55,289 nt of DNA from the NCBI GenBank assembly GCA_013298505.1, contig JAAFHY010000013.1, positions 1-55,289 on the forward strand, in the 5' to 3' direction. Origin of the DNA: Cytophagales bacterium. Its GTDB lineage: Bacteria; Bacteroidota; Bacteroidia; Cytophagales; Cyclobacteriaceae. Position 1 is the first letter of the stretch. Each line of letters begins with the position of its first letter. The position numbers and the translations under genes were made by a program. Below are positions 1 to 55,289 of this stretch, piece after piece. The notes beneath the pieces were generated by a model that ran no database searches, was not told where the DNA came from, and saw nothing but the letters and a program-made list of their open reading frames with translations.

Positions 1-74
1 TTTAAAATATCAGTTGCATTCTCAATATACCGAGCGGCTTCACGGTAACGCATTTCTTTTTCTTGGGTACTCAT
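1..74 (-). CDS. DUF5618-like protein, 5' end only (partial)
   Basis: Only the first 24 codons are in the window; the gene continues off the left edge. The ATG at 74-72 opens a frame reading MSTQEKEMRYREAARYIENA and then TDIL. The pattern of charged residues followed by a YIENA-type helix resembles the small DUF5618 family of Bacteroidota (from memory, not searched). A TATCTTTG box lies 4 nt upstream of the ATG, which supports both the start and the reading direction. Function unknown. It is divergent from typA. Confidence 0.6.
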   Translation of the reverse strand, partial: MSTQEKEMRYREAARYIENATDIL

Positions 75-78
75 TTCA

Positions 79-86
79 CAAAGATA
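79..86 (-). promoter_or_regulatory. -7 promoter box of the DUF5618-like gene
   Basis: On the minus strand this reads TATCTTTG, an exact match to the Bacteroidota -7 consensus TAnnTTTG. It ends 4 nt before the ATG, so the transcript would have almost no leader. No good TTTG -33 box was seen at the usual 19 nt spacing. Confidence 0.5.
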
Positions 87-144
87 ATTGGTTTCAGCAA
101 AATGCAGTCAGTTGCACAAATCACCCAATGGTTCAAATTGGCCT

Positions 145-170
145 GCAGCTTGAGGCTTGTAGCATGCAGC
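145..170 (+). repeat. 26-nt dispersed repeat, copy 1
   Basis: This 26-nt stretch begins GCAGCTTGAGGC and ends GCATGCAGC. It differs at only two positions (13 and 17) from 35566-35591, which lies 35 kb away in another intergenic region. It sits between the divergent DUF5618-like gene and typA. The rest of 87-230 holds no gene I can support. Confidence 0.55.
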
Positions 171-230
171 CCAGATCAACTCGTAAACGAATTGATTTTG
201 ACGCGTATCTAACTTTTAACTAAATAAACC

Positions 231-238
231 TATCTTTG
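231..238 (+). promoter_or_regulatory. -7 promoter box of typA
   Basis: TATCTTTG matches the Bacteroidota -7 consensus TAnnTTTG exactly. If transcription starts about 4 nt after it, the typA leader is about 35 nt. No clear -33 TTTG at 19 nt spacing was seen. Confidence 0.5.
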
Positions 239-276
239 CGGCCTTAATTCAGAAAAACCACTAGAATAGGCCATTT

Positions 277-2100
277 ATGGATGTTGAAAAAATCAGAAAT
301 ATTGCGATTATCGCCCACGTTGACCACGGTAAGACCACACTTGTAGATAAATTGCTCCACGCGGGGCATCTTTTCAAAGACCACGAGAATCCGGGAGAGC
401 TTATCATGGACAGCAATGACCTTGAGCGTGAGCGTGGAATTACCATCTTGGCAAAAAACGTTTCGGTTCGTTATAAAGATTACAAGATCAACGTAATTGA
501 TACACCTGGACACAGTGATTTTGGTGGAGAGGTGGAGCGTGTGTTGAACATGGCCGATGGCTGTTTGTTGTTGGTAGACGCCTTTGAAGGCCCCATGCCT
601 CAAACCCGATTTGTTTTACAAAAAGCATTACAGCTTGGCTTAAAGCCAATTGTGGTTATCAATAAAGTAGATAAAAAGAATTGCACACCAGATGAAGTAC
701 ATGAATCTGTATTTGATTTGATGTTTGCCTTAGATGCTAACGAAGATCAGCTTGACTTCCCTACCTTCTATGGATCGGCAAAGCAAGGCTGGATGAGTGA
801 CGATTGGAAGAAACCAACTACTGACATCACAGCACTCATCGAAGGCGTGATTAAATACATTCCTGCGCCAAAGATTGATGTGGGGCCAACTCAATTAATG
901 ATTACCTCATTAGAGTATTCGTCTTACATTGGCCGTGTCGCTATTGGTCGTATTCAAAGAGGAAATATAAAAGTAGGCCAGTTTGTAGCATTGGTAAAAC
1001 GCGATACCGGAGCCATTGTAAAAACGCGTATTAAAGAAGTGTACGTTTTCGAGGGTTTTGATAAGAAGAAAGTAGAGGAGGTAAAAGCTGGTGATATTTG
1101 TGCGTTGGTTGGTTTGGAAGGTTTTGAAATTGGCGATACCGTTTCTGATCTCGAAAAGCCAGAAGCATTGAAATCGATTAAGATTGATGAGCCTACCATG
1201 AGTATGTTATTTACCATCAATAACTCACCCTTTTATGGCAAAGAAGGCAAGTTTGTTACCTCTCGTCACATTAAAGATCGCTTGGATAAGGAATTAGAAA
1301 AAAACTTAGCGCTTAAAGTTGGTCAAACAGGCTCAGCTGATAGCTTCTTGGTTTTTGGCCGTGGGGTATTGCACTTGTCTGTATTGATTGAAACGATGCG
1401 CAGAGAAGGTTACGAATTACAGATCGGGCAGCCTCAGGTAATTTATAAGGAAATTGATGGCGTCAAGTGCGAGCCAATGGAAGAATTGACCATCGACTTG
1501 CCAGAGCTTGTTGCTGGAAAGGCGATTGAAACGGTATCGCAACGCAAAGGCGAAATGACTAATATGGAGCCCAAGGCAGATCGCATGATTTTAAAATTTA
1601 TGATTCCCGCCCGTGGAATTATCGGATTGAGAAATTATTTGCTCAACGTCACTGCTGGCGAAGCAATCGTTACCCACCGATTTAAAGAATATCAACCATA
1701 TAAAGGCGAAATCCCCGGAAGGATCAATGGTTCGTTGATCTGTATGGAACAAGGGGAGGCTATTCCTTACAGTTTGCACAATCTACAGGATCGAGGAAAG
1801 TTTTTTGTTGATCCAAGTGATTCCGTATACGAAGGGCAAGTAGTGGGCGAGAATAATCGCAGTGGTGACTTGGTTATTAACATCACCAAGACAAAGAAGC
1901 TCACTAACATGCGTGCCACAGGTTCTGAAGAAAAGATGACGATTCGCCCTGCTACAAAGTTTTCGTTGGAAGAAGCACTCGAATATATTCAAGGAGATGA
2001 GTATGTAGAGGTTACACCAAAGTCGATTCGTCTGCGGAAAATTTATCTGAATGAAACAGATCGCAAGCGCTACGCCAATAAAGCGACCGTAACAGCTTAA
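277..2100 (+). CDS. typA: Ribosome-associated GTPase TypA/BipA
   Basis: TypA/BipA is a translational GTPase of the EF-G family that binds the 70S ribosome and helps assembly and translation under stress. The 607-residue length is normal for the family. Visible G motifs are AHVDHGKTT (13-21, P loop), RERGITI (switch I, near 52-58), DTPGH (near 75) and NKVD (near 127), followed by EF-G-like domains and the TypA C-terminal region. The ATG at 277 follows a consensus -7 box by about 40 nt. A strong terminator follows the stop codon by 40 nt, so the gene is probably monocistronic. Identification is secure. Confidence 0.97.
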
Positions 2101-2140
2101 CCTTTTCAAGTAAGTGTCTGCAACGGCTCTTTCGCAAAGT

Positions 2141-2180
2141 AAAATGACCAAACTCGCTATGAGTTTGGTCATTTTTTTTT
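2141..2180 (+). terminator. Rho-independent terminator of typA, overlapping the next gene's start
   Basis: A perfect 15-bp inverted repeat (2141-2155 with 2161-2175), loop GCTAT, is followed by a run of nine T (2172-2180). It lies 40 nt after the typA stop. The same bases encode the likely start codon (ATG 2144, or ATG 2159 at the loop) and signal peptide of the downstream TPR protein. Confidence 0.85.
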
Positions 2181-2974
2181 CGGTGCAATCGATCGGTCAA
2201 TCGCAATCTACTCAATGGGAGTCGGAAGCAGATACGCTGATGAGCCAGCAACAATTTGAGAAGGCTATTGACCTTTACTCGAAAGTAATTAAAGCTTCGA
2301 GTCTTAAGGCCAAAGACGATTACCGACCAGTCTATAAGCGGGCATTTGCCTATTACTACACGGGGCAGTTTGACCTCGCCTTGAAAGACGCTGACATTTT
2401 TATCCCGCAATTTTCGCACGTTGCACAAGCTCACATTTTGCGCGCGTTAATCTATGGCCAAATGGGAGATGATAAACAACAACTAGAAAGTCTTGAACGT
2501 GCTATCCAATTACAAGGTGATAATTTGGAGTTGATTAAGTGGCGGGGCACTTTACAACTACAGCAAGGTGAGTACACGAAGGCGAAAAGCGATTTTCTAA
2601 AAGTACGTAATCTGCTCGATGACGCAGAACTAGAGACTAATCTGGGAATGGTCTACTATTCTTTAGAGAAAGCTGATAGCGCATTTCAGTGTTTGAATAA
2701 CTCCATTGAGCTAGATGCTACCTATCAAACAGCTTACCTCTATGCGGGTTCTTTTTGTTTAGAGCTTGAGCAATACACCAAGGGCATTCAATACCTCGAT
2801 TTAGCACTGCTGCTTAACCCCGAAAACCAAAGTGCGTGGTTTTATAAAGGCATTTCATTGATTGAGCTAAAGCGCACCGATGAAGGATGCCGTTTACTAA
2901 CCAAGGCATTCAACGCAGGCCAAGATGATGCGCTCGATTATTTAAAGGAATATTGTTACGGGGTTTATAAGTAA
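2144..2974 (+). CDS. Secreted tetratricopeptide-repeat protein
   Basis: This is a TPR protein probably exported to the periplasm. From ATG 2144 it begins MTKLAMSLVIFFSVQSIGQS, a signal peptide, followed by TPR-like helix pairs over most of its 276 residues (for example QQFEKAIDLYSKVI, GEYTKAKSDFLKV, YTKGIQYLDLALLLNPEN). TPRs mediate protein contacts; no enzymatic domain is seen. A GTG at 2114 would add 10 residues, and ATG 2159 would give a shorter but still hydrophobic signal. Both ATGs lie inside the typA terminator hairpin, so expression from typA read-through and initiation at this start are linked. Partner unknown. Confidence 0.8.
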   Translation: MTKLAMSLVIFFSVQSIGQSQSTQWESEADTLMSQQQFEKAIDLYSKVIKASSLKAKDDYRPVYKRAFAYYYTGQFDLALKDADIFIPQFSHVAQAHILRALIYGQMGDDKQQLESLERAIQLQGDNLELIKWRGTLQLQQGEYTKAKSDFLKVRNLLDDAELETNLGMVYYSLEKADSAFQCLNNSIELDATYQTAYLYAGSFCLELEQYTKGIQYLDLALLLNPENQSAWFYKGISLIELKRTDEGCRLLTKAFNAGQDDALDYLKEYCYGVYK

Positions 2975-3085
2975 GCTCTTTGGGCTATACCGTATGCAGA
3001 GCAGTTCAATGTCTCTGTTTTGTAGTCTTTGCGACATTGCAGCTGTACCGAAATAGCTACACTTGCCCATTAACACTATGTCAAT

Positions 3086-3883
3086 ATGAGATATTTCAAT
3101 GCACTTCTATTTTTATTTGCCTTGGCAATGAGTTCCGCTTGTACTACCAAGAACGGCAGCGACCAAAGCTCAGAAATGTATAATGATTTACCGCCTAGTT
3201 TTGCTGCTCTGTTAAAGGCTCATGGTGGGTTAGAGAAGTGGCAAACTGCGCAATCAATGGAGTTCACCTTGCTCAATCCACAAGACAGCACAAGAGAGCA
3301 CCATTTAATAGATTTAACTACTCGCAAAGATTTAATCGAAGCGGACTCTTTTAAAATAGGCTATGATGGAAAAGAGGTATGGGTGAGCCCAAGTAAAAGT
3401 GCTTACAAAGGAAAATCAGCTCGATTTTACCACAATCTGTTCTCTTACTTTTTTGCGGTACCCTATTTTTTGACCGATGATGGAGTGAGCTATGTGCAAG
3501 ATACGGTATTGCTCAATGGCCAGCAGTATGCTTCCATTAAATGCACTTTTTCAAATGGAATGGGCGATGCCGATAAGGATATATACAAATTGTTGGTTGA
3601 CCCTGCCTCAAAAAAACTATATGGCTTGCTGTACACGGTCACCTACTATAGCGGAGAAGCGCACGAGAACTACAATTTTTTAAAATATGAAGACTGGCAG
3701 GAAGCGGGTGGCTTGCAGTTTCCTGGCAAACTTGTTTCTTATAAATATGCAAACGATTCACTCACCCAAAAGAGATTTGAGTTTGTATTTGAAAACCCAA
3801 AGCTAACTACGGAAGCAGTAGACGGAACTATGTTTGCCATGCCTGAACAGGCAGAAATCGACAGCCTTATAAAAAGAAGATAA
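3086..3883 (+). CDS. Lipoprotein, DUF6503-like
   Basis: This is a 265-residue predicted lipoprotein. The signal peptide MRYFNALLFLFALAMSSAC ends in a lipobox with Cys19, so it should be lipid-anchored, in Bacteroidota usually to the outer membrane or exported. The mature part starts with a linker and then AHGGLEKWQTAQSMEFTL, a pattern I associate with DUF6503 proteins and LolA-like beta folds; this is recall, not a search. The role is unknown; the fold would suit binding a lipid or another hydrophobic ligand. It stands alone, 111 nt after the TPR gene. Confidence 0.75.
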   Translation: MRYFNALLFLFALAMSSACTTKNGSDQSSEMYNDLPPSFAALLKAHGGLEKWQTAQSMEFTLLNPQDSTREHHLIDLTTRKDLIEADSFKIGYDGKEVWVSPSKSAYKGKSARFYHNLFSYFFAVPYFLTDDGVSYVQDTVLLNGQQYASIKCTFSNGMGDADKDIYKLLVDPASKKLYGLLYTVTYYSGEAHENYNFLKYEDWQEAGGLQFPGKLVSYKYANDSLTQKRFEFVFENPKLTTEAVDGTMFAMPEQAEIDSLIKRR

Positions 3884-4039
3884 CAGAACTGAACGATAAG
3901 AGGCATCCGGAATTTGTATAGGTATCTTAGTAGCACACGATGCTTGAGATCTTCATGTTTTGATAAAGAATTCATAATCCTAAATCATAGGCTCAAGCCA
4001 ATATGGACAGTTAATTTGGTAGTAAAAAAAGCAACAACT

Positions 4040-4300
4040 ATGAGTTACTACAAAATGATTGACGGAAAGAAATTGGACGGCAAATTGTTAGATATGGCCG
4101 ATATTGCTACTTCGGGGGCTGGGGATGGGCGCATATCATTGGCGGATGCCGAGGGTTTGATGGTAGCTGTAAAAGACAGCGGAGCATACACAGATATTGA
4201 GAAGAATACCATGGAATATATCCGCGATAACTACCAATGGACAAAAGCAGCCGATGAATGGTTTCGAAAGGAAATTGCTAAGTGGGCTTTTACAAAGTAG
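4040..4300 (+). CDS. Small acidic protein with an EF-hand-like loop
   Basis: The protein has 86 residues from ATG 4040; the frame is open further upstream to 3914, but the MSYYKMIDGKK start looks natural and that upstream part looks like noise. It is soluble with no signal peptide. Residues near 27-38 read GAGDGRISLADAE, similar to a Ca-binding EF-hand loop, followed by a helix. The C-terminal half, ending near WFRKEIAKWAFTK, is aromatic and charged. I recall similar small proteins in Proteobacteria and Bacteroidota but no function. Calcium binding is inference only. Confidence 0.7.
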   Translation: MSYYKMIDGKKLDGKLLDMADIATSGAGDGRISLADAEGLMVAVKDSGAYTDIEKNTMEYIRDNYQWTKAADEWFRKEIAKWAFTK

Positions 4301-4337
4301 TTTTAAAGATTTAATCTGCTTATTCGTTAAAGAATGA

Positions 4338-4368
4338 TTTGCACTACGGCTGCAGGCTGTTATTTTTG
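4338..4368 (+). promoter_or_regulatory. guaA promoter (TTTG, 19 nt, TATTTTTG)
   Basis: TTTG at 4338-4341 and TATTTTTG at 4361-4368 are separated by exactly 19 nt, which is the Bacteroidota -33/-7 consensus. The -7 box ends 3 nt before the guaA ATG at 4372, so the predicted transcription start coincides with the start codon. Confidence 0.7.
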
Positions 4369-4371
4369 CAA

Positions 4372-5898
4372 ATGGCAGATCAACTACTCATCCTCGATTT
4401 CGGTTCGCAATACACCCAGCTAATCGCCCGCAGGGTACGCGAGCTAAATGTGTATTGCGAAATACACCCTTACAATAAAATCCCATCGTTAACGCCTCAC
4501 ATCAAGGGCGTAATATTATCAGGTAGCCCTTGTTCGGTTCGCGATGCTGGATCGCCCGATGTTGATTTAACTCAATTTGGTAATATCCCAGTTTTAGGTG
4601 TTTGCTACGGTGCCCAATTGATTGCCCATAAAACGGGTGGCGTGGTGTTGCCATCTCAGATAAGAGAATATGGCCGAGCTACTCTGTCTTCGGTCGATCA
4701 TCATAGCGAGTTGCTGAAAGAAATTTCAATTGATTCGCAAGTGTGGATGTCGCACGCAGATACCATCGCTTCTATATCCGATCAATTTGAAATTATTGCT
4801 AGCACAACTTCTGTAAAAGTAGCTGCATTTAAAAAGAAGGGTGAGAATTTGTACGGCATTCAATTTCATCCAGAAGTTACCCATTCTACCCAAGGCAAAG
4901 AATTACTACGCAATTTTGTAGTGCACATTTGCCGATGCGCACAAGATTGGACCCCCGATCAATTTGTAGATACTACCATTGCCGAGTTGAAGAAAAAATT
5001 AGGAAACGATAAAGTGGTAATGGCGTTGTCGGGTGGGGTAGATAGCACCGTGGCGGCAGTACTGGTTCACAGAGCAGTTGGTAAAAATCTCTACTGTATT
5101 TTTGTTGATAACGGATTGCTACGAAAAGATGAATTCGAGCAAGTGCTGGCTTCTTATAGAGGAATGGGATTGAACATTAAAGGCGTAGATGCAAAAGATA
5201 AATTTTACGCTTCGCTCAACGGATTGAGCGAACCTGAAGCTAAGCGAAAGGCAATTGGTAAAACATTTATTGAGGTGTTTGATGAAGAATCACACCGCAT
5301 TGAAGATGTAAAATGGTTGGGGCAGGGCACCATCTATCCCGATGTAATTGAGTCTGTTTCGGTAAATGGCCCATCTGTTACGATCAAATCGCACCATAAT
5401 GTAGGAGGCTTGCCCGATAAAATGAAGCTGAAGATTGTAGAGCCATTGGCTTCGTTGTTTAAAGACGAGGTAAGGTTGGTGGGCAAAACATTAGGAGTAG
5501 ATCCTGCCATTTTAAGTAGGCATCCTTTTCCAGGTCCAGGATTAGGAATTAGAATTTTAGGCGAAATATCTCCGGAAAAGGTACGGATATTGCAAGAGGT
5601 GGATAGTATTTTTATAACCGCGTTGAGAAAGCACAATTTGTACCATCAAGTTTGGCAAGCAGGCGCAGTACTATTGCCTGTATATTCGGTGGGTGTAATG
5701 GGCGATGAACGGACTTACGAACAAGTAGCAGCCTTGCGTGCTGTGGTTAGTGTAGATGGCATGACTGCCGATTGGTCGCATCTACCACATTCATTTTTAA
5801 GTGAAGTGTCGTCTGATATTATCAATAAAGTAAAAGGCGTTAACCGAGTGGTATATGATATTAGTTCAAAGCCTCCGGCAACCATTGAATGGGAGTAA
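4372..5898 (+). CDS. guaA: GMP synthase (glutamine-hydrolysing)
   Basis: GuaA converts XMP, ATP and glutamine to GMP in de novo purine synthesis in the cytoplasm. From ATG 4372 it has 508 residues. The N-terminal class I glutamine amidotransferase shows Cys78 (GVCYGAQ) and the His166/Glu168 pair (FHPEVTH). The ATP-pyrophosphatase P loop SGGVDST is at 220-226, followed by the GuaA dimerisation domain ending in the typical [12 protein letters not shown] start at 4339 would extend it by 11 residues, but that TTG is part of the -33 box, so ATG 4372 is preferred. Confidence 0.96.
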
Positions 5899-5954
5899 TC
5901 AATTTGATAATGATTAATTTGTTCCGAAGGAATGCCCTTGGCAAAAATTTGAAA

Positions 5955-7748
5955 ATGAAATTCACTTTCCCTTTTACTTTGGTCTGTGTCCACAAAGATC
6001 GTCTTGCTGCGAGGCAAAAACACTTTGCTTGGGCAGGTCGCCAATTATTTTTATCAGTTGTTCTCTTATTTTTTTTCACCGTCTCCTTCTCGCAAGATTA
6101 TAAAAAGCAGTATCGCAAAGCCAAAGAGTTATTTAAAGAAGGCAACTATAGCGCTGCGATGGATGCGTTTAATCCGTTAAGTATTTATGATAAAAATAAT
6201 CCATATGCCGAGTATGCTTCGTTTTATTATGCGCTATCGGCCGAGCGGCTGGGGTTTGCAACAGTGGCACGCAATCAATTAGCCAATTTGCGTAAAACGA
6301 ATCCATCGTGGAGTGGCATGGCAGAGGTAAACCTTTGGTTGGCAAAATTATATTTCGACAAGGGCGATTATTTTGTTGCCATGCAACTAGCAAGCGAACT
6401 AAAAAATTCCCCAATGCAAAAAACAGTCGACTCTTTGAAAGGCGAGTACTTGTTTCGGGTAACTGACATTGAGACTCTAAAAATGATTCGTGAAGAAAAC
6501 CCCGCTGACAGTATTGTAGACAGAGCCTTGGCCTTGGCAATTGGCCAATCAGAAAATAGCGAGATGGATTCAAATTTATTTCAATCACTACTATTGAAAT
6601 ACAATTGGGTAGAGGCAGAATTTAATAAGCCTAGCCCCTCGGCATCTGTTTTTAAAGATCGCTATCGCGTGGCCGCGTTGCTTCCGTTTCGTTCTAGCAC
6701 ACTAGAGCCAAGCCCCGAAAAAAAGAAGAACCAACCCATTTTAGATTTATACCAAGGCATGCGAATGGCTGTAGATTCGCTCGCCAAATTGGGCATAGCA
6801 ATTGATTTGCTGGCGTACGATACAGATCGCAGTCCTGATGTCACAACGAGTTTGTTAGAAAAAGAAGAATTGAAAGGTGTCGATTTAATTGTGGGACCTC
6901 TTTTTGCAGAGGAAGCAAAGCCAGTGCAGCTTTTTTCTAAGCAAAATGAAATCAATCTGCTGGTTAACCCGGTTTCATCTAATAGCGATTTTCTGAAAGA
7001 AGCACCCTTTTCGTTTTTATATCAACCTAGCCACGAAACGATTGGGAAGAAATGTGCCGAGCTGATTTCTAGTAAAGTGACAAACAAGTATTCTATCGTG
7101 TACTATGGCGAGAGCCCAAAAGATTCGGTGCTGGCATTTAACTACATGAAGCGCGCACATGAGTTGGGCATAAAAGTAGTTTATGTAGAAGAGGTAAGAA
7201 AAGAAACATCGGCAGCTATTCTCGATCGACTGGCTAAAGCCACCGAATACGATGAGTACAAGAACCCATTGCAGTTTAAAATGAAGAAAGATAGCATCGG
7301 GAGTATTTTTGTGGCATCTGATGAACCAGTCATTTATACAAAAGTGGTGAATAGCGTAGAAACGCGTGGCGATTCGATATTTGTGATTGGCGGAGAAGCT
7401 TGGCTGGGAGAAAATTCTGCAGACTTTACCAAATTAGAGCGCACCAACGTGGTGTTTTCGGCACCAAATTTCGCTTCTGTTTCAGCAAAATCCGTAATTG
7501 ATTTTAGAGCAAAATACTTGGCACGCCATGGCGTGTTACCCTCCGAAAACTCAAAAAAGGGCTACGAAATGCTAATGAACATCGGCCGGGCAATGGGCAA
7601 ATTTGGTACTAATTTTCAGCAAGATCTTGTTAGGGGAGAGGCGATTGGGGGTATTTTGACAAATGGATTTAGCCTACAGCCTAACCGCGATAACGGAACG
7701 ATTACCTTTGTTACCTTTAAATCGGGCGAGTTGGTAGAATTTAAGTAG
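5955..7748 (+). CDS. TPR plus type 1 periplasmic-binding-fold protein
   Basis: This is a roughly 597-residue exported protein. After a membrane-export segment (LFLSVVLLFFFTVSFSQ) come TPR-like helices (KAKELFKEGNYSAAMDAF and similar). From about residue 220 follows a domain of the type 1 periplasmic-binding-protein fold (YRVAALLPFRSS, LDLYQGMRMAVDSL, LIVGPLF), as in branched-chain amino-acid binding proteins and LpoA/YraM. No permease or ATPase is adjacent, so a structural or regulatory role is as likely as uptake. The frame is open back to 5889, overlapping guaA. ATG 5955 is chosen, but the 30 residues before the hydrophobic core are unusually long and look inserted. Confidence 0.75.
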   Translation: MKFTFPFTLVCVHKDRLAARQKHFAWAGRQLFLSVVLLFFFTVSFSQDYKKQYRKAKELFKEGNYSAAMDAFNPLSIYDKNNPYAEYASFYYALSAERLGFATVARNQLANLRKTNPSWSGMAEVNLWLAKLYFDKGDYFVAMQLASELKNSPMQKTVDSLKGEYLFRVTDIETLKMIREENPADSIVDRALALAIGQSENSEMDSNLFQSLLLKYNWVEAEFNKPSPSASVFKDRYRVAALLPFRSSTLEPSPEKKKNQPILDLYQGMRMAVDSLAKLGIAIDLLAYDTDRSPDVTTSLLEKEELKGVDLIVGPLFAEEAKPVQLFSKQNEINLLVNPVSSNSDFLKEAPFSFLYQPSHETIGKKCAELISSKVTNKYSIVYYGESPKDSVLAFNYMKRAHELGIKVVYVEEVRKETSAAILDRLAKATEYDEYKNPLQFKMKKDSIGSIFVASDEPVIYTKVVNSVETRGDSIFVIGGEAWLGENSADFTKLERTNVVFSAPNFASVSAKSVIDFRAKYLARHGVLPSENSKKGYEMLMNIGRAMGKFGTNFQQDLVRGEAIGGILTNGFSLQPNRDNGTITFVTFKSGELVEFK

Positions 7749-7887
7749 GGATTTTTCAACCATTTGCCCAAAATCCTTACACTTTGATAGCCCGAAACAC
7801 CCTTTTAATTACCTTTAGATTGGTTTTCTGATATAAGTAGAATCGGACAGGTATAATCGCTCATTTTATTTAGTTAATTCACGCTGT

Positions 7888-8946
7888 ATGAATCTTACAC
7901 TAAGCAGGTTTTTAATTTTTTGCCTGATGGTAACTTGCCTGTACTCTTTCGCTCAAGATAAAAAAGAGAAGCCTGCCGTTACCTACGAAGAGTTGTATGA
8001 CGAACCTTACTCAGTCAATAAATTATTTATTGGATTTCAGCCGTTGTATGGCGAGCTGTTTGCCACTAACGTAAATGCTGGTTTTGGTTTAGAAGCCAGC
8101 TACTACTTAAAAGATAAGATGGATTTCAAAGCCCATTTCAGAAAAACATATAGCAGTAATTTTTTTGATTTTAACCAAAAAGCCGCCCTCGACAACACTG
8201 ATACCGAAACAAAACCACAGCCATTTACCTATTTTGAGTTTGGAGGCACCTACCATATCAAAGATTTTGATGAAACTGGAAAAACCAAAATGGTGCTCTA
8301 TAAAAAAAGCTTCAAAGGAAACAGATGGGCGGCAACCGTGCCACTGCATGCGGAAATCCCGTGCAAGGTTCGAAAAATTTACGGTGTACGGTTGGGTGGT
8401 ATTTTTTGGAATAGCACGGTGGATATTAATCGTGCTTTAAAGGCGCAAGGATTGACTAACAATGATCTAGTGAACTCGAGCAGCAATCCACTGCCTCAAA
8501 TTCCAGACGCCATCACAGGCCAACTGCGCGATGCTAAAGTATTCACCAACCTATCTACCGCCAATGTTTATATTGGCGGATCGTTATCATGGTTTAGAAA
8601 TGTGGCCGTTAGTTTTGATAAGTACGAAGAAGGTTTGGATGATGGCCTCTTCACGGTTTTCTTCGATATCATTTTTGCGCCAAGCTTAAACTTAGACGCA
8701 GTTGGCTATCGCGACCCGTTAACATCACTGATCACAGAGTATTCGACCACCGCTGTCAAAACATCATCCTTCGGGTTTAGGGCTGGCATTGATGGAAAAT
8801 TTAATAGAACCTTGAGTTGGGCCTATGGTGGCGAAATTGGATTTCGCCCCAGTGTAACTGGGCAAGGCCTGTACGCCATGTTTAAAATATCGTTCCCGGT
8901 GTTTGGCACCAACCTCGACAATAAGGTTGAATCGTTTGGCAAATAA
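7888..8946 (+). CDS. Probable outer-membrane beta-barrel protein
   Basis: This 352-residue protein has a clear signal peptide (FLIFCLMVTCLYSFAQ). The mature part has alternating hydrophobic and polar stretches rich in Gly and aromatics (NAGFGLEASYYLKDKMDFKA, YIGGSLSWFRNVAVSFD, FGFRAGIDGKFNRTLSWAYG). The last strand is amphipathic (LYAMFKISFPVFG), as in outer-membrane barrels, although the protein continues past it. No named family is recognised. It lies 12 nt before hutI and may be cotranscribed with it. Function unknown. Confidence 0.65.
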   Translation: MNLTLSRFLIFCLMVTCLYSFAQDKKEKPAVTYEELYDEPYSVNKLFIGFQPLYGELFATNVNAGFGLEASYYLKDKMDFKAHFRKTYSSNFFDFNQKAALDNTDTETKPQPFTYFEFGGTYHIKDFDETGKTKMVLYKKSFKGNRWAATVPLHAEIPCKVRKIYGVRLGGIFWNSTVDINRALKAQGLTNNDLVNSSSNPLPQIPDAITGQLRDAKVFTNLSTANVYIGGSLSWFRNVAVSFDKYEEGLDDGLFTVFFDIIFAPSLNLDAVGYRDPLTSLITEYSTTAVKTSSFGFRAGIDGKFNRTLSWAYGGEIGFRPSVTGQGLYAMFKISFPVFGTNLDNKVESFGK

Positions 8947-8958
8947 TTAAGTTTAGCG

Positions 8959-10206
8959 ATGGCATTAGATCTACTGATCGAGAATTGCAAAGGGCTCGTT
9001 CAGGTTAGAGATCAGTTAACAACTTGCGTCTCGGGCAAAGCAATGTCCGATTTGCCCATTTTGGCGGATGCATTTATAGCAATTAAAGATGGCCTTATCA
9101 GCGATTATGGTCCTCAATCTAATTCTCCGGCAATAGCCAAAAAGGTAATTGATGCAACAGGAAGGTTTGTGCTGCCCGGATTTGTAGATAGCCACACTCA
9201 TTTAGTATTTGCGGCAAGTCGCGAAGAAGAATTTGTACTTAAAATTAAAGGAGCTACCTACGAACAGATTGCCGCTGCTGGAGGTGGGATTTTAAATTCA
9301 GCAAAAAAAATTCAGGCAATTTCTGAAGACGGACTTTTTCAAAAATCCATTAGCAGAGCCCATGAAATAATACGCACCGGCACCTGTGCGGTAGAAATAA
9401 AAAGCGGCTATGGCCTCACCACAAAGGACGAACTAAAAATGCTGCGTGTGGCTAAACGGATTGGTGCTGAGACTGGATTAACAGTAAGAACAACTTTTCT
9501 TGGAGCTCATGCTGTTCCGAAAGAAACTACCAAGCCTGATTATATAAAGTTAATAATAGACGAGATGCTACCCGCTGTGGCTGCCGAAAAGCTAGCCGAT
9601 TACATTGATGTGTTCTGCGAAACAGGATTTTTCTCTCCATCAGAAACTGAACTTGTACTTGAAACAGGAATAAAATACGGGATGAGGCCACGCATTCACG
9701 CAAACCAACTCAACAACTCGGGTGGTGTGCAAGTAGGTGTAAAAGTGGGTGCCATCAGTGTAGATCATTTAGAAAATATCGGTGACGAAGAAATCGACTT
9801 ATTGAAAAATAATAACGTAATGCCTACAGCCCTGCCAGGTGCGGCTTTCTTCTTAGGGCTTCCCTTTCCGCCTGCGCGTAAGATGATTGATGCAGGGTTG
9901 CCACTCGCAATTGCCTCAGATTATAATCCAGGCAGTGCGCCATCAGGCAATATGCCTTTGATGATTTCTTTTGCTTGCATTAAAATGAAAATGACACCCG
10001 AAGAAGCAATCAACGCAGCAACCATCAACACCGCCAGTTGCCTTGAACTTTTAGCTTCTCATGGCAGCGTAACAAAAGGAAAAGTGGCGAGTCTTATTAT
10101 TACGAAACCTGTAAATTCATTGGCTTACTTGCCTTATAGCTTTGGATCAAATTGGATTGAATCAGTAATTTTAAATGGTAAAATAATAAGCCAATTAGTA
10201 TGCTAG
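8959..10206 (+). CDS. hutI: Imidazolonepropionase
   Basis: HutI hydrolyses imidazolone-5-propanoate to N-formimidoyl-glutamate, the third step of histidine breakdown, in the cytoplasm. It is an amidohydrolase-superfamily metalloenzyme. The protein has 415 residues. The metal-binding HxH is His79-Thr-His81 in GFVDSHTHLVF; the HANQLNN motif (near 248) and SDYNPGSAPSGNM (near 320) are typical of HutI. The other hut genes (hutH, hutU, hutG) are absent from the window. apt follows after 1 nt, so the two are probably cotranscribed. Confidence 0.95.
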   Translation: MALDLLIENCKGLVQVRDQLTTCVSGKAMSDLPILADAFIAIKDGLISDYGPQSNSPAIAKKVIDATGRFVLPGFVDSHTHLVFAASREEEFVLKIKGATYEQIAAAGGGILNSAKKIQAISEDGLFQKSISRAHEIIRTGTCAVEIKSGYGLTTKDELKMLRVAKRIGAETGLTVRTTFLGAHAVPKETTKPDYIKLIIDEMLPAVAAEKLADYIDVFCETGFFSPSETELVLETGIKYGMRPRIHANQLNNSGGVQVGVKVGAISVDHLENIGDEEIDLLKNNNVMPTALPGAAFFLGLPFPPARKMIDAGLPLAIASDYNPGSAPSGNMPLMISFACIKMKMTPEEAINAATINTASCLELLASHGSVTKGKVASLIITKPVNSLAYLPYSFGSNWIESVILNGKIISQLVC

Positions 10207-10207
10207 T

Positions 10208-10735
10208 ATGGATACAATTTTAAAGCCGTTGCTCAGAGATGTTCCTGATTTCCCTCGACCGGGTATATTGTTTAAGGACATTACTCCCTTACTGGCAAAT
10301 CCTTCGGTCAGACAAAAAGTAGTTGACTCTATCGCGTTGCATTTTCGTTCTCAACAAATTGAAGCTGTTGCAGCCGTAGAGGCGCGAGGATTTATTTTTG
10401 GAACATTGATCGCTCAGGAACTTGACTTGCCCTTTATTCCCATTCGCAAAGCGGGAAAATTGCCTTCAAAAAAAATTACCGAGCACTATTCGTTAGAGTA
10501 TGGAGATGCTGCGATTGAAATGCACGTAGATGCCTTGCAGCCGGGTACGCGTGTGCTTTTGCATGACGATCTTTTGGCCACGGGCGGCACTGCTAGCGCA
10601 GCGGGAAATATGATTCAGAAATTGAGAGGGATTGTGGCCGGCTATTCGTTTGTAATTAACCTAAGCTTTTTGCCAGGAAATTCGTTGCTAAAGGAAAAAT
10701 TCGGTGTAGAGCCACACTTTTTAGTTAGTTTTTGA
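10208..10735 (+). CDS. apt: Adenine phosphoribosyltransferase
   Basis: Apt salvages adenine with PRPP to give AMP. The protein has 175 residues, normal for the family. The PRPP-binding loop VLLHDDLLATGGT is at 116-128, and VEARGFIFG (57-65) and IPIRKAGKLP are typical. ATG 10208 follows the hutI stop by 1 nt, so translation is likely coupled. Confidence 0.95.
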   Translation: MDTILKPLLRDVPDFPRPGILFKDITPLLANPSVRQKVVDSIALHFRSQQIEAVAAVEARGFIFGTLIAQELDLPFIPIRKAGKLPSKKITEHYSLEYGDAAIEMHVDALQPGTRVLLHDDLLATGGTASAAGNMIQKLRGIVAGYSFVINLSFLPGNSLLKEKFGVEPHFLVSF

Positions 10736-10787
10736 TATTGCTGTCTAGTCTTGCAACATTTTTTGTGTTTTATTGTTTATCAGAACA

Positions 10788-11375
10788 ATGAGCGAATTAC
10801 TAAATATACCGATGTTCCCGCTATCCATTTTTCCCTTGCCAGGAGAATTGGTGCCTCTTCACATTTTCGAACCTCGGTACCGTCAGCTGTTGCAAGATGC
10901 TGAGACCAGAGATATCGGTTTTGGAATTTATTTTAATCATGCACAAAATGAAAGTAAATTCGGATCGTGGGTAAAACTTGAAACAGTATTGAAGCGATAT
11001 GCAGGCGGAGAGTCTGACATTATTGTTAAATGCTTGGACTTGTTTACTATGGATAAATTATTTCGCACTTTTCAAGATAAGTTGTACCCAGGTGGCGAAG
11101 TGATTCGGTTAAACGTAGACTTGAAAACACTCGCACCCTTTTCACTTTTAGAAAAGTACAGTGAGTATGCTATGCAGATGAATTTAAAAAATATAGCGAG
11201 TTCTACTTCGGCATGGCATATAGCCAATGATTTGAACATGGACTTTTCGGATAAACTGAAATTCGTGGCATTAGATAATGCAAAGAAAAATAGTTTTTTA
11301 ATGTCGCAGTTATCTTATCAATTAGAATTGCTGGTTAAGGCCGAAAAATCAAAAGATGTGTTTCATCTTAACTAA
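10788..11375 (+). CDS. Lon N-terminal (LAN) domain protein
   Basis: This is a stand-alone Lon substrate-binding-type domain without ATPase or protease. The start MSELLNIPMFPLSIFPLPGE and LVPLHIFEPRYRQLLQDA (near 25-42) are the family hallmark. With ATG 10788 it has 195 residues; an upstream start at 10773 is possible. Such proteins are cytoplasmic and usually assigned only by domain; substrate binding is inferred. The gene converges tail to tail on the next gene with only 7 nt between stop codons. Confidence 0.85.
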   Translation: MSELLNIPMFPLSIFPLPGELVPLHIFEPRYRQLLQDAETRDIGFGIYFNHAQNESKFGSWVKLETVLKRYAGGESDIIVKCLDLFTMDKLFRTFQDKLYPGGEVIRLNVDLKTLAPFSLLEKYSEYAMQMNLKNIASSTSAWHIANDLNMDFSDKLKFVALDNAKKNSFLMSQLSYQLELLVKAEKSKDVFHLN

Positions 11376-11382
11376 AGAGAAA

Positions 11383-11985
11383 TCACTTCGCGCTAAACAC
11401 AGGTCTTTTCTCTAAATTTTTTTCATCTATTTCTTTAAGGAATTTCTTATTTTTTTCTATGAAAGAATTAAACTCGATTGCAAGGCTATCATAACTCAAT
11501 CGGTAGAGAAGTATTTGCTGGTCGGTAGATTTAATCTTGTCCAGCAACGCAGCGATATTTTTGTCAGACATAATTTTGGGGTCAGACTCCATAATTGATA
11601 GTAGCTCGCTCACCAACGAGGACGAAGCAAAATCATATTCTTCTACAACGTACGGATTGGCCATTGTCTTTTGTGTGATTCGTAACTGCTTTAGTTGATC
11701 GAGACGGTTTGTTAGCAATGCCAGTTGAGAGGCCTCTGAGGTTGCCAAAGGAAGAAGGTGATTTAATGATGCTTCCATTGCATCCAGCCTTGTTTGTTCA
11801 TCTTTGATGAGCATATTCCACGACTGTAATAGCGTATCTTGATACGAAAGGTAGGTTTCCATCAACGAATCGGTATGGGTAAAATTTGTTTTCTCTAATG
11901 AAGTGGTAGAGCGGCCGCAACCAAATAATAGTATAGAGACTATCAGAGCTATCGGAAGAGTGAAATTTTTTATATTAGACTTCAT
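11383..11985 (-). CDS. Coiled-coil lipoprotein, function unknown
   Basis: From ATG 11985 the protein has 200 residues. The start MKSNIKNFTLPIALIVSILLFGC is a lipoprotein signal with a lipobox at FGC. The mature part is almost wholly helical, charged and Leu-rich (DSLMETYLSYQDTLLQSW, QLALLTNRLDQLKQLRITQK, FIEKNKKFLKEIDEKNLEK), suggesting a coiled coil. There are weak LemA-like features, but I do not assign it. The frame extends upstream to 12036; that extension lacks the character of a signal peptide. Confidence 0.65.
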   Translation of the reverse strand: MKSNIKNFTLPIALIVSILLFGCGRSTTSLEKTNFTHTDSLMETYLSYQDTLLQSWNMLIKDEQTRLDAMEASLNHLLPLATSEASQLALLTNRLDQLKQLRITQKTMANPYVVEEYDFASSSLVSELLSIMESDPKIMSDKNIAALLDKIKSTDQQILLYRLSYDSLAIEFNSFIEKNKKFLKEIDEKNLEKRPVFSAK

Positions 11986-12054
11986 TATTATTGATTCTAT
12001 ACGCGCGGCAAGATTAAATGTTTTATTCTTAATCAATGCAGTCGATGTACTTTT

Positions 12055-12546
12055 TTATAGGGGTTTGAACTGCTCGAAAGCTTCTTTGCACTGATGGCAG
12101 TAATAAATGGATCTGCAAAGGGTAGGCCCAAATGCATTCTTCATCTCCGTATTAGTGCTGTCGCAACGTGGGCAAATTGCGTTTTCAAGAATTTCAAGGT
12201 CAACGAATAGTTTATTGGAAGGAGGTGGCGCAAATCCATATTGCTTGAGTGCCTTTTTTCCTTTTTCTGTAATAAAATCTGATGACCAAGGAACACGAAA
12301 GGAAATGTTAACAGCAGCATCGTTGATTCCCTTGCTCTTTAATTTTTCAATCACTTCACTTTTCATTACCTCCATTGCAGGGCATCCAGCAAAAGTAGGC
12401 GTCAGTTCTATCGTTACTTTTTTATCATTGATTTCCACGTTGGTGATTACGCCCAGGTCAACCAATGACAATACTGGTATCTCAGGGTCTTTTACGTCCT
12501 CCAGCCATTCATAGATGGTATCAATAGAAGGGGTAGGGGCAATCAT
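12055..12546 (-). CDS. paaD: Phenylacetyl-CoA epoxidase assembly subunit PaaD
   Basis: PaaD belongs to the phenylacetyl-CoA 1,2-epoxidase system and is thought to help mature its iron centre. The 163-residue protein has an N-terminal MIP18/DUF59-type domain (DVKDPEIPVLSLVDLGVI, FAGCPAMEVM with Cys55) and a C-terminal cysteine cluster (Cys125, Cys128, Cys144, Cys150, Cys153). Its ATG overlaps the dinB-like stop as ATGA, so translation is coupled. It is the last gene of the paa unit; no paaE follows. Confidence 0.93.
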   Translation of the reverse strand: MIAPTPSIDTIYEWLEDVKDPEIPVLSLVDLGVITNVEINDKKVTIELTPTFAGCPAMEVMKSEVIEKLKSKGINDAAVNISFRVPWSSDFITEKGKKALKQYGFAPPPSNKLFVDLEILENAICPRCDSTNTEMKNAFGPTLCRSIYYCHQCKEAFEQFKPL

Positions 12547-13007
12547 GGATAAACGATGTCAAATGAGTTAGGAAGGATTTGATTGAGATGATGCTTCAAA
12601 TGCTTCACATAGTCGATGGCCAACCATTCCAAGGTCAAAAATTTTCCATCGCCAAAGTCGCATGTTTTCGTATAGTTTTCAGTTGGCATTTGTTGCAGCA
12701 CACGACAAATCTTAAGATTGATCAATCGCCAATTTTCAATTACATCTTTTGAAGGTGTATGTTGATATTGATTGGCGGCCACCCAAAAGTCTTGTTGGTA
12801 TTTAATTTTCGGAGCGGGTGCTTCATACTGACCACAGATAAATCTCCTCAGGTTATTTTCAGCAGAGTCGATGAGGTGGCCAAGTATCTCTTTGCGGCTC
12901 CATTTGGTTGTCAATTGTTTGGCCGAGAATTCGGGTTCAAAGAGGGTAGAAATTTTTTGTGTAAATTCTTCGACAATGCTTTGTAATTCCTCTGATAATT
13001 TTTTCAT
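12543..13007 (-). CDS. DinB-family protein within the paa locus
   Basis: This 154-residue protein is of the DinB/YfiT four-helix-bundle type. His44 (ILGHLIDSAENN) plus His136 and His140 (YVKHLKHHLNQI) form the usual three-histidine metal site. DinB-like proteins are metal-dependent and some are thiol-dependent transferases; the substrate is unknown. It sits between paaC and paaD and overlaps paaD by 4 nt, so it is made together with the epoxidase. A link to ring-epoxide or CoA-thiol detoxification is possible but is inference. Confidence 0.85.
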   Translation of the reverse strand: MKKLSEELQSIVEEFTQKISTLFEPEFSAKQLTTKWSRKEILGHLIDSAENNLRRFICGQYEAPAPKIKYQQDFWVAANQYQHTPSKDVIENWRLINLKICRVLQQMPTENYTKTCDFGDGKFLTLEWLAIDYVKHLKHHLNQILPNSFDIVYP

Positions 13008-13095
13008 CTTACTTTCGATTATTTTTTTCTCATCTAGATCATAGCTATGTGATAAAAGCGTGCGGCCTTAAGCTAGCCTCATGCGAATTAAAAAT

Positions 13096-13851
13096 TTACC
13101 ACTCCGCCCCTGGATCAATTCGAAACACTTCACTCATTTCATCTAGCAGAGGCTGAAGGTGCTCGCTGTGCTTACCAATTCTTCCACCCGTTACCGGGTG
13201 AATTATTTTAAAGTCGGGTAAATGCAGACTGGTATTGGAAAGGATCTCTTCGACTCTGGTAAGCCATTTTGTTTTTAAAGCCTGCTCACCCTCAAAAATT
13301 CCATTGTCTACTATTTGCTTTTCGTAAGGCGATTCTTCAAAGATGCCAAGGGCAAAGGGCATAGCATAATCGAGTGATTTTTGTAGGCGTGAAATACTCT
13401 CTTCGGTGGCAGACCCCAATTGGTTAATCCATGTTTTGGCGTGCAGTGTATGATACCGAAGTTCGCCCCTTACTTTTTTGGCTACTTGCGCTAAGGGTTC
13501 ATAAGAGGACTGCGTCAACATCTCGAAACGCAGTGCCTCTGCTGTATCGTACAAAAAATGTCGAATCAGACTGAAGTCATATTCTTGATTGGGTAGTTCG
13601 GTAAGAATCGAATTGTGAAATTGATTGGCATTGCGTGTAAAGGCAACGGTATCGGGGTCACTTTCTCCCAATTGATTTAACAGCGTGTAGAGCGCCAGGC
13701 TATGACCCACTTTATCTTGCGCCATCGATGAAAAAGCAATGTCCTCTTCGAGCAATGGACCAAAGCCCGTCCATTCTGAATTGCGGTGACCCAATATCAA
13801 TTGGTCATCGGCCATTTTATACAAGAGTTCTTTGAGGGGTAAATTATTCAT
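13096..13851 (-). CDS. paaC: Phenylacetyl-CoA epoxidase structural subunit PaaC
   Basis: PaaC is the non-catalytic partner of PaaA in the soluble di-iron epoxidase. The 251-residue length is normal. The start LKELLYKMADDQLILGHRNSEW and FSSMAQDKVGHSLALY are family features. The C-terminal region includes HPVTGGRIGKHSEHLQPLLDEM, also typical. Its start overlaps the stop of the upstream membrane protein as ATGA, and an 88-nt gap separates it from the dinB-like gene. Confidence 0.95.
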   Translation of the reverse strand: MNNLPLKELLYKMADDQLILGHRNSEWTGFGPLLEEDIAFSSMAQDKVGHSLALYTLLNQLGESDPDTVAFTRNANQFHNSILTELPNQEYDFSLIRHFLYDTAEALRFEMLTQSSYEPLAQVAKKVRGELRYHTLHAKTWINQLGSATEESISRLQKSLDYAMPFALGIFEESPYEKQIVDNGIFEGEQALKTKWLTRVEEILSNTSLHLPDFKIIHPVTGGRIGKHSEHLQPLLDEMSEVFRIDPGAEW

Positions 13852-14183
13852 GAAAATGTAGATCTAGGTTGTTCTTGATCTTTCTGAAATGGATTCAATA
13901 GAGCTGACAATGCAAGCACTAATAGTTTAGTATCAGTTTGATAGAGGAAGTGAATGAAAACGCCAATAACCATCAATACTGCGCCAATGAACTTTAGCCA
14001 ATTTGGCTGGATATTTTTGGATAACTTATTTTTTACCAAAAAAAAGATAAACGAAAAACTAAATAGTGCGAGGCCTGCGTAGAGTATCAATCCCTCCTTA
14101 TCAATCCCTCCGATCATCAAAATCAATCCCATAGTAATGATGATGAATGAAATGAATGGTCCAAGTTTATATTTTAGTCGCAT
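13848..14183 (-). CDS. Small four-helix membrane protein in the paa operon
   Basis: This 111-residue protein has about four hydrophobic helices (FISFIIITMGLILMIGG, LILYAGLALFSFSFIFFLV, FIGAVLMVIGVFIHFLYQ, and a shorter LLVLALSALL). The C-terminus is polar. It is not a known Paa component. It lies between paaB and paaC and overlaps the paaC start by 4 nt, so it is translated with the epoxidase. Roles in uptake or membrane anchoring would be guesses. Function unknown. Confidence 0.75.
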   Translation of the reverse strand: MRLKYKLGPFISFIIITMGLILMIGGIDKEGLILYAGLALFSFSFIFFLVKNKLSKNIQPNWLKFIGAVLMVIGVFIHFLYQTDTKLLVLALSALLNPFQKDQEQPRSTFS

Positions 14184-14212
14184 CGGATTTCTATTGCATT
14201 GTTACCTACTAC

Positions 14213-14824
14213 TTATGACTTACTGCTTGACTCCAAAAAATTCTTCAGTTTACCACCGCCTTTATACTCGGCTGCATCTCTAAATTTTTTTTCTGGCAGC
14301 GTTAGCCAAAGTTCTCTTTCTTCGTGTTGTGTAAAACGGATGTTACTGGTTTCAATGGCCCATACATTGTATACAATTTTCTCTTTGCCGAATTGCGCCT
14401 TTGCCTTGCTCAGAGCACCACCTACTGAAGCCGCCACAACAGTACCTGCATACATATGTTGTTTGCCTCGTTTAGCCAAGTGATAGATTTCGAATTTATT
14501 TTTGCCTTCGTCATCGTTTACATCGTCCAACAAATCATAAACGTTCCTGTTTCCATCTGTAAGTGGAGAAACAAAAACATCGCGTGTATCAACTACATAA
14601 AGAGAAACGCAAGTAAATCTGCGGGTAAATGTTTCTTTCGCCAGCACATAGGCTAATTCTAAATTAGGTGCATGTACAATTCCTTCATGTTGAAAAGGCT
14701 TGCCTTCTTTTGACTGTACAAAAACTTCATACGTTCCGAATTGGTCAAGCGGAGCCTTCGGAAAAATTTTTCCTTCTTGGCCGACTTGGGGCAAACGAGA
14801 TACGCGGGGGTCTAGGGAGTTCAC
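14213..14824 (-). CDS. paaB: Phenylacetyl-CoA epoxidase subunit PaaB, two-domain form
   Basis: PaaB is a small bridging subunit of the PaaABC(E) epoxidase. In E. coli it is about 95 residues; here it has 203. Residues 28-87 (TYEVFVQSKEGKPFQHEGIV, then TFTRRFTCVSLYVVDTRDV) and 109-168 (FEIYHLAKRGKQHMYAGTVV, then YNVWAIETSNI) are two copies of the same PaaB fold in tandem. The second copy has lost the Arg-Arg pair seen in the first (FTRR). It lies downstream of paaA with a 79-nt repeat-containing gap. Identification is secure; the duplicated layout is the odd part. Confidence 0.93.
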   Translation of the reverse strand: MNSLDPRVSRLPQVGQEGKIFPKAPLDQFGTYEVFVQSKEGKPFQHEGIVHAPNLELAYVLAKETFTRRFTCVSLYVVDTRDVFVSPLTDGNRNVYDLLDDVNDDEGKNKFEIYHLAKRGKQHMYAGTVVAASVGGALSKAKAQFGKEKIVYNVWAIETSNIRFTQHEERELWLTLPEKKFRDAAEYKGGGKLKNFLESSSKS

Positions 14825-14849
14825 GAGGATTTACTTGATTTTTTGGTTG

Positions 14850-14903
14850 CAGGTTTCTCGTTACAGGTTGCCAGCAACTAGAAACCAGTAACCAGTAACG
14901 TTT
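14850..14903. repeat. GTAACC/GAAACC-type imperfect intergenic repeat
   Basis: Between paaB and paaA the sequence consists of short, imperfect repeats of the type GTAAC/GAAAC/GCAAC with CCAGTAACCAGTAACG at the end. Related stretches occur at 21215-21285 and 40590-40615, also intergenic. Confidence 0.5.
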
Positions 14904-15911
14904 TTAAGCGAGCGGCATCACATATTTCGTCTTCGGAGTTTTCAATGCTTCACGCACCCACTTGCCTCTTTCTTCGGCTACGCGCCTCACTTCTAGTCGC
15001 TCTTTATTGCAAGGGCCATCGCCATTGATGACACGTTTGAATTCTTCCCAATCCGGTTCGGTATATTCCCAGCGACCTGCCTGTCCGGCAGGCAGGTTGG
15101 TTTCTATATTCTTTTTCAACTTAGGATCAGGAATAGTAAAACCGAGTTCCCAAATCTTTGGCACATACATATCCAAAAACTGATTGCGCATGTCATCGTT
15201 GGTTCCCATTTTCACTTTCCACTTCATCAACACCTCGGTGTGTGTGGAAATTTTATCAGACGGACCAAAGAAGTGCATCATGGGCGGCCACCAGCGGTTG
15301 AGCGCTTCCTGAAACATATCTCGCTGCTTCTTCGTGCCACTTGCTAAATAAATGACACAGTGGTGACCATACTTTAGATGAAACGATTCTTCGGCACAGA
15401 TTCTATCGAGTGCTCTGCAATACGGTCCATAGCTTCCCTTCGCATTGGCTAACTGGTTTACAATCGCCCCTGCATCTACTAGCCACGAAATGAAACAGCA
15501 ATCAGCCCAAGTAAAAGTAGGGTAGTTAAAAATATTAGAGTATTTGGATTTGCCGGTAATCAAATCATCAATCATCTGCTCACGCGATTTGCCCAATGTT
15601 TCAGCGGCACTGTACAGCAACTGCGCGTGGCCTACCTCATCTTGTACTTTGGCCATCAATGCCATTTTTCGTTTGAAGCCTGGTGCTCGTGTAATCCATG
15701 TACCCTCGGGTAGCGCGCCAATAATTTCGCTGTGGCCGTGCTGCTCAATCATACGGATGAGCTGCTTGCGGTATAGTTGAGGCATCCAATCGGTAGGCTC
15801 AATTTTTTCACCGCGTTCAATCCGCGCCTCAAATTCAGCCAGTTTAATAGGGTCTTCGAGCGTGATGCTGTCCGTTTTTATGCCTTCAAAAGTATTTCCG
15901 CCACCGTACAT
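14904..15911 (-). CDS. paaA: Phenylacetyl-CoA 1,2-epoxidase catalytic subunit PaaA
   Basis: PaaA carries the di-iron centre that epoxidises the ring of phenylacetyl-CoA, the committed step of aerobic phenylacetate catabolism. The protein has 335 residues. Iron-ligand motifs are visible: DEVGHAQ (Glu92, His95) and [12 protein letters not shown] (174-184). [25 protein letters not shown] (41-65) and the NGDGPCN-like motif are family signatures. Residues 273-279 (LPAGQAG) look like a seven-residue insertion encoded by a DNA palindrome. It is the first gene of the operon, with a PaaR-like operator in its promoter. Confidence 0.97.
15075..15097. repeat. 23-bp palindromic insert inside paaA
   Basis: The sequence reads ACCTGCCTG-TCC-GGCAGGCAGGT on the plus strand; apart from one T/G mismatch near the centre it is a perfect palindrome. 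It encodes LPAGQAG in frame (15075-15095). It is far more GC-rich than its surroundings and interrupts the usual PaaA alignment between KNIETN and RWEYTEPDW. Confidence 0.75.
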
Positions 15912-15947
15912 AGTTGTTTGATTTAGCTTTTCCCGAAGGTTAGTTTA

Positions 15948-15978
15948 TTAACCTAACAATCGTTTGCAATTTAACAAA
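15948..15978 (-). promoter_or_regulatory. paaA promoter (TTTG, 19 nt, TAGGTTAA)
   Basis: On the minus strand TTTG (15978-15975) is followed after exactly 19 nt by TAGGTTAA (15955-15948), a partial match to TAnnTTTG. The ATG is 37 nt further on. The -7 box is imperfect, as expected for a regulated gene. Confidence 0.45.
15953..15966. promoter_or_regulatory. PaaR-like operator in the paaA promoter
   Basis: CTAACAATCGTTTG matches, with one mismatch, the pseudopalindrome CNAACGNNCGTTNG that I recall for the TetR-family phenylacetyl-CoA-responsive repressor PaaR of Thermus thermophilus. It lies between the -33 and -7 boxes and overlaps the -7 box, where a bound repressor would block polymerase. 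The regulator gene itself is not in the window. Confidence 0.55.
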
Positions 15979-16086
15979 GAAGAGGATAGTATGTTTATTT
16001 TTTACCAATTAATAACAACTATCTGGTAGAGAAATTAGACAGAAATCTTCCGATGTAGTATCCGAGATGCTCTGAACCGCGGGCTA

Positions 16087-16317
16087 CTATATTGAGAATG
16101 GATTCTTCGGAGCGTCTAAAGCACCGGCTTGGCAAGTTTCATAAATTTTTGCACCGCACTGAGAGCATTTTCCTGGAAACTCTTTGCTGAACGGACTATA
16201 GATTTTTTGCCCGCATTGCGGGTGCTTTGCGTAGCCGATAAATAAGTTAGATAGAGTGTTGCTGATTTTAGCAGCAAATGGAGTAGAGAATGAAGTTGCT
16301 GATTTATGATTGCTCAT
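16087..16317 (-). CDS. Small zinc-ribbon-like protein
   Basis: The protein has 76 residues from ATG 16317; an earlier ATG at 16335 would add six. The C-terminal half has Cys/His spaced as a degenerate zinc ribbon: HPQCGQKIYSPF, then KCSQCGAKIYETC. It has no signal peptide. The family is not recognised; nucleic-acid or protein binding is possible. It stands alone, divergent from nothing and 175 nt upstream of paaA in the same direction. Confidence 0.55.
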   Translation of the reverse strand: MSNHKSATSFSTPFAAKISNTLSNLFIGYAKHPQCGQKIYSPFSKEFPGKCSQCGAKIYETCQAGALDAPKNPFSI

Positions 16318-16431
16318 TATTAAATTGCCTTTCATATTACAAGGATAAGCAGACGTAATGGCAATAAAATTTCAATGTTGAGTTTGACGTTTATTTGTAT
16401 ACGAATGCAACGTGCCAATCAATCAGTAAGG

Positions 16432-17118
16432 CTACTTATAGCGATCCATAAAAAGGTCATAAAATTTACGTGACAGTGGTATTTTTTCAGTTCCAATAGT
16501 AATTTGCTGACTACCCACTGCTTCGATGTGAAGTAAATTCACGGCAAATGATCGATGTACTCTAATAATGTTTGCGTCATTTAATTCCTCCAGTAATTTT
16601 TCTAAGCTGGTTCGTAATAAATGAGTTCTTCCATTTGTGTTGAGTTCTACATATACATTTTCGCTTTTGAGCCAGCGAATATCTGATGTGTTTATTTTTA
16701 TAGTCTGATAGCCGCTTTTAAAGGTAAATAATTTTCCGGTTGGCGTTCGAGACTGAACTACCTCTAATGTGGCCATTAGATCGGGCAATGAAAAGGGCTT
16801 TATCAAATAGGCTTCTGGCTTGTGTTCAATTGCCTGGCTTATTGTTTTTTTATCAGCGTAGGAGGTTAAGAAGATGAAAGGTATTGAGTGATTTGTTTTG
16901 ATTTCGCAGGCAAGGTCTATTCCTGTTTTTCCATTGCCCAAGTTGATATCTAAGATCGCAAAATTTATGGAGGAATGAAGATTGATTTTTTGTTGTGCTT
17001 CAGTAAAACTTCGAGCCGTTGCCACCACATGGTGGCCAAGATCGGCCAGCATTTCCTTTAGCATTTCTGCGATTAGTAGTTCGTCTTCAACAACCAAAAC
17101 ATTAAACTTTGTTTTCAT
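16432..17118 (-). CDS. LytTR-type response regulator
   Basis: This 228-residue regulator has a receiver domain (1-120) and a LytTR DNA-binding domain (about 128-228). The acidic pocket is Glu11/Asp12, the phospho-acceptor is Asp57 (AILDINLG), and the conserved Lys is Lys107 (YLIKPFS). The LytTR part shows DIRWLKSENVYVELNTNGR and IIRVHRSFAVNL, typical of the fold. It overlaps the upstream kinase gene by 17 nt, so the two form a two-component pair with coupled translation. Targets unknown. Confidence 0.93.
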   Translation of the reverse strand: MKTKFNVLVVEDELLIAEMLKEMLADLGHHVVATARSFTEAQQKINLHSSINFAILDINLGNGKTGIDLACEIKTNHSIPFIFLTSYADKKTISQAIEHKPEAYLIKPFSLPDLMATLEVVQSRTPTGKLFTFKSGYQTIKINTSDIRWLKSENVYVELNTNGRTHLLRTSLEKLLEELNDANIIRVHRSFAVNLLHIEAVGSQQITIGTEKIPLSRKFYDLFMDRYK

Positions 17119-19006
17119 ACGGAACCTCGATGCTAAAAACGGAATAACTATTCTCTCTTCGGTAGGTCATATTGGCATTTACCTGATCGGCCATGATATG
17201 CAAGAGTTTAAAACCAAAATTTCCATTTGCCGAACCAAATTCCCTTGGCAACCCTATTCCATCATCGGCAAAGGTTAGTTCCAATTTCCTGTCAAATTGC
17301 TTTAACTCGATTTCTATTTTGCCTTCATCGCGTCCTACAAATGCATGCTTAAATGAATTGGTGGCCAATTCGTTTACCATCAAACTTAAAAATAGGGCGG
17401 TCGAAACATCCAAATCGACACCTTCGCCTTGATAACTTATTTGAACAGGAATGCCAGAAGGTAGACTAGATGCTTCCAATTCGTGCATGAGTTGCTTTAA
17501 GAAATTAAAGAAATCCAGTTTTTCCGTTTCCGTGGCCTCGTACATATTTTGATGAATCAGAGCCATCGAGTGAATTTGCTGTTGACAGTCTTCTAAGGCT
17601 TGTTTTACTTCTTGGTTGTTTGAAGATTTTGCCTGCAAGTAGAATAAGCTCTTTAGTGTGGTAAGATTATTTTTTACGCGATGATGAACTTCCTTAAGTA
17701 GAATTTGCTTTTGCTCGGTAGACTTAACGAGCTCGGAGTTGGTGACCGAAAGTTGGTGGTTCTTTATATTTATTTTACGATTGAGATAGATCACGACAAT
17801 AGAAAATAGCAATGAACCTAAAGTGACAAACAAAATAGTGTTTCGCTGATAGGTACTTTTTACTGCTTCACTCTTTGCTTGCTCGGTTTCTTTTTTCTGT
17901 TTGTTGATGAGTGCTTCTTTTTCTTCGGTTTGATATTTTATTTGTAGCCCAGCTTGCTTACCCGATTTTTCTTTTTCTCTAATTTGAGCCGATAGTTCTT
18001 TTGCTTTTTGTAAGTATTGGTAAGCTTTTGTTGGTTGGCTCTTTCTGTTATAAAGTGCTGCAATCGAAGTATAAAGCGGCTCATTAAAGTAGATATCGCC
18101 CAACGCAAGTTTCTCGGCCTTCAATAAGTAATGTGTTGCTTCTGGTAATTGACCAAGCTCTAAATAGCATTTGCCTAACTGATAACACACATGCGAGAGG
18201 TCTATCTTTTCTGCGCGAGCTTCCCATACTTTTTCAGCTTTTTTTCCGAGGTAAAAACAGCTATCAAGTTGTTTGGCTTTCCAAAAATAGGATGATAAGT
18301 AAAACCAATTGAACGCAAGCGAGATTGAATCTGAATTTATCAATGCCAAAGTTCTCGTTCTATTCAAAAGTCCGTAGCTGTTTTTCCAGTTATCTTTTTC
18401 CAGTAAAAATTTAGCATAGAAACGTAAGCTGTATTCTAACATTACGGTATTGCCAACGCGCGTAGCCGTGCCGATGGCTTTAGTGAAATAAAGGGTAGCT
18501 TGTTTGCGTAAATCTAAATCAGCAAAATCGGTAGCTACATTTAGCAAACTGCTCACCACCCTGAGGCTATCACCAGCTAAGTAAGCCTCATCCAATGCTT
18601 GTAAACTTAGTTCGGTACTCTTATCGTAATCGTAGAGTAATTTATAGGTATAACTTTTATCGCCAAGTAAAAAAGATTTTAGTGAGTGATTGGTAGGTGC
18701 AATGAGGGTTTCGCAAATTTTATAATGATGCAATGTAGAATCTAAGTGCTGATGATGTTCGTACGCATCGCCTAAATTTTTATGTGCCCAAAACAATATA
18801 ATCGAATCGTTTTTCTGTTTGGCAATTGGAGTAACCAAGTTAAAATAATAAACAGCGCTATCGAGATGCTTGGTGTAGCGTAGCACCCTCAGTTTTGTTT
18901 GATAAGATTTTAGTAGGGTAGAATCAGAATTAAATCCAAACGCAACTGAATTAATTAGGCATAATACGCCAACGAAAGACGATAGTATGTTTTTTAACAA
19001 CCTCAA
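17102..19006 (-). CDS. TPR sensor histidine kinase (HisKA_2 type)
   Basis: This 634-residue kinase has a signal peptide, an N-terminal periplasmic region of TPR-like repeats (about 30-350), one transmembrane helix (ILFVTLGSLLFSIVVIYL, near 390) and a cytoplasmic kinase. The phospho-acceptor box is KEVHHRVKNNLTTL with His near 441, the HisKA_2 variant common with LytTR regulators. The ATPase part has NELATNSFKHA (N box) and ADDGIGLP (G1). The start is a TTG at 19006; no in-frame ATG lies upstream before a stop. It is paired with the LytTR regulator just downstream. Confidence 0.92.
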   Translation of the reverse strand: MRLLKNILSSFVGVLCLINSVAFGFNSDSTLLKSYQTKLRVLRYTKHLDSAVYYFNLVTPIAKQKNDSIILFWAHKNLGDAYEHHQHLDSTLHHYKICETLIAPTNHSLKSFLLGDKSYTYKLLYDYDKSTELSLQALDEAYLAGDSLRVVSSLLNVATDFADLDLRKQATLYFTKAIGTATRVGNTVMLEYSLRFYAKFLLEKDNWKNSYGLLNRTRTLALINSDSISLAFNWFYLSSYFWKAKQLDSCFYLGKKAEKVWEARAEKIDLSHVCYQLGKCYLELGQLPEATHYLLKAEKLALGDIYFNEPLYTSIAALYNRKSQPTKAYQYLQKAKELSAQIREKEKSGKQAGLQIKYQTEEKEALINKQKKETEQAKSEAVKSTYQRNTILFVTLGSLLFSIVVIYLNRKINIKNHQLSVTNSELVKSTEQKQILLKEVHHRVKNNLTTLKSLFYLQAKSSNNQEVKQALEDCQQQIHSMALIHQNMYEATETEKLDFFNFLKQLMHELEASSLPSGIPVQISYQGEGVDLDVSTALFLSLMVNELATNSFKHAFVGRDEGKIEIELKQFDRKLELTFADDGIGLPREFGSANGNFGFKLLHIMADQVNANMTYRRENSYSVFSIEVPYENKV

Positions 19007-19049
19007 TTCAGTGAATCATCTTAACGGGTAGCGAGAATGGAAATGGGGA

Positions 19050-19859
19050 TTACTTTTTAACAAGCACAAAACGGTAATATGGGCGCGTTCCGTTTTTTAA
19101 TGTTTCATAAAAAGTAGAACCGACTACTCCGGCAAACTCGTTAAACAATTTTTGCCATCGCGCTGGGATTAGTTTTTTGATCCGCTCTTTTTTCGATTCA
19201 TCTTCTGCTTCGATAGATTGAACTACGTTTGGGGTAATATCTTCTTGCGATAATTGTTGAAGGCCAGATTTTTTTAATTGATTCTGAAACAGGATCATAT
19301 TCTCACGGCTATTTCTAAAATCCACCAATAATAATTTTCCTTCTGGTTTTAGCACTCGTTTTACTTCACTCAAAAAGGTATCTACATTTCCATATCCATG
19401 GCATGACTCTACATTTAAAATCACGTCTATACTGCTATCGGGTAGCGGTATTTTTTCTGCGCTGCCCTGTATAAATGATAGACCCGTGGCATGATGTATT
19501 TTATTAGCTAGCACAACTGCACTTGAGGCAATATCTAATCCGATGTAGCTGGCAGGCTTGTAGTAGGTTGCAATATGCTTAGCTCCGCCACCCCTGCCAC
19601 TACCTATTTCTAACACATGCTTACCTGTAAGTTCGGCCTTAGCAGCCAAGTAATGATACATTTGAAGAGAATACTTTTGAATTTTAGGATCGTTGGGTAC
19701 TGCCAGCAGAGGTTCATCGATGTTGGGCGTGTAGCCGTAGTTCATAAAATGCCAATCCTCGGCCGGAATATTTTTGGCTAATAGTTCGTAGGTAACTTTT
19801 GCATTGAAGCGCTTGAACCAAGCAAACCGCTTAAAGGTTTGAATAATAAATTTAATCAT
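19050..19859 (-). CDS. SAM-dependent methyltransferase
   Basis: This is a class I methyltransferase of 269 residues from ATG 19859 (a TTG at 19880 is less likely). The SAM-binding loop is VLEIGSGRGGG (82-92); LDIASSAV, IQGSAEKIPLPDSSIDVILNVES and RVLKPEGKLLLVDF are motifs II-IV of the Methyltransf_11 type. The N-terminal MNYGYTPN stretch resembles lipid or fatty-acid O-methyltransferases, so a small hydrophobic substrate is plausible; the substrate cannot be read from sequence. It lies 43 nt before the kinase gene in the same direction. Confidence 0.88.
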   Translation of the reverse strand: MIKFIIQTFKRFAWFKRFNAKVTYELLAKNIPAEDWHFMNYGYTPNIDEPLLAVPNDPKIQKYSLQMYHYLAAKAELTGKHVLEIGSGRGGGAKHIATYYKPASYIGLDIASSAVVLANKIHHATGLSFIQGSAEKIPLPDSSIDVILNVESCHGYGNVDTFLSEVKRVLKPEGKLLLVDFRNSRENMILFQNQLKKSGLQQLSQEDITPNVVQSIEAEDESKKERIKKLIPARWQKLFNEFAGVVGSTFYETLKNGTRPYYRFVLVKK

Positions 19860-19932
19860 GAGTGAAGGTTTGGCTTTCAAGTTAGGATTAAAACCTGAAT
19901 AGCCAATTACGCGTGGAAATCGCCTTGCGATG

Positions 19933-19967
19933 AAAAAAAATCAGCCCTTCGTTGGAAGGGCTGATTT
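19933..19967 (-). terminator. Rho-independent terminator after the Lys-rich small ORF
   Basis: A perfect 13-bp stem (19938-19950 with 19955-19967) with a GTTG loop is followed on the minus strand by a run of eight T (19940-19933). It lies just downstream of the 35-residue ORF and upstream of the methyltransferase, so it marks the end of that short transcript. Confidence 0.85.
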
Positions 19968-19978
19968 ATGTCAGGAAA

Positions 19979-20086
19979 TCAATATTTAGGGTTTTCTTTT
20001 CTTGCTTTCTTTTCAGCCCTTTTTTCAGCCTCTGTTTTTTTAGGCTCTTTTTTGGTTTCCTTTTTTTTGTCTTGACCTTTTGACAT
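19979..20086 (-). CDS. 35-residue Lys/Glu-rich small protein
   Basis: The ATG at 20086-20084 opens a frame reading MSKGQDKKKETKKEPKKTEA and ending RKENPKY before TGA at 19979-19981. Nearly half the residues are Lys or Arg, with many Glu. A strong terminator follows its stop by 11 nt, so this is a complete single-gene transcription unit. It may be a nucleic-acid or ribosome-binding micro-protein; no family is recognised. A near-consensus -7 box (TTACTTTG) lies upstream. Confidence 0.65.
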   Translation of the reverse strand: MSKGQDKKKETKKEPKKTEAEKRAEKKARKENPKY

Positions 20087-20185
20087 ATTGTTGTGATTTA
20101 AGTTTATCAAAGTAAATACAATACCAAGAAAAGATCAAGTACAAGCTAAAAAACTAGATTTACACGTTCAACTAGATTCTTGCCA

Positions 20186-21196
20186 ATGGACTCATTTCAG
20201 ATTTTTGAGTTAGTTAATAATAACGGAATGTTGGTAAAGGCTACCAACTATGGTGGCAAAGTAATGTCGATGATGGTGCCAGATCGAAACGGCAGCATAG
20301 ATGATGTCGTGTTGGGATATGAAAAGGCAACCGACTATCGGCATGGCAATCCCTTCTTCGGTGCAATTATTGGGCGATTTGCCAACCGAATTGCCAACGG
20401 GCGTTTTGAGTTGGGCGGCAAAGCCTACCAGTTGGTAATCAACAATCGAAACAATTCGCTGCATGGCGGGCCAGGTGGTTTTCACAATGTGCTTTGGAAA
20501 GTTGAATCTGTCGCTGAGAGAAAGTTGGTGCTGAGTTATTTTAGCCCAGATGGTGAGGAGGGGTTTCCGGGAAATCTGAAAGTGGTAGCAACATACGAGC
20601 TATCCGATCAAAATGAGTTTTCGATAAGCTATCAGGCTTCTACCGATCGTGAAACAATAATCAACTTAACCCATCATTCTTTTTACAACTTGGCGGGGGC
20701 TGGCAATGGCGATATTCTAAATCACGAACTGGCAATCTACGCAGATCGTTTTTGCCCGATTGATGGGCATTTGATTCCGACAGGTAATTTTGTTGAGGTT
20801 ACCGAAACACCATTTGATTTCCGGCAGCGTACTAAAATAGGTAAGCACATTGAAGGTCAGGATCATCAGATAGTGTTAGCAAATGGCTACGATCACAATT
20901 GGATTCTAAATAAATCTGACGATAGTTTAACCTTGGCAGCCAAAATAACTGAACCCTCGAGCGGGAGGGTGATGGAAGTATTTACTACCGAACCAGGACT
21001 GCAATTTTATTCAGGAAATTTTTTAGATGGAACCGATAGGGGCAAGGGTGGAAAAAAGTATGACTATCGTTCTGCGTTTTGCTTAGAAGCTCAACACTTC
21101 CCCGATTCACCCAACCATTTGAATTTCCCGAACACCGTTCTGAAGGCGGGAGAAACCTATAGACAGAAGACGGTTTATAAGTTCTCGGTATATTAA
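20186..21196 (+). CDS. galM: Aldose 1-epimerase (mutarotase)
   Basis: GalM interconverts alpha and beta anomers of galactose and related sugars. The protein has 336 residues from ATG 20186 (a TTG at 20180 would add two). Family motifs are FGAIIGRFANRIANGRF, NNSLHGGPGGF (His in the substrate site), NLTHHSFYNLAG (catalytic His region), YDHNWIL and EAQHFPDSPNH (catalytic Glu region). There is no signal peptide, so it is cytoplasmic. No galactose genes are adjacent. Confidence 0.95.
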   Translation: MDSFQIFELVNNNGMLVKATNYGGKVMSMMVPDRNGSIDDVVLGYEKATDYRHGNPFFGAIIGRFANRIANGRFELGGKAYQLVINNRNNSLHGGPGGFHNVLWKVESVAERKLVLSYFSPDGEEGFPGNLKVVATYELSDQNEFSISYQASTDRETIINLTHHSFYNLAGAGNGDILNHELAIYADRFCPIDGHLIPTGNFVEVTETPFDFRQRTKIGKHIEGQDHQIVLANGYDHNWILNKSDDSLTLAAKITEPSSGRVMEVFTTEPGLQFYSGNFLDGTDRGKGGKKYDYRSAFCLEAQHFPDSPNHLNFPNTVLKAGETYRQKTVYKFSVY

Positions 21197-21209
21197 ACGC
21201 GGCTAGATC

Positions 21210-21288
21210 ACCCGTTACTGGTTCCAAGTTTTCGGTTTCAAGTTTTTTGCTACCAAGAACTTGTAACTAGAAACATGCAACCGTTAAC
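21210..21288. repeat. GTTAC/CAAGTTT-type imperfect intergenic repeat
   Basis: The galM/VOC gap contains CCGTTACTGGTTCCAAGTTTT, then TTCAAGTTTTTTG, ACTTGTAACTAG and AACCGTTAAC, a patchwork of near-identical short words also seen at 14850 and 40590. Confidence 0.45.
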
Positions 21289-21780
21289 TCACTCTACAAG
21301 TTTTACTAAACCCTCAAGGTCAAGATGCCTCGTGTACATTTCCAAAGAACCGTCTGGATGTTGTGGCCATTGTTCTTTAGGCCTATCCCAATACAATTCT
21401 ACTCCATTTTGATCGGGATCATTCAAATACAATGCTTCCGATACTCCATGATCAGCGGCTCCGGTTATTGGGTAATCTGCGTCAAGTAACCGTTTGTAGG
21501 CAATGGCCAAATCTTTCCGAGTAGGGTATACAATTGCGGTATGAAAAAGTCCCGCGGCTTTTAGAGGTGCTGGAGGCGCATTCTTACTGTACCACGTGTT
21601 CAACCCAATGTGATGGTGATAACCACCCGCTGAAATAAAAGCAGCCTCTGTACCAAAACGAGTGGTCAATTCAAAACCTAATAGATCACAATAAAATTGT
21701 AAGGCTCTGTCCAGGTCAGCGACCTTTAAATGAACATGGCCGATGCGGGTTTGTGACGGGATTACGTAAGTTGATTTCAC
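21289..21780 (-). CDS. VOC-family protein (CatE-like glyoxalase fold)
   Basis: This 163-residue protein is of the vicinal-oxygen-chelate superfamily. GHVHLKVADLDRALQFYCDLLGFEL (about 14-38) is the classic first beta-alpha-beta module with a metal His; HHHIGLNTW, GLFHTAIVYP and LNDPDQNGVELYWDRP supply further ligands. Catechol dioxygenase-like or glyoxalase-like chemistry is possible; the reaction cannot be decided. It converges on galM with a 92-nt gap containing short repeats. Confidence 0.88.
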   Translation of the reverse strand: MKSTYVIPSQTRIGHVHLKVADLDRALQFYCDLLGFELTTRFGTEAAFISAGGYHHHIGLNTWYSKNAPPAPLKAAGLFHTAIVYPTRKDLAIAYKRLLDADYPITGAADHGVSEALYLNDPDQNGVELYWDRPKEQWPQHPDGSLEMYTRHLDLEGLVKLVE

Positions 21781-21844
21781 GTATTTTTAAAATTATCGAA
21801 TGGTTTTGAACTTTGAACTTTTAATCTTGAATTTTTGAATTGTT

Positions 21845-24238
21845 TTACTCGCTTCTCAAACTCTTTACAGGATCACTATTCGCAGCTTTGAAAGACTCAA
21901 TACTCACCGTTAACCAAGCGATAACGATGCTAACAAATCCCGCCAAGGCAAAAACACCAATGCCAATTTCAGTTCGATAGGCAAAGCTTGCAAGCCATTT
22001 GTCCATCAAGAAAAAGCTGGCTGGAATACCAATGACAAATGCAATGAGCACCAGCAAAAGAAAATCTTTGGAGAGCATGTTTACCAAGTGCGGCACCGAT
22101 GCACCCATCACTTTTCGGATGCCGATTTCTTTTGTCTTTTGCTCGGCAGTAAAAGCGGCCAGCGCATACAAACCAAGGCACGCAACAAAAATGGCAAGGC
22201 CAGCAAACAAAACGACCACTTTAGTGAGGCTTTGTTCGGCTTTGTAAAGTCCATTCAGTTTGTCATCTAAAAATGTATATTCAAACGCTGATGGAATTGT
22301 TTTCGAAAACGTATTTTCTAACTGTTTTACAGTGGCTACTAAATTTCCGGTATTTACTTTGACTAATAGATAGGTAAGCCCTTCTGTTCTTGCATTGTGA
22401 AAACAGAATGGACTTATTTTTTGATGGAGTGAAGTGAAATGAAAATCTTCCGACACTCCAACTATTTCACTTGGTCCATCAAATCCTTGTATCTGTACTC
22501 TTTTTCCAACGGCTTCTTCGGGCGATAAGCCTAGATACTCAATTGTCGATTGATTTACGACCACTTGCACGGTGGTATCTTTTGGGTCTTTTGTTTCGGG
22601 CAGCGATTTTCCTGCCAACAATTTAATATCGAGGGTTTTTAAAACTTCTGTGGAGGCGCGTGCCGTAAGAAGAGGAGAGCCATCTCCCGTATCGCCTTCG
22701 CGCACAATGTTGCGCATGCTCGTGCCCATGCCTGGATAAGATTGACTTCGCGCTACTGAAACCACATCGCTCAAACTCTCAAAAGCAGTTTTCACGGCAA
22801 TGGTTTGTTCGCGGTCTTTAGCGGCTGATACCATTACAGCAATGACTTGCTCGGGTTGATAGCCTAATTTTTTATCGCGAATGTAATTCATCTGCTTATA
22901 GAAGCCAACCGAGCAAATAATCAAAATGATAGAAACAGAAAATTGAAAGACCACCAGCCCTTTACGCACCATCGACTGCCCGCCCGATGCTTTTGTTTTT
23001 TGCATGGCCGACTTTGGCGAGAACGAAGAAAGATAGAGGGCAGGGTAGAAACCAGCGAGCAAGGTTAACATCAACCAAACACCACTAAACGCCAACCAAA
23101 ACCAAGCTGATTGTACAAACTGCATGGAGATGGCCTTGCCACTAAGCGAATTAAAAAAGGGAAGTAAAAATGTAAACAAGGTTAGACTGAGAAGTAATGA
23201 AGCCGCCACAAAAAGCGATGTCTCGAAATAAAATTTAAGATTCAATTGGGCATATGTGGCACCGAGTGTTTTGGCGATACCCACCTCTTTATTTCTCCGT
23301 TGCGATTGTGCAGTAGATAAATTCATGTAGTTAACAGCAGCGATTAAGATGATGAGAATAGCTAACGCCATTAGAATTTTCACTTGATTCATGTCTCCGT
23401 ATGGCCGTCTATCGAACGTGGTATTCAAATCGCCTGATAACAAGCGAATATCTAGCAATGGCTGCAAGCCGATGGTAAACCAACGATTATCTTTTTCGAT
23501 GTTCTTAGCTAACATGGCTTCGATTTTTTTGTCTACCTCTTTTCCACTTGCTTCTTTATGCAACAAAAAGAAAGTGTCGAAACTCGCGTTGCCCCAATTT
23601 TGATTCTTGTCTAGGCCAAACCAGTTAGATGAAAAAGAAGCCAGTAGTTTGGCTTGTAGAAATGAATTGGGAGGAAAATCTTTATAGATGCCTGTGACCT
23701 CCAGTGAGGTGACATTGTCAACCATCAGAGTTTTCCCGATTGGGTCTTCGCTACCAAAATATTTTTTTGCAGCACTTTCGCTAAGTATTACTGTACCGGT
23801 TCTATCCAATATTTTTGTGGAATTGCCTTTTACTAAGGGAATGGTGAAAATCGTAAACAGTTCTGGGTCTGCAAAGAACAATTCTGTTTCAGAAAATTTC
23901 TCTGTTTCAGTTGAGATAAAGCCTAAGTCACCAAAGTTATGATGAAAGTAGCGCGCGGCCTTTTCTACTTCTGGAATTTCCTTCATAGCCGTAGGACCGA
24001 GTAGATTAGGTGCTCCGCCCCACTTGTTTACCTGACCATCAAAATCAGCGCTGATAACCGCACGGTAAATGCGGTCTTTGTTCTCATGAAATCGATCAAA
24101 CGAAAATTCATCGACAATATAAAGGCTTATCGCCAAGAAAGTGACCAGCCCAATGGTAAGCCCTGCAATGTTGATGATGCTAAAAGATTTGTAGCGCAGT
24201 AGATTGCGCAGAGTGATTTTCAGGTAGTTGGTTAGCAT
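21845..24238 (-). CDS. Permease A: tandem-FtsX ABC transporter permease
   Basis: This 797-residue inner-membrane protein is built as two copies of a MacB/FtsX permease half. There is one helix at 20-42, a large periplasmic domain (about 45-280), and FtsX helices from about 286 with the motif KEVGIAKTLGA at 317-327 (Ala replaces the usual Arg). A second periplasmic domain and FtsX block follow, with KEIGIRKVMGAS near the C-terminus and the tail DPVKSLRSE. The family works as type VII ABC systems driving periplasmic or outer-membrane processes; the ATPase must come from elsewhere. It lies 10 nt after the small secreted-protein gene, so the two are cotranscribed. Confidence 0.9.
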   Translation of the reverse strand: MLTNYLKITLRNLLRYKSFSIINIAGLTIGLVTFLAISLYIVDEFSFDRFHENKDRIYRAVISADFDGQVNKWGGAPNLLGPTAMKEIPEVEKAARYFHHNFGDLGFISTETEKFSETELFFADPELFTIFTIPLVKGNSTKILDRTGTVILSESAAKKYFGSEDPIGKTLMVDNVTSLEVTGIYKDFPPNSFLQAKLLASFSSNWFGLDKNQNWGNASFDTFFLLHKEASGKEVDKKIEAMLAKNIEKDNRWFTIGLQPLLDIRLLSGDLNTTFDRRPYGDMNQVKILMALAILIILIAAVNYMNLSTAQSQRRNKEVGIAKTLGATYAQLNLKFYFETSLFVAASLLLSLTLFTFLLPFFNSLSGKAISMQFVQSAWFWLAFSGVWLMLTLLAGFYPALYLSSFSPKSAMQKTKASGGQSMVRKGLVVFQFSVSIILIICSVGFYKQMNYIRDKKLGYQPEQVIAVMVSAAKDREQTIAVKTAFESLSDVVSVARSQSYPGMGTSMRNIVREGDTGDGSPLLTARASTEVLKTLDIKLLAGKSLPETKDPKDTTVQVVVNQSTIEYLGLSPEEAVGKRVQIQGFDGPSEIVGVSEDFHFTSLHQKISPFCFHNARTEGLTYLLVKVNTGNLVATVKQLENTFSKTIPSAFEYTFLDDKLNGLYKAEQSLTKVVVLFAGLAIFVACLGLYALAAFTAEQKTKEIGIRKVMGASVPHLVNMLSKDFLLLVLIAFVIGIPASFFLMDKWLASFAYRTEIGIGVFALAGFVSIVIAWLTVSIESFKAANSDPVKSLRSE

Positions 24239-24248
24239 AATTATTTCG

Positions 24249-24632
24249 TTAGTTGGTATGTTCGTTTTCGGTTAACTCTTGGAATAGACTGGTAAATTTT
24301 TTAGCGGATTGTTTTGATTTAAATGATAGCGCAAAAGAAGCACGTCTCCACTTTGCGTCTTTGGCACTGGTTACAGCTGTCCCTTTTTGTAGCGAGAATT
24401 CCACCTCAAATACACTTTTTTTAAGTTCAACTTTTACATGTGTGTTTTCAGAAATCGGAATGATCCAATCGCCTACTTTCAGGCTGTTGGTTTGGTTATC
24501 ATAAGCCACTTCTTGCACTTGTTGCAATCCTTCTTTTGTGGTAGCTATCAGGTTGTCGAGGGTTTTAGTTCCGCTTTGTACGAATCCCGTCAAGGAAAAG
24601 AACAAGGGTATGATAAGCTTTAACTTTTTCAT
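24249..24632 (-). CDS. Small secreted protein upstream of permease A
   Basis: The protein has 127 residues with a signal peptide (MKKLKLIIPLFFSLTGFVQS). The mature part is mixed beta and Lys-rich (NSLKVGDWIIPISENTHVKVELKKSVFEVEFSLQ). No family is recognised. It is 10 nt before permease A and 54 nt after permease B, in the same direction, so it is likely exported and made with permease A, perhaps as a periplasmic accessory; that is inference. Confidence 0.65.
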   Translation of the reverse strand: MKKLKLIIPLFFSLTGFVQSGTKTLDNLIATTKEGLQQVQEVAYDNQTNSLKVGDWIIPISENTHVKVELKKSVFEVEFSLQKGTAVTSAKDAKWRRASFALSFKSKQSAKKFTSLFQELTENEHTN

Positions 24633-24686
24633 CTTGCAATAATCTTTTTAGTTAGACAGCAATTGATACTATTTGGTTGCATGGCT

Positions 24687-27056
24687 TTACTCACTTCTCA
24701 AACTATCTACTGGGTTTACCATTGCAGTTTGTATCGCTCTCGAACTAACTGTTAGCCACGCTATTGAAATACTCAATGCTCCAGTTCCGGCAAACATCCA
24801 CCAGGCTAATTCCGTGCGGTAAACATAACCTACCAACCATTGGCTCAATAAATACCAGCCTATGGGCGTACCTATGACAATAGCAATTAGCATAGGTCTA
24901 AGAAAATCCCTTGATAGTAACGATACAATGCTTTGTACCGATCCGCCCAGCACTTTGCGGATACCAATTTCTTTGGTGCGTTGTTCCGCTACAAAAGTAG
25001 CCAGACCAAATAAACCTAAGCAAGTAATGATAATAGACAAAACGCAAAAGTGAAGCACAATGGAAAGCGCGCGTTGTTCGTTTTGATATTGATTATTCAA
25101 ACGTTCGTTTACAAAGCCAAAGTTTACTGGGTTCTCTGCATCAAACTTTTTATAAAGCGTTGGTATTTTTTTGATAAGCGAAGCAGCTTGATTTGCCTTC
25201 ACTTTGACCAACATGTTAAAGTAAAACTCGTTAGGACGATAGCGCATGATAAAAGGCTCGATGCCCATTGATAGTGGACGAAAATTGAAATCTTTTACAA
25301 TGCCGATGATGGTGCCAGGCAAGCCCCAAAATACAACACGTTTGCCCACCGCCTCACCTTGCTGGAAACCCATCTGCCGTGAAGCAGTTTCATTAACAAT
25401 ATAGCCCACTGTGTCTGACTTTACATCTTCTGAAAAATTACGTCCGTATGCCATTTTCATTCCCATCAGTGGGATGACATGCGGATTGGCGTTCATTTGG
25501 GTAATGTTGATTTGTTGTCTGGGCAACTGACCTTCCCACTCGATGTTGCTAAGGTTTTCATTGTTCACAAAAATGGAAGTAGTAGCCGCGGCTTTTTCTA
25601 CTTCCGCTTGCGTCAATAGTTCTTGCCTTAAAGTTTCACTTTTCTCTTTGAGCGAACCATTGAGACTCACAAACATGACTTGCTCTTTGTCGAAACCTAA
25701 TTCTTTTTCTTGTACAAATTCAACTTGCTTATAAATCACTACAGCACTCACCATTAATAAAAACGACAAGCAAAATTGTGCTACCACTAACGTTTCACGC
25801 AAGGTTTTACCACTTCGCCCGGTCATCACCCCTTTCAATGATTTTACAGGATTCACAGCCGACATGCGAGTTGCTGGATACACGCTCGCCAGAAAACCAA
25901 TAAGCAACGTAAAGGCAATCAGCGCGAGTGAGAATAGGTAGTTAATAGGTGAAAGCGTTATTTCAGAGCCAATCAAAAGGCTGAAGTAGGGTAATAAAAG
26001 ATCCATCAGTCCGCGTGAGATAAGTGCCGCGACAACGACTACAGCAATCGACTCACCGAGAAATTGCACAAAAATTTGCAGGCGCGTAGCGCCAATTGTT
26101 TTTCGGATGCCCACTTCTTTTGACCGCTTGCCCGATTGTGCCGTGGCAAGGTTGATAAAGTTGAAGCAGGCGATTAACAGAATACCAACACCAATGCAAG
26201 TGTAGATTTTAACGTATGTAAGATTGCCTTGACGAGTCCAATAGTCATAACCCAATGGATGCAAATACATGTCTTTGATGGATTGCATGGAGAGGCTAAA
26301 CCCAGCTTGAGGGTCACGTTTTATCAGTACATCCTTAACTTTTGCATTAAAATCATTTAATGAATGTCCGGATGCTAGCTCTACAAACGTATTGAAGTTG
26401 TGGCTGTCCCAATTGTAACTCCAGCGGTCTGATACTAGATACTCAAACGAAAGTAAGAAATCGAACTGAAGGGAAGATTGTGCGGGCTGATTTTCAAAAA
26501 CTCCAACCGCCACAAAATCCGTTTCATTATTTAGCCGAAAAGTTGTTCCGACAACATCGGTTCGCTTTTGCCAGTCTTTGCCAAAATATTTGAGAGCCAT
26601 GCTCTCGCTTAGCAATAAATGATTGGGTTGCTTAAGTGCGGTCTTAGTATCACCACTAATCAGCGGAAAGTCAAACATGTGCAATAGTGAGTTATCGGCA
26701 AAGAAGACATTGCTCTCGGAAAACAACACGTCTTTCGTTTTAAACACCCCACTCCATTTTCCCAATCGTGCGGTATTGACAATATCTGGAAAGGTTGCTT
26801 TTAACTCGGGTGCCAATGGTCCAGGTGCTACGGCACCTACTTCATCTTTGTCTTTTTGTTGCAACGTAATTCGATAAAGGTTATCTGCCTTCGTATGATA
26901 GTGGTCGCGTGTAACTTCGCGCCAAGCGTAGACAAATAAGATGGTGCTGCAAGTAATGCCTAGCACTAAACCAATCACATTGATGGCTGAAAAAAGCGGT
27001 GAGCGAAGCAGATTTCGCAGCCCAACGATGAAATAGTTTTTTAACATATCTTTCAT
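24687..27056 (-). CDS. Permease B: tandem-FtsX ABC transporter permease
   Basis: The protein has 789 residues. The start could also be ATG 27047 (MLKNYF), which lines up better with the paralogues. The first FtsX block carries KEVGIRKTIGATRLQIFVQF, the second KEIGIRKVLGGSVQSIVSLL; the tail is NPVDSLRSE. The periplasmic domain between them has the HVIPLMGMKMAYGRNFSED stretch that recurs in this group as L/G-R-x-F-x-E. It lies 74 nt downstream of permease C, with an AT-rich repeat in the gap, and 54 nt upstream of the small secreted gene. Confidence 0.9.
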   Translation of the reverse strand: MKDMLKNYFIVGLRNLLRSPLFSAINVIGLVLGITCSTILFVYAWREVTRDHYHTKADNLYRITLQQKDKDEVGAVAPGPLAPELKATFPDIVNTARLGKWSGVFKTKDVLFSESNVFFADNSLLHMFDFPLISGDTKTALKQPNHLLLSESMALKYFGKDWQKRTDVVGTTFRLNNETDFVAVGVFENQPAQSSLQFDFLLSFEYLVSDRWSYNWDSHNFNTFVELASGHSLNDFNAKVKDVLIKRDPQAGFSLSMQSIKDMYLHPLGYDYWTRQGNLTYVKIYTCIGVGILLIACFNFINLATAQSGKRSKEVGIRKTIGATRLQIFVQFLGESIAVVVVAALISRGLMDLLLPYFSLLIGSEITLSPINYLFSLALIAFTLLIGFLASVYPATRMSAVNPVKSLKGVMTGRSGKTLRETLVVAQFCLSFLLMVSAVVIYKQVEFVQEKELGFDKEQVMFVSLNGSLKEKSETLRQELLTQAEVEKAAATTSIFVNNENLSNIEWEGQLPRQQINITQMNANPHVIPLMGMKMAYGRNFSEDVKSDTVGYIVNETASRQMGFQQGEAVGKRVVFWGLPGTIIGIVKDFNFRPLSMGIEPFIMRYRPNEFYFNMLVKVKANQAASLIKKIPTLYKKFDAENPVNFGFVNERLNNQYQNEQRALSIVLHFCVLSIIITCLGLFGLATFVAEQRTKEIGIRKVLGGSVQSIVSLLSRDFLRPMLIAIVIGTPIGWYLLSQWLVGYVYRTELAWWMFAGTGALSISIAWLTVSSRAIQTAMVNPVDSLRSE

Positions 27057-27130
27057 AATTCAAAATTCAAGATTCAAAACTCATTCCAGCTCCAAATTTT
27101 GAATTTTGAATCCAAAATTTGGAATTCTGT
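27057..27130. repeat. AATTCAAAATT-type imperfect intergenic repeat
   Basis: The gap between permeases C and B is made of words such as AATTCAAAATTCAAGATTC and AAATTTTGAATTTTGAATCC. Similar AT-rich stretches lie at 21803-21842 and 40531-40552. No gene is present. Confidence 0.45.
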
Positions 27131-29479
27131 TTACTCGCTTCTCAAACTATCCACTGGATTACTCACAGCCGCTTTGATTGCTTGTGAGCTTACCGTAATA
27201 AATGACAATACAAAAGCACTTCCGGCTGCTAACAACGCAAACCACCAAGGAATTTCTACTTTATACGAGAACTGTTGAAGCCAATCGTTCAAATACCACC
27301 AAGCCAATGGTAATGCAAAGGCAACTCCAACCAAAACTAGCATCAAAAAGTCTTTAGAGAGTAGCACGAAAATGTTTTGGATGCTCGCCCCCAGAATTTT
27401 ACGGATGCCAATTTCTTTAGTTCGTGTTTCGGCCGTGAAGGTGATCAATCCAAATAATCCTAAACAAGCGATGACGATAGCGATTGCCGTGAAGGCACTG
27501 AAAATGGTGGAGAGCCTATCTTCCGATTTGTACAGTTGGTCAAAGGCGTCATCCAAAAAATAATACTCAAACGGGCGCTTGCCTTCATATTTTTTGAATA
27601 CGGCCTGAACGGCCGCTACTTTATCCGTCAAATCTGCTTTAGGGTCAAGTCGCAAGTAAAGCGCGTATCCATATCTTGTAAGCGAAGTGGCTGTATCTGC
27701 TTTAACTGACATCACCATGCCATCTATTTTTTCGCGAAGCGATCCGTACGCAAAGTTTTTCACGATTCCGTTGATTGGTTGATCATTGAACTTTATTCCT
27801 ACATCCGACTTGGTGATTTTCAATTTTTCTAAGGCCGCCTCGTTGACAATAAAGCCAGGCCTGGCTAACGTGTCGGGTTTTTCAATCCATTCCATACCCA
27901 ATGTTGAAATGAAGTTCTCGTCAATCGACATATCTAAGATGAAAACATCTTCTTGCGTGGTGGGTGTCTTTGCAAAGAATGCATTGTGCCCAGTAGTGTA
28001 TAGCGGCATAGATGCAGCCGCTACTTCTTTGACGCCACTTAAATTTCGTAGGTCATTTTTCAATGCAACATAATGTGCCTGACTTTCTCCGTCCAAGCTT
28101 ACCACCATTACCTGCTCTTTATTTAGGCCAATTTTTTGATTGCGTAGAAAAGTAAGTTGGTGTTGGATGCCCAGCGTGATGAGAACCAAGGCGATGGAGG
28201 CAGTGAATTGAGTAATCGTTAAGCCCTTACGAATCCACACATTGCTAGTTGAGGTTTTGCTTCCTCGTCCTTTTAAAACTTCTGCAGGCTTAAATTTTGA
28301 AAGAATGAGGGAAGGATAACTTCCCGCAATAACGATGCAGCCAATAAACAAAATCACTACTACCGACAAAAACCAAGAGCTTACCAAAAATGATTTATCG
28401 ATTTGGATTTGAAGGATGTTTAGGAAGACGGGTAAGAAAAACTCTAAGAGTACCCATGCCAACCCGAAAGCAATGCCCGTCATGATGGCCGATTCAAAGT
28501 AGAATTGAAAGGCTAGGTTTACAGCTTTTGCTCCAATTACTTTTCTCACACCCACTTCCTTTCCACGTAAAGTAGCTCGCGCAGTAGTTAAGTTCATATA
28601 GTTAATGAGTGCCAAAGCGAGTATAATCAGCGCGACAGCCATAAACAAAAACAAGTATTGTTGATTGGATGAGTCTCGGAAATTATTTCCCAAGTGCGTA
28701 TCCACAAATTTTTCCAACCCATATTTTTCATCTACCGAAGTCTTGGCAAAACCTGCTATGGATGATATTATTTTTGGAATGGCTGTTTCATTTTTGATTA
28801 ATACGTAAGTCGGAATAGAACCTAGGCTGGCAACTTGGTGTTCATACTGATTTTTTTCACTTGGTATTACGCCCAGCGTTGAGAATGAGATTACGAAATC
28901 AAGTTGAAAGGTGGAGTTGGTAGGGAAATCTTTGGCCACACCAACAATCTCTAGTGTATAGCTTTTGTTGTAGGTAATGGTTTTTCCAATGACATCGGCA
29001 GAGCCAAAGTATTTTAAGGCCATACTTTCTGTAATGATTGCGGTGCTTGGCCGCGAAAGACTTTTATAATTCCCTTGCTTGACGGGAAATGAGAATACTG
29101 AAAAGAAGGAAGTGTCGCAAAAGGCTATCTGGTTTTCAAAGTTGATGTGGTTCTGGTCAGATTGAATCAATGCTCGTTCTGCATTGCGCACGCGCACAAA
29201 GTTTTCCACATCGGGATTGTTGTCTTTCAAGATAGGTCCAAACGGTACGGACATAGCCGTGGTTTGAATCTCTTGCCCGCCATAATTTATCTTACAAAGC
29301 ACACGATACACATTGTTGGCATTGGTGTGAAACCGGTCATAGCTGTACTCGTGCGAAACGTACAGAAAGATAATGAGACTGACAGATATGCCCACTGAAA
29401 GTCCGAAGATGTTAATCAACGAATAGGTGCTGTTCTTAATCAAAGAACGGAAGGCAATTTTTAGGTAACTCTTTAACAT
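27131..29479 (-). CDS. Permease C: tandem-FtsX ABC transporter permease
   Basis: The protein has 782 residues from ATG 29479 (MLKSYLKIAFRSL); the frame is open further upstream, but that part is not homologous to the other paralogues. FtsX motifs are KEVGVRKVIGAKAVNLAFQF and KEIGIRKILGASIQNIFVLL, and the tail is NPVDSLRSE. Its promoter region is shared with the divergent DUF433/DUF5615 pair (90 nt between starts) and contains an 8-bp inverted repeat. Confidence 0.9.
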   Translation of the reverse strand: MLKSYLKIAFRSLIKNSTYSLINIFGLSVGISVSLIIFLYVSHEYSYDRFHTNANNVYRVLCKINYGGQEIQTTAMSVPFGPILKDNNPDVENFVRVRNAERALIQSDQNHINFENQIAFCDTSFFSVFSFPVKQGNYKSLSRPSTAIITESMALKYFGSADVIGKTITYNKSYTLEIVGVAKDFPTNSTFQLDFVISFSTLGVIPSEKNQYEHQVASLGSIPTYVLIKNETAIPKIISSIAGFAKTSVDEKYGLEKFVDTHLGNNFRDSSNQQYLFLFMAVALIILALALINYMNLTTARATLRGKEVGVRKVIGAKAVNLAFQFYFESAIMTGIAFGLAWVLLEFFLPVFLNILQIQIDKSFLVSSWFLSVVVILFIGCIVIAGSYPSLILSKFKPAEVLKGRGSKTSTSNVWIRKGLTITQFTASIALVLITLGIQHQLTFLRNQKIGLNKEQVMVVSLDGESQAHYVALKNDLRNLSGVKEVAAASMPLYTTGHNAFFAKTPTTQEDVFILDMSIDENFISTLGMEWIEKPDTLARPGFIVNEAALEKLKITKSDVGIKFNDQPINGIVKNFAYGSLREKIDGMVMSVKADTATSLTRYGYALYLRLDPKADLTDKVAAVQAVFKKYEGKRPFEYYFLDDAFDQLYKSEDRLSTIFSAFTAIAIVIACLGLFGLITFTAETRTKEIGIRKILGASIQNIFVLLSKDFLMLVLVGVAFALPLAWWYLNDWLQQFSYKVEIPWWFALLAAGSAFVLSFITVSSQAIKAAVSNPVDSLRSE

Positions 29480-29515
29480 ATTTTTATCATTAAGGATTTG
29501 AAATTGGTAAGAGTT

Positions 29516-29546
29516 GATAGTACATACTGACAATTCGTGTACTATC
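29516..29546. promoter_or_regulatory. Candidate operator: GATAGTAC inverted repeat
   Basis: GATAGTAC (29516-29523) and GTACTATC (29539-29546) form a perfect inverted repeat with 15 nt between them, so half-site centres are 23 nt apart, about two helical turns. It lies in the shared promoter region of permease C and the DUF433/DUF5615 pair, a typical place for an autoregulatory antitoxin operator. Confidence 0.5.
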
Positions 29547-29568
29547 GTTTAGTTTTTTAAATTTGTAT

Positions 29569-29811
29569 ATGGAAGAAAGCAAATTGATTGAACGTATAAC
29601 TGTTAACCCATCAATTTTTGGAGGCAAACCGATTATTCGAGGGAAACGATTGGCAGTTGAACATGTGCTAGGAATGCTAGCAGCAGGCGATACGGCCGAG
29701 ACTATTCTCGCAGGGTATGATTGGATGGAACCCCAAGATATACAAGCTTGTTTGCTGTATGCCCACAGAATGGTGAGCCACGAACGAATTGAATTGGTTA
29801 CAACTTTATGA
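29569..29811 (+). CDS. DUF433 antitoxin-like protein
   Basis: The protein has 80 residues from ATG 29569 (a TTG at 29563 adds two). It reads ERITVNPSIFGGKPIIRGKR followed by LAVEHVLGMLAAGDT and AETILAGYDWMEPQDIQACLLYA, the full DUF433 winged-helix-like pattern. DUF433 proteins are commonly paired with DUF5615 PIN-like proteins as antitoxins and may bind DNA. Its stop overlaps the next start as ATGA, so the two are translated together. It lies on the plus strand among minus-strand permeases. Confidence 0.88.
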   Translation: MEESKLIERITVNPSIFGGKPIIRGKRLAVEHVLGMLAAGDTAETILAGYDWMEPQDIQACLLYAHRMVSHERIELVTTL

Positions 29812-30155
29812 GAGTTTTGTTGGACAGTTGCATCTGGGGTGGAGCTAAGAAGGACCTCGATGCCGCTGGTTTTGATGTGGTTTGGGTTGGCGATTTTTTG
29901 AAAGACCCAGGTGACGAGTCTATCATGCAACTTTCTTGTGAACAGAAAAGAATCATTGTTACTCAAGACAAAGACTTTGGGGAACTGGCCATATTCCGTG
30001 AAGTTCCTCATTTTGGAATCATAAGACTTGTCAATTTTCGTGCTGGTGAACATGGTTCTACTGTTATCAGAACTCTTAATTTATATAAGAGCGAAATCAT
30101 TCAAAAAGCAATCATAACCGTTACCAATAATAGAGTGAGGGTCAGGTTGCCTTAG
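29808..30155 (+). CDS. DUF5615 PIN-like toxin candidate
   Basis: This 115-residue protein has the DUF5615 (Mut7-C/PIN-like) pattern: Asp6 (MRVLLDSC), Asp36/Glu37 (DPGDESIM), and Asp54/Asp56 (VTQDKDFGEL), consistent with a metal-dependent RNase site. The more common DENL near the N-terminus is replaced by DSCIWGG. It starts inside the DUF433 stop. It ends 19 nt before the permease D stop on the other strand. Nuclease activity is inferred from the family. Confidence 0.85.
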   Translation: MRVLLDSCIWGGAKKDLDAAGFDVVWVGDFLKDPGDESIMQLSCEQKRIIVTQDKDFGELAIFREVPHFGIIRLVNFRAGEHGSTVIRTLNLYKSEIIQKAIITVTNNRVRVRLP

Positions 30156-30173
30156 CTGACCATCGAAATTTTT

Positions 30174-32540
30174 CTATTCACTTCTCAAACTCTTTGAAGG
30201 ATTAGCTGCTGCTGCCCGCAATGCTTGTGTACTGACAATGACAAGTGTTACAATTAATGTGACCAATCCCGTTAAGGGTAATATCCACCAAGCGATAGTA
30301 GTTCGGTAGTTGTATTGACTTAAGTATTGGTTCATGACCCACCACGACAGCGGTGCGGCCAACACAAAACTGATGATGACTAATTTTGTAAAGTCTTTTG
30401 AAATCAATTGCACAATGCTGCTCGTGCTGGCGCCCATCACTTTGCGGATGCCAATCTCTTTGGTGCGTTGTTCGGCCGTAAAAGTGGCCAATCCAAAAAG
30501 CCCTAAGCTGGTGATGAATAAAGTGAGAAAGGCAAACACCGTTGCCAGTGTGCTCACCAAATTAATGGATTTGTATTTAGATGCAAAATCATCATCTACA
30601 AATTCATATACGAAAGGATAGGAGGGGCTTAGTTTTTTAAACACACTCTCCACTTGGGCAATCGACTCTTTCGTATTTTTTGTTTTGGCCAATCGCAAGG
30701 TTACATAATTGCGATAGCCGTTGTCTAGCATAAAGAAACCTGGACGAACTTCGCTAAAAGGTGAGTCCATAATCACATCATCTATGATTCCTACGATGCT
30801 CCATTTTCTACTCCACATGGTGATTTCAAGCCCGATAGGTTTTTCAACCCCCATCACAGCCAAGCCTGCTTTGTTGATAATCATGGCGCTACTATCGCTC
30901 TTAAATTCTTCTGAAAAATCTCTTCCTTCCAACATTTTTATTCCCATCGTCTTAGCGTAATCGTAGCTGACTTGTACCCGCGAAAACAGAACCGTTTGAT
31001 CTGCCGGTTTGCCGGGCCACTCCAAGGTATTATTTCCGTAAATGGCTGTAACAGGACTGCTGCTGCTGGTCATGCTGGTAATAACACCCGTGGATAATAG
31101 TTCTCGTTTGATCGCATCAAAATTTTTTGTCAGCTCATCATTGCCTTGTATGTTAATAAGGTTTTCCTTGTCATAACCTATAAATCGGTCTTTCACATGG
31201 CCAATTTGCTTGTAGATGACAATCGTTCCGAAAATGAGTATCACTGAAAAAAAGAATTGCAGCACCACTAACACTTGGCGCGGAGTGGCTGCCCCACGGC
31301 CAACCTTTGCGTTTCCTTTCAAAACGGTAACTGGATTAAAAGAAGATAAGTAAAACGCAGGATAGCTTCCGGCCAAAAATCCTGTAATCGCTATGACGAG
31401 AATCGCTACAAGCCATACCCATGGAGAAGAATAATTGATGAATAGCTTTTTGTCAACCAATAAATTGTAAGAGGGTAGCAGTACCTCGACCAAAACAATG
31501 GCTACTACAAAAGCGAGCGCGGCAATTAAAATTGATTCGCCAATAAACTGGCCAATTAACTCTTTTCTTAACGAGCCAACTGTTTTACGAATGCCTACTT
31601 CGCGCGCTCTGCGTTCGCTACGGGCTGTAGCGAGATTCATGAAGTTGATGCACGCAATTAAAAGTACTAGGGCGGCAACTAATGAAAAATACCGAACGAA
31701 CTCAATCATACCCCCGCTCTGCACTCCATTTTCAAACTCTGAGCGTAAGTGCCAATCTTTCATGGGTAATGCAAATAGCTCACGCTTAAAGCCATCGTCT
31801 TTGTTTTGAGTTTTTGGCAAGTCTACTATGGCTTTGTTGATGTCTTCAAACGAAGCACCTTCTTGAAGCTCTATGTAAACGGGATACGATTCATTATCCC
31901 AATTATCTCGGTCGCGCTTCGCCCAATCTTGCTCTCCATAAATCGCCCACGAGGCTAAGTATTGAAACTTAAATGTTGAATTGGTAGGTAAATCTTTTAA
32001 CACACCGGTCACTTTCAACTCAGTGTCATTTTCCAATTTCACCAACTGATTGATAGGGTCAGCATCGCCAAATAATGATTTAGCAAGCGACTGGGTGATA
32101 ACAATGGAACGAGGTGCATCCAACACATTTTCGGCTGAGCCTTTGAGCAATGGAAATTGAAACATTTCTAAAAACTCTGGACTCACCATGTGACCGATTT
32201 GATACACCTTTTTTTCGCCAACCGATAACAAAGAATTGTTCTGCCAATAAGCAATGCACGAATTCTTGATACGCGCATCAAATGTTTTTAGAAATTCGTA
32301 AGGGCCGAGCGGAACTGCTTGTGAGCTACTGATATTGTCAGAGAAAAAATTATTGATATACAACCGACCAAGTTGTTCATTGTTTTTGTGGAAGCGGTCG
32401 TAGGTCACTTCTTCCCACACCCAAAGAAGAATCAGCAAGCTGCACGCAATGCCAATGGCCAAGCCACCGATGTTGATGAAGGAGTAAACCGAATTTCGAG
32501 TGAGGTTTCGAAAGGCAACTTTTAGGTAATTGCGAAACAT
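30174..32540 (-). CDS. Permease D: tandem-FtsX ABC transporter permease with sigma-54-like promoter
   Basis: The protein has 788 residues and starts MFRNYLKVAFRNLTRNSVYS. FtsX motifs are REVGIRKTVGSLRKELIGQF and KEIGIRKVMGASTSSIVQLI; the tail is NPSKSLRSE. With G and H it forms a subgroup that shares the NPSK tail, RSERRAREVG and a WPGKP motif in the second periplasmic domain. It is probably monocistronic, ending against the convergent toxin gene. A -24/-12 element and a three-box upstream element precede it. Confidence 0.9.
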   Translation of the reverse strand: MFRNYLKVAFRNLTRNSVYSFINIGGLAIGIACSLLILLWVWEEVTYDRFHKNNEQLGRLYINNFFSDNISSSQAVPLGPYEFLKTFDARIKNSCIAYWQNNSLLSVGEKKVYQIGHMVSPEFLEMFQFPLLKGSAENVLDAPRSIVITQSLAKSLFGDADPINQLVKLENDTELKVTGVLKDLPTNSTFKFQYLASWAIYGEQDWAKRDRDNWDNESYPVYIELQEGASFEDINKAIVDLPKTQNKDDGFKRELFALPMKDWHLRSEFENGVQSGGMIEFVRYFSLVAALVLLIACINFMNLATARSERRAREVGIRKTVGSLRKELIGQFIGESILIAALAFVVAIVLVEVLLPSYNLLVDKKLFINYSSPWVWLVAILVIAITGFLAGSYPAFYLSSFNPVTVLKGNAKVGRGAATPRQVLVVLQFFFSVILIFGTIVIYKQIGHVKDRFIGYDKENLINIQGNDELTKNFDAIKRELLSTGVITSMTSSSSPVTAIYGNNTLEWPGKPADQTVLFSRVQVSYDYAKTMGIKMLEGRDFSEEFKSDSSAMIINKAGLAVMGVEKPIGLEITMWSRKWSIVGIIDDVIMDSPFSEVRPGFFMLDNGYRNYVTLRLAKTKNTKESIAQVESVFKKLSPSYPFVYEFVDDDFASKYKSINLVSTLATVFAFLTLFITSLGLFGLATFTAEQRTKEIGIRKVMGASTSSIVQLISKDFTKLVIISFVLAAPLSWWVMNQYLSQYNYRTTIAWWILPLTGLVTLIVTLVIVSTQALRAAAANPSKSLRSE

Positions 32541-32563
32541 AGGTTGATGGTTTTCGCACGTAT

Positions 32564-32579
32564 TGCCAAGATTGTTCCA
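32564..32579 (-). promoter_or_regulatory. Sigma-54-like promoter of permease D
   Basis: The minus strand reads TGGAACAATCTTGGCA. This keeps the invariant GG (-25/-24) and GC (-13/-12) with the required 10-bp spacing between them, and fits TGGCACN5TTGCA with few changes. It ends 24 nt before the ATG. Confidence 0.55.
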
Positions 32580-32641
32580 GAATGAAAATTTGCTTATTTA
32601 AGCTGAAAAATAGCTTTTTTAATTGATTTAAAGTTCACTAT

Positions 32642-32671
32642 CGGTCTTTGCCGTCCGATTTCGGTCAGTCG
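32642..32671. promoter_or_regulatory. Three-box CGG/CCG upstream element of permease D
   Basis: The plus strand shows CGGTC, GTCCG and CGGTC boxes at 32642-32646, 32652-32656 and 32661-32665. The same three boxes occur at nearly the same positions (102 rather than 101 nt from the ATG) upstream of permease H; 18 of 30 positions agree. The distance suits an enhancer for a sigma-54 activator. Confidence 0.55.
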
Positions 32672-32688
32672 AATTAATTATTCCTTCG

Positions 32689-33624
32689 TCATTCAATGTG
32701 GTCGTGAATACCAATTTCTCTATAAAGTCTTAAGGAACAGTTTTTCTCTCGTTTCCAAATCCTTATTCCCTTGCCTGAACCTACTCCTGAATTGTCTGAT
32801 GTATGCCACTTTACATAAAACCTTGGATATTCAATGATAAAATTTCCACAGTCCTCAAAATATTCATTGTATATACTAATCGTGTCAATTTTTACTGGAT
32901 AGTTGTTGTATGCAATTAGATGCGTTCTAATATTTTTCATTCCAACTTTTGCAGAGTCTGCAAATGGCATAAAAACTCCATCATCCGTGAAAAATTCCGC
33001 TCTCAAATTTCCGTCTCTTGTCTGAACAGATTTCTCCATTAAGGCATTCAATGCTTTTAACTGAAAAGCAAGGTCATTGTTTTCGTTAGGTTGTTGTGGA
33101 AAATTATAGCTTGAGTGTTTTTTTGATATTTTCACTAATTGAAAAGTTGGGTTGTCAATATTTTGTAAGTAGCCAAATGATTCTGCTTTCAGTTTTAAAT
33201 CTCCATTTGATTGCACTATCCAAATATTCAAATATTTTCCATTCAAGGTAGTTTGCTTTCTATCAATATTTTGATAAGTCGTATTGTATGTACCGATTTC
33301 AACAATATTATTTTTAAGTCGTATCGTTTCCAAAATGGTCTTACTAAATGAAGTAGTTTGTCTCCTGTTAAGTATTTCTACATAATATTCTTTTATGGCT
33401 TCTGTTCCTTTCATTGTAGGTTGAAATTCAGGCATGCAAATAGCGTCTTTATCAAAGAGACTACTAATTATTTCCACTTTTTTGTCAATAAATGCTTTAG
33501 AGATTTGCTTATTTTTTTCTTCAATTTTGCTTTTATAATTATCAGAACTTTTTGATTGCCCAAAAATAGAATTGCCCATAAGGCCCAAAAGTGTCAAACA
33601 AATAAAGGTTCTAAAACTTTTCAT
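32689..33624 (-). CDS. Secreted tandem NTF2-like (SnoaL/DUF4440-type) protein
   Basis: The protein has 311 residues with a signal peptide (FICLTLLGLMGNSIFGQ). Residues about 30-150 (KNKQISKAFIDKKVEIISSL, then AICMPEFQPTMKGTEAIKEY) and about 185-311 (LKALNALMEKSVQTRDGNLR, then DDGVFMPFADSAKVG, NIRTHLI) are two NTF2-like domains. NTF2-like domains bind small ligands or are enzymes; no catalytic residues can be assigned. The gene looks more AT-rich than its neighbours and may be acquired. It lies between permease D and the galactose-binding-like protein. Confidence 0.75.
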   Translation of the reverse strand: MKSFRTFICLTLLGLMGNSIFGQSKSSDNYKSKIEEKNKQISKAFIDKKVEIISSLFDKDAICMPEFQPTMKGTEAIKEYYVEILNRRQTTSFSKTILETIRLKNNIVEIGTYNTTYQNIDRKQTTLNGKYLNIWIVQSNGDLKLKAESFGYLQNIDNPTFQLVKISKKHSSYNFPQQPNENNDLAFQLKALNALMEKSVQTRDGNLRAEFFTDDGVFMPFADSAKVGMKNIRTHLIAYNNYPVKIDTISIYNEYFEDCGNFIIEYPRFYVKWHTSDNSGVGSGKGIRIWKREKNCSLRLYREIGIHDHIE

Positions 33625-33738
33625 AATGTTTCATTTCTGATTACTGTCAACTGTGAAATTTTGACTTTCAACGTGATGTCGTTTAGATTTACTACTAACA
33701 ACGAAATTAGTGTAAGGCTAATCGGGTTTTTTCAACTT

Positions 33739-34737
33739 TTATTCATACTTCCAAAAAGAATCTGCATTGTAGTTTTTAAAATAGCGTTGATAAGCCGTGC
33801 GCGTAGTAATGCCGATGGGTCCTTCGTAGATTCCGCCCGTATTACCCATGTCTTCTACCAATATTTCAATCACGTTGGCGGCATCTTTTTTCAGCAATCC
33901 TTCGGGGATAGTGTACGCGCGCATTTTTTCAAATGAACGACTAGCTCCGTAGTCTTCACCATCGTTGGTTTTGCCAATGAGTTTTCCATTCAAATACGTT
34001 TTGTCAAAATCGTCAATCTTGCCGAGCATCAATACAATCTCTTCATCTTTTTCTAAAAAGTTTGCGGGTAGTGTAAACGTTTTTCTATACCATGCATAGC
34101 CATCGTATTTGTAATAACCTTGATGTTCCCAAGCGGAAGGCACCATCATTTTGGTCCACTCAGCGGAAGCATCCAATGGCTTTTCATTTCGTGTTTTCGC
34201 AAACTGCCAGAGGCCAGCTAAGTCTATAATCATCCTGCTTTTTGGTGAACGATAAATACCAATATCACCTTCAACAATTCCACCACCCCCCGTAGCATCA
34301 AATATGCGAACGGCAATTAAATTCTCACCCTGAAAATCAATTACGTCATTGGTCAATAGGTACCTTCGTTCGGTTTGATAGGCCGTCTTAAATTTTGGAG
34401 GCATGGATCCCGATACACCAACCAATTTTCCGTTTACATATACTTCATCGCAGTCGTCAATGTTTCCGAGGTTCAAGTAGTAAGACTCTTCTTTCAATAA
34501 CTTTGTCCCATCAAATTTTTGGCGATACCAAGCAAAGCCATCGTAGCCATTGAAACCTTCGTCTTCCCAATTGGATGGCACTTTGATTTGATCCCAATCG
34601 CTGTCATCGTATTTGGCATTTGACCAAGTCATTTTGTCGCCCACGCGAAACTTCCACTCTCCACCAAGCTTAATAACTTGCGTGGAAGCGGAGATTGAAA
34701 TTGTCAAAGCGATGAAGAGGTAGAGGAATTTTTTCAC
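33739..34737 (-). CDS. Secreted protein of two GH2-type galactose-binding-like domains
   Basis: The protein has 332 residues and a GTG start at 34737 with a signal peptide (KKFLYLFIALTISISASTQ). It contains two copies of a jelly-roll module as found at the N-terminus of GH2 beta-galactosidases: residues about 25-165 (GGEWKFRVGD, WDQIKVPSNWEDEGF, YDGFAWYRQKF, VYVNGKLVG) and about 175-315 (LAGLWQFAKTRN, VPSAWEHQGY, YDGYAWYRKTF, TYLNGKLIG). No catalytic barrel follows. Role: possible carbohydrate binding; catalytic activity is not expected. Confidence 0.8.
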   Translation of the reverse strand: MKKFLYLFIALTISISASTQVIKLGGEWKFRVGDKMTWSNAKYDDSDWDQIKVPSNWEDEGFNGYDGFAWYRQKFDGTKLLKEESYYLNLGNIDDCDEVYVNGKLVGVSGSMPPKFKTAYQTERRYLLTNDVIDFQGENLIAVRIFDATGGGGIVEGDIGIYRSPKSRMIIDLAGLWQFAKTRNEKPLDASAEWTKMMVPSAWEHQGYYKYDGYAWYRKTFTLPANFLEKDEEIVLMLGKIDDFDKTYLNGKLIGKTNDGEDYGASRSFEKMRAYTIPEGLLKKDAANVIEILVEDMGNTGGIYEGPIGITTRTAYQRYFKNYNADSFWKYE

Positions 34738-34827
34738 AGTTTACAAATTCGGTTTGAAGTTACAAAATGTTTGAGTGAAGGTGAACAACCTGACCAAAGA
34801 ATTGCCCACCTCCCCCAAACCTTCACC

Positions 34828-35229
34828 TTATCTTGATGCAACAGTTGGATAACTGTAGGTTGCTTTTTCTAGCTGTGCAATCCATTGACCTTCCTTGGGT
34901 GCTATTAGCTTGTAGGTAATGGCCATGTCATCGCTTTTGATTTCCATCCACACCGCATCGTATTGGTCGCGTTGGATTTTATATTTTTTGATGAACCCGC
35001 GGTTGAAGTTTTTGGCTTTGATTCTCTCAGAGCGGATAACGCCAGACTTATCCAAAAAACTTACCATCACTGCCTGGTTCGTGTCATAGCCGTAAATCAA
35101 CTTGACCGTATTTTTCTCCATGCCGGGTACTACCTTGATGGCAGGTTGCTCTTGCGCATGACTTTTTGAGATTGAAAAGACGCTGATAGCTGCTACCAAA
35201 ACGCCCGCTACTAAGATTCTTGTTTTCAT
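34828..35229 (-). CDS. Small secreted beta-rich protein
   Basis: The protein has 133 residues from ATG 35229 (an ATG at 35268 adds 13), with a signal peptide (ILVAGVLVAAISVFSISKSHA). The mature part resembles the beta-sandwich seen in Bacteroidota sorting-domain-like proteins (VKLIYGYDTNQAVMVSFLDK, SGVIRSERIKAKNFNRGFIKK). Function unknown. A CpxR-box-like direct repeat lies 172 nt upstream, so it may be a target of the adjacent two-component system. Confidence 0.65.
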   Translation of the reverse strand: MKTRILVAGVLVAAISVFSISKSHAQEQPAIKVVPGMEKNTVKLIYGYDTNQAVMVSFLDKSGVIRSERIKAKNFNRGFIKKYKIQRDQYDAVWMEIKSDDMAITYKLIAPKEGQWIAQLEKATYSYPTVASR

Positions 35230-35401
35230 ATAGTTTGTTTTTTGTGGTGTTGTTTTAATTTGTTTCATGTGTTAATAATCTATTTTTAATGGTCACATGG
35301 AATGGACTAATTAACATTTCCGGTAGGTGAAAACTTTTATTGCCATTTCACACTACAAATAACGGGAGGGTTGTGCGGTAAGATGTCACCGCGCGGTAAA
35401 C

Positions 35402-35420
35402 GATTGTAACAAGATGTAAC
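35402..35420. promoter_or_regulatory. CpxR-box-like direct repeat, copy 1
   Basis: GATTGTAAC-AAGA-TGTAAC gives GTAAC-N5-GTAAC with a 10-bp period, the geometry of OmpR/CpxR-type response-regulator sites (the E. coli box is GTAAA-N5-GTAAA). It lies upstream of the small secreted protein gene and downstream of the OmpR-type regulator gene. Confidence 0.45.
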
Positions 35421-35565
35421 GGGTTTTAAAAGCCACACGCCACAAGCTACAAGCCGCAGGCTGTGCGAAGTTCTCTCCGAAGTACTACCTCGAAATAGTT
35501 TTCAGAGCGTAACTAATTGGGCTTGCAATTTACCAGCAACATTCGAGGTAGGATTTTACAGATGA

Positions 35566-35591
35566 GCAGCTTGAGGCATGTGGCATGCAGC
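35566..35591 (+). repeat. 26-nt dispersed repeat, copy 2
   Basis: It matches 145-170 at 24 of 26 positions. It overlaps the right outer arm of the structured element 35439-35584. Confidence 0.55.
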
Positions 35592-35604
35592 TTGTAGCCA
35601 ATGG

Positions 35605-36291
35605 CTACGCCAACACCAACTTATACCCCGTTCCATGTACCGTCAAAATCACTTTGGGTTGATTGGGATTTGTTTCTACTTTTTGACGGAGGCGTACAAT
35701 GAAGTTATCAACTGTACGCGTGGTGGGTTGTTCATCGTAGCCCCATACTTTCTCTAGTAAGTCATAGCGGCTAACAACTTGATTTTTATTTTGATATAGG
35801 TAAGAAAGTATTTCAAATTCTTTATGAGAGAGTTTTATTTCGATGCCATTTTCTTCTGCGCGGAAGGCAGCAAAATCTATTTTGATTCGACCGATGGTGT
35901 GGCCTTGTGTTTCTTTTAAAGGTGCGGCTTGTCCCCTTCGCAAATGCGCTTTCACGCGCGCCAACAGTTCGCGAACACTAAATGGCTTGGTGATGTAATC
36001 ATCTGCACCCAATTCCAAGCCCAATACTTTATCAATTTCTTCACCGCGTGCGGTGAGTAAAATAATGGGCGTTTCAATGCCTGCTGTTCGCACCGCTTTG
36101 CAAACATCAAATCCCGAAAGCTTGGGCATCATCACATCCAACAAAATTAAATCGTACTGACTTGCTTTAATTTTTGCTAGGCCCTCCGCTCCATCACTGG
36201 CTACTTCTACTGCGTATGATTCTAGCTCTAAATTATCTTTCAAGCCAAGTTGCATGGCGGGTTCGTCTTCAACAATTAGTATTTTGGACAT
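35605..36291 (-). CDS. OmpR-family response regulator
   Basis: This 228-residue regulator has a receiver domain (1-115) and a winged-helix domain (about 135-228). Phospho-acceptor Asp52 (LILLDVMMPKLSG), conserved Thr80 and Lys102 (ITKPFSVRELLARV) are present. The winged helix shows LSHKEFEILSYLYQNKNQVVSR and TRTVDNFIVRLRQKVE. It lies downstream of its kinase with a 112-nt gap that holds an inverted repeat. Candidate binding sites are at 35402-35420 and 38036-38055. Confidence 0.95.
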   Translation of the reverse strand: MSKILIVEDEPAMQLGLKDNLELESYAVEVASDGAEGLAKIKASQYDLILLDVMMPKLSGFDVCKAVRTAGIETPIILLTARGEEIDKVLGLELGADDYITKPFSVRELLARVKAHLRRGQAAPLKETQGHTIGRIKIDFAAFRAEENGIEIKLSHKEFEILSYLYQNKNQVVSRYDLLEKVWGYDEQPTTRTVDNFIVRLRQKVETNPNQPKVILTVHGTGYKLVLA

Positions 36292-36403
36292 GGTTTTTAA
36301 AAAAGAATTTAGAATTCAGAAGATAGAATAAGTACCTAGTCATTAGTGTATTCATGGAATTCTAACTTCTAAATCTGACTTCTATATTCTTGCTTTTAAC
36401 TTA

Positions 36404-37969
36404 TTAACTCAAAGGTAAATAAACCGTAAACACCGAACCTTTCCCCAATTCACTGTTAACAGCAATTTTTCCTTTCTGTTGCTCTACTAGTTGTTTTACC
36501 AATGAAAGTCCCAGACCTGTACCTCTGCTTTTTGCCAAGTCTCCAGTGGATACCCGGTAAAATTTATCGAAGATATGCTTTTGGTCGCTCTTGCTGATAC
36601 CCACGCCTTCATCTTTTACACGAAGCCAGCCGTAGCCATTTTCTTTACCAAGTGTAATCTCAATTCGCTTTTTATCAGAACTATATTTTACTGCATTATC
36701 AATCAAGTTGATGATGATTTCTGTCATCGCCTCTTTGTCGGCCTTTACATTCAATTCTTCACTATCAGTGAGTTGATATTCAAACCCTTTACTTTTCAAA
36801 TGGAAATCGTATGTTTTTAGCACATCTTTGATTTCATGATACAGATTAATGGACTGAGGATGAAGTTTTTTCTTGCCCGCTTCTGTCTGGCTGAAGTTTA
36901 AAATTTTATTGACAATGCCCGTGAGCCGATGGGTTTCTTTGTTAATGATAGAATAATATTCTTGTTTTTTTTCTTCCGATTTCACGCGACCCATCTCAAG
37001 GGTTTCGGCAAACATGCTAATTAGCGCGAGTGGCGTTCGTATTTCGTGCGAAACGTTGGCAACAAAGTCGGATTTGTTTTGAGCGAGTTGTACTTCCTTT
37101 TTCACACTTCTAAAAGCTAATACCAATGCAACGATTAATACTACGTCTAGTCCAATCAACAGGTATAAATTATTAGTGGTGCGGTTGCGTACCAGTTGTT
37201 GCAACGAGGCTTCTTTGGTGCGAATGCCCAACGTATAATTGGGGAAGGCCCATAAATCTTTGGTTAACGATGCAGAGGAAAGCGAAGTGGTGTCTGTTGA
37301 TTCAGTAGAGTAAACTCTCGATTTTCGTTCTTTATCAAAGACAGTTAGTACAAATTGTTCTTTTGAGATTCGTTGCAGCAACGGTGCCACCACATCTTCT
37401 ACAAACAATTCTGAGTCGATGGTAAAACCCACTACTTGCCACGGGGTTGCGTTACCCTCGGCAATAAAAATCAAATGATGAAAGTTGTTGGTATTTTGTT
37501 TTTCTTGGATACTTTCAATTTTCTGAAACCCGCTGTTTCGATACTTGATTAGTTGTGCTATTTGAGCGTTGCTTTTGCGGAGTGATGTTTCAATCAATGG
37601 TCTTAATTGGTCGGTCAGTGCGCTATCCAATGAATAAACAGTTAAGTTAGCTTGTTCCGTTAAAGTATCTACCAAAAAGACCGCTTGAACGGAAGAGTTC
37701 AGCGACAGTAAATTTTTAATAGGTGGGGGAATAAGTTCATTTGCCGCAAATTGATTTTTTCCAGTTTCCGTTTTGGCCATCCAACTGTTTACTGCTGCAT
37801 CGGATGTTTGGTTAACTGAGAATAGAATGGCTTCCAATTGCTTTTGGTAAATACCCTCAATCATTTTTTCGTCTTTTGTCAAAGATGAAATTTCATACAC
37901 CGAAAAGAATAGAGCGGGTATAAGAAAAACGGTGGTGAGGATGAGGGCAATTCTTCGGGTGGCCGACAT
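36404..37969 (-). CDS. Membrane sensor histidine kinase
   Basis: This 521-residue kinase has two transmembrane helices (about 7-29 and 268-286) enclosing a periplasmic sensor of about 240 residues with no recognised fold. The HisKA box is FVANVSHEIRTPLALI with His308; the ATPase part has NLIDNAVKYS (N box), VKDEGVGIS (G1) and GTGLGLSLVK (G2). No clear HAMP domain is seen after the second helix. It is the first gene of the pair with the OmpR-type regulator and is 102 nt downstream of permease E. In this group a TCS beside permeases often senses envelope stress, but here that is inference. Confidence 0.94.
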   Translation of the reverse strand: MSATRRIALILTTVFLIPALFFSVYEISSLTKDEKMIEGIYQKQLEAILFSVNQTSDAAVNSWMAKTETGKNQFAANELIPPPIKNLLSLNSSVQAVFLVDTLTEQANLTVYSLDSALTDQLRPLIETSLRKSNAQIAQLIKYRNSGFQKIESIQEKQNTNNFHHLIFIAEGNATPWQVVGFTIDSELFVEDVVAPLLQRISKEQFVLTVFDKERKSRVYSTESTDTTSLSSASLTKDLWAFPNYTLGIRTKEASLQQLVRNRTTNNLYLLIGLDVVLIVALVLAFRSVKKEVQLAQNKSDFVANVSHEIRTPLALISMFAETLEMGRVKSEEKKQEYYSIINKETHRLTGIVNKILNFSQTEAGKKKLHPQSINLYHEIKDVLKTYDFHLKSKGFEYQLTDSEELNVKADKEAMTEIIINLIDNAVKYSSDKKRIEITLGKENGYGWLRVKDEGVGISKSDQKHIFDKFYRVSTGDLAKSRGTGLGLSLVKQLVEQQKGKIAVNSELGKGSVFTVYLPLS

Positions 37970-38035
37970 TTAAGCGAGGATGTTATGAGTCAATTACTCA
38001 AAGGTCGCAAAAGTTTTGGTTAAGATATGGCGCTG

Positions 38036-38055
38036 GATTGTAATAAATTGTAATC
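38036..38055. promoter_or_regulatory. CpxR-box-like direct repeat, copy 2
   Basis: GATTGTAAT-AAAT-TGTAATC gives GTAAT-N5-GTAAT with a 10-bp period and agrees with the copy at 35402 at most positions, in the same orientation. It lies 66 nt upstream of the kinase ATG, a good place for autoregulation of the two-component operon. Confidence 0.5.
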
Positions 38056-38071
38056 AGCAATGCCAGCTTAA

Positions 38072-40519
38072 TCATTCGCTACGCAAACTCTCCGTTGGAT
38101 TACTGATGGCTGCTTTAATAGCTTGAGAACTCACGGTTGTCAGTGCAATGGCTATTGCTGCCAATCCCACCAATCCAAAAATCCACCAGTTTATTTCGAT
38201 TCTGAAGGCAAAATCTTGTAGCCACTGATGGATGCCGTACCAGGCAAGGGGAGTGGCAATTACCAACGCAATTAATATCAACACCACAAAGTCTTTCGAT
38301 AAGAGGCCCACGATACTTTTTACCGAAGCGCCTAATACTTTTCGAATTCCAATTTCTTTGGTGCGCGATTGTGCGGCATAGGAGGCAAGACCCCAAAGAC
38401 CCAAGCAGGAAATGAACATAGCGAGACCAGAAAATACTTTGAAGAGACTGAACAGCCGTTGCTCGGCTTTATAAAACGAATCAATTTGCTCATCCAGAAA
38501 CTTGTATGAAAAAATACCCTCTGGGTAAGCAGCCTTCCAAGCGGCTTCAATAGCTGCAGTGGTTTCTGGAAAATTACTACCGGCTTCAATTTTAATGCCT
38601 GCTTGTTCGTATTCACGCGCATTAGGTGTAATCAAGGTTGGCTTGATGGCTTCATGCAATGAACCTGTATTGAAGTCAGCTACTACGCCTACAATCTCCA
38701 CATTACCACCATTCATTCCAATCCAAATTTTTTGGCCAATAGCAGCTTCGTTTGATTCAAAATTCATTTCGCGAATAAGTGTTTCGTTTACGATAGATTT
38801 CATTAGTCGCTGTTCTCTCGCAAGCGAGTGGGAGGAAAAAGTGGTGTCGTTCGCTTCTAAAAAACGACCAGCTAACAGGTTAATATCGTACATCTTACAA
38901 AAATTATCATCTGCCATTATCAATGTTAATGAATGACGGTCTTGGTCATCGCCCTTTGTACGGGTCATAATGGTTCCCCAATGGCCTGCATTGCTAGGCG
39001 TGGCTGTTGCAAATGAAACATCTTTTACGGCCGCTATTTTTGTAAGTTCATTTTTGAATAGCTGGCTCTTGTTTATTCTAGGTTGTATCTCAACATTAAT
39101 CACATTGTCTTTGTTGAAGCCAAGGCTTTTGCTCTTCATAAAGCTTACTTGTTGTGCAATTAATATTACGACCATCAGCAAACCCACTGAGATAGTGAAC
39201 TGGGCTACTACTAATCCTTTGCGTAGCCAGTTTGAGCCATCTCCTGTGATGGAAATTTTAGTGCCCTTCAGCGTAAGCGCAGGATTAAATTTTGAAATTA
39301 CCCAGGCTGGATAGATTCCTGCCAAAATTCCCGTTACGATAATCCCAACTAAAATTAATGATAGCAAAGCGGGTGAACTCAGAAGATCGAACGAAATCCT
39401 TTTATCTAGCAATGAATTGAGATAAGGCAAACAAAGTTGACAGAGTGCTATCGCCAAAATTCCAGAGATCAACGTAAGTATCCATGCTTCTGATAGAAAT
39501 TGAGCAATCAAATTGAATTTTCCTGCACCCACTGATTTACGAACACCTACTTCCTTTGCTCGGGTGAAGGCTTGCGCAGTAGAAAGATTCATGAAGTTGA
39601 TACAAGCCAGTGCCAGCACGGCCGCACCAATCGCTCCAAAAAACCAAAGCCAGCTTTTAGAAACCGATTGAATCCATTGCCCGCCACCTCCAAAACTTTC
39701 GTTGAAGTGTATGTCATTCAATGGCTGTAGTTCAAAATACCAAGTAGAGTATTTCGCACTGTTAGGGTCGGAGTTGAGGTGCTTGTTAGCGATGGCCGTG
39801 AGCTGCGATTGAATGATTTTTAAATTAGCATTTTTGGGTATTGATACTAGCGTTTCCGTACCCGATACATAAGTCCATCCATCTAAGTTGGACTTTAGAA
39901 AGTTTTCGGTGTAAGCATGTGATACAAAAATATTGACAGGTAAGTGTGTGTTGGGCGGCATATCCTTAACAATAGCGCTCACCGTAAACTCAAATGCTTC
40001 CCCACTTTTAAAGCTAATCGTTTTGCCAATAGGGTCTTCACTACCAAAGAATTTTTGTGCCGTTGATTCGGTAAGAATCGCCTGATACGGGTGGCGAAGT
40101 GTTTTGTATAAATCGCCCCTGATGGTTTCTAGTTTGAACAGTTCCAGGAACTCCGGCTCTACGGCCAAGATTTTGTCTTCCAAAAATTTCTTTTGTGACG
40201 ATACCTCTACGATTTTTGTGTATACCGGATGCGCAAAACTCACGTTTTCGATTCCACTCATTTCTGTGCGCACAGCATTGGCTAGCGGAAATGGAGTCGA
40301 AAAGTGATACTCCACCTTACCAGACTCATCCCACTTAGATATAATTCGATATGTGCGGTCTGCTTTTTCATGGTAAGCATCGAAACTCAACTCATACTGA
40401 ATAAAGAGCGTAATCAAAATGCAAACAGTAATGCCGAGCGTTAGCCCTATGATGTGTAATGAAGTGTTTAACTTCTGCCGGCTCAAGTGGCGGAAGACGA
40501 TTTTGAGATGATGTAACAT
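38072..40519 (-). CDS. Permease E: tandem-FtsX ABC transporter permease
   Basis: The protein has 815 residues from ATG 40519 (MLHHLKIVFRHLSRQKLN). FtsX motifs are KEVGVRKSVGAGKFNLIAQF and KEIGIRKVLGASVKSIVGLL; the tail is NPTESLRSE. The first periplasmic domain is the longest of the eight, with a Gly-rich SFGGGGQW segment just before the first FtsX block. It lies upstream of the kinase gene in the same direction, and may be part of the same stress-response unit. A TAATTTTG -7 box precedes it. Confidence 0.9.
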   Translation of the reverse strand: MLHHLKIVFRHLSRQKLNTSLHIIGLTLGITVCILITLFIQYELSFDAYHEKADRTYRIISKWDESGKVEYHFSTPFPLANAVRTEMSGIENVSFAHPVYTKIVEVSSQKKFLEDKILAVEPEFLELFKLETIRGDLYKTLRHPYQAILTESTAQKFFGSEDPIGKTISFKSGEAFEFTVSAIVKDMPPNTHLPVNIFVSHAYTENFLKSNLDGWTYVSGTETLVSIPKNANLKIIQSQLTAIANKHLNSDPNSAKYSTWYFELQPLNDIHFNESFGGGGQWIQSVSKSWLWFFGAIGAAVLALACINFMNLSTAQAFTRAKEVGVRKSVGAGKFNLIAQFLSEAWILTLISGILAIALCQLCLPYLNSLLDKRISFDLLSSPALLSLILVGIIVTGILAGIYPAWVISKFNPALTLKGTKISITGDGSNWLRKGLVVAQFTISVGLLMVVILIAQQVSFMKSKSLGFNKDNVINVEIQPRINKSQLFKNELTKIAAVKDVSFATATPSNAGHWGTIMTRTKGDDQDRHSLTLIMADDNFCKMYDINLLAGRFLEANDTTFSSHSLAREQRLMKSIVNETLIREMNFESNEAAIGQKIWIGMNGGNVEIVGVVADFNTGSLHEAIKPTLITPNAREYEQAGIKIEAGSNFPETTAAIEAAWKAAYPEGIFSYKFLDEQIDSFYKAEQRLFSLFKVFSGLAMFISCLGLWGLASYAAQSRTKEIGIRKVLGASVKSIVGLLSKDFVVLILIALVIATPLAWYGIHQWLQDFAFRIEINWWIFGLVGLAAIAIALTTVSSQAIKAAISNPTESLRSE

Positions 40520-40543
40520 ATTTTTTAATTCAATATTAAAATT

Positions 40544-40551
40544 CAAAATTA
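40544..40551 (-). promoter_or_regulatory. -7 promoter box of permease E
   Basis: The minus strand reads TAATTTTG, an exact TAnnTTTG match, 24 nt upstream of the ATG. A TTG lies 23 nt further upstream, slightly longer than the usual 19. This contrasts with the sigma-54-like promoters of D and H. Confidence 0.4.
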
Positions 40552-40650
40552 TTTCAGGTTATAAGTTCCATGCTCAAGTGGCACAACTTTCAAACTTGCA
40601 ACCTGAAACCAGTAATCTTACACATTGCCTTCTATTAATTACCCGCTTAC

Positions 40651-43089
40651 CTACTCACTTCTCAGGCTTTCAACTGGATTGCTCATGGCTGCTTTAATGG
40701 CCTGAGTACTCACGGTAACCAGTGCAATTAACACAGCTATTATTCCAGCAATTCCAAAAATCCACCAGGTGATTTCAGTCTGATAGGCAAAGCCCTGTAG
40801 CCACGTTTTCATTGCATACCATGATAGGGGAGTGGCAATTGCAATGGAAAGAATCACCAAGACCAAGAAATCTTTTGATACGAGTTTACTGATTTGAAAT
40901 ACACTGGCGCCCAATACTTTGCGTATACCGATTTCTTTAATGCGCTGCTCTACGGTAAATGTTGCTAACCCAAATAATCCAAGACATGCAATGAAAATGG
41001 CCAGCGTAGATGCAACTGTAAAGAGGGTTCCGTATTGCTGCTCTGTTTTATAGAGCTGATTGTATTTGTCGTTGAGGAAGTAATAATCAAAAGGATTGCC
41101 CGGAAAATATTTTTTGTAGAGGTTGTTAAGTGCAGCTACATTGTTTTGAATATTTTGGGTAGCAATCTTAGCCGTGTAAAAACCTCCATTGTTTTTGGGT
41201 AGAAAAATAATCGGATCAATGGCTTGCCGTACAGATAGGTGATGATAGTCTGTCACCACACCTATCAATTCATATTCTTTATTTTCAAAAATTATTTTTT
41301 GACCAATGGCTTCTTCGTTAGATAAGAACCCAAGTTGTGCCACCGCTTTTTCATTAGCCATCAATTGATTGATTTCACTCCACGGTCGATTGCCTACTTC
41401 TTCTGTAAATTCTTTTCCGGCCGCAATAGGTATTGAGTAAGTTTTGAAATAATTGTATCCCGCCATCATCATCGCGTAACCAAGCTTTTCATCGCCCGGC
41501 ATGGGATTTTGTTTTGTGACCCCAGATGTAGAGTAATTGTAGCCATCTACCGGCACGCTGGCCGTGCGGCAATAATTTTCTACGAATCCAAATTGCGCCA
41601 ATTCATTTTCAAAACCAGTTGCACGATTTTTAAAAGTCTCGTCTCTTCCAATTTCTGGCCCAACCATTACCAATAATTGGGTCAAGTCCATCCCTAAGTC
41701 TTTGTTTTGCAGAAAATGTAATTGCCGTTGCAAGATGATGGTGCAGCCGATGAGCGCAATGGAAACACTGAATTGAAACACTACCAGTGTTTTGCGCAAC
41801 CAAATACCTTCTCCTGATTTGCTGAAGATGCCTTTCAAAGTTTCAGATGGTTTGAACGATGACAACGCGAACGAGGTGTAAGCACCTGAGGCTACGGAGC
41901 CAATGACAATCAAGCCAAATCCTATCAGCCATAGATTGTTTTGTTGAAATACAGCAAACGATAATTGCTTGCCGATGAAATAATTGTAAACAGCCTGCAA
42001 CAGATTTACCAACGCTAGAGCTAAAAGAAAAGCAACAACGTTCATCGTGAGCGACTCACCTAAAAACTGTCGTATTAATTGCGATTTACTGGCACCCGCT
42101 ACTTTACGTATGCCGACTTCTTTTGCGCGTTTTAGCGCGCTTGCAGTTGAGAGGTTGATATAGTTAAACCAAGCGATTACCAATATTAAAATAGAAATTC
42201 CAGTAAGGAGATAGATGAAACCCAAATTGCCAGTAGTTGGCATTTTATCAGATAATGATTTTCCTAAATGCTGATTAGCCAGCGGTTGAAGCAAAAAGGT
42301 GTCTGTATTTTCAGGGGCCAATTTCTTTTTAAGTTCAATCGCCTTTGTTTCTACGATGCTTGGGTCGACCTCGGGTTGCAAGATGAAGTAAGTCTTTAGC
42401 CATTGCGAATTAAGGCCATCAAGATTTGCCCAATCATTTCCGTTAGCATTGGCTTTGTTTGCCAATGTTTGAAGCGAAAAAAGAATATCAAGTCGCAGGT
42501 CAGAATTTTCGGGCATATCTGCGTAAATGGCAGTTACAGTATAGAGTGTAGTGCCAAATTGATTGTTAAGAGTGACGACTTTACCAATTGGATTTTGAGT
42601 ACCAAAGTATTTTTTAGAAATCGATTCTGATAACGCAACTGAGTTTGGGCTTTTTAATGCGTTAATGTCTCCACTTTTTAACAGAAAGGTGAAGACATCA
42701 AAAAAATTACTTTCCGCGTAAGCGAAGTTACCTTCGCGAAATGATTGAGCTTTTTCGGGTGAATCTCCAACGCTCACCACACCATCACCTAGGTTAGAAC
42801 CAAGTGCTAATCGACAAAAGTCTTTTATCTCTCCAATCTGTTGTTTGCCAATGATGGCCAGACCAGGCGCGGTGTCATCCCACATATTGCCTTTTTGTGA
42901 TTGCGTAATCAGCTTATAGATATTAGGCAGGTTGGTATGAAACCCGTTTACACTTTTTTCAAAACTGATGTATTGAAAAATCAGAATGAAAGCAGCCATG
43001 CCTAACGATAAGCCAAGCAGGTTGATAAACGTAAAGACATAGTTCTTGCGCAGGTTGCGAAGAGCGGTAAAAAGATAATTTTTTAGCAT
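40651..43089 (-). CDS. Permease F: tandem-FtsX ABC transporter permease
   Basis: The protein has 812 residues (MLKNYLFTALRNLRKNYVFT). FtsX motifs are KEVGIRKVAGASKSQLIRQF and KEIGIRKVLGASVFQISKLV; the tail is NPVESLRSE. The first periplasmic domain differs from D, G and H (HTNLPNIYKLITQSQKGNMW). It starts 6 nt after the permease G stop, so it is the last gene of the H-G-F operon although it belongs to a different subgroup. Confidence 0.9.
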   Translation of the reverse strand: MLKNYLFTALRNLRKNYVFTFINLLGLSLGMAAFILIFQYISFEKSVNGFHTNLPNIYKLITQSQKGNMWDDTAPGLAIIGKQQIGEIKDFCRLALGSNLGDGVVSVGDSPEKAQSFREGNFAYAESNFFDVFTFLLKSGDINALKSPNSVALSESISKKYFGTQNPIGKVVTLNNQFGTTLYTVTAIYADMPENSDLRLDILFSLQTLANKANANGNDWANLDGLNSQWLKTYFILQPEVDPSIVETKAIELKKKLAPENTDTFLLQPLANQHLGKSLSDKMPTTGNLGFIYLLTGISILILVIAWFNYINLSTASALKRAKEVGIRKVAGASKSQLIRQFLGESLTMNVVAFLLALALVNLLQAVYNYFIGKQLSFAVFQQNNLWLIGFGLIVIGSVASGAYTSFALSSFKPSETLKGIFSKSGEGIWLRKTLVVFQFSVSIALIGCTIILQRQLHFLQNKDLGMDLTQLLVMVGPEIGRDETFKNRATGFENELAQFGFVENYCRTASVPVDGYNYSTSGVTKQNPMPGDEKLGYAMMMAGYNYFKTYSIPIAAGKEFTEEVGNRPWSEINQLMANEKAVAQLGFLSNEEAIGQKIIFENKEYELIGVVTDYHHLSVRQAIDPIIFLPKNNGGFYTAKIATQNIQNNVAALNNLYKKYFPGNPFDYYFLNDKYNQLYKTEQQYGTLFTVASTLAIFIACLGLFGLATFTVEQRIKEIGIRKVLGASVFQISKLVSKDFLVLVILSIAIATPLSWYAMKTWLQGFAYQTEITWWIFGIAGIIAVLIALVTVSTQAIKAAMSNPVESLRSE

Positions 43090-43095
43090 GATAGA

Positions 43096-45447
43096 TTATT
43101 CACTGCGTAAACTTTTTGATGGATTAGCTGTAGCAGCTTTGAGTGCCTGTGTACTCACGATAGCCAAAGCAAACAGCAGAGCAGTAGCTCCGGCCACAAC
43201 AATCGCCCACCACGGAAAATCAATGCGATAGGGATATCGTTCTAAAAAAGATGTCAACAGCCACCACGAAAAAGGTGTAGCGAACAGAAATGAGATACCT
43301 ACCAGCAATGAGAACTCTCGAGAAATGAGTGCCACCAAGCTTGATACCGAAGCGCCCATTACTTTGCGGATGCCAATTTCTTTTGTCCGCTGCTCGGCTG
43401 TAAAGGCGGCCAATCCAAATAAACCCAAACCAGTAATTAAAATAGCCAGCGTAGCAAACAAATTGGCTAAGGTGCTGATGAGGTTAATGGCTGTATACTT
43501 TTTATTGAACTGCACATCTACAAATTGGTAGGTGAATGGATAGGCTGGATTGTGCTTTTTAAAGACTTCTTCAATCTTTTTTATTGCCGATGGCAGATCA
43601 CTGGTTTCTTCTAAGCGAAGTGTAACCGAACTAGCCCACTCTGGGAAGTAAGTGAAAAACATGGGCGATGCTTGCCGATAAGGTGATCCCATTAGCACAT
43701 TATCAAGGACGCCAATTATTTTACTTTTTCTATCGCCCCAATAGACTACCTCAGTTCCCAGCGTTTCTTTTAAGTTCATGAGGTCAGCCGCTGCTTTATT
43801 GATAAGCACTGATGCGGTATCAGCGTCTCCTGTAAAGTCTCTACCTTCTAAAATTTTAATACCCATTGTTTTGGTGTAGTCTAACTCTGTAGCAATCGTT
43901 GCGAACAGAACCTTTTCTTCTTCAGGTTTGCCGGGCCAACTCACAAAATTGTTTGAATAAACATCGGTGATGGGGCTGTTTGATTTGGTAATCGAACTAA
44001 CAGCACCAGTTGCCATCACTTCATTCCGAATGGTTCTAAATTTTTTTCCAATGTCATCTGAGTAGGGTATCATGATCAGATTTTTTTGGTCGTAACCCAA
44101 ATCACGTTTTTTAACATGGCTTATTTGTTCTGATACCACCAGCGTACTCACGATTAAAAGCGTAGCAAAAAAGAATTGAAGTACAACTAACGCCTGGCGT
44201 GGTGTGGTGCCACTCTTGCTTACCTGCAATTTTCCTTTCAACACCTTTACCGGATTGAAAGAAGAAAGATAAAGAGCCGGATAGCTTCCGCTGACAATGC
44301 CTGTGAGTAGCACTATACCAAAGCAAGCCGACCAAAATAGTGGAGAGCTGTAATCTAAAAAGAGTTTTTTCTGCGTAAGGTCATTATAAAGTGGAAGTGA
44401 AACTTCTACCAGCACCAGCGATAATGCAAAGGCAAGAAAAGTTATCATAATAGATTCGCCCAGAAATTGAGCAATCAATTCTTTTCTGCGAGAACCAACA
44501 CTTTTACGCACACCTACTTCGCGTGCTCTTCGTTCACTTCGGGCGGTAGCTAAATTCATAAAATTGATGCACGCAATCACCAGAATAAATATGGCAATGG
44601 CAGAAAAGCCAATTACGTAGTCGATGGTTCCACCTGATTCCTTTCCGTTTTCAAAAGAAGAGTGTAGCCGCCACCGCTCCATGGGATGCAAAAAGAATTC
44701 GCGAGGAACATCGGTTTGACCCTTTTTTATAAGTAGCCCTTTAATTTTTTCGTTTACATCTTGCAGAGCAGCTCCCGGTTGCAACTCAATAAATACTTGA
44801 AAACTATAATCACCCCAATTGCTGTTCTCATTAATTTGTGCAGACTGTAGTTTATGCGACATCAAGCAATCAAACTCAAATGAAGAATTCGCTGGAACAT
44901 CTTCTAACACACCTGTTACAGTTAGTTCTTTTGCGTTATCAATCTTTACTGATTTCCCAACTGCATCTTCAGTTCCGAATAATGCTTTAGCTGTTGATAC
45001 GGTTAGCACAATGCTGTTAGGGTCATCCAAAACTTTCTCGGCCTGTCCGTATCGCAACGGGAATTGAAACATCTCTAAAAATTCTTCGCCCACGTAGAAG
45101 CTTTTTTTGTTTATTCGCTGGTTGCTTGCCGTCAGTAAACTTTCGCCCCCCCAGTTTGTAATGGTTGTATTTTTGATACGACTGTCTTCATTTCTGATTT
45201 CTAGATATGAAGGGTAGGGCACTGATTCGAATGTGCTTACTTTGCCCTGAATGGTAGCGTTGACCCACAGTTGCGATAGGCGATCTAATTTTGGTTGAAA
45301 CCGATCGTACGAAAGTTCATCGAAGACCCAAAGAGCAATTAGCACGCTGCAAGTCAGCCCAACGGCCAATCCAACAATATTAATCGAAGAATAAACGGCA
45401 TTTCTGGTTAGGTTTCTAAAAGCGACTTTTAAATAATTACGTAGCAT
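43096..45447 (-). CDS. Permease G: tandem-FtsX ABC transporter permease
   Basis: The protein has 783 residues (MLRNYLKVAFRNLTRNAVYS). FtsX motifs are REVGVRKSVGSRRKELIAQF and KEIGIRKVMGASVSSLVALI; the tail is NPSKSLRSE. It is closest by eye to D and H, sharing the WPGKPEE motif in the second periplasmic domain and ARSERRAREVG. It lies 31 nt after H, consistent with a tandem duplication within one operon. Confidence 0.9.
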   Translation of the reverse strand: MLRNYLKVAFRNLTRNAVYSSINIVGLAVGLTCSVLIALWVFDELSYDRFQPKLDRLSQLWVNATIQGKVSTFESVPYPSYLEIRNEDSRIKNTTITNWGGESLLTASNQRINKKSFYVGEEFLEMFQFPLRYGQAEKVLDDPNSIVLTVSTAKALFGTEDAVGKSVKIDNAKELTVTGVLEDVPANSSFEFDCLMSHKLQSAQINENSNWGDYSFQVFIELQPGAALQDVNEKIKGLLIKKGQTDVPREFFLHPMERWRLHSSFENGKESGGTIDYVIGFSAIAIFILVIACINFMNLATARSERRAREVGVRKSVGSRRKELIAQFLGESIMITFLAFALSLVLVEVSLPLYNDLTQKKLFLDYSSPLFWSACFGIVLLTGIVSGSYPALYLSSFNPVKVLKGKLQVSKSGTTPRQALVVLQFFFATLLIVSTLVVSEQISHVKKRDLGYDQKNLIMIPYSDDIGKKFRTIRNEVMATGAVSSITKSNSPITDVYSNNFVSWPGKPEEEKVLFATIATELDYTKTMGIKILEGRDFTGDADTASVLINKAAADLMNLKETLGTEVVYWGDRKSKIIGVLDNVLMGSPYRQASPMFFTYFPEWASSVTLRLEETSDLPSAIKKIEEVFKKHNPAYPFTYQFVDVQFNKKYTAINLISTLANLFATLAILITGLGLFGLAAFTAEQRTKEIGIRKVMGASVSSLVALISREFSLLVGISFLFATPFSWWLLTSFLERYPYRIDFPWWAIVVAGATALLFALAIVSTQALKAATANPSKSLRSE

Positions 45448-45478
45448 GATTTTTTGATTAAGTTCTTTCTCTCAAATC

Positions 45479-47848
45479 TTATTCAGAGCGCAGGCTTTTA
45501 CTTGGATTTGTCACAGCTGCCTTCAACGCTTGTGCACTTACAATCAACAAAGCTAATAGTAAAGCAAACGCACCTACGCCTGCTAAAACCCACCAAGCAA
45601 CTTGAATGCGATATGTATAGCGTTCTAAAAAACTATTTAAAAACCACCAGGCGAAAGGCGCGGCAATCACAAATGCAATAATGACTAGTCGCGAAAAATC
45701 TTTTGATATAAGCATCACCAAACTACTCACCGATGCGCCCATTACTTTACGAATGCCTACCTCTTTGGTACGCTGCTCTGCCGTAAAGGCAGCTAACCCA
45801 AACAAACCTAAACAAGTGATAAGGATCGCAAGCCCCGCAAAGATTCCTGCCAAGCGACTGATGAGGCTAATGGTTTGAAATTTCTTTTCAAAATCAACAT
45901 CTGCAAAGCGGTATTGAAAGGGATAGTTGGGATTTATTTTTTTGAAGACACTTTCAACTTTAGCAAGAGAGGCTTTTAAATCTTCAGTTTTATTTAACCG
46001 CAGCGTAACAGTACTACTCCAACTCGGTATAAACACCATGGTCAATGGCTCTACGGGCGTGTAGGGCGAATCCATAACCACATCTGCAATTACACCTACG
46101 ATCTCATATTGCTGGCCTCCAAACATTTCAATTTTTTGGCCAATGGGTTTTTCCATGCCCATCATTTTCACTGCGGCTTGGTTTACGATTACTGCGCTGG
46201 AGTCACTTTTGAAATCGCGCGAAAAATCACGCCCTTCAATGATTTTGATGCCCATGGTTTCGGTGTAATCATATTCGGTGGCGATGGTGGTAAAAGCAGT
46301 ACGTGCCTCGTCTGTTTTGCCTGGCCATTTTACTTCGTTGCTCGAAAAACTAGAAGTGATGGGACTGTTGCTTTTGCAAACCGATTTTACAGCGCCCGTA
46401 CGCACCAATTCTTCACGGATAGTTTTAAAGTTGGTTTCTAACTCTCCGTTTGTCCAAATTTGGATTAAGTTTTCGCGGTCATAACCCATGTCGCGATTTT
46501 TAACGTGTTGTATTTGTTGGTAAATCACAATCGTGCCCGCAATCAGGAAAATGGAGAACACAAACTGAAGCACTACCAATACTTGCCGAGGTGTGCTAGC
46601 GCCCTTACCCACGTTTACTTTTCCTTTTAAAACTTTTACCGCTTCAAATGAAGATAGGTAGAATGAAGGGTAGCTGCCGGCCAAAATGCCAATGAATAGT
46701 GTAAGCGCGATGGCAGCCAGCCAAATCATTGGATTTGAATAGCTGATAGCGATAGATTTCTTTACCAGTACGTTGTAGCTGGGAAGCGCAAGTTCAACAA
46801 TCACAATCGCTATCACAAAAGAGATAGCCGTGATGGCAATCGATTCACCTAAAAATTGAAAGATTAATTCTTTTCTGCGTGAGCCTATGCTTTTGCGAAT
46901 ACCCACTTCGCGTGCCCGACTTTCGCTGCGCGCGGTAGCTAAGTTCATGAAATTGATGCAGGCAATAATGAGCACAAAAATTGCGATGGCAGTAAACAGT
47001 CGTACATAAACAATTTGACCTCCCGTGTTTTTGCCTTCTTCAAAGTTAGAATGCAAGCGCCACTTCGACATGGGGTGAAGGAACAGTTTTGAGGTGGGTG
47101 CTTTGGGATTATTGTCTTTTAAGATGGTGGCAATAGACTTGTCCACTTCTTCTTTGGTAGCTCCTTCTTGCAGCAGGGCATACATTTGAAAGCTGTTGTT
47201 GTCCCAACTATCTTTTGATCTTCCAATCCATGATTGTGTTTTTTCGTAATAGCTGAAGGGCAGCACATAGTCAAATTCTAAAAATGATTGCTCGGGCACG
47301 TCTTTAACTACACCCGATACTTTTAATTCATCGCCATTGTCTATTTTAATAGTTTGGTTGAGTGCGCTGCCATTTTTAAAAAATGATTTGGCTGTAGATT
47401 CAGTAATTACAATTTTGGTGGGCTCGTTTAGTGCTGTGGCTGGGTCTCCTTCAATCATTTGGTAACTGAAGACTTGGAAAAAATCTTCACTTGCGCTGAT
47501 CCCATATTTGCTCAACCGATTTTCCCCTACCTGCAATAAATTGCCCTCACCCCAATTGGTCATCACCACACTTTTTATTTTGCTCGACTTTTGCGGAAGT
47601 ACTTCCTTGAGTTTATAGGGCATGCTATTGCCAGTGCCAATGTGCCCGTTCCATTCTTGGCTTTGGTAGAGCCGGTAGATGTTGTTATAGTTGGCATGAA
47701 ACTTATCGTACGCATATTCATCAGCCACCCATAAAAAAATCAGGATGCTGGCAGCTAGACCCACGGCTAGGCCACCTATGTTAATGATAGAATAAGTCTG
47801 GTTTTTCAGTAAACTCCTGAAAGCGATTTTGATGTAATTGCGCAGCAT
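45479..47848 (-). CDS. Permease H: tandem-FtsX ABC transporter permease, first of the H-G-F operon
   Basis: The protein has 789 residues from ATG 47848 (MLRNYIKIAFRSLLKNQTYS); a TTG at 47857 is less likely. FtsX motifs are REVGIRKSIGSRRKELIFQF and KEVGIRKVMGASVSSLVMLI (the only copy with KEV in the second motif); the tail is NPSKSLRSE. It heads the operon with G and F and carries the same upstream promoter architecture as permease D. Confidence 0.9.
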   Translation of the reverse strand: MLRNYIKIAFRSLLKNQTYSIINIGGLAVGLAASILIFLWVADEYAYDKFHANYNNIYRLYQSQEWNGHIGTGNSMPYKLKEVLPQKSSKIKSVVMTNWGEGNLLQVGENRLSKYGISASEDFFQVFSYQMIEGDPATALNEPTKIVITESTAKSFFKNGSALNQTIKIDNGDELKVSGVVKDVPEQSFLEFDYVLPFSYYEKTQSWIGRSKDSWDNNSFQMYALLQEGATKEEVDKSIATILKDNNPKAPTSKLFLHPMSKWRLHSNFEEGKNTGGQIVYVRLFTAIAIFVLIIACINFMNLATARSESRAREVGIRKSIGSRRKELIFQFLGESIAITAISFVIAIVIVELALPSYNVLVKKSIAISYSNPMIWLAAIALTLFIGILAGSYPSFYLSSFEAVKVLKGKVNVGKGASTPRQVLVVLQFVFSIFLIAGTIVIYQQIQHVKNRDMGYDRENLIQIWTNGELETNFKTIREELVRTGAVKSVCKSNSPITSSFSSNEVKWPGKTDEARTAFTTIATEYDYTETMGIKIIEGRDFSRDFKSDSSAVIVNQAAVKMMGMEKPIGQKIEMFGGQQYEIVGVIADVVMDSPYTPVEPLTMVFIPSWSSTVTLRLNKTEDLKASLAKVESVFKKINPNYPFQYRFADVDFEKKFQTISLISRLAGIFAGLAILITCLGLFGLAAFTAEQRTKEVGIRKVMGASVSSLVMLISKDFSRLVIIAFVIAAPFAWWFLNSFLERYTYRIQVAWWVLAGVGAFALLLALLIVSAQALKAAVTNPSKSLRSE

Positions 47849-47871
47849 AGGTAACAATTTGCTGCCACTAG

Positions 47872-47887
47872 CTCCAAATCAGTGCCA
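47872..47887 (-). promoter_or_regulatory. Sigma-54-like promoter of the H-G-F operon
   Basis: The minus strand reads TGGCACTGATTTGGAG: a perfect TGGCAC -24 box, then TTGG aligned with that of permease D, but GA instead of GC at -13/-12. Its -24 box is at exactly the same distance (37-39 nt) from the ATG as in D. The weak -12 box lowers confidence. Confidence 0.45.
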
Positions 47888-47950
47888 ATGATTAGAATCG
47901 CCTTATTTTGTTAGAAAAGAGGGTATTTTAGAATAGTAGCTAATCAATTA

Positions 47951-47980
47951 CGGACGGGTGTGTCCGCAATCGGTCAATCA
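47951..47980. promoter_or_regulatory. Three-box CGG/CCG upstream element of permease H
   Basis: CGGAC, GTCCG and CGGTC boxes lie at 47951-47955, 47962-47966 and 47971-47975; the first two form an inverted repeat. The element is 102 nt from the ATG, against 101 nt in permease D, and overlaps the last codons of kup. Confidence 0.55.
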
Positions 47981-49971
47981 ATATGCCCGTGATAGCGTAG
48001 CTCTTTTTCTCTTTCCAGCTCTTCTTTTTCGCGTTTGATGCGCACCTTAGCTGGAGGCCCCACCATAATGGGTACGCGCTCTACTTCTACGTTTGCCAAT
48101 TCAAGGCCATACATTTCTTCGGTAGAGAGGCTGTGTTTTTTGATGAACCGATACCCTTGAATAATCAAATTATCAAAGGATGAAATTTCGCTATCAACAG
48201 AGGCCAACGAATGCAACATGATAAACTTAAAATCGGCAGGCATGCTGTGCTTGCGCAACGAATCGTAATGGCTCACCATATCGATCTCGGCATTCTCGGC
48301 CATGTCGTGCAAGATTTTGGCAAACAATAAGTTAACCCGATGATCGGCTTTGAATCCTAATTTGATTCTGATGAAAAAACACTTTTTGGGAATGATCGTG
48401 TCAACCGAGTATTTAGAGGTATACGGACTGTCAACTGTATCGACATGCACAAACCAATAGGTATCGGCTTTTTTGGGTCGCTTCTTAAAAATTGAATAGA
48501 TGATATTGGAATCAATATAGCGTTTGCTATCGGCCACGGCCATGTAAACCAAATTGGTGGCTTCCCTCGGTATGCTAGTATCAGATTGTAAATCTTCAAT
48601 GAGCGGAACGTAATGTTTTAAATCAACAAACTCGGTATGCCGATCGCGCAATTCGCGGGCACGCAACAAAATAAACATCATCAAGAAAAATGTAAATGCA
48701 ATAGCAAATGAAAACCAACCACCATGGGTAAACTTACTCAAGTTAGAAATTAAGAAAGCGCCCTCTACTGTAAAAAACAAAACAGCTAAACCAGTAGAAC
48801 GAATAGTTGATTTTTTTGCCGTTGAAAAATAGTACACCAATAGCGAGGTAGTCATCAACATATCAAACGTGATGGCAAGCCCGTAAGCCGCTTGCATATC
48901 ATCAGACTTTTTAAAATAGAGCACTACGATAATGCAGCCAAACATCAAAATCCAATTAATGGCCGGAATGTAAATTTGCCCTTTTACCGTGCTTGGATAG
49001 CGCACGCGGGTAGCCGGCCATAGTTTCAATTTGATGGCCTCGTTCACTAATGTGAATGTGCCCGATATCAATGCTTGACTGGCAATGATGGTTGCCATGG
49101 TGGCGATGATTACACCAAAAATCAAAAGTGATTGTGGGATGATGGCAAAAAATGGAACAGCACCATCCAGTGTTTTGCCATTGTATTCGCTTAATAACCA
49201 CGCGCCTTGTCCAAAGTAACTGAGCAGTAAACATACTTTCACAAATCCCCAGCCCAATCGGATGTTTGATTTACCACAATGACCTAAATCAGAATACATC
49301 GCTTCCGCTCCTGTTGTGCAGAGGAAAATAGCGCCTAATATCCAAAACCCTCCTGGGTATTTGATCAGCAAATTCATTCCATAAACAGGATTAATTGCTT
49401 TGAGCACACTGATGTTGTCGAACAAATGGTAAGCACCAATCGCACCGATAAACAAAAACCAAATCAACATTACCGGGCCAAATGTTTTTCCTACTACGCT
49501 GCTACCAAATTGTTGAAACACAAAAAGCGCCACTAAAATGATGATTACAATGGTGATGATGGTGTTAGTGGAGATGGTAGGCATGAGCGATTTCAAACCT
49601 TCCACGGCTGATGTCACACTCATGGCAGGCGTAATGAAACCATCTGCGATCAATGTGCAACAGCCGATGATGGCTGGAAAAATAACCCAACTGGCTTTGT
49701 ATCTCCTTACTAAAGCATACAATGCAAAAATTCCACCCTCACCCTTGTTATCAGCACTTAGTGCGAGGTAAACATATTTGATTGAGGTAATGATTGTTAG
49801 CGTCCAAAACACACATGATAATCCGCCCAAAATCAAATCTTCGGTAACGATGTTCTTGCCCACAATAAATCCAAAAGTATAAATGGGCGATGTGCCAATG
49901 TCACCGTAAATGATACCCATCGCCACCAGTACGCCAGCAACCGAGAGTTTATGATGTTTGTTTGAGTCCAC
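47974..49971 (-). CDS. kup: KUP-family potassium transporter
   Basis: Kup imports potassium with protons across the inner membrane. The protein has 665 residues with about twelve helices and a cytoplasmic C-terminal tail (about 460-665). Family signatures are MGIIYGDIGTSPIYTFGF near the N-terminus, NKGEGGIFALYALVRR and GFITPAMSVTSAVEGL. The start is GTG 49971, as no ATG precedes MGIIYGD in frame. It follows ndh by 15 nt, so the two are probably cotranscribed. Confidence 0.95.
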   Translation of the reverse strand: MDSNKHHKLSVAGVLVAMGIIYGDIGTSPIYTFGFIVGKNIVTEDLILGGLSCVFWTLTIITSIKYVYLALSADNKGEGGIFALYALVRRYKASWVIFPAIIGCCTLIADGFITPAMSVTSAVEGLKSLMPTISTNTIITIVIIILVALFVFQQFGSSVVGKTFGPVMLIWFLFIGAIGAYHLFDNISVLKAINPVYGMNLLIKYPGGFWILGAIFLCTTGAEAMYSDLGHCGKSNIRLGWGFVKVCLLLSYFGQGAWLLSEYNGKTLDGAVPFFAIIPQSLLIFGVIIATMATIIASQALISGTFTLVNEAIKLKLWPATRVRYPSTVKGQIYIPAINWILMFGCIIVVLYFKKSDDMQAAYGLAITFDMLMTTSLLVYYFSTAKKSTIRSTGLAVLFFTVEGAFLISNLSKFTHGGWFSFAIAFTFFLMMFILLRARELRDRHTEFVDLKHYVPLIEDLQSDTSIPREATNLVYMAVADSKRYIDSNIIYSIFKKRPKKADTYWFVHVDTVDSPYTSKYSVDTIIPKKCFFIRIKLGFKADHRVNLLFAKILHDMAENAEIDMVSHYDSLRKHSMPADFKFIMLHSLASVDSEISSFDNLIIQGYRFIKKHSLSTEEMYGLELANVEVERVPIMVGPPAKVRIKREKEELEREKELRYHGHID

Positions 49972-49986
49972 GTGGGAAAATTAAGG

Positions 49987-51330
49987 TTAGGCTGGTTGCT
50001 TTGATTCTTCGGGTTTTACTTCTTCGGTGTTCATTTTTTCTTCCCCACGGCCAATGATCAATCGGTTACTTCTATCGAACGAAAAATAATTCCACATCCA
50101 ACTAAAGAAAGTAAATACTCGGTTCTTCCAACCCACTATCGACATTAAGTGTACGAACATCCACACATACCAGGCGAAGATGCCTTGAAACCGAATTCCT
50201 TTTAAATCAACCACCGCTTTGTTTCGACCTACAGTGGCCATCGAACCTTTGTCGAAATAGCGAAATGGTTTAAGTGGTTTTTTGTTGATCAAACTCAAAA
50301 TATTTTTTGCCACCAGCTTGCCTTGCTGTTGCGCGGGCGGTGCCATTTGTGGATGCCCTTTCGGGAATTTCTCATCACCATCCATAGCGGCTACATCGCC
50401 AATCGCAAAAATATTTTCGTATCCTTTTACACGATTGAATTCATCTACCATCAATCGATTTCCCCGTGTTACCAATTCTTCCTTCAAACCAGCAATCGGG
50501 TTGCCCTTTACTCCGGCAGCCCAAATGAGCGAGCGCGATATCAACTTCTCACCTGTGTTCAATAAAATTTCAACGCCATCATACGATTTTACGGCTGCAC
50601 CCAAATGTACTTTTACACCCATCTGAATAAGAAAGTCAAGGGCTTTCGCGCCCGCCTGTTCGCTCATGCCATTCAGCAAACGAGGAGAGGCTTCCACCAA
50701 ATGCACGTCCATCTGCCGCATGTCCAGTTCTTTATAATCTTTTGGAAATACGTTGTGCTTTAATTCACTTAATGCCCCACATAATTCCACACCTGTTGGG
50801 CCACCGCCTACAATTACAAAATCCATGAGTGAATTCATCACTTCGCGATCTTCGGTAAGTAAGGCATACTCCATTTGCCGAATGATTTTGTTACGCAGTT
50901 TGGTAGCGTCAACAATATTCTTCATCGAGATGGCATTCTTTTGCACCTCGTCCATCCCATAAAAATTGGTAACAGCTCCCGATGCAATTACGAGGTAATC
51001 GTACTTTACCCCGCCAATCGATGTTTCGATATAGTTTTCTTCGGGCTTAATGTTTTTCACTTCGGCCAACCGAAAGTAAAAATCCTGATAGTTACCAAAC
51101 AGCTTACGAAAAGGAGCTACGATGGAGTTGGTTTCGAGGCCTGAGGTGGCCACTTGATACAAAAGAGGTTGAAAAGTGTGGTGATTGTTTTTATCGAAGA
51201 GAACGGTTTGCACTTTAGCGCCCCTCAACTTTTTAACTACTTCAAGCCCGCCAAACCCACCGCCAATTACGATGATACGAGGTTTGCCCAGGTCTTCAAT
51301 ACGCGTGCGCGTGGTTATTAATTTGGGCAT
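49987..51330 (-). CDS. ndh: Type II NADH dehydrogenase (NDH-2)
   Basis: NDH-2 passes electrons from NADH to quinone without pumping protons. The protein has 447 residues. The FAD-binding GxGxxG is IIVIGGGFGGLEVV (near 19-32), the NAD-binding loop is FVIVGGGPTGVELCGALSEL (about 170-189), and IFAIGDVAAMDG is the second FAD motif. PPAQQQGKLVAKNI is a typical NDH-2 quinone-site stretch. A C-terminal hydrophobic segment should anchor it to the membrane. It is 15 nt upstream of kup. Confidence 0.94.
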   Translation of the reverse strand: MPKLITTRTRIEDLGKPRIIVIGGGFGGLEVVKKLRGAKVQTVLFDKNNHHTFQPLLYQVATSGLETNSIVAPFRKLFGNYQDFYFRLAEVKNIKPEENYIETSIGGVKYDYLVIASGAVTNFYGMDEVQKNAISMKNIVDATKLRNKIIRQMEYALLTEDREVMNSLMDFVIVGGGPTGVELCGALSELKHNVFPKDYKELDMRQMDVHLVEASPRLLNGMSEQAGAKALDFLIQMGVKVHLGAAVKSYDGVEILLNTGEKLISRSLIWAAGVKGNPIAGLKEELVTRGNRLMVDEFNRVKGYENIFAIGDVAAMDGDEKFPKGHPQMAPPAQQQGKLVAKNILSLINKKPLKPFRYFDKGSMATVGRNKAVVDLKGIRFQGIFAWYVWMFVHLMSIVGWKNRVFTFFSWMWNYFSFDRSNRLIIGRGEEKMNTEEVKPEESKQPA

Positions 51331-51438
51331 CTAAACGTGAAATCTTTGCCTAAAACGGCTGCAATTTACGTGTTGTCGAATCAATTACGGGTTTTTTAAA
51401 AAATATTTTGTTCTTGCATCAAACATAGAAAACAGGCG

Positions 51439-51446
51439 TAATTTTG
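51439..51446 (+). promoter_or_regulatory. -7 promoter box of the coiled-coil lipoprotein
   Basis: TAATTTTG is an exact TAnnTTTG match, 23 nt upstream of the ATG at 51470. A TTG lies 22 nt upstream of the box. Confidence 0.5.
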
Positions 51447-51469
51447 CATCACTTTAAACTAACAACTGT

Positions 51470-52213
51470 ATGGTAAAGAAATTTTTGTTCGTAGCGTCTA
51501 TGGGCGCACTAATGATGAGTTGCGGAGGTAACTCTGAAAGGCTTCAATCGCAAGTAGATTCGCTAAAAAATGAGCTGCAAACCAGTCAGCAATTTGCAAC
51601 TACGCTGCAAGAAGTAGGGGTGTTAATGGATTCTATCGATGCCAATCGCCAACTTCTTAGAGTTAACATGGTAGAAGGCACTACCTACGACAACTATAAG
51701 AGCCGCATGAAGGATATCAATAACTATGTAAAAGACACACAAGATAAAATTACAGATCTCGAAAAAACACTCAAGAAATCCAAAGGCAATAACAATGCAT
51801 TAACCGCCACCATCAAAAAATTGAAGGCTGATTTGGAAGAGCGTAATAAAGAGATTGCTGCGTTGAACGAACAAGTAGATCAGTTGAAAAACGAAAACCA
51901 AAATTTGATTACCACCGTTGGCTTGCAAGAGGCTGAACTTTCTGACAAGGAAGCACAAATACTTGCTAAGCAACAAGAGTTGGCGTTGATCGAAAACCGC
52001 ATTCAAGAGATGATGGTGCAAAGCAAAATGAGCGAGGCCGATTCTTATTTTGCCCGTGGCGAAGCAGTTGAAGAAGCTGCAAATAGAACCAAGTTAGCGC
52101 CTCGTAAGAAGAAAGATACGTACAAAGAAGCGATCGAACTTTACAAGAAAGCCCTTTCGCTAGGAAAGCAAGAAGCGCAGGCAAAAATAGCTGCGTTAGA
52201 AAAGAAGATATAA
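51470..52213 (+). CDS. Coiled-coil lipoprotein
   Basis: The protein has 247 residues. The signal MVKKFLFVASMGALMMSC ends in a lipobox with Cys18. Residues about 25-180 are heptad-rich (LQSQVDSLKNELQTSQQF, ADLEERNKEIAALNEQVDQL), a long coiled coil; the C-terminal 60 residues form a TPR-like helix pair (TYKEAIELYKKALSLGKQEA). No family is named. An envelope spacer or tether role is plausible but is inference. Confidence 0.8.
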   Translation: MVKKFLFVASMGALMMSCGGNSERLQSQVDSLKNELQTSQQFATTLQEVGVLMDSIDANRQLLRVNMVEGTTYDNYKSRMKDINNYVKDTQDKITDLEKTLKKSKGNNNALTATIKKLKADLEERNKEIAALNEQVDQLKNENQNLITTVGLQEAELSDKEAQILAKQQELALIENRIQEMMVQSKMSEADSYFARGEAVEEAANRTKLAPRKKKDTYKEAIELYKKALSLGKQEAQAKIAALEKKI

Positions 52214-52236
52214 TCTTGCTTCGATTACCGTTAATA

Positions 52237-52273
52237 AAAAATCCTCTCTGGCAAAACTAGAGAGGATTTTTTT
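52237..52273. terminator. Bidirectional terminator between converging genes
   Basis: A perfect 14-bp stem (52237-52250 with 52260-52273) with a 9-nt loop carries A-runs on the left and T-runs on the right, so it can terminate the lipoprotein gene (plus) and the antiporter gene (minus). Confidence 0.88.
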
Positions 52274-52289
52274 GTGACTGTAGAAATAG

Positions 52290-53270
52290 TTAAACCGTTC
52301 CGTTGTCCATCCCGATCAGGTAAACGGTATACATGACATAGCCAATCAGCATAATGGCGGCCTCCCATCGGTCGAGTTTGCGAGTGTTAAGTGTGAACAT
52401 AAAGATCATCAACACAACGGTAGAAGCACCTAGCACCTGAAGGTCAAAGTTTAATTCTGGCTTATATTCAAGCGGATTTACAAGACCGGTGATACCAAGA
52501 ATAAAGAAGATGTTGAAAATATTTGAGCCAATCACGTTGCCAATAGCAATGTCTGTATTTTTTCGGTAAGCGGCTACTGCCGATGTCGCTAACTCGGGAA
52601 GTGAAGTTCCGATAGCTAAAATAGTTAACCCAATCAATTTATCGCTCACGCCCAGTTGGTGGGCAATATCAACGGCATTGTCAACCACTAGCTTACCACC
52701 AAAAATTAATCCTACCAAACCCAATGCAACAAAACCAGTTGATACCCAACTTGAATAAATTTTAATTTGTTCGCCACCATTATCGCCAAAGTCGCTGGTG
52801 GTTTTCATTGTGCGGTAGATGTAGAACATAAAAAGTCCAAAGAAGAAGAGAAGGATAAATGAATCGATCCGGCTCATTACATTTTCGCTACTTCCCCAAA
52901 GCAGGGTGTCGTTAACCAACACATACAAAACGCCTGCTGCCAGCAATGATAGTGGCACTTCGTATTTTACCGTGTTTCGTTGCACTACCAATGGGTAAAT
53001 TAAACCGCAAATACCAAGTATGAACAATAAGTTAAAATTATTGCTGCCGATTACATTGCCAAATGCAGCATCGGCATTTCCGTTTACCGAAGCGATTAAG
53101 CTCACAATCAGCTCGGGCATAGAAGTGCCAAAGGCTACCACCGTAAGTCCAATGGCGAGATTTGATATGTTAAATTTCTTTGCAATGGAAGAAGCACCGT
53201 TCACTAAAAAGTCGGCTCCTTTTATGAGCATGGCAAATCCAAGAAGAAGTAAAAGCGTAGCGAATAACAT
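52290..53270 (-). CDS. Calcium/sodium antiporter (CaCA family, YrbG-like)
   Basis: The protein has 326 residues and ten or so helices in two inverted halves. The alpha-repeat signatures are both present: VVAFGTSMPELIVSLIASVN plus FGNVIGSNNFNLLFILG, and ILAIGTSLPELATSAVAAYR plus IGNVIGSNIFNIFFILG. This is the bacterial cation-exchanger fold; the ion preference (Ca/Na or Ca/H) cannot be fixed from sequence. It is the last gene of the MscS-corA-antiporter operon, 25 nt after corA. Confidence 0.93.
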   Translation of the reverse strand: MLFATLLLLLGFAMLIKGADFLVNGASSIAKKFNISNLAIGLTVVAFGTSMPELIVSLIASVNGNADAAFGNVIGSNNFNLLFILGICGLIYPLVVQRNTVKYEVPLSLLAAGVLYVLVNDTLLWGSSENVMSRIDSFILLFFFGLFMFYIYRTMKTTSDFGDNGGEQIKIYSSWVSTGFVALGLVGLIFGGKLVVDNAVDIAHQLGVSDKLIGLTILAIGTSLPELATSAVAAYRKNTDIAIGNVIGSNIFNIFFILGITGLVNPLEYKPELNFDLQVLGASTVVLMIFMFTLNTRKLDRWEAAIMLIGYVMYTVYLIGMDNGTV

Positions 53271-53295
53271 AGGTGTGGGGTTTAGTAATCGAAAG

Positions 53296-54342
53296 TTAGA
53301 ACCATTTTTTAAATTTGAAATAGAGGATCATGCCAATTACAATAATTAGCATGATGCCCATGACTACCGGATAGCCATAGGCCGAATTGAGTTCGGGCAT
53401 GTTCCAAGGTGATTTTTCGGTGTTGAAGTTCATGCCATACACACCCACAATAAAAGTAAGCGGGATGAATATGGTAGAGATGATGGTAAGCACTTTCATT
53501 ACTTCGTTCATCCGGGTATTTAACGTGTTAATGTAAATATCCATCAAGGCAGAAGTAAGGTCTTTGTACGTGTCTAACGAATCGATCAGGTGAACTACAT
53601 GGTCATACACATCGCCAAAATACCGAACGTTTGCCGGTTCAATAAAACCGCTTTCATCTTTGATAAATTTACTCATGGCATCGCGCAAGGGGTAAAGGGC
53701 TTTGCGCAGATAGATGAGTTCTTTCTTTAATTTTTGAATGTTTCTAAACTGCTGATCGCTGGAGTTTTTGTAGATGTCTTCTTCAATGTTTTCTATTTTT
53801 TGACCGATGGCGTCTAGCACGCTGTAGTAGTTATCTACAATTATGTCGACTAACCGATAGAGCAAATAATCGGCTTGTTTTTTTCGTACCCTTCCTTGGT
53901 CTAGCCGGATGCGATCACGCAAAGCGCCAAAAAGATCTCCTTCTTTTTCTTGAAAGGAAAGCAAGTATTCTTTTCCTAATACAAAACTGATCTGCTCGTA
54001 TTCGATCTTATCTTCTTCAATCCGATACAGCATTTTTAGCGTAAAGAATAAGTAGTCATCATACTCTTCTACTTTTGGTTGATGGTCGCTGGTAATGTCA
54101 TCTACCAACAAGGTATGCAGGCAAAAGTGATCGGCTATTTTTTGAATAATTGATTTTTCGTGGAGGCCATCAACGTTTATCCAGTTTACGTGATGCGGTT
54201 TTATGTTTGCGATCAGCTCCGTGATCGGGATGTCTTCAAATTTTGCGTGATTTTTGTCATCGTATTGAATGAGTTCTAAAATCACCTTGCTTTCGCTAGG
54301 GCGAGGTGTATCATTGCTAACAAATTTCTTTTTTCGCGCCAT
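53296..54342 (-). CDS. corA: Magnesium/cobalt transporter CorA
   Basis: CorA is a pentameric Mg2+ channel. The protein has 348 residues: a large cytoplasmic N-domain (about 1-280), then two helices with the selectivity motif YGMNF (GMN at 303-305) between them, and a basic C-terminal tail (FKFKKWF). It lies 5 nt after the MscS-type gene and 25 nt before the antiporter gene. Confidence 0.95.
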   Translation of the reverse strand: MARKKKFVSNDTPRPSESKVILELIQYDDKNHAKFEDIPITELIANIKPHHVNWINVDGLHEKSIIQKIADHFCLHTLLVDDITSDHQPKVEEYDDYLFFTLKMLYRIEEDKIEYEQISFVLGKEYLLSFQEKEGDLFGALRDRIRLDQGRVRKKQADYLLYRLVDIIVDNYYSVLDAIGQKIENIEEDIYKNSSDQQFRNIQKLKKELIYLRKALYPLRDAMSKFIKDESGFIEPANVRYFGDVYDHVVHLIDSLDTYKDLTSALMDIYINTLNTRMNEVMKVLTIISTIFIPLTFIVGVYGMNFNTEKSPWNMPELNSAYGYPVVMGIMLIIVIGMILYFKFKKWF

Positions 54343-54347
54343 GTAGG

Positions 54348-55190
54348 TTACTGCGTTTTCATCACCAAAAAATGTTGAAGCGTAGAAAGTGAAATTTCTT
54401 CTGCATCGAATCGCTCTTTAATGGATTTATTTAGATCGCATTTTAAGTCGAAGCCATCGGTTGGGTCTTTGGCCCACACATATGCCCTTAAGAGAATACC
54501 TCCATCTAAAAAGGTCATCACGCGTACCATCACACTGCGCTCGCCCCGCGCAATTTCATTTTCGTTTCTGTTGTCGATGTAGTAGCGGTGCTTCATCGCT
54601 TCTTCTTCTATAATCTGAATGGCTTTGTCCAAATTGGTATTTAGCGAAACAGCCACTTCTATAAACATACAAGTTTTTTCGTCAATGATGGTTGAGTTGA
54701 TAATCGTTTCGTTTCCGATTACGCTGTTGGGTATAATCACGCGCCTATTTTCAAAATCTTTGATGGTGGTATGACGCAGATTTATGTCTTCTACATCGCC
54801 TGTGTAAAGTTGCCCGATTTTTATGCGATCGCCAACGCTAAAGGGTTTAAAGATTACCAGAAAAAAACCACTTACAATATTTGAGAACGCAGCTTGAGAA
54901 GCAAAGCCTACGATAGCAGCAAGCACTCCGGCACCTGTAAGCAGGGTAGTGCCAACAGTGCGTAATGAAGGGATGGATCGGAAAATGACAACCGATGCAA
55001 TAAACAGTAAGATGAAGTCGACTGCGTTTTTAAAAAAATTGTAACGGGTGGGGTCTACCTTTAATTTTTTGGCCGCACCTTTTATAAATCGCCCAACCAA
55101 AAAACGCAAAATGCGCGAAATGATGAACATCACCACTAATACGGTGATGATGAATATGGCCTGCTCCCAACGTTTGTCTACTCCTAACAT
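54348..55190 (-). CDS. MscS-family mechanosensitive ion channel
   Basis: This 280-residue protein has about three helices; the pore helix is Gly/Ala-rich (LLTGAGVLAAIVGFASQAAFSNIVSG, near 80-105), followed by the MscS beta domain (KPFSVGDRIKIGQLYTGDVE, then DINLRHTTIKDFENRRVIIPNS). MscS releases solutes on hypo-osmotic shock. It is the first gene of the ion-transport operon. The 99 nt upstream to the window edge hold no gene I can support. Confidence 0.93.
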   Translation of the reverse strand: MLGVDKRWEQAIFIITVLVVMFIISRILRFLVGRFIKGAAKKLKVDPTRYNFFKNAVDFILLFIASVVIFRSIPSLRTVGTTLLTGAGVLAAIVGFASQAAFSNIVSGFFLVIFKPFSVGDRIKIGQLYTGDVEDINLRHTTIKDFENRRVIIPNSVIGNETIINSTIIDEKTCMFIEVAVSLNTNLDKAIQIIEEEAMKHRYYIDNRNENEIARGERSVMVRVMTFLDGGILLRAYVWAKDPTDGFDLKCDLNKSIKERFDAEEISLSTLQHFLVMKTQ

Positions 55191-55289
55191 AACCTCGAAA
55201 ATAGTAAATACTGCTTATTAGTTGTGTTTGTACTCTTGATTTTTTTATCCCAATAATTAAAATCGACTTCGCTCGGCAAGGCAATTTAC

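Follow-up and report, generated by a model that had tools for sequence, protein, structure and literature searches.

A putative sigma-54-type promoter common to FtsX/MacB-like permease operons and an HlyD-ATPase operon in a Cytophagales bacterium

The DNA element upstream of permease H in a Cytophagales bacterium and its copy upstream of permease D are very probably a sigma-54-type promoter driven by an NtrC-family activator, most likely the activator encoded on contig C68 of the same genome; the operons of H and D and a small number of others for permeases would then be switched on with an ATPase/adaptor operon. From the sequence elements, their conservation and spacing, the order of genes, and the presence of RpoN and activators, all of which were observed directly, we infer the following events. 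RNA polymerase with RpoN would bind TGGCAY...TNG at -24/-12, and an NtrC-family activator would bind two tandem palindromes that start approximately 88 and 68 bp upstream of the TGG. Phosphorylation of the activator by its partner kinase would then lead to opening of the complex. The likely activator is a 461-amino-acid response regulator, encoded on C68 with its kinase and divergently from an HlyD-ATPase-permease operon, and its action would turn on H and D, as well as a few further permease operons, together with that one ATPase/adaptor operon.

The window, which is the whole stretch of 55,289 nucleotides that was analyzed, is contig C35 (JAAFHY010000013.1) of a 3.96-Mb genome (GCA_013298505.1). 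It encodes eight permeases, designated A to H, all on the minus strand, as are the genes and promoter elements of H and D located below, and every one has MacB_PCD and FtsX domains. Permease H (45482..47848, ATG at 47848) has two MacB_PCD and two FtsX stretches and heads a putative operon, delimited by gene orientation and spacing, whose remainder (35605..45447) comprises permeases G, F, and E, a histidine kinase (36404-37969), and an OmpR-type regulator (35605-36291). Permease D (30174..32540, ATG at 32540) is the first gene downstream of the D promoter. H and D have doubled MacB_PCD/FtsX stretches and no other domain at an E value of ≤0.001; domain searches at this threshold found no fused ATPase domain in either protein, which sets them apart from MacB exporters. 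No Rfam match at the gathering score and no tRNA were found across the window.

The -24/-12 element of H (47872..47887; TGGCACTGATTTGGAG) keeps the G at -13 and has A in place of C at -12. Upstream of it are palindrome 1 (TGACCG-ATTG-CGGACA, 47961..47976), which overlaps the end and stop codon of the upstream Kup gene, and palindrome 2 (GTCCG-TAAT-TGATT, 47942..47955), 20 bp from palindrome 1 center to center. The right half of palindrome 2 is degenerate in H; the palindrome is clearer in relatives as GTTCA-N4-TGAAC. The D element (32564..32579; TGGAACAATCTTGGCA) has the canonical GC at -13/-12, with palindromes TGACCG-AAAT-CGGACG at 32652..32667 and GACCG-ATAG-TGAAC at 32633..32646. The general form of the tandem palindromes is GACCG-N4-CGGAC and GTYCR-N4-YGAAC, 20 bp apart. 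The matches to the promoter profile span 47871-47980 (70.1 bits) for H and 32559-32670 (53.2 bits) for D.

Relative to the ATG, TGGCAC of H and TGGAAC of D are both at -39, with TTGG at -29 in both and also at -40 in H. TGACCGA and CGGAC are at -128 and -118 in H and at -127 and -117 in D, and AAATAAG, which reads CTTATTT on the plus strand, is at -60 in H and -59 in D. These positions agree with the identical placement of the TGGCAC/TGGAAC and TTGG boxes, and with the 1-nucleotide offsets of the upstream element and of the shared CTTATTT word, that an earlier note on this DNA had reported; a recount of the matches at the upstream element likewise gave 18 of 30 positions. The same note had described that element as three boxes. 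The boxes are real, but they are better read as half-sites of two tandem palindromes, four half-sites in all, the arrangement seen in the activator-linked sites described below.

The shuffled-sequence test that had been proposed for the D/H pair gave a mixed outcome. The best 30-nucleotide window at a small offset had 19 of 30 matches, lay away from the boxes, and was reached in 0.75% of 2,000 shuffles, whereas a second statistic gave a P value of 0.31, with four of the six other window permeases equaling or exceeding D. The pattern TGACCGANNNCGGAC, which was derived from H and D themselves, occurs without mismatch only at these two places in the 3.96-Mb genome, and with up to two mismatches it was no more common than its reversed control (128 versus 188). 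A rough sigma-54 matrix, applied to 47 permease rows (one gene appearing twice), gave P values of <0.05 in five: D (0.015), L071, L059, and two others. The value for H was 0.165. The L071 and L059 sites matched the promoter profiles later. The putative element thus stands at the head of some operons and is no general feature of these permeases. By itself the pairwise match of D and H is weak and proves little, and relatives were therefore examined; it is conservation among them that lifts the resemblance above what chance would be expected to give.

Full-length or nearly full-length orthologues of H were present in 19 other genomes of the genus, at 63 to 95% identity. Within the 150 bp before the start, 12 of the 19 have CGGAC-N6-GTYC and TGGCAY-N5-TNG or close variants. 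One orthologue (L093) has a degenerate element, and in six another gene ends just upstream of the start; at five of these six loci (L120, L125, L126, L130, and L132) the element lies in front of a permease encoded further upstream. A search of 62 genomes of the genus with the strict pattern CGGACN6GTYC-N40..68-TGGCAYN5TNGAA found 16 sites, distributed over 15 genomes and all directly preceding a permease ATG, and the reversed pattern found none. Twenty-seven genus promoters could be aligned, of which 26 precede a permease and the other an alpha/beta hydrolase beside a permease operon. The search expression prescribed CGGAC, TGG, and a spacing of about 71 to 83, and within these limits the distance from CGGAC to TGG was 77 in 14 promoters, 76 in 6, 78 in 4, 79 in 2, and 75 in 1. 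The A of TGGCAY was found in 27/27, and the C after TGG, the T at -15, and the G at -13 in 26/27 each, some of these promoters having come from the strict search, whose pattern fixes G-13 and the AA that follows. Conservation of the boxes upstream of orthologues, which the earlier note had offered as the check on its proposal, is thus found at a near-fixed distance.

A sequence-only profile built on the 27 promoters (R1) had a match in 61 of the 62 genomes at an E value of ≤0.1. The -24/-12 pattern alone occurred at 27 places in the 62 genomes versus 8 for the control; a permease follows at 12 of the 27 but not at the remaining 15, most of which are within open reading frames (ORFs), and this counts against the promoter reading. 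The canonical pattern TTGGCAYNNNNTTTGCW is nearly absent, with 2 places in 19 genomes versus 6 for the control. A second profile (R2), built from 58 of 69 promoters, matched at an E value of ≤0.001 in only 47 of 148 genomes and 30 of 79 genera in an order-wide sample, which also counts against that reading. Conservation, strong in the genus and extending beyond it, supports the idea that the operons have in common a -24/-12-like promoter and, upstream of it, an element for an activator. Locus L134 carries two very similar promoter copies (3073-3187 and 4111-4225) approximately 1 kb apart, one preceding an alpha/beta hydrolase gene and the other a permease operon.

Profile searches matched 40 further loci, 24 directly before a permease, 15 before an HlyD gene, and 1 otherwise. 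At the last (L219, site 4350-4458) an opposite-strand ORF of 442 amino acids, perhaps an insertion, lies between the promoter and the permease. At the 15 HlyD-type loci, genes for an ABC ATPase and a permease come after the HlyD gene wherever the contig extends far enough, and the operon is divergent from a gene for an activator of 461 to 478 amino acids with a kinase gene behind it. The window's own genome carries this HlyD-ATPase-permease locus too, with the same promoter, on contig C68 (L059). The operon there encodes an HlyD-family protein and an ABC_tran ATPase, and the divergent activator gene is paired with a kinase gene. Its 461-amino-acid product is a response regulator with a receiver, a Sigma54_activat AAA+ domain, and HTH_8, a Fis-type helix-turn-helix, the domain set of the NtrC family. 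The activator-linked site reads, with small variations, TGTCCG-N4-CGGACA-N5-GTTCA-N4-TGAAC, with its palindromes 20 bp apart, and the promoter reads TTGGCAY-N5-TTGGC, the C at position 6 and TTGGC being present in 16/16.

The arrangement extends outside the genus. In the named genomes that the HlyD alignment retrieved, a related activator gene is upstream at 75 of 80 loci, and three of the other five loci begin at a contig end. Profile matches with E values of <1e-3 were found at 63 of the 80 on forward DNA and at 0 of 80 on reversed DNA, a control that is only partly independent because at least eight loci (L250, L251, L255, L256, L258, L265, L267, and L305) overlap genomes used earlier, some in the profile alignment. 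Inspection of 21 of the 80 loci revealed both palindromes (near -87 and -67 from TGG) in nine, only the outer in nine, and, by expression search, neither in three (L300, L307, and L312), the last of these counts being a point against the reading. Loci with both include Chryseolinea serpens, Dawidia soli, a Fulvivirga, and two Kordia; those with the outer palindrome only include an Algoriphagus, three of four Balneolaceae-type loci, three Chitinophaga, and records named Flavihumibacter and Kapabacterium. Related HlyD loci are found as far away as Chryseolinea and Kordia and, with partial agreement, Chitinophaga.

The sigma-54 contact loop of the C68 activator is GSFTDA rather than GAFTGA, and G[AS]FTDA was found in all 73 activator loops that were read across the 80 HlyD loci (L239-L318). 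GAFTDA is among the loop variants expected to stay active (PMC4641369), and activator loops have been described at the -12 DNA (PMC9770992). Six activators of the window's genome (L001-L006) have loops of G[AS]FTDA (two), G[AS]FTGA (three), and GSFTSA (one).

The connection of the C68 activator to H and D is drawn from the shared site and not from gene position, because sequence comparison found no relatives of the C68 activator in the window or in 20 permease neighborhoods of relatives. The same comparison found no relatives of the C68 ATPase or HlyD protein there. An earlier scan of the neighborhoods for activators relied on a GAFTGA expression, which misses GAFTDA; the sequence comparison likewise found none. 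It is possible that a paralogous activator encoded on contig C57 could serve H and D instead.

A regulator closer at hand is the OmpR-type protein of the H operon itself, and the boxes might be its binding site at an ordinary sigma-A promoter, giving autoregulation. The kinase and regulator are within the putative H operon, and relatives of both are found in L129 and L134, as is a relative of the kinase in L138, which ends there. However, this explanation is unlikely: a relative of the regulator is present in only 2 of 20 permease neighborhoods, and the same sites precede the HlyD operon that is divergent from a sigma-54 activator. Direct repeats are usual for sites of OmpR-type regulators, whereas the distance and inverted symmetry of the sites suit an enhancer better. 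Furthermore, inspection by eye of the stretch from TGGCAY to the start codons found no conserved TAnnTTTG box.

The -24 region fits the sigma-54 reading, with TGGCAY exact in H and TGGAAC in D (in the 27-promoter set TGG was fixed by the search expression), and the genome has one Sigma54_DBD match (185 bits) with the RpoN box ARRTVAKYRE. The base at -12 is usually not C, which is unusual for sigma-54 and counts against that reading. Ten base pairs after the GG of the -24 box D has GC and H has GA, and the 27 genus promoters have G-13 in 26 and C-12 in 3, the base at -12 otherwise being A in 18, G in 5, and T in 1. It is G in the activator-linked promoters. Across the 80 HlyD loci it is G in 63, A in 8, T in 4, and C in 3, with 2 lacking a site; the expression used in that count fixes G-13, which is therefore no evidence there, whereas G-13 was left free in the activator-linked (16) and groES counts.

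The groES promoters of the lineage bear on this point. The genus groES promoters have TGGCAY and G-13 in 16/16 loci counted, with A in 6, T in 6, and C in 4 at -12, so that 12 of the 16 lack the C. Those of other families have G-13 in 11/11, with A in 4, C in 4, and T in 3. Thus, C is present in only 8 of the 27 groES loci counted across the order (L336-L365, 30 loci, from which two, L341 and L359, were dropped and one, L360, lacked TGGCAY). Because groES promoters show the same relaxation, the missing C at -12 seems to characterize the sigma-54-type promoters of this lineage rather than to be a defect of H. The earlier note had treated the weak -12 (GA, not GC) as a caveat, and H does have GA; the feature appears to be one of the lineage and not of H in particular. 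A role for the G[AS]FTDA loop in the missing C was considered and dropped because the groES promoters also lack the C.

The mostly missing C, which is normally conserved, might instead indicate that TGGCAY...TNG is recognized by another sigma factor or DNA-binding protein. This is quite unlikely, given that GC is found at -13/-12 in D and in the HlyD promoters of two Kordia loci and one Chitinophaga locus and that the regulator beside the HlyD promoter is a sigma-54 activator by its domains. In addition, the genus groES promoters carry the same TGGCAY and G-13 with a relaxed -12, and in Flavobacterium psychrophilum groES is among the genes listed with a sigma-54-type motif (PMC9723704). That the palindrome at the kup end is a terminator or RNA hairpin of the upstream gene, resembling D incidentally, is scarcely credible. 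In the window palindrome 1 does overlap the stop codon of kup, and several relatives have kup just upstream of the element, but the same palindromes also occur where kup is absent, in front of D and of HlyD operons among other places, at approximately the same distance to TGGCAY.

With a sigma-54-type promoter and an NtrC-family activator as the preferred reading, the sites in the window's own genome can be considered as a possible regulon. The nine best R2 matches there were H, the HlyD operon, D, permeases on contigs C185 and C1, an ABC ATPase on C159, another site within the C68 operon, a place inside an ORF, and the region before the paralogous C57 activator. Eight of these nine precede exporter genes or the second activator gene, which would fit one exporter regulon. 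The C57 locus (L043:2878-4245, L327) encodes a paralogous activator-kinase pair and has the palindrome GTTCATTTTTGAAC and TTGGCAC upstream (E value of 0.05), a possible case of auto- or cross-regulation.

The genome, as represented by the window and L040-L072, has 39 distinct permease ORFs of >700 amino acids, and 36 of these are without a related ATPase gene in the same stretch, some stretches ending at contig ends; only the three C68 permeases have one. Two further stretches, L049 and L068, have an ATPase gene among other ORFs. That most permeases lack an ATPase gene nearby and appear to be coregulated with one ATPase operon therefore suggests that one ATPase may be shared by many permeases. 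A more extensive hypothesis, which we put forward tentatively and consider somewhat doubtful as a whole, is that one sigma-54 activator coexpresses a single HlyD protein and ABC ATPase with several ATPase-less FtsX/MacB-like permease operons, that interchangeable permeases draw on the one ATPase, and that the sigma-54 promoters of this lineage gave up C-12.

The putative system is like known sigma-54 (RpoN) promoters with NtrC-family enhancer-binding proteins in its TGGCAY at -24, G at -13, upstream palindromes, genomic RpoN, and divergent response-regulator/kinase pair at the HlyD operon. It differs from them in that C-12 is mostly replaced and the spacing between activator site and promoter is near-fixed (75 to 79 bp in 27 promoters). 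MacB/LolCDE-type ABC exporters are alike in having MacB_PCD and FtsX, and the activator-linked operon encodes an HlyD-family adaptor and a separate ATPase; H and D differ from such exporters in their doubled MacB_PCD/FtsX, in lacking a fused ATPase, and in having no related ATPase gene within the window.

A general link between sigma-54 and FtsX-like permeases is not new. Sigma-54 control of FtsX-like permeases (COG0577) was predicted from promoter statistics in Bacteroidia and two other classes in 2025, and its authors regard this as the first evidence for the link (PMC12316311). The prediction concerns the same kind of target gene, sigma factor, and phylum as here, whereas the available parts of that report give no activator, activator site, spacing, or shared-ATPase regulon. 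SM4, the sigma-54-type motif of F. psychrophilum, is a similar case of -24/-12 promoters in the same phylum, and reporter mutagenesis was used to test the SM4 and SM5 sites upstream of one gliding operon; the selection of SM4 genes presented includes chaperones, proteases, and gliding and envelope functions and names no FtsX permease (PMC9723704). Sigma-54 has also been discussed as a controller of the bacterial exterior (PMC3162934). The present combination of activator, site, and operons was not found in a literature search on sigma-54 with Bacteroidetes or FtsX/MacB that covered mostly titles and the beginnings of abstracts and few subscription papers. The analysis assigns a likely activator, site, and target operons to a large uncharacterized group of Bacteroidota permeases. 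Two questions thereby become testable: what powers permeases that have no nearby ATPase gene, and how much departure from GC at -13/-12 a sigma-54 promoter can tolerate and still function.

Two features of gene order were also observed around the H operon. The NDH2-Kup order upstream of the H element (47974-51330) recurs in several members of the genus. The kinase/regulator pair is followed (33739-35268) by genes for a small protein of 146 amino acids and a protein with beta-galactosidase-type sugar-binding domains, and both are likewise found behind the pair in loci L129 and L134.
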